From JAZDEY01 sp043808325 [NCBI: Candidatus Eiseniibacteriota bacterium] (GTDB lineage Bacteria > Arandabacterota > Arandabacteria > Arandabacterales), in assembly GCA_043808325.1 (NCBI GenBank), contig JAZDEY010000065.1:1-44585 (forward strand): DNA of 44,585 bases, given 5' to 3'. Below the pieces are notes generated by a model. The model saw nothing but the letters and a program-made list of their open reading frames with translations. It had not been told where the DNA came from and made no database searches. The first letter of the stretch is position 1. Every line of letters begins with the position of its first letter. Made by a program: the position numbers and the translations under genes. Positions 1-44,585 of this stretch are shown one piece after another.

Positions 1-55
1 CGGATTTCTCCTCATCCGACAACACAAGCAGCCCTCTTGGCCGGCCGGCTTTCAT
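1..55 (-). mobile_element. N-terminal end of a putative IS630-type transposase gene, cut by the window edge
   Basis: Read leftward from an ATG at 55, 18 codons are visible (MKAGRPRG, then LLVLSDEEKS). A strong ribosome-binding site, AAGGAGGTACTC, lies directly upstream. Transposases of the IS630/helix-turn-helix class often begin with a GRP...LVLSDEE-type string before a helix-turn-helix, and that family resemblance is the only basis for the call. The rest of the gene lies outside the window. If correct, one end of the element should fall roughly between 56 and 150, but I cannot place the terminal repeat or the TA target duplication. It could also be an unrelated DNA-binding protein. Confidence 0.4.
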
Positions 56-190
56 GAGTACCTCCTTGTCGATAGGAACGGTACCCACTATATGCGCAGA
101 ACCATACATTAATCAACTTATTTATGGGACACGACACTAGCCAGGGGTCACGATGTCTGTTCCCAACCCCAGGTGGCTCTCTGGTTCTAG

Positions 191-219
191 TTGCATCCAG
201 AGCCATCCCCGGCTATAAT
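191..219 (+). promoter_or_regulatory. Sigma-70-type promoter of the aspartate aminotransferase gene
   Basis: TTGCAT (191-196) and a perfect TATAAT (214-219) are separated by 17 bases. The expected transcription start, about 7 bases after the -10 box, falls at 226-228. That is at or just before the ATG at 228, and no Shine-Dalgarno sequence lies in between. Confidence 0.7.
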
Positions 220-227
220 TCCCATCT

Positions 228-1430
228 ATGAAACCTATGATCTCCAAGCGCATTTCCAGCATCGGGGCCTCTGAGACCTTGCGCATCAGCGCCAAGGCCA
301 AGGAGCTCGCTGCCCAGGGCATAGACGTCATCGACTTGAGCGTGGGCGAGCCCGACTTCCCTACCCCTGAGAACGTTAAGGCGACCGGCAAGCGAGCGAT
401 CGACGAGAATATCACTAAGTACACGCCGAGCCCTGGCCTGCTGGACCTCAGGAAGGCCATCGCCGAAAAGCTCAAGCGCGACAACGCTGTCGACTACGCT
501 CCCGACGAGATCATTGTGTCCTCGGGAGCCAAGCACAGCCTCTACAACGTCTTTATGGCGATCTTAAACGAAGGCGAAGAGGTGATCGTGCCTGCGCCCT
601 ACTGGGTCTCCTACCCCCACCAGGTAACGCTGGCCGGGGGGAAGCCGGTCATCCTCGATGCGCGGGAAGAGGATGGCTTCAGGCTCACGCCGGGCGCCTT
701 GAAAGCCGCGCTTACCGAAAAGACCAAAGCCGTCATAATCAATAGTCCCTCGAACCCCACGGGAGCGGCCTACTCCCGCCAGGAACTCGAGGCGCTTTGC
801 ACCGTGGCTGCCGAGGTGGGCCTGGTGATTGTTGCCGACGAGATCTACGAGAAGCTGGTCTACGACGGCTTCCGGTTCACGAGTGTCGCCTCCTTGGGGA
901 CGGCCATAAAGGAGCAGACAGTCGTCATCAACGGAGTCTCCAAGTCCCACGCGATGACGGGCTGGCGCCTGGGCTATGCCGCGGGCCCCAAGGACATCAT
1001 CTCCGCGATGAACAAAGTGCAGAGCCACAGCACCTCCAATGCGAGCTCGATCTCTCAGATGGCGGCGATTGAGGCGCTACGCGGGCCTCAGACCGAAGTG
1101 GCGCGCATGGTCGTGGAGTTCGAGAAGCGACGGAACTATATGGTGCGTGAGATGAAGCGGATCCCTGGGGTCACGCTAGTGGAGCCCAAGGGCGCGTTCT
1201 ACGTTTTCCCCAATTTCTCGGCTTACTACGGAGAGGAGTACAAGGGCACGAAGTTGCAGGACTCGTGGGCCCTGGGCGACTTCCTGATGGACCAAGCCCA
1301 CGTCGCCGTGGTGCCCGGTGCGGCGTTCGGTAACGACCGCTGTATCAGGCTATCTTACGCCACTTCGATGGAAAAACTCGAGGTGGCCGTCGCACGAATT
1401 ATCGAGGCGCTCGGAAAACTGCGCAGTTAG
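228..1430 (+). CDS. aspC: Aspartate aminotransferase-type class I PLP aminotransferase
   Basis: Cytosolic enzyme of 400 residues, the usual length for the family. It transfers the amino group between aspartate (or a related amino acid) and 2-oxoglutarate using pyridoxal phosphate. Visible motifs are the substrate loop SVGEPDF (near 38-44), NSPSNPTGA (172-180), VADEIYE (202-208) and the PLP-lysine motif SKSHAMTGWRLGY with Lys239. The C-terminal IRLSYA holds the carboxylate-binding Arg. The sequence pattern fits the aspartate aminotransferase Ib group, some of which also accept prephenate. Start: the ATG at 228 lies at the predicted transcription start; a second in-frame ATG is at 237. It stands alone, and the REP-like repeat begins right after its stop codon. 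The family is certain, the exact substrate less so. Confidence 0.9.
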   Translation: MKPMISKRISSIGASETLRISAKAKELAAQGIDVIDLSVGEPDFPTPENVKATGKRAIDENITKYTPSPGLLDLRKAIAEKLKRDNAVDYAPDEIIVSSGAKHSLYNVFMAILNEGEEVIVPAPYWVSYPHQVTLAGGKPVILDAREEDGFRLTPGALKAALTEKTKAVIINSPSNPTGAAYSRQELEALCTVAAEVGLVIVADEIYEKLVYDGFRFTSVASLGTAIKEQTVVINGVSKSHAMTGWRLGYAAGPKDIISAMNKVQSHSTSNASSISQMAAIEALRGPQTEVARMVVEFEKRRNYMVREMKRIPGVTLVEPKGAFYVFPNFSAYYGEEYKGTKLQDSWALGDFLMDQAHVAVVPGAAFGNDRCIRLSYATSMEKLEVAVARIIEALGKLRS

Positions 1431-1534
1431 AAAACAGGGACACACCCCATTTTCCCGTGTGACTCCACCAGAGAACAAATGAACATCCTCTCTTCTTGCC
1501 AAGCTACGAATAAAACAGGGTGTGTCCCTATTTT
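1431..1534. repeat. REP-like inverted repeat after aspC
   Basis: Two 23-base arms, 1431-1453 (AAAACAGGGACACACCCC...) and 1512-1534 (AAAACAGGGTGTGTCCCT...), are reverse complements at 20 of 23 positions. A 58-base spacer separates them. The left arm starts at the base after the aspC stop. The right arm contains the stop codon of the convergent gene (1528-1530). A related hairpin with the same GGGACACA/TGTGTCCC core is at 26453-26480. The pattern suggests a dispersed palindromic element of the REP/RAYT kind. It could also act as a transcription stop between the two convergent genes. Confidence 0.6.
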
Positions 1535-2766
1535 AGGAGGGGGGTGAGGGGGCTGTCCCAGGCGGGGACAACCATCCACTTGTTGTTGATTCGCCGCAGG
1601 CAGCAGATCAGAGGACTTACCGGGTACTTGAAGGCCAGCTCTCGCAGGTATTGCCAGTGCTCTTGAGAAGGTACCTGCCTGCCGAGCATCGTGACCTGCG
1701 TCGCGAGAAGCCTCTCTTCAATTGTCCCTATGGTCTCGACGATCTTCTTCTCGGCGAGGTCACGTATGAGATCGAGCACTCGCTCAACCGGGGCAGCCGC
1801 TGCGCCCTTGCCCTGCTTCAACGCATCACTTGCGCGTTCCAGGTCAGCCCGGGATTCAATCAGCTCCTCCAAACGCCGCCTCACTCTATGGAGCTGCAGA
1901 TGCTCAAGCAAGACCTCGATATCGCTGAATTCCTTTTTGAGGCTGGCGGCACTGCGCAACAACTTTTCCTGGGCTTCCCTCTCGGCGCCCTCGCCAAGGG
2001 GAATGCTGCCGAGGGATTCCGCAAACCGGTTCATCTCATCGGCGACCCGCTTGGCATCGGCCCTGAGCCCCGTAAGCGCCCCTCCCTCGATTTCCTCGAG
2101 ATCCGCATGGGCCTGCTTGCAGACACGGTAGAAGTCGCCGGCGTCGGGGTCCCTCGCCAGCGCGACATATGGGAGCAGGCTCTTCCTCACATCGGGAGCG
2201 AGAGCCGCCACCACTTCGCAGGCCTTCGGACCTTCGAGCAGGTACCCGAACCCCTTGAGGACCGCCTCGTCGGGGGGAATCTTGGTTATGCACTTCTCCC
2301 GGCTCGCCGTACACTGGTCGTGGAGAGCCGGGCCCGCATATTGGAAGAGCGGCGTGCCCTCATTGAGCTCCAGACTGGATGCGATCACCAAGGCTTCAGC
2401 CGCCTCCTTGATCTTCCCTTCGCCCACGTGGCTCCGCGCAAGCCCCAAGTACTTCTCAACGTAGGTATCCTTCTCATTCAAGATCTCAAGACAGCGCGTT
2501 GCCGACAGGAACTTCCCGGCGCCTATGGCATTCTCAAGGGCGAGTCGCACGAGCTCGGGTGGCAACGTTTTGGGGTCACTTTCGGCCGCCAGCATCTTGT
2601 CGACTTCCTGCCGCGCAGCCCCGGCCTTCTCACCGTCGGTGAGGAGCTTCTCGAGGTCGAGCCCCTTGACATAAGCCGGCAGCTCGGCCGCAAGGCCGGC
2701 CAGCGCCAGGGTTACATCCCCGAGATAGACGCCACCTACAATCAGGTTCTTTCTCTCTTGATCCAT
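1528..2766 (-). CDS. Uncharacterised helical protein with TPR-like segments
   Basis: A 412-residue protein I do not recognise. No signal peptide or membrane segment is visible. Residues about 75-135 contain alternating short helices with a TPR-like rhythm (for example LGLARSHVGEGKIKEAAEAL). The region around 250-350 is highly charged and probably coiled-coil (EKLLRSAASLKKEF, RVRRRLEELIESRADL). A tryptophan-containing tail (NNKWMVVPAW) leads into SPLTPLLK and a stop codon that lies inside the REP-like arm, so the last residues may have been added by insertion of that element. It is the last gene of a leftward group with the TGS-kinase, DUF4416 and N-acetyltransferase-like genes. A GAGG motif lies 11 bases before the ATG. 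A role in protein assembly or in the neighbouring kinase's pathway is only a guess. Confidence 0.6.
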   Translation of the reverse strand: MDQERKNLIVGGVYLGDVTLALAGLAAELPAYVKGLDLEKLLTDGEKAGAARQEVDKMLAAESDPKTLPPELVRLALENAIGAGKFLSATRCLEILNEKDTYVEKYLGLARSHVGEGKIKEAAEALVIASSLELNEGTPLFQYAGPALHDQCTASREKCITKIPPDEAVLKGFGYLLEGPKACEVVAALAPDVRKSLLPYVALARDPDAGDFYRVCKQAHADLEEIEGGALTGLRADAKRVADEMNRFAESLGSIPLGEGAEREAQEKLLRSAASLKKEFSDIEVLLEHLQLHRVRRRLEELIESRADLERASDALKQGKGAAAAPVERVLDLIRDLAEKKIVETIGTIEERLLATQVTMLGRQVPSQEHWQYLRELAFKYPVSPLICCLRRINNKWMVVPAWDSPLTPLLK

Positions 2767-2854
2767 GATCCGTCAAACCTCAATAATCAGTAATCAGTAA
2801 CCGCCAACGCAGGCAATCGCGAACGCCAGTAATCGGGAACGCTCCTCAGTACTT

Positions 2855-4576
2855 TCAGTACTTGAAAACGCTCCCTCCGATGAACTCCCTCAAGATCGAA
2901 TTGCGCGGCACCTCCTCAGCCTTGATCGCGAGGAAGTATGAAAGAAACCGTAAGAGCCGCCTTGCCTCGGCATATTCCGGCACCTCGTCGGTAATTGCCG
3001 AGAGCAGTTTCTCCGTATATCCCTTCAAGACGCAGAGCTCGTAGACCAGCGAGGAGTTGAACATGGAGTCGGCCTCTTCCTGATACGGGAATATGTAGAG
3101 GTCCTCGCCTCGCCTCACGTTTTGCCAGGTGGACAACGTATCGATCGCGCCGTAGCCTCGGAAAAGGTGATCGCGCACGATCCTTCGGAGCTTCCGGATG
3201 TCGGTCGTGGGGACCCGGTTATGGTGGTCGACGTTGAGCTGCGAAAGCGCGCTCACGTAGACCCTGAATTTCATGATCGAAGGAATCGAAGGCGTAACCA
3301 CGGGATTCAAGGCATGGATGCCCTCGAGGATCAGGATCTCTCCGCTCCCCAGACGGAGCTTGCGATAGCCGATGCGTTTGCCGTCCCGGAAACTGAACCG
3401 CGGTACGCCCACTTCCTTGCCGGCAAGCAGTTCCAAGAGTTGGCTATTCAAGAGCTCGATATCGATTGCCTCGGGGGCCTCGAAATCGTACTCACCGGTC
3501 TCGTCCTTGGGGGTCTCGGCCCTGTCCAGGAAGTAGTTGTCCAGGGAAAGGATTACGGTCCTCAGGCCATTGACCCTCATCTGGATCGCAAGCCGCTTGG
3601 AGAAGGTGGTCTTGCCCGAGCCCGATGGGCCCGAGACCAGAACCAGCCGCGGGCGCGTCAGCTTCAAGAGGATGACGTCTGCCATCTGGCCGATCTTCTT
3701 CTCCTGGAGCGCCTCGGCGATCCGGACCATCTCACTGGCCTCGCCGCGTTGGACGATCTCATCGATGTCGCCGACGCTTGCGATCCCAAGGATCTGACCC
3801 CACTTGACGAATTCCCTGAAGACCTCGGCCATCTTCATCTGTTCCTTGAACTCGGGGATGCACGATGGGTCCTGAGCCAGCGGGAAGCGCATGATGAAGC
3901 CCGGCGGGTAATACCTGAGCTCAAAGAGCTTGATGTAGCCCGTGCTCGGGGCCAGGGCCCCGTAGAAATAATCGGTGAATTTCCCAAGGTGATAGATGTT
4001 CACGGTGGGCTCGGTCCGGTACTTGAGGACATTGACCTTGTCCATCTGCCCATCTTTCTGAAAGATGTCGAGGGCTTCCTGTACCGTGACTTCCTCGCGC
4101 ACGAAAGGCTCATCGGCAGCGACGATCTCCCTCATGCGGGCCTCGAGCTTGTGGAGATCTTCGAGCTCGAAGGTTCTGCCCAGATCGATTTCGCAGTAGT
4201 AGCCGTCGCTCAGGGAGTGTCTCACGTAGAGCTCGGGATCATTGAAGACCTCGCGCGTCGCCTTAATGAGCACGAAGGTGAGGCTCCGCCTGTAGACGCT
4301 CATGCCGTCGGAACTGTCGAGCGGGACGAATACAAGCGTGCCGTCGATCTTAAGCGGCGACTTGAGTTCTACGATCTTGTTGTTGAACCTGCCCGCCACG
4401 ATCGGAAAGGCCGTCCCGGGCGTCACCATGCCGATCAGGTCAAGGGACGTCGTGCCTACCGGCACGCTCAGCTCCCGCGAACCTTCGACGTTGACCCGGA
4501 TCTCCCGGTTAGCTGCGTTGCCCTTTCCTATCCCGCCGTTTCCTGCCTTGCTGCTTCCCACCTTGGTCCTCTCCAT
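2855..4576 (-). CDS. Nucleoside (uridine) kinase-like protein with N-terminal TGS/ThrRS-like region
   Basis: A 573-residue protein. The N-terminal ~70 residues (IRVNVEGSRELSVPVGTTSL) look like a TGS domain. A region resembling the editing domain of threonyl-tRNA synthetase follows (HSLSDGYYCEIDLG). The C-terminal half is a P-loop kinase of the uridine kinase/phosphoribulokinase class, with Walker A GPSGSGKTT at about 316-324, LSLDNYFLDR, and a charged second motif EAPEAIDIELL. Family members are annotated as uridine kinases fused to ThrRS-like domains and probably phosphorylate a nucleoside; the substrate cannot be read here. The protein ends REFIGGSVFKY, nearly identical to the end of the ATP-cone kinase at 32256-33605, so the two are paralogs with different N-terminal partners. 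Start: ATG 4576 with GGTGG upstream; TTG or GTG starts up to 4591 are possible. Confidence 0.8.
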   Translation of the reverse strand: MERTKVGSSKAGNGGIGKGNAANREIRVNVEGSRELSVPVGTTSLDLIGMVTPGTAFPIVAGRFNNKIVELKSPLKIDGTLVFVPLDSSDGMSVYRRSLTFVLIKATREVFNDPELYVRHSLSDGYYCEIDLGRTFELEDLHKLEARMREIVAADEPFVREEVTVQEALDIFQKDGQMDKVNVLKYRTEPTVNIYHLGKFTDYFYGALAPSTGYIKLFELRYYPPGFIMRFPLAQDPSCIPEFKEQMKMAEVFREFVKWGQILGIASVGDIDEIVQRGEASEMVRIAEALQEKKIGQMADVILLKLTRPRLVLVSGPSGSGKTTFSKRLAIQMRVNGLRTVILSLDNYFLDRAETPKDETGEYDFEAPEAIDIELLNSQLLELLAGKEVGVPRFSFRDGKRIGYRKLRLGSGEILILEGIHALNPVVTPSIPSIMKFRVYVSALSQLNVDHHNRVPTTDIRKLRRIVRDHLFRGYGAIDTLSTWQNVRRGEDLYIFPYQEEADSMFNSSLVYELCVLKGYTEKLLSAITDEVPEYAEARRLLRFLSYFLAIKAEEVPRNSILREFIGGSVFKY

Positions 4577-4603
4577 CAGGCCCACCACCAACTCAGGCCC
4601 GTT

Positions 4604-5140
4604 TCAGCTTTCTGATCTCAGCTTTCTGATCTTCTCCTTGTAGGCCATCCTCACCTGGGTCAGGAATTCATCATACCTGCCGTCTCTGAAATCAGGGAAC
4701 CCCCAGTCATAAGGATGCCATCCCTTATCATAATAGAGTGTGGGGTCGGCATAAATACCTTTTCCTAGATAAATCTTCTGGCCCAGGAACTTGGCGGACG
4801 CCAGCACCAGCTTGTGGAAGTCCATGTAGCCGGGATCGATGTTGACCTGCCGCCGGCCGTCTTGGGCAAAGTGGCCCTCAATCTCATTGGCTGCAAGCTT
4901 GATCTCGACGATCGCCTCGGGGCTTACGAGATCCTTGAAAGCGTAGAGAATCCGCTTGAGGCCGCCGCCCATCTCGCCGCCATAGTAATCGGTCACCTCA
5001 AAGGGATATATCGGCGACCGGGCCTCGATGGTTGACAACTTGCTTTCAAGCGCACGTTCCAACGGCCCGAGGAGGCCGGCCTCACCGAAAATGACGCCGG
5101 CGACGACCTCGACAGGCTGGGGTGCGGTTACTTCGGCCAA
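4604..5140 (-). CDS. DUF4416 family protein
   Basis: A 178-residue soluble protein matching the DUF4416 family in length and pattern: VAGVIFGE near the N-terminus, FEVTDYYGGEMG in the middle, then RQVNIDPGYMD and LYYDKGWHPYDWGFPDFR near the end. The function is unknown. The conserved Asp, His, Tyr and Trp residues suggest a binding pocket rather than a structural protein. The start is TTG at 5140, with a purine-rich AAAGGCGGG upstream, and it overlaps the end of the N-acetyltransferase gene by 13 bases, so translation is probably coupled. The TGS-kinase gene starts 27 bases after its stop. In my recollection DUF4416 is common in deltaproteobacterial and candidate-phylum genomes, which fits the general look of this window. 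Confidence 0.8.
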   Translation of the reverse strand: MAEVTAPQPVEVVAGVIFGEAGLLGPLERALESKLSTIEARSPIYPFEVTDYYGGEMGGGLKRILYAFKDLVSPEAIVEIKLAANEIEGHFAQDGRRQVNIDPGYMDFHKLVLASAKFLGQKIYLGKGIYADPTLYYDKGWHPYDWGFPDFRDGRYDEFLTQVRMAYKEKIRKLRSES

Positions 5141-6078
5141 TTTGCTGCCCGCCTTTCATCCAGGGCCCGCCTCTCATCCAGGAGCTTCTGCGCGATCTCG
5201 ACCCACTCACCGCCGATCCCGAACTCCTGCTCGATGAACTTCTCCCTCTCCCGCTCCAGTTTGAGCTTCCGTTTTTCAATCGCTGTGGGCGACGTGAATT
5301 TGAAGAAATCCTTGCGGAAGTAAAGGTGTCCGCGCGGGGTCATCCGGGTGATACATATATTGTGGAGCGTCGGCTTGCCGAAGGACTCAAGCCAGTGGGT
5401 CTCAAACTCCGGGTCGGCCACGGGCGTATCCCTGAAGGTGTACCGCCACTTCCTGCCCGAGGCATCCTCGGTCCAGAGCCCGTATTGCGCATACAGCCGA
5501 TGCTGCCGGGTCTCGTCGTGAGCGCCGTCGTGGGCGCCGTCGTGAGTGTCGTCATGAGTACCGGGATCCGCGGCCACTTCGACCGCCGCGTGCGGGAAGC
5601 AGACGCGCTGAGTCCCATGCTCGGGAAGCGCGACAACTTCATACAGGGCATAGCCCGGATCGACCATATAGGTCACTCCAGCCTCTTTCACGACGACCAG
5701 ACAGTGCACGTTCCGACCGGAGTTCATGTCCGCCATCACTTTGTAGCAGTCAAACCCAAAAGACTTGAGCACACGTTCAAAGAGAAAGGAGAGCGAGAAG
5801 CAGGTGCCCCCGAAGTTGCGTTCAATGTGGTCGGTAACGACCTCGGTGGGAAGTCTCATCGCCTCAGCAAGCGTCGCCGAGTTGGCGGCCTTAATGATCT
5901 TGCTTATGTTCTCATAGGGGAATTCCGAGAAGCGGTGCGCAAGTTGCCGGACGAGCTCAACGCCCCTGGCCCCCGAGCCCACAGCAACAGGTGAACCTGC
6001 GCTCCGACCCGCACCCACCGGCGGCAGCCCGGACATCAAGATTCGTGCGGCTTCGTCCCCCTTCACGGATTCGAGCAA
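5128..6078 (-). CDS. Arylamine N-acetyltransferase-like cysteine acyltransferase
   Basis: A 316-residue protein of the NAT/transglutaminase-like fold. The Cys-His-Asp triad is present: Cys93 in NFGGTCFSLS, His125 in GRNVHCLVVV and Asp140 in YMVDPGYALY. NAT enzymes move an acyl group from acyl-CoA via the cysteine to an amine; the natural substrate here is unknown. After the core there is an unusual His/Asp-rich insertion of four HDxx units (about residues 173-188), encoded by a 12-base tandem repeat. A charged C-terminal helix (KRKLKLEREREKFIEQE) is longer than in classical NATs. Start: TTG at 6078 with GGAGGG 5-6 bases upstream. It is the first gene of the leftward group and overlaps the DUF4416 gene by 13 bases. 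Confidence 0.75.
   Translation of the reverse strand: MLESVKGDEAARILMSGLPPVGAGRSAGSPVAVGSGARGVELVRQLAHRFSEFPYENISKIIKAANSATLAEAMRLPTEVVTDHIERNFGGTCFSLSFLFERVLKSFGFDCYKVMADMNSGRNVHCLVVVKEAGVTYMVDPGYALYEVVALPEHGTQRVCFPHAAVEVAADPGTHDDTHDGAHDGAHDETRQHRLYAQYGLWTEDASGRKWRYTFRDTPVADPEFETHWLESFGKPTLHNICITRMTPRGHLYFRKDFFKFTSPTAIEKRKLKLEREREKFIEQEFGIGGEWVEIAQKLLDERRALDERRAANWPK
5514..5561 (-). repeat. 12-base tandem repeat inside the NAT-like gene
   Basis: Four consecutive imperfect 12-base units (cgtcgtgagcgc and variants) encode, on the minus strand, HDDT-HDGA-HDGA-HDET. The length is a multiple of three, so copy-number changes keep the frame. The His/Asp-rich loop could bind metal or simply be a low-complexity expansion. 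Confidence 0.85.
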
Positions 6079-6145
6079 AACGACCCTCCAAGCGCGGCGG
6101 CGTGCTCACACCGGGAACCCTCGAAATTCCAGATAACAACCCTTG

Positions 6146-6173
6146 TTGACAGTACCTAATCTTAGTATAAAAT
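6146..6173 (+). promoter_or_regulatory. Sigma-70-type promoter of the citrate-lyase operon
   Basis: A perfect TTGACA (6146-6151) and TAAAAT (6168-6173) are 16 bases apart. Transcription from here would leave a leader of about 180 bases before the ATG at 6361. I see no recognisable riboswitch in the leader. The gene itself has a strong GGAGGTGAG site. Confidence 0.65.
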
Positions 6174-6360
6174 GGGATAGTTTCAAGCTGGCATCGGGGT
6201 CCAAGTTGGCTTCGAGTGGGAGCCTGACTCGCGAAGTAACGATGATGAACTAACGATAGGGATTGGCAGCGGTCGAGATCAAGATCATCCCATCGCGGGA
6301 CTGTCCTCACAGCTGATCTTAAGTTTCCGCCTGGGACGACTACGCACTCGGAGGTGAGAA

Positions 6361-7542
6361 ATGGCGAAGTACACAGTGGTAACCATGCCCGGGGACGGGA
6401 TAGGCAAGGTGGTGCTCCCCGAGTCGCTAAGGCTCTTGGGCGCGGTTGGTTTTGATGCCAACTATGTCCACGGGGACATCGGCTGGGAGTTCTGGTGCAA
6501 GGAAGGCAATGCGCTGCCCCAGCGGACGCTTGAACTCCTCGCAAAACACAAGCTCGCTCTCTTCGGCGCAATCACTTCGAAGCCAAAGGCCAAGACGGAG
6601 AAGGAGCTCGCCCCCGAACTGGCGGGCAAGGGCTACACCTACTTCAGCCCGATCGTGGGCCTCAGGCAGCACTTCAACCTCGACATATGCATCCGGCCCT
6701 GCAAGAGCTTCAAGGGCAATCCGCTGAACTTCGTGCGCAGGAAAGACGGCGGCTGCGAGGAGCCCATGGTGGACTCCGTGATTTTCAGACAGAACACCGA
6801 GTGCCTCTATGCGGGTGTGGAGTGGACCAATCCTCCCGACGAAGTGCGCAGAGCTCTCGAGACCCATCCCAAGATGAAGGCCTTCAAGGACGTGCCGAGC
6901 CCCGATCTGGCGATCTCCTGCCGGATCTTCTCGCGCGGCGCCTGCCGGCGGATCATCGAGGAAGCCTTCAGTTACGCCAAGAAGTACGGGTACAAATCGG
7001 TAACGCTCTGCGAGAAGCCCAATGTGATCCGTGAGACCTCGGGCATGATGCTCGCCGAGGCCATGAAGATCCAGAAGAACTACCCGGACATCCCGCTCTG
7101 GGAGAATAACATCGACGCCCAGATGATGTGGCTTACCAAGAACCCGGAGGATTTCGGCGTGATCGTGAGCGGCAACATGTTCGGCGACATCGTTTCCGAC
7201 GGGGTCGCGGGCCTGGTGGGCGGCTTGGGGTTCGCCTGCAGTGCCAACATCGGCAAAGACGTCGCCATATTCGAGCCGACGCACGGCTCGGCGCCCAAGT
7301 ACGAACACCTCAGGCCTTCGATCGTAAATCCCATCGCCATGTTCATGAGCGCCGTGATGATGCTCGACTACGCCAGCGAAGAGGAGAAGGCAAAGCGGAT
7401 ACGAGGGGCCATCGCCAGAGTGGTCGAAGAGGGCAAGGTGAGAACCTACGACATGCTCCGGCTCGCGGGCGGCCCCGACGTCTTCAAGAAGGGCGCGGCA
7501 AGCACCGACCAGATGACCGATGCAGTGATATCGAAGCTCTAA
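6361..7542 (+). CDS. Isocitrate/isopropylmalate dehydrogenase family enzyme
   Basis: A 393-residue NAD(P)-dependent beta-hydroxyacid oxidative decarboxylase. Motifs: VTMPGDGIG at the N-terminus, the substrate arginines in LRQHFNLDICIRP, the metal-binding aspartates in NMFGDIVSDGVAG, and the cofactor loop EPTHGSAPKYEH. The next genes are aconitase-like enzymes and citrate lyase, so isocitrate is the most likely substrate, giving 2-oxoglutarate and CO2 or the reverse carboxylation. Homoisocitrate dehydrogenase is the main alternative because a LeuCD-type hydro-lyase is in the same operon. It is the first gene after the 6146 promoter, with GGAGGTGAGAA before the ATG. The next gene begins 54 bases downstream. 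Confidence 0.85.
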   Translation: MAKYTVVTMPGDGIGKVVLPESLRLLGAVGFDANYVHGDIGWEFWCKEGNALPQRTLELLAKHKLALFGAITSKPKAKTEKELAPELAGKGYTYFSPIVGLRQHFNLDICIRPCKSFKGNPLNFVRRKDGGCEEPMVDSVIFRQNTECLYAGVEWTNPPDEVRRALETHPKMKAFKDVPSPDLAISCRIFSRGACRRIIEEAFSYAKKYGYKSVTLCEKPNVIRETSGMMLAEAMKIQKNYPDIPLWENNIDAQMMWLTKNPEDFGVIVSGNMFGDIVSDGVAGLVGGLGFACSANIGKDVAIFEPTHGSAPKYEHLRPSIVNPIAMFMSAVMMLDYASEEEKAKRIRGAIARVVEEGKVRTYDMLRLAGGPDVFKKGAASTDQMTDAVISKL

Positions 7543-7596
7543 CTCGAAGGTATAAGAAGCCATAGGCGGATACCGATCTACTGCCGGGGAGGACCC

Positions 7597-9471
7597 ATGG
7601 GACAGACTCTGATTGAAAAGATAATCTCGGCGCACGCCGGCCGCCCGGCCAAGCCGGGTGACATCGTCGATGTCAAGATCGATGTAAGGGTTGCACGCGA
7701 CTTCGGCGGGGCGAGTGTGGTGAAACACTTGCAGGACCACAGCCTGGCCGTCGATGATCCGCGGGTGACCTTCTTCACCTTCGACTGCAATCCCACGGGT
7801 TCGGACCAGAAGTACGCGGCCAACCAGCAGAAGATCCGGCTCTACGCCGCCAAGCACGGCATCAAGGTCTATGACATAGACGCGGGCATCGGCACGCACA
7901 TCGCCATGGATGAGGGCCTGATCGGGCCCGGCTCCACCATAGTTTCGACCGACTCCCACGCCAACATCGTCGGGGCGATCGGCGCCTTCGGCCAGGGCAT
8001 GGGGGATCAGGATATCGCCGCGGCCTTTGCGCACGGCAAGGTCTGGTTCAAGGTGCCGCCCACGGTGAGAATCTTCCTGGATGGCAAGCGGCCCAAGCAC
8101 GCTACGGCCAAGGACGTGACTCTTGCGCTGCTTAGAGAGATGGGAGCGAGCGGGCTCCTGGGCCTCGCCGCCGAGGTCTACGGCGAAGCCGCCGAGGCGA
8201 TGACCCTTTCCGAGAGAATAACCTTTGCTTCGATGGCCACCGAGATGGGTGCGATCATCATCCTCTTCCCTCCTTCGGCCTCAGTGCTCAAGGAACTCGA
8301 AGCCCTTACCGGCAAGAAGCACGAGCCGGTTCTGGCCGATAAGAATGCTGTGTACGAGCGGGACATCGCCTTCGATGTCAGCGTCTTGGAGCCGCTGGTA
8401 TCGCGTCCGGGGAATCCCGAGAATGTGGTCCCCGTCCGGGAAGTTGCGGGCACCAGGATTCATTCGGCCTTTATCGGCTCCTGCACCGACGGCAGGTACG
8501 AAGATATGGCCGATGCTGCCGCAATACTCAAGGGAAGAAAGGTAGCCCCCGGTGTCGTCCTGAAGATTGTGCCTTCCACCGACCGCATCTGGCGCCGGCT
8601 CCACGACGACGGGCTTATCGGCATTTTCAAGGGTGCGGGAGCGCTTGTCGGTAATGCCGGATGCGCGGGGTGCGCCGCAGGTCAGATTGGGATGAATGGG
8701 CCGGGCGAGGTCACGGTGAGCACGGGAAATCGCAACTTCCCGGGCAAGCAGGGCCAGGGTGAGGTCTATCTCGCCTCACCGGCCGTGGTCGCGGCATCGG
8801 CTGTGAAGGGTGTGATTGCAGCGCCGGCGGACCTTGATCGCCCGGTGGCCAAGCCGCGCGCCTCGGAAAGCGAACGAATCCTGGAGGCGATACCGAGGGC
8901 GGAGTCAGAAGTCGCGGGGAAGACTGCCGCACCGGCCGCTGCCAAGACCGCTCCAGTCACCACAGTCGCCCCCAAGGCTGCGCCGCCGCTCGCTGTAAAG
9001 GGCAGAGTCTGGATAGTCGGGCGGGACAACATTGATACCGACATGATCTATCACAATAAGCACCTTGCCGTCACGGACGTTGCCGAGATGGCCAAGTACT
9101 GTTTCGGAAACCTTGAGGGCTGGCAGGATTTCCCGGCCAGAGTGAAGCCCGGAGACGTAGTGGTCGTCGGCAAGAACTTTGGCTGCGGCTCATCACGCCA
9201 GCATGCGGTCGACTGCTTCAAGAGCCTCGGGGTTGCGGCCGTCCTCGGCAAGTCGTTCGGAGCGATCTATGAACGGAACGCCATCAATGCCGGCCTTCCG
9301 ATCGTCGAAGGCGATTTAGGCCCGCTCAAGCTCAAGGATGGCGACATCGTGAGCGTGGATTTCCTGAAAGGTACTGTGACCAAGGAGCCCGGCGGTGAAA
9401 AAGTAAGTGTCACGCCGTTCTCGGAGGTGCAACTTGATATATACAAGCGAGGCGGCCTGCTCAGTAAGTGA
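7597..9471 (+). CDS. Single-chain aconitase-like hydro-lyase (LeuC-type and LeuD-type domains fused)
   Basis: A 624-residue [4Fe-4S] hydro-lyase of the aconitase superfamily. The N-terminal ~420 residues form the cluster-binding large domain, with GSCTDGR (first cluster Cys) and GCAGCAAG (the other two). An Ala/Pro-rich linker at about 435-475 follows. The small swivelling domain carries DNIDTDMIY, FGCGSSRQHA and FGAIYERNAINAG. Bacterial aconitases of this short type interconvert citrate and isocitrate, which fits an operon with an isocitrate dehydrogenase-type enzyme and citrate lyase. The canonical AcnA is about 900 residues, so this is the shorter IPM-isomerase-like type. The site GGGGAGGACCC precedes the ATG. 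Homoaconitase or methylcitrate chemistry cannot be excluded. Confidence 0.85.
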   Translation: MGQTLIEKIISAHAGRPAKPGDIVDVKIDVRVARDFGGASVVKHLQDHSLAVDDPRVTFFTFDCNPTGSDQKYAANQQKIRLYAAKHGIKVYDIDAGIGTHIAMDEGLIGPGSTIVSTDSHANIVGAIGAFGQGMGDQDIAAAFAHGKVWFKVPPTVRIFLDGKRPKHATAKDVTLALLREMGASGLLGLAAEVYGEAAEAMTLSERITFASMATEMGAIIILFPPSASVLKELEALTGKKHEPVLADKNAVYERDIAFDVSVLEPLVSRPGNPENVVPVREVAGTRIHSAFIGSCTDGRYEDMADAAAILKGRKVAPGVVLKIVPSTDRIWRRLHDDGLIGIFKGAGALVGNAGCAGCAAGQIGMNGPGEVTVSTGNRNFPGKQGQGEVYLASPAVVAASAVKGVIAAPADLDRPVAKPRASESERILEAIPRAESEVAGKTAAPAAAKTAPVTTVAPKAAPPLAVKGRVWIVGRDNIDTDMIYHNKHLAVTDVAEMAKYCFGNLEGWQDFPARVKPGDVVVVGKNFGCGSSRQHAVDCFKSLGVAAVLGKSFGAIYERNAINAGLPIVEGDLGPLKLKDGDIVSVDFLKGTVTKEPGGEKVSVTPFSEVQLDIYKRGGLLSK

Positions 9472-9500
9472 GTGATTGAGAGCCTGGGGAGGTAAACCAT

Positions 9501-10760
9501 ATGGGTGCAACTTTCGCGGAGAAGGTGCTCGCAGCCAAGAGCGGCAACAAGAGTGTTGAGCCGGGTCAGATCGTCACGGTGCGGCCCGATCATCTCTTGA
9601 TGCACGACAATGCGGCGCCTATCGTTTCCAAGGTAAACGCCGATCTCGACAAGTACGGTCTCAATGACAAGACGGTCCCGGTGATCGTGCTCGACCACGT
9701 GATCCCGGCGGCCAATGAGAAGACGGCCACCAGTCACAAGAAGATCCGGGACTTCGTAGCCAAGTTCGGGGTCGCCAACTTCTTTGACGCCGGCGAAGGC
9801 ATCTGCCACGAGATCGTCGTCGCCAAGGGGCTTGCGGTCCCTGGGTCCCTGATCGTTGGGAGCGACTCTCACACGTGCACCTACGGCGCCGTGGGCTCTT
9901 TCGCAACCGGCATAGACCGCACGGAGGCCGCGGCAATCCTGCTTACGGGCAAGACCTGGCTCAAGGTGCCGCAGACCTTGAAGATTGAGGTCGCGGGCAA
10001 ATTGAAGCCCCCGGCATCAGCCAAGGATCTGGTGCTAACCATCATTGGGGATATCGGCGCCGACGGCGCTAACTACCTCTCGGTGGAATTCCACGGCGAC
10101 ATCGGCTCCCTCTCGATGGAGGACCGGCTCACTATCGCCAACATGGGTGTCGAGATGGGTGCGAAGATTGCCGTCTTTCCCGTCGACCGCCTGACTGAGG
10201 ATTACCTCACCACGGCCGACGCACCCAAGGGATGGAAGGCTGTGTGGGCCGACAAGGATGCTTCCTACATTAATACGCTGCACTACGATCTGGGCAAGAT
10301 CGTTCCCGTTGTGGCCAAGCCCCACAGCGTGGATAACGTGGCGCCAGCAAGCGACGTCAAGGACGTCAAGATCCAGCAGTTCCTGATCGGCACCTGCACC
10401 AACGGGCGGCTCGAGGACTTGCACGCCGCGGCCAAGTACTTGAAGGGCAAGCGCGTGGCCGCTGGCTCGCGGCTCCTGGTGCTGCCTGCAAGCCGCACCA
10501 TCATGCTTGAAGCTACGCGCGACGGCACAATCGCTGCGCTGATCGAAGCCGGCGCCATGGTGCTGCCGCCCGGCTGCGGCCCCTGTCTTGGCGCACATCA
10601 AGGCGTGCTCGCACCGGGCGAGGTCTGCCTGAGCACCGCCAACCGGAACTTCAAGGGCCGAATGGGATGTGCCGACGCCGAGATTTACCTTGCGAGTCCG
10701 GCGACCGTAGCCGCGAGCGCCCTTGCCGGCAGGATAGTCGATCCGCGGGAGGTGTCTTAA
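9501..10760 (+). CDS. LeuC-type hydro-lyase large subunit (3-isopropylmalate dehydratase family)
   Basis: A 419-residue large subunit of a two-subunit [4Fe-4S] hydro-lyase, with cluster ligands in GTCTNGR and GCGPCLGAHQG and the early motif DHVIPAANEKTA. Automatic annotation would call it 3-isopropylmalate dehydratase large subunit. It sits between a fused aconitase and citrate lyase, with no leucine genes, so it may instead hydrate cis-aconitate, homoaconitate or a methylated analogue such as mesaconate (citramalate route). Its small subunit follows at once: the TAA of this gene and the next ATG share one base (TAATG). A GGGGAGG site lies before the ATG. It is a distinct paralog of the large domain of the preceding gene. 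Confidence 0.85.
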   Translation: MGATFAEKVLAAKSGNKSVEPGQIVTVRPDHLLMHDNAAPIVSKVNADLDKYGLNDKTVPVIVLDHVIPAANEKTATSHKKIRDFVAKFGVANFFDAGEGICHEIVVAKGLAVPGSLIVGSDSHTCTYGAVGSFATGIDRTEAAAILLTGKTWLKVPQTLKIEVAGKLKPPASAKDLVLTIIGDIGADGANYLSVEFHGDIGSLSMEDRLTIANMGVEMGAKIAVFPVDRLTEDYLTTADAPKGWKAVWADKDASYINTLHYDLGKIVPVVAKPHSVDNVAPASDVKDVKIQQFLIGTCTNGRLEDLHAAAKYLKGKRVAAGSRLLVLPASRTIMLEATRDGTIAALIEAGAMVLPPGCGPCLGAHQGVLAPGEVCLSTANRNFKGRMGCADAEIYLASPATVAASALAGRIVDPREVS

Positions 10761-11269
10761 TGGAAGGCCGTGCGCAACCGAGAGTCTGGAAATATGGCGA
10801 CAATGTCAATACCGATATGCTCTTCCCGGGTAAGTACACCTATACCTGTAGCACACCCGAGGAAATAGGACCGCACCTTTTGGAGGATCTCGACCCCGCC
10901 TTCACAAAGGAGGCCAAGGCCGGCGACATCATCCTGGCCGGCTCCAACTTCGGATGCGGCAGTTCGCGCGAGCAACCGACCGTGGGGCTCAAGGCACTGG
11001 GCATCAAGGCCGTTGTGGCCAAGAGCTTCGCCCGGATCTTCTATCGCTCGGCCATAAATCAGGGCTTGATCCTCGTCGAGGCGCCCGAGGCGATCGATGC
11101 CTACAAGCCTGGGGATGCCGTCGATCTGGACCCCGAGGCCGGCAAGATCACGGTCGCAGGCAAGGAATTCAGGTTCCCGAAACTTCCGCCTGAGATAATC
11201 GCGATAAGAGATGCCGGCGGATTGCTCGCCCATGTAAGAAAGGAATTGCAGGAAAGGAGGACCCCGTAA
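10760..11269 (+). CDS. LeuD-type hydro-lyase small subunit
   Basis: A 169-residue swivel subunit, a standard size for LeuD-type proteins. Motifs: VWKYGDNVNTDMLFPGKYT near the start, SNFGCGSSREQP and FARIFYRSAINQGL. It should pair with the LeuC-type subunit encoded just upstream to form one hydro-lyase. Start: ATG at 10760, one base overlapping the preceding stop, with GGGAGGTG upstream. The next gene is coupled in the same way (TAATG at 11267-11271). The substrate is uncertain, as for its partner. Confidence 0.85.
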   Translation: MEGRAQPRVWKYGDNVNTDMLFPGKYTYTCSTPEEIGPHLLEDLDPAFTKEAKAGDIILAGSNFGCGSSREQPTVGLKALGIKAVVAKSFARIFYRSAINQGLILVEAPEAIDAYKPGDAVDLDPEAGKITVAGKEFRFPKLPPEIIAIRDAGGLLAHVRKELQERRTP

Positions 11270-12480
11270 TGGCAAGAAGTGAAGCGGGGAGGCGGGGAAA
11301 AGAGGTGCGATCTGATTGCTGGATCGCGCTCGAGGAGACAACCGCGGGCGGCCTCGCATTCGACTTGAAGAGCAAGGTTGCAAGCATGTATGGCGCCTCT
11401 ATCAGGGACCTCGTGGAGAAGGGCCTGAAGTTCTTCGGCATAGAGAACGCCCGGGTCGAGGTTGAGGACGCCGGGGCTCTGCCTTTTACCGTTATGGCCA
11501 GAGTTGAGACCGCCGTGCGGAGGCTGAGGCCATCGGAGACCAAGCAGTTCCTGCCGGACATGGCCGACACGTGCCGGTATGGAACCCATCGTGAGCGGAT
11601 GCGGCGCTCCCGCCTCTATCTTCCCGGCAATGAAGCCAAGTTCATGGTAAATTCCGGGCTCCACAGGCCCGACGGGGTGATCCTCGATCTCGAGGACAGC
11701 GTCCATCCTTCTCAGAAGGACGCCGCCCGAGTGCATGTCCGAAACGCCCTGCGCCGAGTGGATTTCGCAGGGGCCGAGCGGATGGTGAGAATAAACCAGG
11801 GCGAGATGGGCTTCGTCGATCTTGAATTCTTGGTGCCCCACAATGTCCATATCATTTTGATTCCCAAGTGCGAAAGCGCCGAGGAAGTTAAGGCGATCGA
11901 CGCCAAGATCGCCGACATCAAGAAGAAGCACAAGGTCGTCTCCGACGTTTACCTGATGCCGATTATCGAATCGGCCCTGGGTGCAATCAGGGCTTACGAG
12001 ATTGCTGTGGCCTCGCCCAACGTTGTGGCTTTAACGATTGGGCTCGAGGACTACACGGCCGATATCGGCACCAAGCGCACCAACGAAGGCCGCGAGAGTT
12101 TCTGGGCGCGCGCTCAGGTAGTGAACGCCGCCCGGGCGGCCAAGGTGCAGCCGATCGACACCGTATTCTCGGATATTATGGACATGGAAGGCCTCCGCCA
12201 GAGTGTGCTTGAGGCCAAATCACTCGGCTTCGAGGGCAAGGGTTGCATTCATCCTCGCCAGATAGAAGTCATAAACGACGCCTTCGCCCCGACCGAGGAC
12301 GAGATCACACGCGCCAAGGCAATCGTCGTGGCCTTTGACGAAGCCGAGAAGAAAGGGCTTGGGGTTGTGGCTCTGGGCAACAAGATGATTGATCCTCCTG
12401 TCGTCAAGAGAGCCCTCCACACTGTGGAACTCGCAGTGGCTTCAGGAAAGCTTGCCCCGAATTGGAGGGAGACGAAATGA
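11269..12480 (+). CDS. citE: Citrate lyase acyl-carrier (CitD) and beta subunit (CitE) fused in one protein
   Basis: A 403-residue fusion. Residues 1-95 match CitD, the acyl-carrier gamma subunit (DLKSKVASMYGASIRDLV, VEDAGALPFTVMARVETAVRRL). Ser15 in VRSDCWI is roughly where CitD carries its phosphoribosyl-dephospho-CoA arm, a tentative alignment. Residues ~108-403 are CitE of the HpcH/HpaI aldolase fold, with RRSRLYLPGN, ILDLEDSVHPSQK (acidic Mg ligands) and GKGCIHPRQIEVIN. CitE splits citryl-ACP into oxaloacetate and acetyl-ACP. CitD and CitE are normally separate genes, so the fusion is notable. Citramalate lyase uses the same architecture and is the alternative. Overlaps: one base with the gene before, four bases (ATGA) with citF. 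Confidence 0.85.
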   Translation: MARSEAGRRGKEVRSDCWIALEETTAGGLAFDLKSKVASMYGASIRDLVEKGLKFFGIENARVEVEDAGALPFTVMARVETAVRRLRPSETKQFLPDMADTCRYGTHRERMRRSRLYLPGNEAKFMVNSGLHRPDGVILDLEDSVHPSQKDAARVHVRNALRRVDFAGAERMVRINQGEMGFVDLEFLVPHNVHIILIPKCESAEEVKAIDAKIADIKKKHKVVSDVYLMPIIESALGAIRAYEIAVASPNVVALTIGLEDYTADIGTKRTNEGRESFWARAQVVNAARAAKVQPIDTVFSDIMDMEGLRQSVLEAKSLGFEGKGCIHPRQIEVINDAFAPTEDEITRAKAIVVAFDEAEKKGLGVVALGNKMIDPPVVKRALHTVELAVASGKLAPNWRETK

Positions 12481-14036
12481 AACAGGAACTCGTCAAGAAC
12501 GCAATCGGGAAGTTGGTCCCGACCGTCGTAAACGGAAAGGAGCAAGTTCCTTACATGGGTGTGGGCAAATACGCGCCCACGGGCCGCAAGGCCGCGCCAC
12601 CCATTGCCTCAACCAAGGACTATCCTGCGGACGGTAACAAGGTGGTGAAGGATCTTAGGGTGGCCCTCGAGAAGGTGGGTCTCAAGGACGGGATGACCAT
12701 TTCCACCCATCATCACTTTCGGAACGGCGACCTGGTCGCGAACCAGATCTTTGACGCCGCGGCCGCGCTGGGCGTGAAGGACCTTATGTGGTTCCCAAGC
12801 GCCTCCTTCCCCTGCCATGCGCCCCTCATCAAGTATCTTGATAACAGCGTGATTCACCACATCGAGGGCAGCATGAACGGGCCTCTCGGTGAATACACCT
12901 CCCGCGGCAAGATGCAGCGGGGACTGGGGGTGCTCCGAAGTCACGGCGGCCGGTACCAGGCGGTGCAGGACGGCGAGGTCCACATTGATATCGCGGTGAT
13001 CGCAGCCCCGACGGCCGATCCCTTCGGCAACTCCAACGGAGTCACGGGACCGTCGGCCTGCGGCTCGCTCTTCTTCTCGCTGGCCGACTCCCAGTATGCC
13101 GACAAGGTGATCGTGGTGACCGACAATCTCGTGCCCTTCCCCTGTGTCCCCTGGCAAATCCAGGGCAACTACGTTGACTGTGTGGTCGTGATCGATAAGA
13201 TAGGCGACCCGGCCAAGATCGTCTCAGGCACCACCGAGATCACCCGCAGCCCCGATCGGCTCCTGATCGCGGAGATGACCGCCAAATTTGTCAAGCAGGC
13301 CGGCATCATGAAGGACGGCTTCTCCTTCCAGGCCGGCGCGGGAGGCACATCACTGGCCTTCGCAATTTTTCTCAAGGACATGATGAAGCAGGCGGGCATC
13401 AAGGCAAGATTCATCCGCGGCGGCAGCAACAAGTACCTGGTGGAGATGCTGGAAGAGGGGCTCACCGACTACATCCTGGACGGTCAGACCTTTGACCTCC
13501 ACGGCGTGCGCTCGATGCGGGATAACCCGCGTCACGTGGCGACGAGCCCGTTCACCAGCTACAACTATCACGGCAAGGGCAACTTCGGCACCATGGTCGA
13601 CTGTGTGGTGCTGGGTGCGACCGAGGTGGACGTCAACTTCAACGCCAACGTCGTGACCCACTCTGACGGGCTCTTGCTTCACGGCATCGGCGGCTGGCAG
13701 AATTGTCTCTTCTCGGGCTGTACAATTTTGCCGATCCCGTCCTTCCGCGATCGGATCCCGGTGCTCCTGGATGAAGTGACGACGTTGTGCGGCCCCGGAG
13801 AGCTCGTCGATGTGATCGTGACCGAGCGGGGCATCGCAATCAACCCGCGGAGAAAGGATTTGATCGACGCGGTCAAGGGCTCCGATCTCCCGATAAGATC
13901 GATCGAGGACATCAAGGCCGAGGTCGAGGACATCTGCGGTGGGAAGCCCGATAGGGCCAAGTTCAAGGACCGCGTGGTGGCCGCTATCAAGTGGGTCGAC
14001 GGCACCGTGATCGACAGCGTCCGCGAAGTAGAATAA
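12477..14036 (+). CDS. citF: Citrate lyase alpha subunit (citrate:acetyl-ACP transferase)
   Basis: A 519-residue protein matching CitF in length and sequence: STHHHFRNGDLV early on, a glycine-rich FQAGAGGTSLA in the centre, RFIRGGSNKYLVEMLEEGL, and TERGIAINPRR near the end. CitF swaps the acetyl group on the carrier protein for citrate, after which CitE cleaves citryl-ACP. Start: ATG at 12477 overlapping the CitDE stop (ATGA), with GGAGGGAGACGAA upstream. It is the last gene of the operon; the convergent arfB ends 7 bases away. The accessory genes for the prosthetic group and the activating ligase (CitC, CitG, CitX) are not in this window. A citramalate-specific homologue would look the same at this level. 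Confidence 0.88.
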   Translation: MKQELVKNAIGKLVPTVVNGKEQVPYMGVGKYAPTGRKAAPPIASTKDYPADGNKVVKDLRVALEKVGLKDGMTISTHHHFRNGDLVANQIFDAAAALGVKDLMWFPSASFPCHAPLIKYLDNSVIHHIEGSMNGPLGEYTSRGKMQRGLGVLRSHGGRYQAVQDGEVHIDIAVIAAPTADPFGNSNGVTGPSACGSLFFSLADSQYADKVIVVTDNLVPFPCVPWQIQGNYVDCVVVIDKIGDPAKIVSGTTEITRSPDRLLIAEMTAKFVKQAGIMKDGFSFQAGAGGTSLAFAIFLKDMMKQAGIKARFIRGGSNKYLVEMLEEGLTDYILDGQTFDLHGVRSMRDNPRHVATSPFTSYNYHGKGNFGTMVDCVVLGATEVDVNFNANVVTHSDGLLLHGIGGWQNCLFSGCTILPIPSFRDRIPVLLDEVTTLCGPGELVDVIVTERGIAINPRRKDLIDAVKGSDLPIRSIEDIKAEVEDICGGKPDRAKFKDRVVAAIKWVDGTVIDSVREVE

Positions 14037-14043
14037 TCTGGGC

Positions 14044-14478
14044 CTACTCCGATGACTTGTCCGGGGCAGCCCGGCGCCGTTTGATGGCGCTCTTACGCCG
14101 CTTCTGCTCGAGTCTTACACGCCGCGAATTCACCGTGGGCTTGGTCGGCCTCCGGCGTCTGGGCTTTCGGCACGCTTTGCGGATCAGGTCCCGCAGCCGC
14201 TCGAGCGCATCCTGCCGGTTGCGTTCCTGGGTGCGGAACCGTCTGGCCTCGATCACGAGCACTCCACGGGCCGTGATCCGGTTACCGGCAAGCTCCACGA
14301 GCCTCGCCCTGACATCCTCGGCAAGCGACCTAGAGCGGTGCAGATCGAACCTCAGACGGACTGCTGTGGAGACCTTGTTGACATTCTGGCCTCCCGGCCC
14401 CGAGGAGCGGCAGAACTCAAACTTGAGTCCATCGTCAGGCGGAAGGTCGGGCGGCCGCGCGTTCCTCAAGGGTTTCAT
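14044..14478 (-). CDS. arfB: ArfB/YaeJ-type peptidyl-tRNA hydrolase
   Basis: A 144-residue protein with the release-factor-type GGQ motif (SSGPGGQNVNK, residues about 28-38) and a long basic C-terminal tail (RKPRRRRPTKP, QKRRKSAIKRRR) that in ArfB enters the empty mRNA channel of the ribosome. It rescues stalled ribosomes by hydrolysing peptidyl-tRNA without a stop codon. Length and layout are normal. It overlaps the upstream glycosyltransferase gene by four bases (ATGA), so it is probably translated from the same message. Confidence 0.9.
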   Translation of the reverse strand: MKPLRNARPPDLPPDDGLKFEFCRSSGPGGQNVNKVSTAVRLRFDLHRSRSLAEDVRARLVELAGNRITARGVLVIEARRFRTQERNRQDALERLRDLIRKACRKPRRRRPTKPTVNSRRVRLEQKRRKSAIKRRRAAPDKSSE

Positions 14479-15617
14479 AAGTCACCCGGCATATCGGGAG
14501 CAGCCTGGCCGGCATAGAAATCTTCGATCATACGGATCACTCGATCCAGATTGAAGCGGCGCCGTGCGGACTCCCGGGCCTTTGCGCCGAGGCTGCGCCT
14601 CAAGTCAACATTATCGATCAGGGTATGAAGGGCACGCGCGAGGCTCTCGACGCTCTTGGGCTCTATCAGGAGACCTACCCTCCCTGCTTCCAAAACCTCG
14701 GGTGCGCCGCCCGCGTCGGTCGCGATCGAGGGCAGGCCCGCCAGCATCGCCTCGACCAGGCAGTTGCCGAAGGTCTCCTCGTAGGAGGGCATCGCGAAGA
14801 TGTCTATGGCGCTTAAGACCCTCGGAATGTCATTCCTGAAACCCGTGAACACCACCCTGGTCTCAAGTCCGTATTCGCCGATCTTGCGCTTTAGGAAATC
14901 CAAGTACTGCTCGCCCTCAAAGAGAGTCGGCTCACCCACGAGCACCACCTTAAGATTCGAGAACCTTCTCAAGACCAGCCTCAGCGCTTCGACCAGCTCG
15001 TACTGCCCCTTCTGTCTGTCGATCCGGCTGGTGCATCCGATCGCAATTTCGGCATCGGCTATGCCGAGCTCGGCCCGCACCTTCGATCGCTCGTCGGCGC
15101 CGACCTCATAGGCCTTCACATCAAAGCCGTTGGGGATCACTCGCACTCGCTCCGGCGGCACGGTGGTCGCGGCAGTAAAGCACTGTCTTCCCGCCTCGGT
15201 AAGCACAATCACGCCGGCAAGCTTGCCATAGATTCGTCTGTGAAGAAGACCGCGCTTGGTCGTGTCCTTGAACAAGATCCGGCTTACGTAGAAAAGCCTG
15301 GGTCGGCTTGCCCCAAGCAGCGCCAGGTAGAGGATCCAAAGATCCTTCGAATTGTGAGCTTGGACCACGTCAGCCGCGCTGCGCTTGAGGAAGGTGCGTA
15401 TCTTCGCACTGGCCCGGGGATCGAAATGGCTGGCCGCAAGCGGCACCGTGTTCTGGCTCAGGCCCCGCGCGCGCGCCTCCTCACTCAGGCGGCTCCCGGC
15501 AGGCAATATTGTGTGGACCTCGTGGCCCCGCCGGGCGAGATTCTCGGCCCACCTAAGGGCCGACATCTCGAGCCCACCCCACGATCTCGAAAGGCAGACA
15601 TTGGCGATCTTGAGCAT
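14475..15617 (-). CDS. GT4-family glycosyltransferase
   Basis: A 380-residue GT-B glycosyltransferase. The N-terminal Rossmann half has the glycine loop SRSWGGLEMSAL. The C-terminal half contains IGCTSRIDRQKGQYELVEAL, where the GT4 donor site usually lies, and the family's Glu-rich nucleotide-sugar motif PSYEETFGNCLVEAMLAG. Such enzymes add a sugar to lipopolysaccharide, glycolipids or other acceptors at the cytoplasmic face; donor and acceptor are unknown. Start: ATG at 15617, chosen because the protein then begins LKIANVCLSRSWGG, as is typical. A longer reading to 15665 would add residues unlike the family. No strong ribosome-binding site is visible. It is followed by arfB with a four-base overlap. 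Confidence 0.85.
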   Translation of the reverse strand: MLKIANVCLSRSWGGLEMSALRWAENLARRGHEVHTILPAGSRLSEEARARGLSQNTVPLAASHFDPRASAKIRTFLKRSAADVVQAHNSKDLWILYLALLGASRPRLFYVSRILFKDTTKRGLLHRRIYGKLAGVIVLTEAGRQCFTAATTVPPERVRVIPNGFDVKAYEVGADERSKVRAELGIADAEIAIGCTSRIDRQKGQYELVEALRLVLRRFSNLKVVLVGEPTLFEGEQYLDFLKRKIGEYGLETRVVFTGFRNDIPRVLSAIDIFAMPSYEETFGNCLVEAMLAGLPSIATDAGGAPEVLEAGRVGLLIEPKSVESLARALHTLIDNVDLRRSLGAKARESARRRFNLDRVIRMIEDFYAGQAAPDMPGDL

Positions 15618-15688
15618 AGCACCGATGGTATCACATGGGCTCGGAAGGAAAAAGCTGGAAGGCAAGAGCCGGAGCGCCCATCTGTACC

Positions 15689-16369
15689 CTACTCGCCGCA
15701 GGACCAGTGGAAATCCTGAGCGCCCTGATCGGTAGTCAGATTCTCGTAGACGATCTCAGGAGGATCGAAGGCACATTCACCGCCATACGGTCTCAGGGTG
15801 TAGGTGAAGCCCGGCACGGTCATTTCGAAGGCGTAGTCACCATTGCTGTCGCTCCTAGCGTGGTCGTGCCAGTAACCCCCGGTGTCCCTCAGTTCAAGCT
15901 CGATCCCTACGAGAGGTCTTATCAAGGCATCCCTAACACTGCCGCGGATCGATATGAACTGCCCGCTGTAGCCCAGGAAATCAACATTCTGAGTTTCAGC
16001 TTCTCCGTGCTCCCGATGGCATCTGTGGAACCAGCGGCTCCACCTGTAGCCTGACTCCTCAATCACCAGCACAGCTGCAGTATCCGCTGATCCGAGCCAT
16101 AAGCGGTAATAGCCCTGCGCATCGGTGGTGGCATGCGTGTCCTCCTCAAAACCGCAGAGGCAGGGCAGATCGCTGGGGCAACATTCCACCTCTCGCGGAT
16201 TGATATCCGCGGCGATGCGCGCATTCTCGATCGGGTCGCCGGACAGGTCCCGGACATGACCCTCAACCGTCCAGCTGTCGCACTCGGGACCGACGCCGCA
16301 CCCCCAGGGGCCAACCAGAACGAGAGCAAAGCCAAGGATCAGGATGCCGCGGGCACGGGCGGTCATCAT
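15689..16369 (-). CDS. Secreted, possibly lipid-anchored, carboxypeptidase-regulatory-like domain protein
   Basis: About 226 residues. A hydrophobic N-terminal segment (ILILGFALVLVGPWGC) looks like a signal peptide, perhaps with a weak lipobox ending in Cys. Two beta-sandwich repeats of the carboxypeptidase-regulatory/CnaB kind follow. The first contains EGHVRDLSGDPIENARI and DAQGYYRLW, the second RGSVRDALIRPLVGIELEL and DSNGDYAFEM. The protein is rich in Cys, suggesting disulfides outside the cytoplasm. Function unknown; such domains often act in adhesion or carry other modules. It lies just downstream of the second SPASM gene and could be the last gene of that operon, but no RiPP role can be inferred. 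Starts at 16366, 16369 and 16402 are all possible. Confidence 0.6.
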   Translation of the reverse strand: MMTARARGILILGFALVLVGPWGCGVGPECDSWTVEGHVRDLSGDPIENARIAADINPREVECCPSDLPCLCGFEEDTHATTDAQGYYRLWLGSADTAAVLVIEESGYRWSRWFHRCHREHGEAETQNVDFLGYSGQFISIRGSVRDALIRPLVGIELELRDTGGYWHDHARSDSNGDYAFEMTVPGFTYTLRPYGGECAFDPPEIVYENLTTDQGAQDFHWSCGE

Positions 16370-16492
16370 CCTACCGGCCCGAACTTGAAAGGTATCGATC
16401 ATCGCAGAACCCACTCCTTGCTCGCCCTCCACCCCAACTATACCGCTTAAACCGGCAACCGACAAGCCGAACAACGTAGCTCCGACATCATC

Positions 16493-17545
16493 CTACTGAA
16501 TCTTTCTCACTTGATCCTTGAACATCTCGACATAGGGGTCGGGCCGCGTGAGCGTGCCGAAGGCGGAGAGCGCATCGGCCTTGCAGCCGCCGGCACAGGT
16601 GGTGGCAAGCTGGCAGTCACGGCAGAACTCCGGGATCGCGCTTCCGAACTCCTTCACCTGGCTGCTCCCGGCCACTTCCTTGAAGGGCCGCTCCAACAAA
16701 TTGCCAAGGATGATCTTGGAGCGGTTGCACATGCGGAGGTTCCCCGCGGGGTCAATCGCAAAGTACGAGCCCTCACTGGTAGGATCGTTGAGCGGACACA
16801 GGCCCGAGTAGACCTTCTTGAACCTGGAAAGGTCCACCAGACAGGGCTGAATCTGAACACCAGCGCTCAAGCCCACCCGGTATCGCTCGGCGACCCCTGC
16901 CGCTCGGTCAAGCGCCACTTCAATCTGGCGAGGTTCGGGCACAAGGTCACGCCAGGTATCGATACAGGTCCCACCGCAGGCGACCCGATTGAAAAGCAGC
17001 CACTCCACTCCGAGGAGGGCATTCACTTCGACCGTATCCTTGAAAGTGGCGATGTTCTCCTTGGTAGCAACGAAAACCGTTGTTACACGCCCGCCGAGTT
17101 TCTTGACGTTCATGATGGCGTCGATCACTTCGTCGAAATTGCCGGTACGCCCGGCCAGACGATCATGAATCTGCTGGTTGTTGCTGTGAAGCGAGACCTC
17201 AAAATACTTGATGCCGCTATCGAGGCACCGCTGAACAGTCGGCACGTCAAGCAGGGCGCCGTTGCTTATGAGCACCGGCTCCACGCCCCGCGAGGCCATG
17301 AACGAGAAGATCTCAAAGAGGCCCTGCTTGAGCAGCGGCTCCCCACCCGTAACACCGATGTGCTTGCACCCCGTCCCGCCTATCGCCCTGTCGAGGACAG
17401 CTATGGCGTCTTCGGTCGAGAGCTCGTGCTGCGGGTAGTCTGGGTCTTCCTTCCAGACGTTATAGCAGAAGACGCAATCATTCTGGCAGCTCTTGGTGAC
17501 CTCAAAGAGAAGATACTTGTGGTTTCGGCGGCCGTCATCGTTCAT
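16493..17545 (-). CDS. Radical SAM/SPASM peptide-modifying enzyme, copy 2
   Basis: A 350-residue radical-SAM enzyme. The [4Fe-4S] SAM cluster motif is Cys20-Cys24-Cys27 (CQNDCVFC), followed by TGGEP at 66-70. The C-terminal SPASM domain has Cys235, 250, 273, 308, 311, 317 and 321 for auxiliary clusters. The last SPASM cysteine of its paralog (Cys333 there, in AHLCYG) is replaced by Ala-Phe here (ALSAFG), so the cluster ligation may differ. SPASM enzymes such as PqqE and sactisynthases make carbon-carbon or thioether links in precursor peptides. The ATG at 17545 overlaps the end of the upstream paralog by 11 bases, so the two are translationally coupled. Substrate: most likely the two PWxCF peptides encoded upstream, by inference from position. 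Confidence 0.85.
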   Translation of the reverse strand: MNDDGRRNHKYLLFEVTKSCQNDCVFCYNVWKEDPDYPQHELSTEDAIAVLDRAIGGTGCKHIGVTGGEPLLKQGLFEIFSFMASRGVEPVLISNGALLDVPTVQRCLDSGIKYFEVSLHSNNQQIHDRLAGRTGNFDEVIDAIMNVKKLGGRVTTVFVATKENIATFKDTVEVNALLGVEWLLFNRVACGGTCIDTWRDLVPEPRQIEVALDRAAGVAERYRVGLSAGVQIQPCLVDLSRFKKVYSGLCPLNDPTSEGSYFAIDPAGNLRMCNRSKIILGNLLERPFKEVAGSSQVKEFGSAIPEFCRDCQLATTCAGGCKADALSAFGTLTRPDPYVEMFKDQVRKIQ

Positions 17546-18656
17546 GGGCGACCTTTCCGGGTTCCATCGCTTTGAGCTTGAGGAGCGAGGGCCCGGTCTT
17601 GTCTGCCCTGGCCTTCCAGACGCGCAGATAGGGATCCTCGGCCTCGAAGGACCCGTAGCACAGATGGGCCGATGACCGGCAGCCGCCCCGGCAGATCGTA
17701 GCAACAGCGCAATCGCGGCAGTACTCCGGGAGGGTCTCCACGAAGTCCTTCAGGAACTTGGCTCTGGTGATTTCTCTGAAGGATTTCTCAAAGAGATTCC
17801 CCAGAATGTGGGGCGAGTGACTGCACACCTTGAGATTTCCCACGGGATCGATCGCAAACAGAGTGTGCTCCGAGTTGCCGACGGTGCAAAAGCCCGGTGT
17901 TATGTGCTCATGTTCCGAGACGTTTACCAGGCAGGGCAGAATCGGCGTTGAGATCGAGATCGCGATGGGATAACGCTTGGCAACCTCGCTCGCCGCGCCC
18001 AGGGCCTGCTCGAGCATATCGGGGGGCGGCAGAAGCTCCTGCCACCGGGTCATTGCGGCCCCGCCGGGCACGAACCGGCCGAGAGCCACGTTGCGGACGC
18101 CCAGAAGCACGTTGAGCTCCAGGGCGCCGCGAAAGGCCCCGATGTTCTCGCGCACTGCCACAAAGAAGGTATAAACCGTGCCTTTCTGGTTTCGGATGTT
18201 GAGGATACCCTCCACAGCCTTATCGAAGGCTTCGCTGCCGACCAGACGGTCGTGCATGTCGCGCTGGTCGCTCAAGAGGGACACCTGGAAGACGTCGACA
18301 CCCTCCGCGACGCACTTTTCCGCCATATCCTTGGTGAGCAAGGTGCCGTTGGTCACAAGCCCGACCTTCACCTTCTTCTTCTTGATGAACCTGATTACTT
18401 CGAAGATGTCTTCCCGCAAGAGCGGCTCGCCCCCGGAGAGCGTGATCTCATCGCAACCGGTCTCGTCGATCAGCTTGTTGAGCAGCCGCAGCGACTGCCC
18501 GGTTGCAATCTCTCCGGTATCGTGCTCCTCACCGATCTTCCATGCGTTGTAGCAGAACTGGCAGCGCAGATTGCACGACCTCGAGATTTCGTAGGTGAAA
18601 CTCAGTTTCGCAGGTGCCTTCGGCAAAACGCGTACCCCCGGCTTCAAATCCTCCAC
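17535..18656 (-). CDS. Radical SAM/SPASM peptide-modifying enzyme, copy 1
   Basis: A 373-residue enzyme with Cys28-Cys32-Cys35 (CNLRCQFC) binding the SAM cluster, SGGEP at 74-78, and a full SPASM set at Cys242, 257, 278, 313, 316, 322, 326 and 333. It is paralogous to the gene that overlaps its 3' end; both share FCYN.WK after the cluster motif and a GN[LF]L[FE]..F.E segment in the SPASM region. It begins 91 bases after the second precursor peptide gene, which strongly suggests that peptide is its substrate. Start: GTG at 18656 with GAGG six bases upstream. The reaction (thioether, aryl-alkyl or Cys-centred crosslink) cannot be read from sequence. No PqqD-like domain is attached; that domain sits on the membrane protease of the same operon. 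Confidence 0.87.
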   Translation of the reverse strand: MEDLKPGVRVLPKAPAKLSFTYEISRSCNLRCQFCYNAWKIGEEHDTGEIATGQSLRLLNKLIDETGCDEITLSGGEPLLREDIFEVIRFIKKKKVKVGLVTNGTLLTKDMAEKCVAEGVDVFQVSLLSDQRDMHDRLVGSEAFDKAVEGILNIRNQKGTVYTFFVAVRENIGAFRGALELNVLLGVRNVALGRFVPGGAAMTRWQELLPPPDMLEQALGAASEVAKRYPIAISISTPILPCLVNVSEHEHITPGFCTVGNSEHTLFAIDPVGNLKVCSHSPHILGNLFEKSFREITRAKFLKDFVETLPEYCRDCAVATICRGGCRSSAHLCYGSFEAEDPYLRVWKARADKTGPSLLKLKAMEPGKVAHER

Positions 18657-18747
18657 CGCGGCCTCGCCGGCCTTCCGACAGCCAAGGAGAAGGGAATGCG
18701 GCAGTCAACACTTAAGAGTATGCTTCTAGAATCCGTCCTGCCTCAGA

Positions 18748-18882
18748 TTAGATGTGAGGCATGAAGCATAGCCACGGCCTGGTGGCAACTTTGTCCTCGA
18801 GCTCCTCTACCTCGAGCTCCTCGAGAAGCTTCCTGCGGAGCTCGTCGTTCCTAAGGGCATCCAAGATCAGCTGCTTGCTCAT
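18748..18882 (-). CDS. RiPP precursor peptide 2, core PWLCFMPHI
   Basis: A 44-residue peptide read from ATG 18882 to TAA 18748, with an AAAGGTGGTG ribosome-binding site. It begins MSKQLILDALRNDELR, continues through an acidic helical stretch (LLEELEVEELE) and VATR, and ends with PWLCFMPHI. It is identical at 30 of 44 positions to the peptide at 19026-19160, with no insertions. The leader (residues 1-29) is more conserved than the end (36-44), where only Pro36, Trp37, Cys39, Phe40 and Pro42 are shared. That leader/core pattern is typical of ribosomally made, modified peptides. It lies between two B12-type and two SPASM-type radical-SAM genes. Function of the product unknown. Confidence 0.85.
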   Translation of the reverse strand: MSKQLILDALRNDELRRKLLEELEVEELEDKVATRPWLCFMPHI

Positions 18883-19025
18883 TCACGTCACCACCTTTCG
18901 AGGATGTTTCCTGTCAGGCACCACTCGATCAAAACCTTGAATCTGCCGCATCCCTCCTGCCTTAGCACCAATCCTTGCGTATCATGGTGGCACGCGACCC
19001 AATCACGCCAAACCCGGCCTGGGAA

Positions 19026-19160
19026 CTACCAAGCCGGTCTAAAGCAAATCCAAGGCTTCGCTGCGACTCTCTCCTCGAGCTCCTCGACTTCGAGCTCCTC
19101 AAGAAGGTGTTTTCTCAGCTCATCGTTGTTGAGGGCTTCCATGATCAGATCCTTGCTCAT
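19026..19160 (-). CDS. RiPP precursor peptide 1, core PWICFRPAW
   Basis: A 44-residue peptide read from ATG 19160 to TAG 19026. It has a near-perfect ribosome-binding site, GGAGGTGATC, five bases upstream, suggesting high translation, as expected for a substrate peptide. The leader begins MSKDLIMEALNNDELR, runs through LLEELEVEELE and VAAK, and the core is PWICFRPAW. The leader should form an amphipathic acidic helix that could bind the PqqD-like domain encoded upstream in the operon. The core has two Trp, one Cys, one Phe and two Pro; Trp37, Cys39 and Phe40 are plausible modification sites. The second copy lies 143 bases downstream on the same strand. I know of no described family with this core motif, but could not search. 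Confidence 0.87.
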   Translation of the reverse strand: MSKDLIMEALNNDELRKHLLEELEVEELEERVAAKPWICFRPAW

Positions 19161-19267
19161 CCAGATCACCTCCTCAGACAACTTCACTTGCCGACACAAT
19201 CAGTCCCCGCCGGTCGCGTGCCGCCCACTGTCGGGACCAATCTTGAGATTCATCGTTCTTGCAATCC

Positions 19268-20653
19268 TCAGACCGCGATTCCGAACTTCTCACAGAATTT
19301 CTCGAGATATCGCGCCTTCTCCTCGATGCCGTCGCTCCTTATGTAGTAGAAGCCTTCGAATATGTCCGGATACGTCTTTATCATGCTTTTGAATTCCGCA
19401 GGCAGCTCGGCTCGTTTGCGGCTCATTCCCGGCGTGATGTTGCCAAGCGAGGCAAACACCGAACACAGCTTGTCCGAGAACCCGAGCCTGTCACGGTACT
19501 CGATTCCCAGGCGCGAAAGCGGCATCGGGGAGAGCAGTTTGAGGCCCGCCATCGCACCCAGGTGCCACATGGAGACCACGCTGAAGATTGTGCTCTTGAA
19601 ATCATCCATGGTCTCAAAGGGAAAGCCCCATATGTATGATGTTACTATCTTCTTCATGTGCTTGGTGGCCATCTCGACCTTTTGCGTGGCCTGCTCGATG
19701 GTGAACCTCTTGTTGATCTTGGCGAGCACGCTGTCAGATCCGGATTCGATCCCAAGGAACAGGGCGTCGCAGCCGGCAGCGGCCATCCTCCCCAAGAGTT
19801 CTTCATCGAGGGTGTCCACCCGCGACAGACATGACCACTTAAGGCCCAGGGGTGTGATTTCCCTGAGCAGGGTCTCGGTCCGGCTTCTCTGAAGCGTGAA
19901 GGTGTCATCGGCGAAACTCACGCGCCCGAGCCCGTAGGTCTTCTTCAAGAGCTCGAGCTCCTCCATAACATTCTCCACACTCCGCAAGACCACGCGATTG
20001 CCCCACAGCGGTCCGACGTCACAGAAGGCGCAATTGAACGGGCAGCCACGGCCCGAGACCACGGCAAATCTGGTGTAATCGGCCATCCTCACGGCGTGAT
20101 ACGCAGGCATCGGGATCTCGTCGAGGTTCTTGAATCGGGGGCGAGCCGGGTTCTCGCAAGCCGAGCCATTGCTGCGGTAGGTGATACCCAGGACCGATGC
20201 AAGGTCGGCCTCAGTCTTCAGGGCCTGCACCAACTCAACCAGGGTAGCCTCTCCCTCTCCTTTCGCCACAACATCTATCCAAGGCATCGAGTCCACTATC
20301 GCCTTCGCGGCTCCCGAAGGTCCGGGCCCGCCTAGAATGATCTTGTGCTCGGAATGGCTCTCCTTGAAGCGCTTGGTTCCGAGTAGCACGAAGGGCAGCA
20401 TGGAGACCATGCAGCTTACGCCCAGAATCGGGGCCGAGTCCGCGAGAAAATCCTGGAAGGCATCAAGGCTCAAGGGATACTCGTACTTGGAACAGAAGAG
20501 TTGATAGTCCCGGAAATCAACCCGGTAGCCGGCTTGCTCGAGGGCCGAAACAAGATAGAGAGCACCCAGGGGAAGGTATACGTCCTTCTGCTTCTCGACC
20601 TCTGAAGGCATCGGAAGCGAAACATTGACCAATGTCAGATCGTATTCCGACAA
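19268..20653 (-). CDS. B12-binding radical SAM enzyme, copy 2
   Basis: A 461-residue class-B-type radical-SAM protein. Residues 1-150 form a Rossmann-like cobalamin-binding domain (LPLGALYLVSALEQAGY, IILGGPGPSG, VVAKGEGEATLVEL). The radical-SAM core follows, with Cys204-Cys208-Cys211 (CPFNCAFC), then FADDTFTL and GIESGSDSVL. Enzymes with this layout often methylate unreactive carbons using methylcobalamin, but others do ring contraction or other chemistry. The protein is a clear paralog of the next gene upstream; the two overlap by 19 bases, so translation is coupled. The first precursor peptide begins 107 bases after its stop. By position the substrate is probably one or both peptides. Confidence 0.85.
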   Translation of the reverse strand: MSEYDLTLVNVSLPMPSEVEKQKDVYLPLGALYLVSALEQAGYRVDFRDYQLFCSKYEYPLSLDAFQDFLADSAPILGVSCMVSMLPFVLLGTKRFKESHSEHKIILGGPGPSGAAKAIVDSMPWIDVVAKGEGEATLVELVQALKTEADLASVLGITYRSNGSACENPARPRFKNLDEIPMPAYHAVRMADYTRFAVVSGRGCPFNCAFCDVGPLWGNRVVLRSVENVMEELELLKKTYGLGRVSFADDTFTLQRSRTETLLREITPLGLKWSCLSRVDTLDEELLGRMAAAGCDALFLGIESGSDSVLAKINKRFTIEQATQKVEMATKHMKKIVTSYIWGFPFETMDDFKSTIFSVVSMWHLGAMAGLKLLSPMPLSRLGIEYRDRLGFSDKLCSVFASLGNITPGMSRKRAELPAEFKSMIKTYPDIFEGFYYIRSDGIEEKARYLEKFCEKFGIAV

Positions 20654-22032
20654 GGGACGGTATCCTCCATCTGCCAGTAGCGGCCAAGCGACCGCACGAT
20701 TTCGGTTTTCCTCTCAAAACCGTCCGTGGGAAAGCCGTAGAATGATGGGAAGATCTTTGGGAACGTCCTCACCAGATCGATTACCTCTGGCGGACAGCCC
20801 GCCACCTGGAAGGGCTCGCGGCCCGAATATGAACCGGCCTCGTCGAGCCATCGAATGTCCTCGCCGTATTGCTCATAAAGGGGCATCAGCGGGAACGGAG
20901 CGAGCCGGTTCAAGCGGCTATCGACCCCAATCTGCGAGAGATAAACCATCAAGAGCAGCGTCCTCATCAAATCCTGTTCGGTCTCAAACGGGAATCCCCA
21001 GATAAAGGATGCCACGGGCTTCATGTACTCAAGAGTGAGTGTAAGCGCTTCCAGGGCCTCGCCGACCGTGAAGTCCTTATTCACCTCGTCGAGGACTCTG
21101 TCGGAACCCGACTCGATTCCGAAGAACATGGCCTCACACCCGCTGGAGGCCATCTCAGCGAGCAAGTCCCGCGTGACAAGATTAACTCTACCGGTGCACG
21201 ACCACTTGATGTCCAGGCCGTCGTGCTTGAGTCTGCCGCAGAACTCCATCACCTTGTCCCGACCTAGCACGAAGGTCTCATCGGTAAACTCGAAATGCCG
21301 CCGGCCATACTTGCCCTTGAGCAACTTGATCTCATCGACGATGCTATCGACACTGCGCTGGAAATTCTTCCTCTGCCACATCGGCGCCACGTCGCAGAAG
21401 GTGCAGCGATAAGGGCAGCCCCGCGAGAAGACGATATTGGCCATCGGATAGTCCTCGACCTTCACGGCTTCATAGAGCGGCAGGGGAAGCTGGTCGAGGT
21501 CTCGTATCCTTTCCCTCGCAGGTGTGAGGCAGGCCTCGGTTCCGTCCCGGAAGCAGATGCCCTGAATCTGGCCGAGTGCCCGGCGGCCCGGGGCCCTGCC
21601 ACCCGGGGCCCTGCCACCATCGCAGAGGCACTCCACGAGCTCGAGCATCGTGTGTTCTCCCTCGCCCACGACCACAATATCTATGAAGGGAAAACTCCGG
21701 ATCAGCTCGCGTGCCACACCGGTGGGCCCCGGGCCGCCGAGGATCACCGTCTTCTCGGGGTTGGCTGCTTTGAATTGCGCGAGCGCCGCAACCACAAAGG
21801 GCAGGGTATCGCTCATGCAGCTTATACCCACGACGCCCGCCGACCCCGTGAGATGAGAGCGGATAAGGGCAGGCTCGAGCTGCCAGTAGGAGTCTCGAGT
21901 GCACGTAGCGAAGTCCACCCCATAGCCGGCTCGGCGGAGGACCGCGGCGATATAGAGCGCACCGACGGGGATGGTTCTAGGGTTGCTTACACCGACATGG
22001 ACCAGAGTCACATCGGGGGGTCCGGTCTTCAA
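20635..22032 (-). CDS. B12-binding radical SAM enzyme, copy 1
   Basis: A 465-residue protein with a cobalamin-binding domain (IPVGALYIAAVLRRAGY, VILGGPGPTG, VVVGEGEHTML) followed by the radical-SAM motif Cys206-Cys210-Cys213 (CPYRCTFC), FTDETFVLG and GIESGSDRVL. It starts at TTG 22032, overlapping the TGA of the TPR gene by four bases, with GGAGGG seven bases upstream. It overlaps the next paralog by 19 bases. Between the B12 domain and the core lies a short Arg/Gly/Pro/Ala insertion (GGRAPGGRAPGRR) made by a perfect 15-base duplication. The likely role is methylation or another radical modification of the precursor peptides. Confidence 0.85.
   Translation of the reverse strand: MKTGPPDVTLVHVGVSNPRTIPVGALYIAAVLRRAGYGVDFATCTRDSYWQLEPALIRSHLTGSAGVVGISCMSDTLPFVVAALAQFKAANPEKTVILGGPGPTGVARELIRSFPFIDIVVVGEGEHTMLELVECLCDGGRAPGGRAPGRRALGQIQGICFRDGTEACLTPARERIRDLDQLPLPLYEAVKVEDYPMANIVFSRGCPYRCTFCDVAPMWQRKNFQRSVDSIVDEIKLLKGKYGRRHFEFTDETFVLGRDKVMEFCGRLKHDGLDIKWSCTGRVNLVTRDLLAEMASSGCEAMFFGIESGSDRVLDEVNKDFTVGEALEALTLTLEYMKPVASFIWGFPFETEQDLMRTLLLMVYLSQIGVDSRLNRLAPFPLMPLYEQYGEDIRWLDEAGSYSGREPFQVAGCPPEVIDLVRTFPKIFPSFYGFPTDGFERKTEIVRSLGRYWQMEDTVPCRNTI
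21588..21617 (-). repeat. Perfect 15-base tandem duplication inside B12 radical-SAM copy 1
   Basis: CCGGGGCCCTGCCAC occurs twice in direct succession (21588-21602 and 21603-21617). On the minus strand it encodes a repeated RAPG-type loop between the cobalamin-binding and radical-SAM domains. The frame is kept. Confidence 0.9.
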
Positions 22033-22874
22033 GACTTCCCTCCGTCGGTGCGCGCATCCTCCGCGAGCCCGCCGAGCTCGAGCGCTCGCCGCATGTGCTC
22101 CTCGGCTCCGGCCTCGTTGCCCTGCTCAAAACAGGCCAGGGCAAGCTTGCGCTGGGTGCTCGCGTGGTCAGGATCGATCGCGACCGCTCGCGCCAACACC
22201 ACGGCAGCGTCCTCGAATCGCCGCGCCTTGATGTGGAGAGTGCCCAGATTCCGCAGACCGGAGAGCAGACCTGGATCGATCCCAAGAGCTATCTTGAGCG
22301 CGGCCTCCGCCCGGTCGAGCCGGCCCATTGCCAGATATGACGTGCCCAGATTGACATGCAGGTGCGGGTCCCGCGGGCGCACGACAGCCGCTTGTTCGAA
22401 TTCGCAAGCGGCCTCAGCGTAGCGTCGCTGCGCGTAGTAAGCACGCCCCAATTCCTGACGGAGTAACCACGCCTCAGACGAGTCAGGGTTCTTATCAAGA
22501 CCGGTGCGAAATGATTTGATGGCGTGACCCGGATTGCCCTGCTGTGCGTGGAGCCGGCCTTGCGCTCGCCAGATACGCAGAACCTGCGGCATCCCATCCA
22601 GGGCTCGCGCAAGACGGGTGAGTGCTTCGGCGGGCTTGCCATTCTCGGCGCACACCAGGCCTAGGCAGTAGTGGGCCGACCAGTAGTCGGCCCTGTCCCG
22701 AAGGGCCCGGCGGAAGCATCCCTCGGCCTCGTCCAACCTGCCCAGGGCCGCGGCGCCGACGCCGCAAGCGTAGCACGCCTCCGGGCTTTCAGCCCGGGCT
22801 CCGAGCGCCGCCTTGAACTCCGTGAAGGTTCTATCGAGCACAACATCTACCCGCGAGAAGACCACGTCGTGCAC
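22029..22874 (-). CDS. TPR-repeat protein of the RiPP operon
   Basis: A 281-residue protein made almost entirely of tetratricopeptide repeats, about seven 34-residue units. Examples are GAAALGRLDEAEGCFRRAL, LGRAYYAQRRYAEAACEFEQA, LGTSYLAMGRLDRAEAALKIA and LGTLHIKARRFEDAAVVLARA. No signal peptide or catalytic motif is visible, so it is probably a cytoplasmic scaffold. It is followed with a four-base overlap by a B12 radical-SAM gene, so it belongs to the operon. A role in holding enzymes or precursor peptides together is an inference. Start: GTG at 22874 with GAGG seven bases upstream. Reading on to an ATG at 22991 is possible but adds a stretch that does not look like protein. Confidence 0.75.
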   Translation of the reverse strand: MHDVVFSRVDVVLDRTFTEFKAALGARAESPEACYACGVGAAALGRLDEAEGCFRRALRDRADYWSAHYCLGLVCAENGKPAEALTRLARALDGMPQVLRIWRAQGRLHAQQGNPGHAIKSFRTGLDKNPDSSEAWLLRQELGRAYYAQRRYAEAACEFEQAAVVRPRDPHLHVNLGTSYLAMGRLDRAEAALKIALGIDPGLLSGLRNLGTLHIKARRFEDAAVVLARAVAIDPDHASTQRKLALACFEQGNEAGAEEHMRRALELGGLAEDARTDGGKS

Positions 22875-23031
22875 GAGCGCCTCACATCCCTGTAAGGTGC
22901 CTTGTCCGGTTGGAATTCCGATCGGAATCCGCCCCACCCACGGAGTAGTAAACCACAGAATCCGATGATTGTCAAGATGGATTGGGCACACCGGAGATCC
23001 CCACTAACCCATTGAGGTTGCGCGTGTTGCA

Positions 23032-24153
23032 TTATCTGATAATCGACAGAATGAAGGACCCTATCTTGAATACCACAAACACCAGGAGCCCCACCGAATA
23101 AGCACCCGCCAATACGCCATAGACGAGATAGATTCTCTTCTCCCGCGGGGTGGTCTCGCGGACTTGCCGGCCGGCCCGAGAGAACCGGCCTTTGACCTTC
23201 GATCCGAGGTAGGCAAAGGCGCGCCTGCGTAGATTGGGGATCTCAAGATAATCGCTCAGCAGATAATAGCCGTCCAGTTTGATCAGGGGATTGAAATTGA
23301 AGAGAGCCGTGAGCCCTGCGACCGCGATGGTGATCGCACAGGCATCGCTCAGCCAGGTTTCGCGGCCGACCGCAAGCCACACGACGGCAGCAATGCCGTA
23401 GATCACCAGCTGAAAGAAGGTGCCGGCCGCGGAGACCCAGAGTCGCCTAGCCTTGGCTTTGAAGAGCCAGGCGTCGCTGACGTTGCAGTAAAAGGCCGGC
23501 ACCAGATAGATCAAGAGAAAGCCTATTTCATGAACCTTGCCGCCATAGTGCTTGCAGGTAAGCCCATGGGCAAACTCGTGAAGAGTCGTCACCACCGCCA
23601 CCACCAGAATGAAGGTGGGTATCGACTCCGGACGGAAAAGGTCTCTCGCCTGGGCTGCGTAGGCGTCCCACTTGTAGCTTGTTATGGCCACTGCAACCAG
23701 AGTGATCGCACTCACAAGGACCACGAACTGCCAGGTGAAGAAGAACCTGCTGCGAGGTAGCAGTACACTTAGGAGCCTATCGGGATCAATCGCCTTGAGC
23801 CTGAGATGGAGCAGCCTGCCCAAGCCCCGGTCTTCGGAGCCGGCCTGCCGCTGCGCCCTGGCGAGATCTCTTGCCGGGAGGCCGGTCTCCACCAGACACA
23901 GATCGGTTATGCGCTCGATGAATCGCTCGATGCTCGGACCGGAAGGGGCAGTGTCGAATTCCTCCCGGAATCTCGCCTGAATCTCATCGAGCGGGGTCTT
24001 GCCATCGAGCCGCCGGGCGATAAAGTACTCATGGCTCTTCAGCCGGAAGAACTTCCTGGTGATCGGGTCCTTGATGACATAGTAGGTCTCGTCACCCTGG
24101 ACCAGTTCGCTTACGACCAGGTCTTCACGGAGTTTCGGATATTCGCTGCGCAT
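23032..24153 (-). CDS. PqqD-like (RRE) domain fused to a site-2-type membrane metalloprotease
   Basis: A 373-residue protein. Residues 1-90 resemble PqqD, the RiPP recognition element that grips leader peptides (VVSELVQGDETYYVIKDP, FRLKSHEYFIARRLDG, DEIQARFREEF). The rest is an M50 (site-2) membrane protease: about six hydrophobic segments, the zinc motif HEFAH (192-196) and the second motif NPLIKLDG (288-295) with the third zinc ligand Asp294. M50 proteins occur in the YydFGHIJ epipeptide operon of Bacillus (YydH), which supports a role in leader removal or maturation. Start: ATG 24153 with a weak GGATG site; a TTG at 24195 is an alternative. It is the first gene of the operon, 157 bases before the TPR gene. 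Confidence 0.85.
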   Translation of the reverse strand: MRSEYPKLREDLVVSELVQGDETYYVIKDPITRKFFRLKSHEYFIARRLDGKTPLDEIQARFREEFDTAPSGPSIERFIERITDLCLVETGLPARDLARAQRQAGSEDRGLGRLLHLRLKAIDPDRLLSVLLPRSRFFFTWQFVVLVSAITLVAVAITSYKWDAYAAQARDLFRPESIPTFILVVAVVTTLHEFAHGLTCKHYGGKVHEIGFLLIYLVPAFYCNVSDAWLFKAKARRLWVSAAGTFFQLVIYGIAAVVWLAVGRETWLSDACAITIAVAGLTALFNFNPLIKLDGYYLLSDYLEIPNLRRRAFAYLGSKVKGRFSRAGRQVRETTPREKRIYLVYGVLAGAYSVGLLVFVVFKIGSFILSIIR

Positions 24154-24219
24154 GGCATCCGCGGCCAGTCTAACCGCAAGTGCCCGCAAGCGCAAGGTCT
24201 TGTGTGGTCACATAATCTG

Positions 24220-24248
24220 TTGCCAATCTTGCCGGTCTTGTATATCAT
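24220..24248 (+). promoter_or_regulatory. Candidate promoter of the metallo-beta-lactamase/MacA/MacB group
   Basis: TTGCCA (24220-24225) and TATCAT (24243-24248) are separated by 17 bases, in the 161-base gap between the divergent RiPP operon and the lactamase-fold gene. No convincing promoter was found on the minus strand of this gap for the RiPP operon itself. Confidence 0.45.
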
Positions 24249-24314
24249 AATGTCGAATTGCGCCATCCCCGTTCTGGAAGTTTCTTTGCCTTTATGTAAT
24301 GGAGGTGATCCCCG

Positions 24315-25217
24315 ATGAAGAAGTACAGTACGGCGATTCTGAGCGCATCGGCTGCGATCGCGCTCGCTTTTGCGGCCTCAGTGACTGCGGCGCAGGCCGG
24401 GACATATGCGACGCCTGTTACTTCAGCCGTGCTCGCCCAGGGCGAAGGCGACGTCGATGAGTCATATGACCTCCACGGTGCGGATACCGACGAGATAATG
24501 GAAACCGATGATGCGGTGGCCCCGCGCGATTCCACCAAGAAGGCAGCTCAAGCCGAGATGGAGAAACTGACCCGGGGCATAAGGTGGTTTGGTCAATCGG
24601 CATTCCTGGTTCAGAACGGCAAGAATATCTACCTTGACCCCTTTGAACTGCCCGAGGGCGTCCCTCCTGCGGACATCGTTCTCATAACCCATGAGCACTT
24701 CGACCATCTCTCACCGGTCGATCTCGCCAAGATCGTGAAGCCGTCGACCGCGATCGTCTCGATCGCAGGTGTGGCGGACAAGCTGCCCAAGCAGGGGACA
24801 TTCAAGGCTGTGAAGCCGGGAGATACCCTCACCGTCCAGGGCATCAAGATCGAGGTGGTACCGGCCTACAACGTCAGCAAACAGTCCCATCCCAAGGAGA
24901 AGGGATTCGTGGGGTTCATCGTTCACACGGGCGGCAGAAGCATCTATCACGCAGGTGACACCGACCTCATCCCAGAGATGAACAACATCAAGGCGGATGT
25001 GGCGCTCCTGCCGATCGGCGGCAAGTTTACTATGGACGCGAGCGAAGCCGCAAAGGCGGCGAATCTCATCAAACCTAAGGTTGCGATTCCCATGCACTGG
25101 GGAAAGGTGGTGGGAACCAAGGCCGACGTAGAGACCTTCAAGGCCCAGGTCAAGGTCCCCGTGATGATCCTAAAGACCGAAACCAAGCAGGCCGGCCCGG
25201 CAGGGAAATCTCAGTAG
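24315..25217 (+). CDS. Secreted metallo-beta-lactamase-fold hydrolase (UlaG/UPF0173-like)
   Basis: A 300-residue protein with an N-terminal signal peptide (MKKYSTAILSASAAIALAFA, cleavage probably after AQA). An acidic low-complexity linker of ~45 residues follows, then a metallo-beta-lactamase domain of the UlaG/UPF0173 type. Metal ligands: HEHFDH (the HxHxDH motif), the Asp in HAGDTDL and the late His in PMHWG. The family hydrolyses varied substrates, and cytoplasmic members dominate, so export is unusual. It has the perfect ribosome-binding site GGAGGTGATC. It lies at the head of a rightward group with an HlyD-type adaptor and a MacB-type permease, divergent from the RiPP operon. A link to RiPP processing or immunity is speculation. 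Confidence 0.85.
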   Translation: MKKYSTAILSASAAIALAFAASVTAAQAGTYATPVTSAVLAQGEGDVDESYDLHGADTDEIMETDDAVAPRDSTKKAAQAEMEKLTRGIRWFGQSAFLVQNGKNIYLDPFELPEGVPPADIVLITHEHFDHLSPVDLAKIVKPSTAIVSIAGVADKLPKQGTFKAVKPGDTLTVQGIKIEVVPAYNVSKQSHPKEKGFVGFIVHTGGRSIYHAGDTDLIPEMNNIKADVALLPIGGKFTMDASEAAKAANLIKPKVAIPMHWGKVVGTKADVETFKAQVKVPVMILKTETKQAGPAGKSQ

Positions 25218-25295
25218 GTGGGGCGATGAGGACAAGTGCATAACGAGAATGGCCGGTAGGCGGCGGATCAGAGTGAGGCGAAAGGAGGCCGCAAC

Positions 25296-26426
25296 TTGAA
25301 GAAGGTAATAATCGCGGTGGTCATAGTGGCTGTCGTCGCCACGGTCTTCGTGGTGTACAAGAAGGGTCATACGCCCAAGATACCCGAGATGCGGATCGTT
25401 GCGGTCCAGAAGGGCAATATCACCAAGGCCGTCGTGGCCACTGGCGAGATACGGCCGCTTGCGGTCGCCGAGGTCAGATCGAGGATCGGCGGCGTGGTGC
25501 GCAAGTTCTTCGTCGAGGAAGGGCAGCCGGTGGCCAAAGGCCAGAAGCTTGCCGAGATCGTGCCTTCAGCTACTCCGGGGGAGCTCCTGGCTGCGAGAGA
25601 GACCGTGAAGACCGCCAGGCTCCAGCTTGATCAATCCAGGCGAAACCTCGAGCGGCTCGAGGGTCTGGCTGCCAAGAACCTGGTTTCCGATAAGGAGACC
25701 GAGGACGCCGAGACCCGGCTAGCCATAGATGAGGCGCGCTATGATGCAGCCCTGGCCGGGCTCCAGGTACTCGAGCAAGGATCCTCGACGGGCAAGTCGG
25801 ACGCCGAGACGGGCGCGGGTGGCGAGCCAGGAAGCGCGAGAAGCAATGTGACCACCGAAGCCCTGGCGGACATGACCCTCACGTCGCCGGTCGCCGGCAT
25901 CGTGCTTTCCCGCAACGTAGATGAAGGTTCATCGGTTATCGCGATGTCATCGGCCTACGGTGGAACCAGCATCATGACCCTTGCAGATGTTTCGACCATG
26001 CATTTTGAAGGTGACGTCGACGAGAGCGACGTCGGGAAAATAGAAGATGGGATGCCCGCAAAGATTTTCGTCGATGCTTTCCCCGACACCTCTTTCCGGG
26101 GCACACTCACGAGGATTGCCCCCCAGGGGGTCAAGGCCGAGGGTGTGGTGAACTTCAAGGTGGAGGCTCAGGTACTGGGCGACACCAGACCCTTGAAAAC
26201 GGGCATGTCTGCCGATGTCCAGCTGGTGCTCGATGAGCGGAAGGATGTGCTCTCGCTGCCCGAGGGGGCCATCATCTACGAGGGCGACAGCACCTATGTA
26301 GAAAAGGTGGATGCAGCGGCCCAGGGCGGCAAGAAGCGTGCCGTCATAAAGACCGGTTTGAGCGACGGCATCAAGACCGAGATCCTGAGCGGCCTCTACG
26401 AGGGCGATAAGGTAGTGATGCAGTGA
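25296..26426 (+). CDS. MacA/HlyD-family periplasmic adaptor protein
   Basis: A 376-residue membrane fusion protein. It has one N-terminal transmembrane segment (VIIAVVIVAVVATVFVVY), a lipoyl/barrel-sandwich half-motif (SRIGGVVRKFFVEEGQPVAKG), a coiled-coil hairpin (about residues 110-165), the second lipoyl half (TSPVAGIVLSRNVDEGS) and a beta-barrel domain. In MacAB-type transporters this protein bridges the inner-membrane permease to an outer-membrane TolC-type channel. Start: TTG at 25296 with AAAGGAGG seven bases upstream. The permease follows, separated by a REP-like hairpin. It could export the RiPP product or an unrelated substrate. Confidence 0.85.
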   Translation: MKKVIIAVVIVAVVATVFVVYKKGHTPKIPEMRIVAVQKGNITKAVVATGEIRPLAVAEVRSRIGGVVRKFFVEEGQPVAKGQKLAEIVPSATPGELLAARETVKTARLQLDQSRRNLERLEGLAAKNLVSDKETEDAETRLAIDEARYDAALAGLQVLEQGSSTGKSDAETGAGGEPGSARSNVTTEALADMTLTSPVAGIVLSRNVDEGSSVIAMSSAYGGTSIMTLADVSTMHFEGDVDESDVGKIEDGMPAKIFVDAFPDTSFRGTLTRIAPQGVKAEGVVNFKVEAQVLGDTRPLKTGMSADVQLVLDERKDVLSLPEGAIIYEGDSTYVEKVDAAAQGGKKRAVIKTGLSDGIKTEILSGLYEGDKVVMQ

Positions 26427-26452
26427 TGCTGGATACAAAGATTCGAAATGGC

Positions 26453-26480
26453 GGGACACATGGGAAATGGGGTGTGTCCC
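26453..26480. repeat. Short REP-like hairpin between adaptor and permease genes
   Basis: GGGACACA (26453-26460) and TGTGTCCC (26473-26480) form an eight-base perfect stem with a 12-base loop. The core matches the arms of the inverted repeat at 1431-1534. It occupies the place where the permease's ribosome-binding site should be. Confidence 0.65.
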
Positions 26481-26484
26481 TATT

Positions 26485-29001
26485 ATGAGGGTTGATGATC
26501 TTCTCTTACAATCGCTAAGGGCGGTCTCGAGACAGAAGCGGCGCAACGCTTTCGCGGCCTTCGGCATTGCCTGGGGCGTGGCGAGCGTCCTGATTCTTGC
26601 CGGCTGGGGCGTCGGGCTCGAGAAGCTGATGAAGGACGGGATGAATGCCCTTGGCGATAACATCATCTTCATGTTCCAGGGCCACACGTCGCAGGGAGTG
26701 GGCGGCTACCGCGCCGGCCGACCGGTATTTCTTTACCCCGAGGACGTGGATGTAATCAAGGCCTATTCCTCCAAGCTCAAGCTGGTGGTACCCGAGGACG
26801 AGTACACGTTGCCGGTCGCGCGCGGAGCGAAGACCGAGGAACACACGATACGGGCCGTGATGCCCGACGCCAAGACCCTGCGGAATCTCTGGGCCGAACA
26901 AGGCCGTTTTTTCACTCCCGACGATATCGCCGAGAAGCGGCGAGTGTGCTTCCTGGGCAAGAAGATCAGGGAGCAATTCTTCGAAAAGGGCGAGGAGCCC
27001 GTGGGTCAGGAGCTGAGGCTTGGAGGCATCCGATTCACGGTAGTCGGACTCCTCCCCGAGAAGAAGCAGATGGCCAACATCGGCACCCGCGACGAGAGTA
27101 TCGTGTTTATCCCCTTCTCCACGGGCAGGAGCCTTTTTGCGGGGCGCAGGCCGCTCTTCTGTATACAGGGGAGGGCCTTCGACGTCAACCAGAGTGAAGA
27201 GGCCGCGGTTGAGATGAGAAAGGCTCTCGCCGGGAAATACCATTACGCCCTCGACGATGAAGAAGCCGTATTCGTGCTCCCGATGACCAAGTTCACCAAG
27301 ATGATCGATCGGATGGCCGCTGCCATCCGCATCTTCGTGGCCGCGGTAGGCGCAATAACGCTTGCGATCGGCGGCATCGGCGTGATGAACATGATGCTGG
27401 TATCGGTCAACGAGAGGATCGGAGAGATCGGTATCCGCCGCGCCGTGGGCGGCCGCAGACGGTGGATAATGCTCCAGGTGTTGACCGAGACTTTCATTGT
27501 GACCATCGTGGCAGGCGCGATCGGCCTGGCCCTGGGCCTCGGGGTACTCTTCGTGATTTCGAAACTCCCTGTCCCCGACTACGTACCCTTGCCGATTCTC
27601 TCGTGGAACGTAACCCTGCTCGCGGTCGTGGTGATGGTTGCGACCGCACTGCTTTCGGGCATCACGCCCGCGCGGAGGGCCGCTGGTGTTCCTCCCGTTC
27701 AGGCAATCAAGGGCGATATCGGGTTATCTAGGGGCCCCGCCGGCCGGCGCCACAGCGCGCTTCTCTTCCCGGGCCTTTTCGGAGAAATGGTCTCGCAGGC
27801 CGTGGACGACATAAGAGCGAACCGCTTGCGGGCCGCGCTGACCGCCTTTGGGGTCTTCTGGGGTGTCGCGGCGGTCGCGCTGCTCATGGGTTGGGGGGAC
27901 GGGATGCAGGCGCAGATGTTGGAGAATATCGCCCAGATCGGCGGCCGAAGAACCGCGGTTTATCCCAGAAGAATCGAGAACCCCATAAGCGGCATGAAGC
28001 GAGCGGAATATCTCAGGTTCACCCAGCAAGATGTAGCCGACATCGAGACCAATGCGTGGTTCATCGAGTACTTCACTCCCGAAATCGAGATGGGATTCCC
28101 CGTCGTGGAATACGGGGGCGAGTCGCGGGCGATCAACACGTTGGGGGTTGTGCCCGACGTGAAGATCGTAAGGAACTTCGAAGTCGCCCAGGGTAGATTC
28201 ATAAATCAACGCGACATCGACGAGCGGCGCAAAGTCGCTTTCCTCGGAGCGGCCTCAAAGGAGAAACTCTTCGGCGCCGCCGAGGCGCTTGGCAGGAACA
28301 TCCGGCTCAAGGGCAAGATCTTCTGCGTGGTGGGAATCGCCGTCAAGAAGGGAGAGCAGACTTCAATCGAGAACTCCCTGGACGACGACAAGATCATGAT
28401 ACCCTATACGACCGCTCAGGTTCTCACGGGACTGCGACGGCCGGAGTACTTCCAGTTGCACCCGACCACTGCTATCCCCTACAAAGAGGTCGAAAAGGGT
28501 CTCCGCAGGATCATTCTCGGCAACCACGGCACCGATAAGGAAGATGCGATCGGGATCTACTCTGCGCTCGAGGCCGTCGAGGAGATGAACAAGATGAACC
28601 GGGGCCTCGGGGTGTTCCTGGGAGGCGTCGGTCTTGTAACTCTCCTGATCGGAGGCATCGGCGTTGCTAACGTGATGTTCGTCTCAGTGGCGCAGCGTAC
28701 CCGGGAGATCGGGGTACGCCGGGCGATCGGCGCCAAGAAATCCCACGTCTTCCTTCAATTCGTGTCCGAGGCGATAATGATCTGCTTTGCCGGCGGGATC
28801 CTCGGCATCCTCGCTGCGGTCGGTATCTCCAAGGTGATGGCGGCGCTACCGCTGCCTCAGTTCTTTGCCGCCCCCGCGATCAACGGGCCATTGATGCTTC
28901 TGATCTTCGCGTTCATCGTGGGCACTGGAATCATCTCGGGCATATTCCCTGCAAAGAAAGCCTCGGACTCCAATGTGATCGAGAGCCTTCACTACGAGTA
29001 G
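26485..29001 (+). CDS. ABC transporter permease with two MacB/FtsX modules in tandem
   Basis: An 838-residue membrane protein built of two similar halves. Each half has one N-terminal transmembrane helix, a large periplasmic MacB core domain and three further helices of the FtsX type. Matching motifs are GGIGVMNMMLVSVNERIGEIGIRR in part (first half) and GGIGVANVMFVSVAQRTREIG (second half). MacB normally works as a dimer of four-helix subunits, so one chain here could supply a full permease. No ATP-binding domain is present in it or in a neighbour, so the ATPase must be encoded elsewhere. Start: ATG 26485 gives MRVDDLLLQSLRAV, a usual beginning. A start at 26467 is possible. Neither has a clear Shine-Dalgarno sequence because of the hairpin. 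The convergent OsmC gene ends three bases away. Confidence 0.82.
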   Translation: MRVDDLLLQSLRAVSRQKRRNAFAAFGIAWGVASVLILAGWGVGLEKLMKDGMNALGDNIIFMFQGHTSQGVGGYRAGRPVFLYPEDVDVIKAYSSKLKLVVPEDEYTLPVARGAKTEEHTIRAVMPDAKTLRNLWAEQGRFFTPDDIAEKRRVCFLGKKIREQFFEKGEEPVGQELRLGGIRFTVVGLLPEKKQMANIGTRDESIVFIPFSTGRSLFAGRRPLFCIQGRAFDVNQSEEAAVEMRKALAGKYHYALDDEEAVFVLPMTKFTKMIDRMAAAIRIFVAAVGAITLAIGGIGVMNMMLVSVNERIGEIGIRRAVGGRRRWIMLQVLTETFIVTIVAGAIGLALGLGVLFVISKLPVPDYVPLPILSWNVTLLAVVVMVATALLSGITPARRAAGVPPVQAIKGDIGLSRGPAGRRHSALLFPGLFGEMVSQAVDDIRANRLRAALTAFGVFWGVAAVALLMGWGDGMQAQMLENIAQIGGRRTAVYPRRIENPISGMKRAEYLRFTQQDVADIETNAWFIEYFTPEIEMGFPVVEYGGESRAINTLGVVPDVKIVRNFEVAQGRFINQRDIDERRKVAFLGAASKEKLFGAAEALGRNIRLKGKIFCVVGIAVKKGEQTSIENSLDDDKIMIPYTTAQVLTGLRRPEYFQLHPTTAIPYKEVEKGLRRIILGNHGTDKEDAIGIYSALEAVEEMNKMNRGLGVFLGGVGLVTLLIGGIGVANVMFVSVAQRTREIGVRRAIGAKKSHVFLQFVSEAIMICFAGGILGILAAVGISKVMAALPLPQFFAAPAINGPLMLLIFAFIVGTGIISGIFPAKKASDSNVIESLHYE

Positions 29002-29004
29002 GGA

Positions 29005-29415
29005 TCACTCGACCCGTACGGCATAGGTGATCTTGGCCTTCTCCCGGAGCATTGCTCCCACCGAGCAGTACTTTTCATTCGAGAGCTGGACCGCCCGGTT
29101 CGCATTCTCCTGGGTCACGCCGCTGCCCGAGAGAATGTAGGTCAGATTGATCTCATCGTAATACTCGGGAGGCTCTTGCCTTCGCTTGGTTTCGATCTCG
29201 ATCTCAAACCTGGTAAGCGTGATCCTCATCTTCTGCAAGATCAGCATGACGTCTATCGACGTGCAGCCCCCCAAAGCCATCGCGACAAGATCCATCGGGG
29301 TAGGGTTCTCGCCGCTGCCGCCGTAGCGCGGCCCGGGCTCCATTGTCACCTTGTTGCCCCGCTCGTTCTCCCCAACGAACTTCATTCCGCCTTCCCACTT
29401 TACCTTGAGAGCCAC
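29005..29415 (-). CDS. OsmC-family protein
   Basis: A 136-residue protein of the OsmC/Ohr superfamily. Both conserved cysteines are present: ALGGCTSIDV (about residue 51) and SNEKYCSVGAML (about residue 117). NPTPMDLVAMAL and ENANRAVQLS fit the YhfA/OsmC-like subgroup. These proteins reduce organic hydroperoxides through the cysteine pair or bind redox partners. The start is GTG at 29415 with AAAGGAGG six bases upstream. It follows the PpiC gene in the same direction after 112 bases. Confidence 0.88.
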   Translation of the reverse strand: MALKVKWEGGMKFVGENERGNKVTMEPGPRYGGSGENPTPMDLVAMALGGCTSIDVMLILQKMRITLTRFEIEIETKRRQEPPEYYDEINLTYILSGSGVTQENANRAVQLSNEKYCSVGAMLREKAKITYAVRVE

Positions 29416-29527
29416 GGGGGCCTCCTTTCATCGGCCGAACCGCTTCGGTCGGGCCGGTCGCCATCACTTGCCCAACATGGGAGCGCTTATGGTCATGGGC
29501 TTGAGCGCCTCAACCTCACGCGGAACC

Positions 29528-30055
29528 TTACTGCGTTCGATTTATGATGTGGTAACCGAAATCGGTCTCCACGATGCCCGAGACCTGACCCGGCTTGAGC
29601 GCGAACGCAGCATCATTAAAAGGCGGGACCATCTGGCCCTTACGGAAGAAGCCCAGGTCTCCGCCTCCGGGCGCCGACGGACAGTCCGAATATGTCTTGG
29701 CAAGCTCTTCGAAGTTCTCACCCTTCCTTACCCTGGCCAGGAGATCCTGGGCCAGCTTCTGAGCTTCGGCTTTGGTCCGCGTGGCCTCGGTCTGAGCGAC
29801 TCCCTTGTAGGATATGAGGATGTGGCTTGCCCGAATCGTCCCGGGGGGAGCGGGCTGCACCACCTTCGGCTGCTCTTTCTCCTGGGGCATCTGGGGCGCC
29901 TGGGCCGACTGAGATTGCTGAGATTGAGCTGTCTGGCCGGCCTTGGTCTCGTTACGCGCCTTTTCCTTACTACAGCCTGCAAGCAGGCACGCGGCGACAA
30001 GAAGCCCCGTGCACACAACTACGACCGCAACGCTTGCCGGAGATGACCTCATCAT
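29528..30055 (-). CDS. PpiC-type peptidyl-prolyl isomerase lipoprotein
   Basis: A 175-residue protein. The signal peptide ends in the lipobox LLAGC (Cys28), so it should be lipid-anchored outside the cytoplasmic membrane. A Gln/Ser/Pro-rich linker (TAQSQQSQSAQAPQ) leads to one parvulin domain, with RASHILISYKG, the charged helix AEAQKLAQDLLARVRKGENF, GGGDLGFFRKGQMVPPF and the final GYHIINRTQ. It has a single isomerase domain without the SurA-type chaperone region, so it probably assists folding of exported proteins. Start: ATG 30055 with GGGAGG upstream. The QueG-like gene is divergent. Confidence 0.9.
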   Translation of the reverse strand: MMRSSPASVAVVVVCTGLLVAACLLAGCSKEKARNETKAGQTAQSQQSQSAQAPQMPQEKEQPKVVQPAPPGTIRASHILISYKGVAQTEATRTKAEAQKLAQDLLARVRKGENFEELAKTYSDCPSAPGGGDLGFFRKGQMVPPFNDAAFALKPGQVSGIVETDFGYHIINRTQ

Positions 30056-30108
30056 GCTGACCTCCCTTTGAGAGTCTTGGCCTGTGAGAATCTCACCCTG
30101 CGCGAGTG

Positions 30109-30135
30109 CTTCAAGCCCGAAAGGCGAGCTTGAAG
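30109..30135. other. Perfect 8-base stem-loop in the ppiC-queG divergent gap
   Basis: CTTCAAGC (30109-30116) and GCTTGAAG (30128-30135) flank an 11-base loop. The gap 30056-30234 also holds GTGAGA-A-TCTCAC (30083-30095) and a weak possible promoter toward queG (TTGAAG at 30130, TAGCAT at 30153, 17 bases apart). Any of these could be operators; no regulator is identified. Confidence 0.4.
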
Positions 30136-30234
30136 ATGCTCACCTGGGAAGTTAGCATAGAGTCTTGGAGGGGTCAATATCTACCGGATCTGCGGAGAAG
30201 ACAGGGCCTCCCAAACCAGGACGGCGCGCACCCG

Positions 30235-31362
30235 ATGACAATGCAATCAGGCATTAAGTCGACCATCAAGCAGCGTGCAGCAGAATTGGGTATCGACGGG
30301 ATCGGCGTGTGTGATGCCGCGCCGATTGACGAAGTCCAGGCAGGCTATGAGTTCGCCGTTGGGAGGGGCTACATTCCCGCCGATCTTGCGCCGAGCGCCC
30401 GGACGCTGACCAAGCTTGCCACACCAACCCAGCATCTCCGGCAGGCCAGGTCCGTGCTCTCGGCCTACGAGGCATACTACACCGGCGAGGATCCCGCCTG
30501 CGAGCCGGGCTTCGGCACGGTTGCCAGATACACGCGAGCCAACTACTACGAGGACCTGCGCCTGAGGCTCCGCGCGCTCGCCGCATCGATGGAGCAGGAG
30601 TTCGGCTGCAAGACCAAGGTTCTGTGCTGCTACGTGACGCTTGCCGAGAAACCCCTGGCCGCGAAGGCGGGAATCGGCTTCTACGGTCAGCATGGTGTGA
30701 TCGTGACCCCCAGGCACGGCTCATTCGTAGTCCTAGGGGAGATCCTCACCGATCTTGACCTGGAGCCTGACCCGCGGCTTGAGGCCGAATGTGCGGGATG
30801 TCGCAAGTGCATCGAGGCCTGTCCCACGGGCGCTCTCAGGACACCCTACTTCGTTGACCGTAATCTGTGCATCCAGGCCCACTGCGGCAGAAGAACGGTC
30901 GTACCCCTCCCCGTGAGGGACGCGTGGCAGAACAGATTCTACGGTTGCACCACCTGCCAGGACGCCTGTCCGCGGAACCTCAACCTGGAACCGGTGGCGC
31001 ACAAGGTAGAACACGGTCTTGTCGGCCGATCCGTGCGATTGCTCGACGTGCTCACGCTCGGCGACTGCGAATTCAACGAGCGTTTCAAGGACAACCAGAT
31101 CGGCATGCGAGAGAAGAACATAATCCGGAGATGCGCCCTGATCGCGGCCGGCAATTCAAGGTCGGACGCCATGATGGAAGATCTTGACGCCTGCGCCCAC
31201 GACCCCGATCCGATGGTCCGGCAACACGCGCTCTGGGCGATTTGGAAGGTCAAGCGAGTGGCCGCCCGCGCCTTGCTGGATAAGGCTCTCAAGCAGGAGC
31301 AAGACCCGCCGGTGGCCGCCGAAATCAAGACTTTGCTTGACGGAATTACAGACCTCGCATAA
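30235..31362 (+). CDS. QueG-like (epoxyqueuosine reductase family) iron-sulfur/cobamide protein
   Basis: A 375-residue protein matching QueG in overall order. RYTRANYYEDLRLRLRAL (99-116) parallels the ARYARGRDYH region. A GIGFYGQHG segment is followed by HGSFVVLGEILTDLDLE (161-177), then the ferredoxin motif Cys186-Cys189-Cys192-Cys196, a second group Cys212, Cys238, Cys241, Cys245, and a C-terminal helical HEAT-like tail. QueG reduces epoxyqueuosine in tRNA to queuosine with B12 and two 4Fe-4S clusters. The usual CISYLTIE segment is replaced by CIQAHCGRR, so this is a divergent member and another reductase activity is possible. Start: ATG 30235, or 30241 two codons later. It stands alone on the plus strand. 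Confidence 0.72.
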   Translation: MTMQSGIKSTIKQRAAELGIDGIGVCDAAPIDEVQAGYEFAVGRGYIPADLAPSARTLTKLATPTQHLRQARSVLSAYEAYYTGEDPACEPGFGTVARYTRANYYEDLRLRLRALAASMEQEFGCKTKVLCCYVTLAEKPLAAKAGIGFYGQHGVIVTPRHGSFVVLGEILTDLDLEPDPRLEAECAGCRKCIEACPTGALRTPYFVDRNLCIQAHCGRRTVVPLPVRDAWQNRFYGCTTCQDACPRNLNLEPVAHKVEHGLVGRSVRLLDVLTLGDCEFNERFKDNQIGMREKNIIRRCALIAAGNSRSDAMMEDLDACAHDPDPMVRQHALWAIWKVKRVAARALLDKALKQEQDPPVAAEIKTLLDGITDLA

Positions 31363-31407
31363 TATTGGTTTGGAAGATGAAGATGTGGACGATATAGAGG
31401 ATCTGAT

Positions 31408-31866
31408 TTGTTGATGAAGCTCTCTGAGATACTCAGCCCTGAACGGATAAACCTCGACGTAAAAGCTACAACAAAGGATGGCGTCCTCAAGGAGCTGGTC
31501 AAACTCCTGAAGTTGAGCACCCCCGCCAAGAAGAACCTGATCGCGACACTCGTGGCAAGAGAGGAACTCGGCTCCACCGGTGTAGGCAACGGCATAGCGA
31601 TCCCGCACTGCCGCTCGCTCGTAGTTAGCGAGTTGGTAATTGTCGTAGGCCGGTCCAAGAAGGGCATCAATTATCAATCGATGGACCGCAAGCGCGCGAA
31701 TCTCTTCTTTCTGATCGTGGCGCCGCCGCTTGGGGACCCCGGCCGATACCTGATCGCCCTGGGCAAGATCGCCCAGGTGGCAGGCCTCATCTGCGGGGAC
31801 AAGCGAGCGAAGGACATCAAGCAGCGAAAGCAATTCCTCGACCTGGTGAAGGAACTTGAAGAATGA
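31408..31866 (+). CDS. ptsN: EIIA(Ntr)/PtsN-like phosphotransfer protein
   Basis: A 152-residue protein of the PTS EIIA type 2 (fructose/nitrogen) fold, with the phosphorylatable His67 in GIAIPHCRS, the preceding STGVGNG, and LFFLIVAPP. PtsN-type proteins are regulators phosphorylated by EI-Ntr and NPr rather than sugar transporters, and no sugar permease is nearby. The start is TTG at 31408, seven bases after GAGG; the ATG at 31414 is the alternative but too far from the site. The next gene overlaps by four bases (ATGA), so the two are co-translated. Confidence 0.85.
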   Translation: MLMKLSEILSPERINLDVKATTKDGVLKELVKLLKLSTPAKKNLIATLVAREELGSTGVGNGIAIPHCRSLVVSELVIVVGRSKKGINYQSMDRKRANLFFLIVAPPLGDPGRYLIALGKIAQVAGLICGDKRAKDIKQRKQFLDLVKELEE

Positions 31867-32216
31867 ATCCTCAACTGCAGATCTTGATTGCGCTCCAGGA
31901 CATTCTTTTCATGATACGCGAGGCCAAGGATCCGTCCCAGAAGAAGGCGATGGATAAGATCGGGTTCAAGATGGACAACCGCGCTTCGCTGGAATCCACC
32001 AAGTCGGACCTGGAGAGCCAGCTCAGCCTGCCTATCCTCAGCGAATACAACCGCCTGAAACAGAGATACGGCAGGATAGTGGCCCCCGTGATAACCGGAG
32101 TCTGCTACGGCTGTTTCGTCAAGATCCCGTCGGCGATCCACACCTCCGAAAGCCGCGACGCCACTCTCCACCGCTGCGAAAACTGCGGCATGTTTCTTTA
32201 CTGGGTGGAGAAATAG
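31863..32216 (+). CDS. C4 zinc-ribbon protein
   Basis: A 117-residue protein. The first 70 residues are charged and helical (KSDLESQLSLPILSEYNRLK), probably a short coiled coil. The C-terminal part has four cysteines, Cys81-x2-Cys84 and Cys105-x2-Cys108 (CYGCF, CENCG), forming a zinc ribbon like that of the CdsZ/DUF164 family, whose full members are about 240 residues. This one is half that length. It may bind nucleic acid or the ribosome. It is translationally coupled to the PtsN-like gene and ends 39 bases before the convergent kinase gene. Confidence 0.75.
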   Translation: MNPQLQILIALQDILFMIREAKDPSQKKAMDKIGFKMDNRASLESTKSDLESQLSLPILSEYNRLKQRYGRIVAPVITGVCYGCFVKIPSAIHTSESRDATLHRCENCGMFLYWVEK

Positions 32217-32255
32217 GAGCGTGCCGGCAGCGATCGACTCTATGGATCTGGGTGG

Positions 32256-33605
32256 CTAGTGCAGCTTGTATACGCTGCCGCCGATGAACTCCCGCAGCAG
32301 CGAGTCTCCGGGCACCACTGACTCGTCTTCATAGACCTCGATCTGCGACAGGAGATTGTAGATCCTCTCCGCCCGTATCAAGGCGTCACGCCGTTTCGGG
32401 TTGCCCTTCAACGCAGCGATAAAAGCAGGGAAATGCCGGTACGAGTATTTCTTGTGGTAGGGAAGCTCATAGGGCAGAGCTCCGTTGACGATGTAGTCGG
32501 CATCCCTTATGAACGGGATGATGTGCTTGAGCTCGGCCCGTCTGACGTAATGCCAGTGACCGATGGTCTGGCTGGGGTCGTAGCCGCGCTGGGCGTGGTC
32601 CCGGACCATTCTGCGCAAAAGCCTGATGTCGGTCCAGCGGATGAATTCTCCGTCCTGGTCCCTCAGTTCGGAGATGGTCTCGATGTAGACCTTGAACTTG
32701 GCCTCCTCCGGTATGCTCTTGGTGAGCGGCCCGTAGAGGCCGTGAAGCGTATCGATCAGAATCACCTGGTTGGGCTTGATCGAGATTTCGCTGATCTCGG
32801 TAAGGCGCTTGCCGGCCACGAAGTCGTAGCGAGGCACCTTGACCGTCTGCCCCTCGATCAAAGCCTTCAGGTGAGAATTTATGAGAGGTATATCCAGCGC
32901 CTCGGGCGTCTCGAAATCATAGTCGCCGTATTCATCCTTGGGATGAAGTTCGAGATCGAAGAAGTAGTGATCCAGGTTAAGGAGCACCGTCTCGATGCCG
33001 TGCTCGCGGAGCCGCTCTGCCAGCTTGGAGGTGGTGGTGGTCTTCCCCGATGACGAGGGGCCCGCGACAATGATCAGTCTTACCAGATCGCGCTCCGAGG
33101 CTACGGCCTCAGCCGCGCGCTCGATACTCTCGCCGTAGGCCTTGTCGGCCTCCGTGATCAAATCCGGAAAAGCCAAAGTCTTCACCATCGCGTTTAGTTT
33201 AGCGATGGTCTCGCACCCGTGATCCATATTCCAGATCAAGGTCTCATACATTATGCGGTAGGGCAGCGGGCTCACCTTGCCGCGCTTGGCCGCCTTGCGC
33301 TCCCGCTCGCGCCGCCGATATTCGCGGTAAACAATGTAAGCCTTGGCAGTCTTGGCATGACCGTTCTCGATCAAGACCTTCTCGACTATGTCCTGGATTT
33401 CCTCGACCGTCGGGACATCCGGAGGCGGGTAGTTCTGCTTGAGCATCTCGATGGATTCGTCGGCAATCTTCTCGCTCAAGGCCCGGTTATGGCCGCCGAC
33501 CGATGCGGCTGCCTTGTAGATTGCCGTGATCACTTTTTCCCTGTCGAATTCGACGAGGCTTCCATCACGCTTCATCACGCAGGGTATAGGATTCTCAGCC
33601 GCCAT
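32256..33605 (-). CDS. ATP-cone domain fused to a uridine-kinase-like P-loop kinase
   Basis: A 449-residue protein. Residues 8-100 are an ATP-cone (VMKRDGSLVEFDREKVITAI, VEEIQDIVEKVLIE), the nucleotide-sensing domain best known from ribonucleotide reductase and NrdR. Residues ~175-449 are a uridine kinase-like domain with Walker A GPSSSGKTT (182-190), LNLDHYFFDLELHPKDEYGDYD and ETPEALDIPLI. The end, REFIGGSVYKLH, nearly repeats that of the TGS-type kinase at 2855-4576. A nucleoside kinase under allosteric nucleotide control is a reasonable reading, but the substrate is unknown. Start: ATG 33605 with GGGAGG upstream. A 67-base gap separates it from the phospholipase D gene. Confidence 0.82.
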   Translation of the reverse strand: MAAENPIPCVMKRDGSLVEFDREKVITAIYKAAASVGGHNRALSEKIADESIEMLKQNYPPPDVPTVEEIQDIVEKVLIENGHAKTAKAYIVYREYRRRERERKAAKRGKVSPLPYRIMYETLIWNMDHGCETIAKLNAMVKTLAFPDLITEADKAYGESIERAAEAVASERDLVRLIIVAGPSSSGKTTTTSKLAERLREHGIETVLLNLDHYFFDLELHPKDEYGDYDFETPEALDIPLINSHLKALIEGQTVKVPRYDFVAGKRLTEISEISIKPNQVILIDTLHGLYGPLTKSIPEEAKFKVYIETISELRDQDGEFIRWTDIRLLRRMVRDHAQRGYDPSQTIGHWHYVRRAELKHIIPFIRDADYIVNGALPYELPYHKKYSYRHFPAFIAALKGNPKRRDALIRAERIYNLLSQIEVYEDESVVPGDSLLREFIGGSVYKLH

Positions 33606-33672
33606 GGGAAACCTCCCAACTCCACCTACGAGAAATCTATAATATGGGTTTCTGCGTGGCAAGCACCTTGCC

Positions 33673-35151
33673 CTAGTTGAACGGGGTGCCCGCCTTGACG
33701 ATCCCGTCTATGAAATCCGCATAATGGCCGTTGATCTCCGGGGATTCAATCATTACTGCGGTCTCATTGTTATCCTCAACAGCGGGCTGGGACCAGTTGG
33801 TCGAGCCCACCACCGTGAAGTCGCTATCTACGATGAAGACCTTGGCGTGGGTGGTCACATCCGGTGAATCCTCGTAGACTTTCCCGCCTGCTTCCTTGAG
33901 CCTCGTCAGGAACGCCAGCTTGTTCTCAGGAACGCGGCCCCCACGGCCCATATCGACCACCAATCGCACGTCCACACCTCGGCGGGCTGCCGCCTCCAGG
34001 CCCGCCAGGATATCGTTGGTGAGACTTGGCGGAGCACCCTCGGGTCTCGGCTTTTTCTCCCGCTCGGCCGGCACGGGGCGCTTCTCATAGTAGCGGGCAT
34101 CGAGCATCGCAATCCAGATGCGCTCGCGAGCCGCTTTTACCAGGCGCTCCACCTCGGGTGCATAGGCCTGGTTGGGTATCGGCATCACGCGGTCCGCATG
34201 CGTCCACTTCAAGGGGGGTTTGGGAAGGCTCACGGCCTTGAGTTTGGTCCGCTCGGTATCGAAGGCCTGAGCCATCGCCTGGATCGCCCTTGTGGTCTCG
34301 AGGTCGAGCGCATGGACCTCCTGCCGATTGTCCCGGTTCAGCTCGCCAAAGACTCTGAGCGTATCCCCCCGGATCTCGTCGAAGAAGCGGGGCTCAACGG
34401 CAAGGGCCTCCTCGAGGGCATCGGCATCGACCCTGACAACGATGGTGCCGAGATATATCAAGCCCTCCTTACGATCGGCGTCGTATCTCGCCGAATCGAC
34501 CAGGTCTCTTATGAAGACCGCATTGCCCTTGGCCTTGGGAACATCGGCAGCCTTGAGGAACTGCTCGGGAAGCGGGTAATCGGCCGTGCCCGTTCGGACC
34601 ACTTCGCCAAAGTACTCCTCAAATTGCCTGGCGATCTTCTTAGACTCTATTACCACGGTCGCTTCGCTGTTCTTATCGAGAGCGTAGTAACTCCAGTTCA
34701 TCGACCCCATGACGGTGTACTCGCCATCTACCACTACCAGCTTGGAGTGGCTGGTGGTCGAGAGCGGATCGAAGTAGGTCTCCACCCCGGCCTGCTTGAG
34801 GAGATTCCACACGTCACGGTTGTCCTCGCTGTTTTCGAAGTTCCAGTCGGCGGCCTCGAAAACAACCCGGACCTTGACTCCGCGCGCCTGGGCGTCCACC
34901 AGATCGGCGACGAGGGTGTTGCTCCTGCTCAAGGGATATTCGAAGTAGAAACGGCTCTGGTAGAGGATAACGTCGATCGAGCGCTGGGCTTCGAGGAAAA
35001 GATTGTGGACCGCGGGAAAATAATCCCGGTTATCGGCAGTCACTACGTCGGCAGGCGCCCAGGCAGGGCCGGTGGCCCTGAGATACACCCGAATTGTCAT
35101 GATTACCAGAACGATCAGGACCAGTACCAGCACGAGCCTTCGTCGTTTCAA
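33673..35151 (-). CDS. Membrane-anchored phospholipase D superfamily protein
   Basis: About 492 residues. A basic start (KRRRLVLVLVLIVLVIMTI) forms a signal anchor that would place the rest outside. Two HKD half-sites are present: HSKLVVVDGEYTVMGSMNWS in the first third and HAKVFIVDSDFTVVGSTNWS near the end, each with the expected Asn/Ser after it. A ~200-residue insertion lies between the halves. Together the two motifs form one active site for a phosphodiesterase or transferase, such as cardiolipin synthase, phospholipase or nuclease. Start: TTG at 35151 is six bases after AGGAG. The ATG at 35157 abuts that site with no spacer, so it is less likely. Its promoter overlaps that of the divergent znu operon. 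Confidence 0.85.
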   Translation of the reverse strand: MKRRRLVLVLVLIVLVIMTIRVYLRATGPAWAPADVVTADNRDYFPAVHNLFLEAQRSIDVILYQSRFYFEYPLSRSNTLVADLVDAQARGVKVRVVFEAADWNFENSEDNRDVWNLLKQAGVETYFDPLSTTSHSKLVVVDGEYTVMGSMNWSYYALDKNSEATVVIESKKIARQFEEYFGEVVRTGTADYPLPEQFLKAADVPKAKGNAVFIRDLVDSARYDADRKEGLIYLGTIVVRVDADALEEALAVEPRFFDEIRGDTLRVFGELNRDNRQEVHALDLETTRAIQAMAQAFDTERTKLKAVSLPKPPLKWTHADRVMPIPNQAYAPEVERLVKAARERIWIAMLDARYYEKRPVPAEREKKPRPEGAPPSLTNDILAGLEAAARRGVDVRLVVDMGRGGRVPENKLAFLTRLKEAGGKVYEDSPDVTTHAKVFIVDSDFTVVGSTNWSQPAVEDNNETAVMIESPEINGHYADFIDGIVKAGTPFN

Positions 35152-35175
35152 ATCCATCTCCTTTGCGGGCGGTGC

Positions 35176-35204
35176 TTGCCAGGCGACGACTAATGCTATA
35201 TGAT
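35176..35204 (+). promoter_or_regulatory. Sigma-70-type promoter of the znu-like operon
   Basis: TTGCCA (35176-35181) and TATGAT (35199-35204) are separated by 17 bases. The znuA-like GTG start is at 35246. Confidence 0.65.
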
Positions 35205-35206
35205 TA
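35191..35206. promoter_or_regulatory. Palindromic candidate operator over two divergent -10 boxes
   Basis: TAATGCTATATGATTA reads as TAAT-n2-TATA-n2-ATTA, symmetrical at 12 of 16 positions. It covers the -10 box of the znu promoter and that of the divergent phospholipase D promoter. A zinc- or manganese-responsive repressor (Zur/Fur/MntR class) would be expected there; that is inference from position. Confidence 0.5.
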
Positions 35207-35221
35207 CGCGCGAAGTCTCAA
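35193..35221 (-). promoter_or_regulatory. Candidate promoter of the phospholipase D gene
   Basis: Read on the minus strand, TTGAGA (35221-35216) and TAGCAT (35198-35193) are 17 bases apart. The -10 box is a weak match and overlaps the candidate operator. Confidence 0.45.
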
Positions 35222-35245
35222 GCAAATTGCCCGAGGGACCTGCTG

Positions 35246-36106
35246 GTGAGATCTGCCGCGATTTTGATTCTGTCAGTTGCCTGCTTGCTTTGCGCGGGCC
35301 TAGCGGCTGCCGCCGTCGACGTGGCTGCAACCATATTCCCGCTCGCGAGCATCGCCGCAGAGGTCGGCGGCGACAAGGTCAGCATCACGACCATTATCCC
35401 CGCAGGATCGGATCCGCATGAGTTTGAGCTCACGCCGACCAGCGCACGAGCGATCGAGGGGGCCAGTCTGGTCCTCTTGGTTGCGAAGACCTTCGATGGA
35501 TGGGCCATCCGGGACAGAGGCTCGAGGTCGGCTGCCGCCTATATCGAGTTCCAGAAGATCTTCCGCGATTCCCTGGTCAAGGTGGGAAGCAGCGTCAACC
35601 CGCATTTCTGGCTTGATCCGCTCTATGCCCGGCAAATGGGGGTGGTGATCGGCCGGGAGCTCTCGCGCCTCGACCCATCCAACCGCCCCTATTACGAGAC
35701 GCGGACGGAAGCGTTCGTTTCACGGATTGACTCGCTTCACGTGTCGGTCAAGACGCGGCTGGCCGGGTCCGGATTGAAGGGTTTCGTGTCATTTCATCCG
35801 TCCTGGATCTACTTTGCGCGGCGCTATGGTTTGGTCGACCACTGCTCCATCGAGCGCAGTTGCGATCAGGAGCCTTCCGCCAGGTGGATAGGCCGGGTGG
35901 TCAAGACTATGAAGCAGAATCGCATCAGATTCATACTTGCCGAGGAGTTTTCCAACATGGCACTGGCGCGGGTGATTGCCGAAGATACCGGCGCCGAGGT
36001 AGTAGTGCTCGACCCGCTCGGCGGTAAGGGAAGACCTGGACGCGACTCGTATTTCGCTTTGATTGACTATGATGTATCGAGATTGGAGGAGGCAGTGCGC
36101 CAGTGA
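35246..36106 (+). CDS. znuA: Zinc/manganese ABC transporter substrate-binding protein (ZnuA-like)
   Basis: A 286-residue protein with a signal peptide (ILILSVACLLCAGLAAAA). It has the cluster A-I metal-binding pattern: His in SDPHEFELTP, His in NPHFWLDP, His in SFHPSWIYFARRYGL and a late Asp/Glu in VVLDPLGG. The His-rich loop of many ZnuA proteins is absent, so manganese or another divalent metal is possible. It delivers the metal to the permease from outside the membrane. Start: GTG 35246 with GAGGGA eight bases upstream. It is the first gene of a tightly overlapping operon (GTGA overlap with the ATPase). Confidence 0.88.
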   Translation: MRSAAILILSVACLLCAGLAAAAVDVAATIFPLASIAAEVGGDKVSITTIIPAGSDPHEFELTPTSARAIEGASLVLLVAKTFDGWAIRDRGSRSAAAYIEFQKIFRDSLVKVGSSVNPHFWLDPLYARQMGVVIGRELSRLDPSNRPYYETRTEAFVSRIDSLHVSVKTRLAGSGLKGFVSFHPSWIYFARRYGLVDHCSIERSCDQEPSARWIGRVVKTMKQNRIRFILAEEFSNMALARVIAEDTGAEVVVLDPLGGKGRPGRDSYFALIDYDVSRLEEAVRQ

Positions 36107-36894
36107 GTGATGCGAACCGGCAGCAGGTGGTGGTCGAGCTCAAGCACGTCTGGGTCTGGCGGGGCCGCAACCTTGCCCTCAAGGATGTTTCTCTCGTCAT
36201 AGGCCGGGGGAAGTTCGTCGGCCTGATGGGGCCCAATGCCGGCGGGAAGACCACGCTCCTGAAGGTGATCGCGGGCATCGTACCCCCGGACCAGGGCGAG
36301 GTCAAGGTTGCGGGCCCCACTCGCAAGACCGTAGGCTATGTGCCCCAGGAACAGGCGGTCGATCCTGAATTCCCGGTGACCGCCGCCGACGTGGTGGAGA
36401 CGGGCCTTTACGGTTCCCTGGGGCTCATTCCCAGGATTACGGCGAAGGAAAGACACTTGATCGACCAGGCCCTTGCGCGGGTCGGGATGGAGCCCCACGC
36501 GAAGCGCAGGTTCGGGGAGCTCTCGGGCGGCCAGAAGCAGCGCATCTTCATCGCGCGGGCAATCGTGAGCGAGCCAAGCCTGCTCCTCCTCGATGAGCCC
36601 ACCACCGGTGTGGACGCCAAGGCGCGCGACGATTTCTACAGGCTCCTTTCCCAACTCAGGCGCGACCTCGGGCTCACCGTGATCCTGGCATCGCATGATC
36701 TCGAGGTGGTTCCAACCCAGGTCGATGAAATAATCTGCATCAATCAGATGGTCTACGTACATGCTCCACCCGATGAGATCAAGCACACCGACGCATTTCA
36801 GAGGGCCTACGGGTGCGAGCTTGAGTTCATGACCCACGGGGAATTCCCTCACCGGGTGATCGGAAGACACGAGGACACCAAATCCGATGCTTGA
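36103..36894 (+). CDS. znuC: Zinc/manganese ABC transporter ATP-binding protein (ZnuC-like)
   Basis: A 263-residue ABC ATPase. Walker A is GPNAGGKTTLLK (about residues 45-56), the Q-loop is in GYVPQEQAVDPEFP, the signature is LSGGQKQRIFIARA, Walker B is LLLLDEPTTGVD, and the H-loop is in ILASHDLE. The PQ...DPEFP pattern is typical of the metal-transport group. It powers the permease encoded next. Start: GTG at 36103, overlapping the preceding stop by four bases, with GGAGGAGG upstream. It overlaps the permease gene by eight bases. Confidence 0.92.
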   Translation: MSDANRQQVVVELKHVWVWRGRNLALKDVSLVIGRGKFVGLMGPNAGGKTTLLKVIAGIVPPDQGEVKVAGPTRKTVGYVPQEQAVDPEFPVTAADVVETGLYGSLGLIPRITAKERHLIDQALARVGMEPHAKRRFGELSGGQKQRIFIARAIVSEPSLLLLDEPTTGVDAKARDDFYRLLSQLRRDLGLTVILASHDLEVVPTQVDEIICINQMVYVHAPPDEIKHTDAFQRAYGCELEFMTHGEFPHRVIGRHEDTKSDA

Positions 36895-37771
36895 GGAAAT
36901 GCTCAGCTTTCCCTTCTTTCAGAGGGCTCTCTTGGGCGGCCTCCTCGTCGTTGTGATGCTCTCCGTGCTTTCCTTCTTTATCGTCTTGAGGAAAATTTCC
37001 TTCGTCGGCGTGGGGATCTCCCACTCGGCCCTGGGTGGAGTTGCGATCGGGCTTGTCTTTGGACTTAGCACCACGCTCACCACCACGCTTTTCTGCGCCG
37101 GGGTCGCCCTCCTGATCGGCTTCATTTCGAGGCGTGGCCGCCTGGCGGAAGACACCGCAATCGGGATCGCCCTCTCAGGCACGATGGCTCTCGGTATAAC
37201 CCTGATATCACTTTCAGGCGGATACCTCTCGAGCCTCTTCTCATTCCTGTTCGGTAACATACTCTCGATCACCAGGGGCGACATCTACCTGATCGCGATC
37301 TACTGCTCGGCGACCGTCACCCTGGTCTTGATCTTTTTCAAGCCCCTGCTCCACGCGAGCTTCAATGAGGAGCTTGCCCGCGCAGCAGGAACACCGGTTG
37401 CGTTTCTTCACTATCTCCTGCTGATTCTGATCTCGCTCGCCATCGTTGCCTCGATGAAACTCGTGGGAATCATTCTTGTGTCGGCCCTGCTGGTGCTGCC
37501 GGCGGCGACCGGCTTCCAGCTGGCCCAGACCTACAGGAAGGTGCTTGCCCTGTCGGTTGCGTCAAGCATCATCTCGCTCGTTGCGGGGCTGGGGCTCTCC
37601 TACAGGTTTGATCTTCCATCGGGAGCGACCATAGTGCTATGCGCATGTGCTATCTTCTTCGTATGCTTCGCGCTGTCACCCAGGCGCCGCAGAAAGACGC
37701 AAATCCAGAAAGGGCAGACTCAGGGAGACCAACTTCCTGGGGAGCAATTCCAAGGAGGCCGGCATGCTTAA
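36887..37771 (+). CDS. znuB: Zinc/manganese ABC transporter permease (ZnuB-like)
   Basis: A 294-residue ABC-3 family permease with about eight or nine hydrophobic segments. Family landmarks are VGVGISHSALGGVAIG near the N-terminus, the segment LARAAGTPV that couples to the ATPase, and GIILVSALLVLPAATG. A hydrophilic C-terminal tail (RRRRKTQIQKGQTQGDQLPG) extends past the last helix. Start: ATG 36887, eight bases inside the ATPase gene. The 3' end overlaps the beta-propeller lipoprotein gene by eight bases. Confidence 0.92.
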   Translation: MLEEMLSFPFFQRALLGGLLVVVMLSVLSFFIVLRKISFVGVGISHSALGGVAIGLVFGLSTTLTTTLFCAGVALLIGFISRRGRLAEDTAIGIALSGTMALGITLISLSGGYLSSLFSFLFGNILSITRGDIYLIAIYCSATVTLVLIFFKPLLHASFNEELARAAGTPVAFLHYLLLILISLAIVASMKLVGIILVSALLVLPAATGFQLAQTYRKVLALSVASSIISLVAGLGLSYRFDLPSGATIVLCACAIFFVCFALSPRRRRKTQIQKGQTQGDQLPGEQFQGGRHA

Positions 37772-39233
37772 GAGAACCTGGCTCGAGAAAGCGGCGATAC
37801 TTCTTGCCGCTATAATGATGGCCTGCGCGTCGCAGGTGAGACCGCCCGAGGGGTCACCCCCTCCCCAGAAGCCTGCCCAGCCCGCGGCAAGGGTGGGCCA
37901 GGACTCACAGCTGGTGATATATCTGAGAGAGGCCCAGGCATCTTCGCTGCCGCTCGCGTGGGAGATAAGAAAGATCTCTCTGGACAAGGCCGACGGCAGC
38001 CAGTTCAACATACCCGGAACCGGTGTCACAGTGAAGACCAGCGATCTCGAGCGGGGAAGCCTGGGAGGGACCGGCCAGATGCTCCTTTCCATCTCTGGTG
38101 TCCCAACGGGAGACTACACCGGGCTCACACTGGTGACGCGCACGGTCTATTATGAGGATACCGGGGAGGCGATTCTCACCGATGCAAACTTTGTGGCGAT
38201 CAGGTACGGCTTCTCGGTGATCGCCGGCGACGCCAAGACCCTCTTGCTTGTGGCCACGCTCTCGCGGCCCGGCGCCGCGCGGGCGGCGTTCAGGTTTCAG
38301 CCCACAATTACGGTCGAGGACGAACCCATTACCCCGAGGGGCAAGCTTGTTTATGTCTCAAACGAGTCGTCCTCCAACATATCGGTGATCGAGAAGAGCA
38401 CAAAGCGGGTGGTCAAGAATGTCTATATGGGCACCAAGCCGGGCGCCATGGGGGCCGACCAGCGAAGAAACAGGCTATATATCGCCGACCGCAGGGCCGG
38501 GGCGATATATGAGATGGACATGATCAGTCAGCACCTGCTTAAGGCCGCTCAGATAGACCTGATTGACGAACCGGTGCACATCGAGCCCGTGCCTCCAAGG
38601 GACGTCCTGATCGTCGTCAACTTCGGCAGCGACAGCATCTACCTGGTGGACACTTTCACGTTTCAGGTTGTGGACACGATCCCCGTGGGCGATGGGCCGG
38701 TCGATGCGGTGTACTCTGCCTCGCGCGACTTAGCATTTGTCGTGAATCTCTTTGATGGAACCCTGACGGTCATTAACCTCGCGGTCCAGCCCGCCGTGGT
38801 GGACACGACCCTCCAGGTTGAGCTGCGGCCCACCGGAGTTACGATCGATGATAGCATGGGCTGGCTCTATGTGACCAACAGTGGTTCCAGTGATCTCTCG
38901 ATCTTGAAGCTGGAAACGATGGCGATTGAGCGGAGCGTGTTCATAGGTAACGGCGCGGGTGACGTAACGCTCGATCCTTATGGCCGAAGGCTCTTTGTGT
39001 CGATGGGCGAGACCAATGAGATCCTGTGTGTCGATCCCTATACCGGGGTCACGATCTACAGCGTGCGGCTTCCATCAAAGCCGGGCAGGCTGATGTTCGA
39101 TCCCGACGAGAAGAAGCTCTACGCCACGGTCCCTGGCAAGAACGCAGTGGTTGTGATAGATACGATCACCCGTGAGATCCAGAACTGGATAGAAACCGGA
39201 GAAGGCCCCTACTCGATGGCGATAAGGCCGTGA
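37764..39233 (+). CDS. Lipoprotein with DUF4382-like domain and YVTN beta-propeller
   Basis: A 489-residue protein. The N-terminus is a lipoprotein signal (AAILLAAIMMACAS, Cys at about residue 20) followed by a Pro-rich linker. Residues ~48-185 resemble DUF4382 (VPTGDYTGLTLVTRTVYYED). From ~195 to the end there are YVTN/NHL-type propeller repeats, for example KLVYVSNESSSNISVIEKST, LAFVVNLFDGTLTVINLA and WLYVTNSGSSDLSILKLE. Such propellers are surface or periplasmic binding proteins. The gene starts eight bases inside znuB with AAGGAGG upstream, so it is co-expressed with the metal transporter and may help capture metal at the surface. That role is inference. Confidence 0.8.
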   Translation: MLKRTWLEKAAILLAAIMMACASQVRPPEGSPPPQKPAQPAARVGQDSQLVIYLREAQASSLPLAWEIRKISLDKADGSQFNIPGTGVTVKTSDLERGSLGGTGQMLLSISGVPTGDYTGLTLVTRTVYYEDTGEAILTDANFVAIRYGFSVIAGDAKTLLLVATLSRPGAARAAFRFQPTITVEDEPITPRGKLVYVSNESSSNISVIEKSTKRVVKNVYMGTKPGAMGADQRRNRLYIADRRAGAIYEMDMISQHLLKAAQIDLIDEPVHIEPVPPRDVLIVVNFGSDSIYLVDTFTFQVVDTIPVGDGPVDAVYSASRDLAFVVNLFDGTLTVINLAVQPAVVDTTLQVELRPTGVTIDDSMGWLYVTNSGSSDLSILKLETMAIERSVFIGNGAGDVTLDPYGRRLFVSMGETNEILCVDPYTGVTIYSVRLPSKPGRLMFDPDEKKLYATVPGKNAVVVIDTITREIQNWIETGEGPYSMAIRP

Positions 39234-39235
39234 AG

Positions 39236-40627
39236 TTAACCCGATACCAGGCGTAGGGCGGCCTTGTTGGCGTTCCGGACGATCTCGGCTTCGTCCACGG
39301 TGACGAGCCTGCCATCCCTCACCACCACCCTGCCGTTCACCATCGTGAGCGCGACCACGTGACTTGCGCCGCACAGTACCAGTGATGCCAGGTAGTCATG
39401 CGAGGCGCCGGCGTGCGATATGTCGGATATGTCGATGCCCACCAGGTCGGCGATCCCGCCTTCCGCAATCGATCCGATATCGTCCCGCCCCAGGAGACTC
39501 GCCCCACCTCGGGTCGCCAGATCTATCACCTGCCGCGCGGTCATCGCCGAGCTGCCGCCCCCCAGGCGTTGGACCAGGAAGCAGTTGCGCAGCTCGCCGA
39601 GCATGTCCGAAGAATCGTTGCTGGCACTGCCATCCACCCCGAGGCCAACCCGGATTCCCAGCCTCAGCATCTCGGGCACCCTTGCCCGCCCCGATCCCAG
39701 GCGCATGTTGGAAGTGGGACAATGACAGATGCCGGTCGCAGTCTCGCGAAGTTTCTCAAGTTCGGCATCCGTAAAGTGGATGCCGTGCGCGTACCACACA
39801 TCACTCCCCAGCCATCCGCACCGTTCCATCAGCTCGAGCGGCCTTACGCCATAGGTTTCCAGGCAGTAGGCGGTCTCATCCTCGGTCTCCGCGATATGGG
39901 TGTGGAGGAGAACGCCACGCTTGGACGCGAGATCTCTCGTCGCGCGCAGGAGCTTCTCAGAGACCGAAAACGGCGAACACGGCGCGAGCGCAATCCGGAC
40001 CATCGCTCCCGGCGCGGGATCGTGGTAGCGGCCGATCAGGCGCTCGCTATCCTCAAGGATCTCCCCCTCGGTCTGAACCACTTCATCCGGTGGGAGGCCA
40101 CCCTCTCCCTCCCCACGGGACATGCTGCCCCGGGTGGGATGAAACCGCATACCGATCTGCGAAGCCGCTTCTATCTGGACATCAATGAAGCGCGAGCTCT
40201 TGCCTCTGGGGAAGACGTAGAGATTGTCGGTTGAGGTGGTGCAGCCGGTCTTCAAGAGTTCGCCGCAGGCCACCAGCGTGCTCCAGTAGATGCTGTCCTC
40301 ATCCAGGTTCTTCCATATCTGGTAGAGCCGCTTGAGCCACGTAAAGAGCGGGGCATCCTGGATCTCCGGGATGCAGCGCTGGAGCGTCTGATAGAAGTGA
40401 TGATGCGTATTGACGAAGCCCGGAAGGACGACCAGGTTGCGGCAATCGATTTCTTCGATCGCTTCGGCAGCTTCGGCCTGGGTGCCGGCCGGCGCAGCGG
40501 CCGCGGCCTTGGCGAGATCGATCCTGGGCGCGATCTGCCGGATTCGATTGCCTTCGACCAGGACATCGACGCCGCGAAGCTCTTGAGTGCCGGTATAGAG
40601 AAGCAGAATGTTCTTGAGGAGGATCAC
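39236..40627 (-). CDS. Amidohydrolase, guanine/8-oxoguanine deaminase type
   Basis: A 463-residue metal-dependent amidohydrolase. Motifs: the HxH in FVNTHHHFYQTLQR, HTHIAETEDE, YAHGIHF, ICHCPTSNMRLGSG and the catalytic Asp in GLGVDGSASND. The pattern, including SNMRLGSG and DGSASND, is closest to 8-oxoguanine deaminase and hydroxyatrazine hydrolases, which remove an amino or alkylamino group from a heterocycle. Its coupling to a xanthine-dehydrogenase-type enzyme (four-base GTGA overlap) supports a purine substrate, with guanine giving xanthine and 8-oxoguanine giving urate. Start: GTG 40627 with GGGAGG upstream. The convergent lipoprotein gene ends two bases away. Confidence 0.85.
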   Translation of the reverse strand: MILLKNILLLYTGTQELRGVDVLVEGNRIRQIAPRIDLAKAAAAAPAGTQAEAAEAIEEIDCRNLVVLPGFVNTHHHFYQTLQRCIPEIQDAPLFTWLKRLYQIWKNLDEDSIYWSTLVACGELLKTGCTTSTDNLYVFPRGKSSRFIDVQIEAASQIGMRFHPTRGSMSRGEGEGGLPPDEVVQTEGEILEDSERLIGRYHDPAPGAMVRIALAPCSPFSVSEKLLRATRDLASKRGVLLHTHIAETEDETAYCLETYGVRPLELMERCGWLGSDVWYAHGIHFTDAELEKLRETATGICHCPTSNMRLGSGRARVPEMLRLGIRVGLGVDGSASNDSSDMLGELRNCFLVQRLGGGSSAMTARQVIDLATRGGASLLGRDDIGSIAEGGIADLVGIDISDISHAGASHDYLASLVLCGASHVVALTMVNGRVVVRDGRLVTVDEAEIVRNANKAALRLVSG

Positions 40628-43011
40628 AGCCCGGCCTCCCTGAGAGCACGCCACACGCGTTCCGGCGTAAAGGGGAGATCCCTCAGTCTCACACCCGTAG
40701 CGTTGTAGATGGCGTTGGCAATTGCTGGGGCTACCACGTCCAGGCAGATCTCCCCCACGCTCTTCGCCCCAAAGGGACCTGAGGGCTCAACGCTCTCCAC
40801 GAGCAACGCCTTGATCTCGGGAAGATCGAGCGAAGTCGGGACTTTATATTCCATCAGCGAGGCGTTTATCATCTTTCCGGTGGGCGAGAACTTCATCTCC
40901 TCAGTGAGGGCGTAGCCTATGCCCATCGAGACCGATCCTATGATCTGGCCCTCGGCCAGCGTGGGATTGATCGCGCGCCCGAGATCGACCGCCGTCGCAA
41001 CGTCGACGACCTTGACTGCCCCGGTATCAAGATCGACTTCGACCTCAGCGAAGCAGGCCGCAAAAGGCGGAGGACTATCGAAGGTGAGAAACGAGGCGGT
41101 CTCGGTGATCTGCTGCTTGTCGTCCCCGTAAATCGATTTCAGGGCGGCCTCTTTGATGTGAACCCGCTTGCCGCCGGGTGCCGAAAAGCAGCCGGCATCA
41201 AAGGTCAAGCGGTCGGGGCTTTCGCCGAGGAGACCCGCCGCGACGATCTTGAGCTTCTCCCTCACTTGCTCCGCGGCCTTGACGACCGCGGTTCCTGAAA
41301 CGTAGGTAGTGCTGGAGGCGTAGGCACCCACGTCGAAAGGCGTGTAGTCGGTGTCCGAAGAGTAGACGAGGATGTCCTCGAAGCCGACCCCGAGAACCTC
41401 GGCTGCCATCTGGGCAAGAATCGTATCACTGCCCGTGCCGAGATCGGTCGCACCCACCAGGAGATTGAAGGAACCGTCCTCATTGACCTTTATGGTGGCG
41501 CCACCGACATCGTCACCCGCAATGCCGCTGCCGTGCATGCAGACCGCATAACCGATCCCCCGCTTGGTCCGCTCAAAGGGGGTGGTGCGCTTGCTTCCAC
41601 CGGACTTGGTCTCGCCGCCCTTGCCGCTGCCGGACTTGTCGCCTACGGCGGCCTTCGCGAGCTCGATGCACTCCTCGAGGCCGCAGGACCTGACCACGCG
41701 TTCGAAGCCGGCCTTGCCTTCCCCGAGTTTGGTCGCAATCGGATCGACATCCCCAAGCCGAATAAGGTTTTTGCGCCGCAGCTCCAACGGGTCCATGCCC
41801 ATCGCGTGGGCCACTTCATCCATGTGGCACTCGAGCGCAAAGTAACCCTGCGGTCCGCCATAGCCCCGCATCGCGCCTGCCACGGGCAGGTTGGTGTAGG
41901 CAACCTCCGCCACGAAACGCAAATTGGGCGACCGGTAGAAGGGCAACGTCTTGCTCCCGGTATTGGATTGCACCGTCAGCCCGTGGGTGCCGTAGGCCCC
42001 GGTGTTGGCCAGGATCCGCAGTTCGTTGGCCACAATCACGCCATCCTTGGTGAGTCCGGTCTTCAGCGTGAGCCGTTGAGGATGCCGGGTGCGCGAGGCA
42101 AAGAACTCCTCGTCCCGCTTGAGCTCCATAAAGACCGGCCTTCCGGTCCGGAGCGCAATCTGGGCGCAGAGATCCTCGAGCACGATCTCCTGCTTGCCAC
42201 CGAAGCCGCCGCCGATCCTGGGCTTGATAACCCGGACTCGCGACACCGGCACCTGATTGACGCGTGCGACAATCCGTCTCACGTGGAAGGGCACCTGAGT
42301 GGCGCTTACAATAATGATCCGCCGGAACTCATCGAGGTAGGCCAGACAGACGTGCGGCTCCAAGGGAACGTGCTGAACGTAGTGGACCGAGTAGGTATTC
42401 TCGAAAACGTGATCGGCCTTGCCGAAGCCGGCTTCAACATCTCCGATTTCGACCTCGATCGAGGCGACCAGATTGCGGGCGGCATCGCGGATACCGCTTG
42501 CATCGGGCTCGTCATGAATTACGGGAGCGCCCGGCTTCAGGGCTTCTTCGGGATCGAAGACCGCCGGCAGCACTTCGTACTCTACTTCGAGCGCCTCGCA
42601 GCCGCGGCTTGCTGTTAGTTCATCTTTGGCGACCACGACCGCCACGCGGTCACCCACAAACCGCACCTTGTTATCGAGCATAAAGTTATCGTAGGGAGAG
42701 GGCTCGGGATAGTTCTGGCCCGCCGTGGTATGGGGGATTCGCGGCACGTTCTCGTGGGTGAGCACCAGCACCACTCCGGGAATGGCGAGTGCGCCATCGG
42801 TCTTGATGGACTTGATCCGCGCATGAGCCTTGGGGCTCCGCAGAATCTTGGCGTAGAGCGTCTCCGCGGGAAGCATATCCGCGGTGTAGCGGGCCTCACC
42901 CTTGACGATGGCATCGCCATCGACCTTGCGCACCCGCTTGGAGACCACCTTGAGGTGCGGGTCTCTTCCGATCTGAGATTTCGCTTTATTCGCCTTAGTG
43001 GCTCGCGCCAT
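40624..43011 (-). CDS. xdhA: Molybdenum hydroxylase large subunit (xanthine dehydrogenase type)
   Basis: A 795-residue molybdopterin-binding subunit. It begins with a basic linker, then the a/b-hammerhead domain (VVSKRVRKVDGDAIVKGEAR). Cofactor motifs are PRIGGGFGGKQE, AMRGYGGPQG and GATDLGTGSDTI, and the catalytic Glu is in KSVGEICLD near the C-terminus. The CO-dehydrogenase loop with the Cys ligand is not seen, so a hydroxylase of purines or other N-heterocycles or aldehydes is more likely. It should pair with the 2Fe-2S and FAD subunits encoded just upstream. ATG 43011 has AGGA seven or eight bases upstream. A low-complexity Gly/Lys/Ser stretch (GSGKGGETKSGGSK) interrupts the middle. Confidence 0.9.
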   Translation of the reverse strand: MARATKANKAKSQIGRDPHLKVVSKRVRKVDGDAIVKGEARYTADMLPAETLYAKILRSPKAHARIKSIKTDGALAIPGVVLVLTHENVPRIPHTTAGQNYPEPSPYDNFMLDNKVRFVGDRVAVVVAKDELTASRGCEALEVEYEVLPAVFDPEEALKPGAPVIHDEPDASGIRDAARNLVASIEVEIGDVEAGFGKADHVFENTYSVHYVQHVPLEPHVCLAYLDEFRRIIIVSATQVPFHVRRIVARVNQVPVSRVRVIKPRIGGGFGGKQEIVLEDLCAQIALRTGRPVFMELKRDEEFFASRTRHPQRLTLKTGLTKDGVIVANELRILANTGAYGTHGLTVQSNTGSKTLPFYRSPNLRFVAEVAYTNLPVAGAMRGYGGPQGYFALECHMDEVAHAMGMDPLELRRKNLIRLGDVDPIATKLGEGKAGFERVVRSCGLEECIELAKAAVGDKSGSGKGGETKSGGSKRTTPFERTKRGIGYAVCMHGSGIAGDDVGGATIKVNEDGSFNLLVGATDLGTGSDTILAQMAAEVLGVGFEDILVYSSDTDYTPFDVGAYASSTTYVSGTAVVKAAEQVREKLKIVAAGLLGESPDRLTFDAGCFSAPGGKRVHIKEAALKSIYGDDKQQITETASFLTFDSPPPFAACFAEVEVDLDTGAVKVVDVATAVDLGRAINPTLAEGQIIGSVSMGIGYALTEEMKFSPTGKMINASLMEYKVPTSLDLPEIKALLVESVEPSGPFGAKSVGEICLDVVAPAIANAIYNATGVRLRDLPFTPERVWRALREAGL

Positions 43012-43079
43012 ACCCGAGTCCTCTATTTCCTATCCATCCGACCATTCATCCGACTGGATGGTTCGTGCTTCCCTGTCGC

Positions 43080-43547
43080 CTATTTCTTGCTTCCAATCTT
43101 TGCCGCCGCATCCCTTATCGCATCGACGACTTTGACATAGCCCGAGCACCGGCAGATATTGCCCGATATGGCTTCCCGGATCTCCTCTCGCGTGGGCGCT
43201 GCCTTTGTGCCGAGCAGAGCAAAGGCGGTAAGGAGCATACCCGGCGTGCAGTAGCCGCATTGAGGCGCTCCGGCCTCGACGAAGCTCTCTTGCAGCGCGA
43301 CAAGCCTTGGGTCTTCTGCGAGGCCTTCCACGGTCACGACCGACCGCCCGTCCACCTGGAGGGCAAGGGTGATGCAGGACGCTACCGGCCTGCCATCGAG
43401 GAGCACGGTGCAGGTGCCGCAGTTACCGGTCTCACAGGATTTCTTAACGCTCTTAAGTCCCAGGCGCCGCAGCGCCTCGAGCAGAGTTTCCCCGGGGGAA
43501 ACCTCGAGCGTGAGCTCTTTGGCGTTGACCGTGAGTTTAGATGTCAA
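43080..43547 (-). CDS. xdhC: Molybdenum hydroxylase 2Fe-2S subunit
   Basis: A 155-residue electron-transfer subunit with two [2Fe-2S] clusters. The plant-ferredoxin-type cluster has Cys in SCETGNCGTCTVLL. The helical C-terminal domain cluster has QCGYCTPGM and ICRCSGYVKVV. It relays electrons from the Mo centre to FAD. Start: TTG 43547, overlapping the FAD subunit stop by 11 bases; the resulting length is standard for the family. An upstream reading to 43829 is only the antisense-frame extension. Naming of xdh subunits varies; the symbol refers to the iron-sulfur subunit. Confidence 0.88.
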   Translation of the reverse strand: MTSKLTVNAKELTLEVSPGETLLEALRRLGLKSVKKSCETGNCGTCTVLLDGRPVASCITLALQVDGRSVVTVEGLAEDPRLVALQESFVEAGAPQCGYCTPGMLLTAFALLGTKAAPTREEIREAISGNICRCSGYVKVVDAIRDAAAKIGSKK

Positions 43548-44388
43548 GTTTCCAACCTGCCTGCGTAGCCGCCTCATAGAGCGCCCGCACAACCATGACT
43601 TCAACCAGGTGCTTTCTATATTCGGATGACGCCCGGAAATCAGATTTGGGCTTGATCGAGCCCGCTGCCGAGCGCGCAATCTCCTCAAGGAGCGAGCGCG
43701 TGAGTACCTTGCCCTCGGCCTCTTCGCCCGCGGCCTTGACGAGCACCGGCAACGAATAGGATTGGCCGACCGCAATCCTAAGCGTGCCGACCCTGCCGTC
43801 CTCCGCGCGATCAAGCACGACTGCGGCATTGACGATGGCGATATCTATGGCGCTCCTCCCGAACTTGGTGAAGCTCGCACCCCGGCCCCACCGCTCCTTG
43901 CTTACGATGGCACGGCAAATGAGATCGGGCCCTTTAAGCCAGCCTCGCCCCAAGAGATCCTCGATGCTGATTACGGTCTTCTCATCCCTCATGATTTCAA
44001 GATCCGCCCCCATCGCGAGCAACGCAACCGCAAGATCCGAAGGCAGATGAGCCACGGCGAGTGCTCCACCCACCGTGGCCATATTGCGAATGATGGGAGT
44101 CGCGCATCTCCGCACAGCGTCATAAACGCAAGGAAGCCCCGCGCGGACCTCGGCCGAGAGGAGGTCGGCCAGGAGTGTGGTTGCGCCAATCGCGATCTTG
44201 TTACCCTCCATCGCAACTCCGGCAAGATCGAGTCGGCTGATATCCACGAGCACCTCGACCGACCTGGTGGCCAGCGGAACCGCCATGGTTCCACCCGCGA
44301 TATAGAGTGCCCTGGTGCCGGCGGACTTTCTCAGGTCCACGGCATCCTGCGGTGTCTTGGCCACAAGGAACTGCTGGAAGTGCTTCAA
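43537..44388 (-). CDS. xdhB: Molybdenum hydroxylase FAD-binding subunit
   Basis: A 283-residue FAD subunit of the CoxM/XdhB type. The FAD motifs are ALYIAGGTMAVPL near residue 30 (the usual AGGT loop) and TVGGALAVAHLPSDLAVALLA (the second loop, TxGGxxxxAxPxxD). The C-terminal dimer domain follows. It passes electrons from the iron-sulfur subunit to NAD+ or another acceptor. Start: TTG 44388 with AGGAGGG upstream. It is the first gene of the operon, about 20 bases after the predicted promoter. Confidence 0.88.
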   Translation of the reverse strand: MKHFQQFLVAKTPQDAVDLRKSAGTRALYIAGGTMAVPLATRSVEVLVDISRLDLAGVAMEGNKIAIGATTLLADLLSAEVRAGLPCVYDAVRRCATPIIRNMATVGGALAVAHLPSDLAVALLAMGADLEIMRDEKTVISIEDLLGRGWLKGPDLICRAIVSKERWGRGASFTKFGRSAIDIAIVNAAVVLDRAEDGRVGTLRIAVGQSYSLPVLVKAAGEEAEGKVLTRSLLEEIARSAAGSIKPKSDFRASSEYRKHLVEVMVVRALYEAATQAGWKLDI

Positions 44389-44410
44389 GATAACCCTCCT
44401 GCGATCTCGG

Positions 44411-44439
44411 ATATTAGCACTCTCGCAGGACTAAGACAA
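44411..44439 (-). promoter_or_regulatory. Sigma-70-type promoter of the molybdenum hydroxylase operon
   Basis: On the minus strand, TTGTCT (44439-44434) and TAATAT (44416-44411) are 17 bases apart, leaving a leader of about 15 bases before TTG 44388. Confidence 0.6.
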
Positions 44440-44464
44440 CCCCCCGCATTGACTCATAATAAAT

Positions 44465-44510
44465 GTATTCGAAAGGGGTTCGTTGCCTCAGAAATAAAAA
44501 GTATTCGAAA
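44465..44510. promoter_or_regulatory. Two direct copies of GTATTCGAAA
   Basis: The 10-base string GTATTCGAAA occurs at 44465-44474 and 44501-44510, 36 bases apart start to start. Each includes the palindrome TTCGAA. The pair lies between the molybdenum hydroxylase operon and the divergent gene at the right edge, in an AT-rich patch, so it may be a regulator-binding site. The regulator is unknown. Confidence 0.45.
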
Positions 44511-44525
44511 CATTGGTCAGATACG

Positions 44526-44557
44526 CTCCTGGCGCCGTGGGAATCGGCGCTCAGGAG
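44526..44557 (+). promoter_or_regulatory. Hairpin hiding a ribosome-binding site
   Basis: CTCCTGGCGCCG (44526-44537) can pair with CGGCGCTCAGGAG (44545-44557), with one bulged base and a 7-base loop. The 3' strand includes most of the AGGAGG Shine-Dalgarno sequence (44553-44558) for the ATG at 44567. Confidence 0.5.
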
Positions 44558-44566
44558 GTAGCAGGC

Positions 44567-44585
44567 ATGGGGATGGACATGAGGA
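44567..44585 (+). CDS. Start of a gene running off the right edge
   Basis: ATG 44567 follows AGGAGGT by a normal spacing. Only six codons are visible (MGMDMR), so no function can be given. It is divergent from the molybdenum hydroxylase operon. Confidence 0.4.

What the first reader, a model, noticed from the sequence alone, without database searches (positions are those of the whole stretch)
16493..24153. Probable new radical-SAM RiPP system with duplicated parts
One leftward operon holds two tiny paralogous precursor peptides, two SPASM radical-SAM enzymes, two B12-binding radical-SAM enzymes, a TPR protein and a PqqD-like/site-2 protease fusion. Most junctions overlap by 4-19 bases, and the precursors sit between the two enzyme pairs. 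PqqD-like domains, SPASM enzymes and B12 radical-SAM enzymes are all established RiPP maturation parts. I know of no described class that combines all of them with a PWxCF core. The 2+2+2 set looks like duplication of a one-precursor, one-SPASM, one-B12-enzyme module.
Basis: partly seen in the sequence, partly recalled or inferred. Interest (0 to 1): 0.95.

Follow-up and report, generated by a model that had tools for sequence, protein, structure and literature searches.

The report
Orphan radical-SAM peptide gene cluster
An uncultured bacterium carries a gene set that most likely makes two small, chemically altered peptides using four radical enzymes and a membrane protease that recognises the peptides, a combination for which no described example was found.

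Summary
The genes are there. On the minus strand, 16493-24153 encodes an RRE-site-2-protease fusion, a TPR protein, two B12-radical-SAM enzymes, two 44-residue peptides and two SPASM enzymes. One detail is wrong: 3 of 7 junctions overlap, not most. The peptides are genuine genes (codon-position differences 8/7/23). The key new evidence is a shared leader. Of 80 relatives of the RRE-protease (17 phylum-level labels), 60 have small ORFs matching a 'VEELEERIAP' profile within 2.5 kb; none matches in the 609 kb further away. That profile, built without the window, ranks the two window peptides first and second of 4,545 ORFs. The AlphaFold model shows an RRE like lasso-peptide B1 proteins plus an S2P-like core. 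This ties the peptides to the protease, as in daptides (PMC10036551). Each enzyme pair is monophyletic. No homologous operon turned up in 1,050 genomes of five phyla. Verdict: a very probable RiPP cluster, a new variant on an RRE-S2P/leader platform. The chemistry (cross-link plus C-methylation on PWxCF) is inferred.

The parts
23032..24153 (-). RRE-site-2 protease (M50) fusion, 373 aa from ATG at 24153; lacks the long C-terminal (HlyD-like) part of most relatives
   Evidence: NCBIfam daptide_HExxH 215.5 bits (cut-off 300); HExxH and NPLIKLDG motifs read in the sequence; AlphaFold pLDDT 88.6, Foldseek/VIA matches
23884..24153 (-). RRE domain (about residues 1-90): three strands then three helices
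   Evidence: VIA Z 10.9 to lasso-peptide B1 RREs 6jx3/5v1v, Z 8.1 to PqqD 5sxy
22029..22991 (-). TPR-repeat protein, 320 aa, role unknown
   Evidence: Pfam TPR families
20635..22032 (-). B12-binding radical-SAM enzyme b (P0004), 465 aa, TTG start
   Evidence: PF02310 66.7 bits and PF04055 87.9 bits; best NCBIfam ApyD 190.8 bits, cut-off 750
19268..20653 (-). B12-binding radical-SAM enzyme a (P0003), 461 aa, TTG start
   Evidence: PF02310 45.7 bits and PF04055 89.3 bits; 38% identical to P0004
19026..19160 (-). Precursor peptide 1, 44 aa
   Evidence: Shine-Dalgarno-like GAGGTGAT; coding signature; leader profile first of 4545 ORFs
19062..19097 (-). Leader motif of precursor 1 (ELEVEELEERVA)
   Evidence: hmmsearch alignment, residues 22-33
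19029..19061 (-). Inferred core of precursor 1 (AKPWICFRPAW)
   Evidence: inference: everything after the leader motif
18748..18882 (-). Precursor peptide 2, 44 aa
   Evidence: as precursor 1; second of 4545 ORFs
18784..18819 (-). Leader motif of precursor 2 (ELEVEELEDKVA)
   Evidence: hmmsearch alignment, residues 22-33
18751..18783 (-). Inferred core of precursor 2 (TRPWLCFMPHI)
   Evidence: inference: everything after the leader motif
17535..18656 (-). SPASM radical-SAM enzyme 2 (P0002), 373 aa, GTG start
   Evidence: PF04055 and PF13186 above cut-off; model's best matches include SkfB, SuiB, BlsE, anSME and PqqE
16493..17545 (-). SPASM radical-SAM enzyme 1 (P0001), 350 aa from ATG at 17545
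   Evidence: PF04055 and PF13186; 39% identical to P0002
25296..29001 (+). Divergent MacA-like adaptor (25296-26426) and MacB-like ABC permease (26467-29001): candidate exporter, assignment inferred from nearness only
   Evidence: NCBIfam RND_mfp 154 bits over cut-off 94.9; MacB 312 bits, cut-off 966

Best explanation
This is a RiPP cluster. Two ribosomal 44-residue precursors carry a leader that ends in a recognition motif (LEVEELE[E/D][R/K]VA) and a core of about 11 residues ([A/T][K/R]PW[I/L]CF[R/M]Pxx). The RRE domain of the RRE-S2P fusion binds that motif. Two SPASM enzymes most likely make a cross-link at the invariant Trp/Cys/Phe, and two B12-radical-SAM enzymes most likely C-methylate core residues. 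The membrane protease then removes the leader near the motif's end, and an exporter, perhaps the adjacent MacAB, releases the peptides. Shown here by computation: gene content, coding nature of the peptides, RRE and S2P folds in a predicted model, the leader-protease linkage, paralogy of each enzyme pair. Inferred: that the peptides are the substrates of the four radical enzymes, the binding, the reactions, the cleavage site, export and the product's role.
For: Same-strand gene set with radical-SAM, SPASM and B12-binding domains. Precursor coding signature 8/7/23. Leader profile from other loci ranks both peptides first and second of 4545 ORFs (E 0.0042 and 0.0059, next 6.2), and 0 of 5000 shuffles of each reach the score (for precursor 2 the best shuffle is close, 13.1 v 14.4 bits). 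With one segment per locus and the nearest clade left out: E 0.003 and 0.015, next 4.8. Profile hits lie beside 60 of 80 RRE-S2P genes and nowhere in 609 kb further off. The leader-first search in 47 Eisenbacteria genomes found 4 genomes at E<=1e-4, all 4 beside an RRE-S2P gene, though one of them (G108) is a locus already in the profile. Structure: RRE + S2P. SPASM profile closest to PqqE, SkfB, SuiB and 5wgg, all RiPP maturases. A relative (L024) sits in a RiPP-like cluster with a Cys-rich peptide and an MNIO at 301.7 bits.
Against: No second operon with this enzyme set was found. The nearest SPASM relatives stand without B12 enzyme or RRE-S2P by tblastn and without a leader-profile hit. Many leader peptides elsewhere have low-complexity tails, and radical-SAM relatives of the window enzymes were found by tblastn in only 1 of the 80 RRE-S2P loci, so the leader alone does not prove modification. 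20 of 80 RRE-S2P loci show no leader hit, among them the sister protein's locus L056, which is frameshifted and near a contig end. The shared motif is short (12 residues), the first 21 residues of the window leaders are not shared, and E-values are modest. No PqqD/RRE hit in the four radical enzymes; of these only P0002 was modelled.
Confidence: 0.8

Rival explanations
1. Carrier-peptide (pearlin-like) system: the 44-mers are scaffolds, a C-terminal residue is modified by the radical enzymes and the M50 protease clips off a small amino-acid product, as TmoG and TglG do.
For: The tmo cluster has a B12-rSAM, an RRE protein and a metalloprotease (passages of PMC9303977), called M50 in PMC10885120 (passages). 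TglG is predicted to contain an RRE (passage of PMC9016710). The pearlin peptide BhaA carries an EDKVA sequence whose deletion abolished ligation (passage of PMC11962472), like EDKVA in precursor 2. The L024 peptide weakly matches the ammosamide/lymphostin leader model (21.3 bits, cut-off 30).
Against: No peptide-aminoacyl-tRNA ligase or other LanB-like gene was seen in the operon. PWxCF is ribosomally encoded and shared by the two precursors, while their last two residues differ (AW, HI).
Confidence: 0.1
2. The radical-SAM enzymes serve another pathway, for instance tetrapyrrole or lipid chemistry, and only the protease and peptides belong together as an unmodified exported-peptide system.
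For: Best NCBIfam matches include NirJ2, AhbD and BchE. Relatives of the window's radical enzymes were found in only 1 of 80 RRE-S2P loci and no radical-SAM-like ORF in 11 leader-first regions.
Against: No match reaches a cut-off (122 of 500, 117.5 of 500, 144 of 481 bits). The SPASM profile is closest to peptide maturases. The peptides lie between the two enzyme pairs on the same strand with no excess of terminator-like sites, and the cores lack the low-complexity repeats of the unmodified-looking relatives.
Confidence: 0.06
3. The product is a peptide-derived redox cofactor or metal ligand retained by the cell, not an exported antibiotic-like peptide.
For: PqqE is the nearest solved SPASM relative by profile (8.7e-43). 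Both cores share one Trp and one Cys next to an aromatic residue. The long C-terminal part of 69 of 80 relatives (>=600 aa), adaptor-like in those compared, is missing here.
Against: A membrane protease and an adjacent MacAB-like pair suggest export. No dehydrogenase was found among the operon genes.
Confidence: 0.12

Closest known systems
Daptides (RRE-peptidase MpaP; PMC10036551, passages read)
   Same: RRE fused to an intramembrane site-2 protease, several short ORFs nearby with a conserved acidic leader motif (ELExMEAP there, VEELEERVA here); P0006's best NCBIfam model is daptide_HExxH
   Different: score below the cut-off (215.5 v 300); no C-terminal Thr; no Fe-alcohol dehydrogenase, DUF-RRE, aminotransferase or methyltransferase found in the operon
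Pearlins, tmo and tgl clusters (PMC9303977, PMC9016710, passages read)
   Same: B12-radical-SAM enzyme, RRE and M50 protease in one cluster (tmo); RRE predicted in the peptidase TglG
   Different: no PEARL ligase and no MNIO here; two SPASM enzymes here and none among the tmo genes listed
Epipeptides (EpeX/EpeP; PMC10885120, passages read)
   Same: an intramembrane M50 protease in a RiPP cluster (its radical-SAM epimerase EpeE: name from the PDB listing)
   Different: P0006 is far below the YydH/LiaK cut-off (46.1 v 225); B12 enzymes and an RRE fused to the protease here
Aminopyruvatide (ApyD; PMC10635010, passages read)
   Same: ApyD is the best NCBIfam match of both B12 enzymes and methylates Tyr C-beta in a RiPP
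   Different: scores 183 and 191 of a 750 cut-off; no P450, MNIO or SAM methyltransferase found here; ApyD is described as RRE-containing, these enzymes match only the first 434 or fewer of 645 model positions
SPASM RiPP maturases PqqE, SkfB, SuiB, CteB (the name CteB for 5wgg is recalled)
   Same: fold and profile
   Different: no RRE hit in the enzymes; no NCBIfam subfamily shown reaches its cut-off

Membership tests
RiPP cluster (general) | short ribosomal precursor encoded beside modifying enzymes | tested here: met
   two paralogous coding 44-mers between enzyme pairs
RiPP cluster (general) | leader recognised by an RRE | tested here: inconclusive
   RRE fold and conserved leader motif shown; binding not tested
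RiPP cluster (general) | post-translational modification of the core | not testable with these tools
   needs mass spectrometry
Daptide | RRE-site-2 protease fusion | tested here: met
   NCBIfam daptide_HExxH 215.5 bits but below its 300 cut-off
Daptide | invariant C-terminal Thr in the precursor | tested here: not met
   precursors end in W and I
Daptide | oxidative decarboxylase, aminotransferase and methyltransferase in the cluster | tested here: not met
   none among the operon genes; the one aminotransferase seen in the scanned window genes is about 15 kb away (228-1430)
Pearlin | peptide-aminoacyl-tRNA ligase (PEARL) | tested here: not met
   none among the operon genes or the 20 neighbours scanned
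Epipeptide | YydH/LiaK-type protease | tested here: not met
   46.1 of 225 bits
Aminopyruvatide | MNIO (class-defining according to the authors) | tested here: not met
   no PF05114 hit among the operon proteins
Sactipeptide/ranthipeptide or cyclophane RiPP | specific cross-link made by a SPASM enzyme | not testable with these tools
   SPASM domain and fold met; bond type unknown; scores below cut-off for the StsB, PapB, DynA and WgkB models where these were listed

The most novel reading that the evidence does not exclude
The window holds the founding member of a RiPP class in which paired SPASM and B12-radical-SAM enzymes build on a leader/RRE-S2P platform. That platform (VEELEERIAP leaders with RRE-S2P, usually extended by an HlyD-like part) is itself an undescribed, cross-phylum peptide maturation and export system of which this is one chemically elaborated branch.
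Probability: 0.5. Interest if true: 0.78.

Novelty: new variant of a known kind. Interest (0 to 1): 0.64.

Why it matters
It gives a concrete, compact substrate (an 11-residue core in which P, W, C, F and P are shared by both precursors) for four radical enzymes, so the chemistry could be assigned by gene omission. It also supplies a leader motif that links small peptides to one protease family under about 15 phylum labels. That motif can be used to find further clusters that class-based mining misses, such as the L024 MNIO cluster.

Tried and rejected
Chance ORFs: rejected by the codon-position pattern 8/7/23 and by the leader profile. Own genome: not held. PWxC-type tails in the first 86 loci: 13 regular-expression matches, none resembling the precursors by eye. 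Precursor profile A1 in 80 Krumholzibacteriota genomes: 6 matches at E<=0.1, partial, the best E 0.00665, taken as noise. SPASM profile A2: 3 of 80 Krumholzibacteriota genomes (E<=1e-25), 0 of 47 Eisenbacteria (E<=1e-40), 1 of 396 Acidobacteriota, 1 of 132 Zixibacteria and 0 of 395 of the phylum of G104, the last three at E<=1e-45; at most 5 candidates per genome were scored. Regions of 16-20 kb were read for 4 of the 5 hits and only 4 kb for the fifth (G054): no B12 enzyme or RRE-S2P by tblastn, no leader-profile hit; small ORFs were also listed for L125, L116 and L127, not for L117. B12 query P0003 in 37 genomes: 18 with matches at E<=1e-30, identities up to 36%, no locus with all parts among the regions read. 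Viral contigs with P0002, A3 and A1: 2, 16 and 340 pattern matches, none confirmed by tblastn, a weak test for a 44-mer. Plasmids with P0002: 315 records, all under 60% identity, best row 29.7%. PADLOC: viperin models for the SPASM enzymes and PDC-M51A for the B12 enzymes, read as general radical-SAM similarity; PHROGs likewise. Solved structures matching P0006 by sequence: none at E<=0.1. Recalled idea that the 'Tig' clusters pair B12 and SPASM enzymes: dropped, because the passages read (PMC9062424) do not say so. A motif filter for radical-SAM ORFs near the 80 RRE-S2P genes gave none, but it missed the one known in L056, so I rely on tblastn. Literature: the strings EELEERIAP, LEERIAP, LEQRIAP and ELEERIAPG occur in 6 held papers, none on this subject judging by the titles; PqqD+M50+HlyD together in no held paper; the listings of searches showed no class with SPASM + B12 + RRE-S2P. 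Most subscription papers are not held.
Full report
Observation. On the minus strand of the window, from 24153 down to 16493, eight genes follow one another: an RRE-S2P fusion (P0006), a TPR protein (P0005), two B12-binding radical-SAM enzymes (P0004, P0003), two 44-residue peptides, and two SPASM radical-SAM enzymes (P0002, P0001). Domain scans support each enzyme call. The junctions are gap 40, overlap 4, overlap 19, gap 107, gap 143, gap 91 and overlap 11, so three of seven overlap. The scan for terminator-like sites gives no excess over chance (7 found, 7.3 expected). A gene with a carboxypeptidase-regulatory-like domain and a glycosyltransferase continue on the same strand; whether they belong is unknown.

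The peptides are genes. They are MSKDLIMEALNNDELRKHLLEELEVEELEERVAAKPWICFRPAW and MSKQLILDALRNDELRRKLLEELEVEELEDKVATRPWLCFMPHI, 68% identical. Between them first, second and third codon positions differ at 8, 7 and 23 sites, and only 5 of 13 fourfold sites agree, near the 0.33 expected by chance. Selection on the protein with saturated synonymous sites means real and old paralogues. Each has a purine-rich site before its ATG. No further close copy occurs in the window (next tblastn match E 0.014).

The protease. P0006 scores 215.5 bits against the daptide intramembrane protease model (cut-off 300). A scan of genome contigs returned the best 80 of 230 relatives. Of these, 69 are 600 residues or longer, 6 are shorter (one of them frameshifted) and 5 run off a contig; 32 of the 75 closed ones end in RVEFWSWW or KVEFWSWW and others in variants. 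The long C-terminal parts look HlyD-like; the window's own MacA matches them by blastp (best E 3e-17, best 8 rows shown). The window protein stops before that part. In the tree, the window protein is sister to L056 of a Krumholzibacteriia bin (100/94), inside a seven-row group that also holds the stand-alone L024. L056 has an HlyD-like stretch (read by eye) and then a B12-radical-SAM gene cut by the contig end (B12-binding 59 bits; Radical_SAM 23.8, under its cut-off, on the partial sequence). The AlphaFold model (41 sequences, pLDDT 88.6) shows three strands and three helices, then a helical membrane core. Residues 4-90 match lasso-peptide B1 RREs (Z 10.9, rmsd 2.4-2.5 over 83) and PqqD (Z 8.1); the rest matches RseP, the M. 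jannaschii S2P and SpoIVFB (Z 9.5 to 11.0, a range that helical bundles can reach by arrangement alone; Foldseek E 3.7e-4 for the S2P and the HExxH and NPLIKLDG motifs support it).

The link between protease and peptides. Next to the relatives lie small ORFs with a common motif, for example MNDATRLQVEELEERIAPGALGNPGNN (L009) or MRHLNLELEKLEQRIAPGGVASCGG (L045, Eisenbacteria). A regular-expression search gave 73 peptides in 48 of 80 loci. A profile built from them, with L024 and the window left out, ranks the two window peptides first and second of 4,545 ORFs (594 from the window, the rest from the other loci then held, L081-L127), E 0.0042 and 0.0059, the next at 6.2; none of 5,000 shuffles of each reaches its score (best shuffles 10.6 v 14.9 and 13.1 v 14.4 bits). 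Using one segment per locus and leaving out the nearest clade gives E 0.003 and 0.015, the next at 4.8. In the 80 loci the profile finds 96 hits at E<=0.05 within 2.5 kb of the protease gene in 60 loci and none in the remaining 609 kb; 20 loci have no hit. These figures are partly circular, since the profile comes from near ORFs, so I also went the other way. A search by leader alone in 47 Eisenbacteria genomes gave 4 genomes at E<=1e-4, each beside an RRE-S2P gene; one (G108) is the L045 locus already in the profile. In 396 Acidobacteriota genomes it gave 13 at E<=1e-4, five of them genomes already known from the protease scan. Of 11 regions fetched from the other eight, 7 hold an RRE-S2P gene (two of them contigs already seen, two with weak matches), and of the four without, two have the peptide at a contig end. 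By record titles and hand-made labels, the loci with hits fall under 15 of 17 phylum-level labels (which also counts one hit inside a protease ORF); one 'Actinobacteria' record groups tightly with a Gemmatimonadetes one and may be misbinned.

A related cluster. L024 (Acidobacteria) has a stand-alone RRE-S2P, a 54-residue peptide with the motif followed by a Cys-rich tail (CGGCSGCALPGCSTC), an MNIO (301.7 bits), an asparagine synthase and a 2OG-Fe oxygenase. This shows the protease-leader pair in a second, different RiPP-like setting. Many other loci have low-complexity peptide tails, and relatives of the window's radical enzymes were found by tblastn in only 1 of the 80 loci (L056) and in none of the 11 leader-first regions; there the system may only export peptides.

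The radical enzymes. P0001 and P0002 are 39% identical, P0003 and P0004 38%. Each pair is a clade against the relatives I could collect (99/97 and 100/99; 12 and 26 rows, one fragment dropped by the program). A profile of 11 SPASM sequences is closest to PqqE, SkfB, SuiB and 5wgg among solved structures, and the model of P0002 (pLDDT 83.6) to SkfB, SuiB, BlsE, anSME and PqqE. The B12 enzymes' best family match is ApyD, far below its cut-off; ApyD methylates the C-beta of a Tyr (PMC10635010, passages). None of the listed NCBIfam radical-SAM models reaches its cut-off (best 25 shown per protein).

How rare. With the SPASM pair as a profile I searched 80, 47, 396, 132 and 395 genomes of five phyla (1,050 in all, thresholds from 1e-25 to 1e-45); five genomes had hits, none with a B12 enzyme, an RRE-S2P or a leader peptide in what I read. 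This is a sample of a few phyla, and in two of the searches only five candidates per genome were scored. The window's host is nearest Eisenbacteria by one aminotransferase (56% to G125, next 52% over a part and 50% over the whole, 42 genomes) and weakly by QueG (best score in G108 at 32%, 36 genomes), so its lineage is poorly represented.

Mechanism. I propose: RRE binds the EELE[E/D][R/K]VA leader; SPASM enzymes cross-link at Trp/Cys/Phe; B12 enzymes C-methylate; the S2P cuts the leader in the membrane; MacAB-like neighbours may export. Only the first step has computational support beyond gene content. [quoted passage not shown]

Comparison and verdict. It works like a daptide or pearlin cluster in leader recognition and proteolysis, but it is neither: C-terminal Thr and the daptide enzymes are absent, and no PEARL ligase was found. 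I rate it a new variant of a known kind, with an even chance that it founds a class.

Noticed in passing
L001-L080, e.g. L009:8749-9452, L045:9578-9748, L029:52-804: RRE-S2P proteins, mostly with a long HlyD-like C-terminal part, with one to four small 'VEELEERIAP' peptides beside them under about 15 phylum labels; many tails are low complexity (GSKGSK, NPGNNNP, GYEGQPGNQGG, GSANPEG). Possibly an undescribed peptide export system.
   Followed up: partly
L024:5558-11791: Stand-alone RRE-S2P with a Cys-rich 54-aa peptide, MNIO, asparagine synthase and 2OG-Fe oxygenase: looks like a separate RiPP cluster.
   Followed up: partly
L025:7837-8315 (also L022:11714-12067): Tandem array of four (three in L022) near-identical 31-aa leader-type peptides every 125-129 nt, opposite in strand to the RRE-S2P gene.
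   Followed up: no
L056:6208-9192: Sister RRE-S2P (frameshifted) followed by an HlyD-like stretch and a B12-radical-SAM gene cut by the contig end; no leader peptide found.
   Followed up: partly
window 11269-14036: Citrate lyase CitD-like and CitE-like parts in one ORF next to CitF, downstream of aconitase-family and isocitrate-dehydrogenase-like genes.
   Followed up: no
window 32256-33662: ORF whose first part matches the N-terminus of ribonucleotide reductases (ATP-cone, name recalled) and whose second part matches uridine kinase.
   Followed up: no
L127:9101-10565, L116:6973-8561, L125:8725-10646: SPASM enzymes nearest to the window pair, each directly preceded by a protein without Pfam match.
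   Followed up: partly
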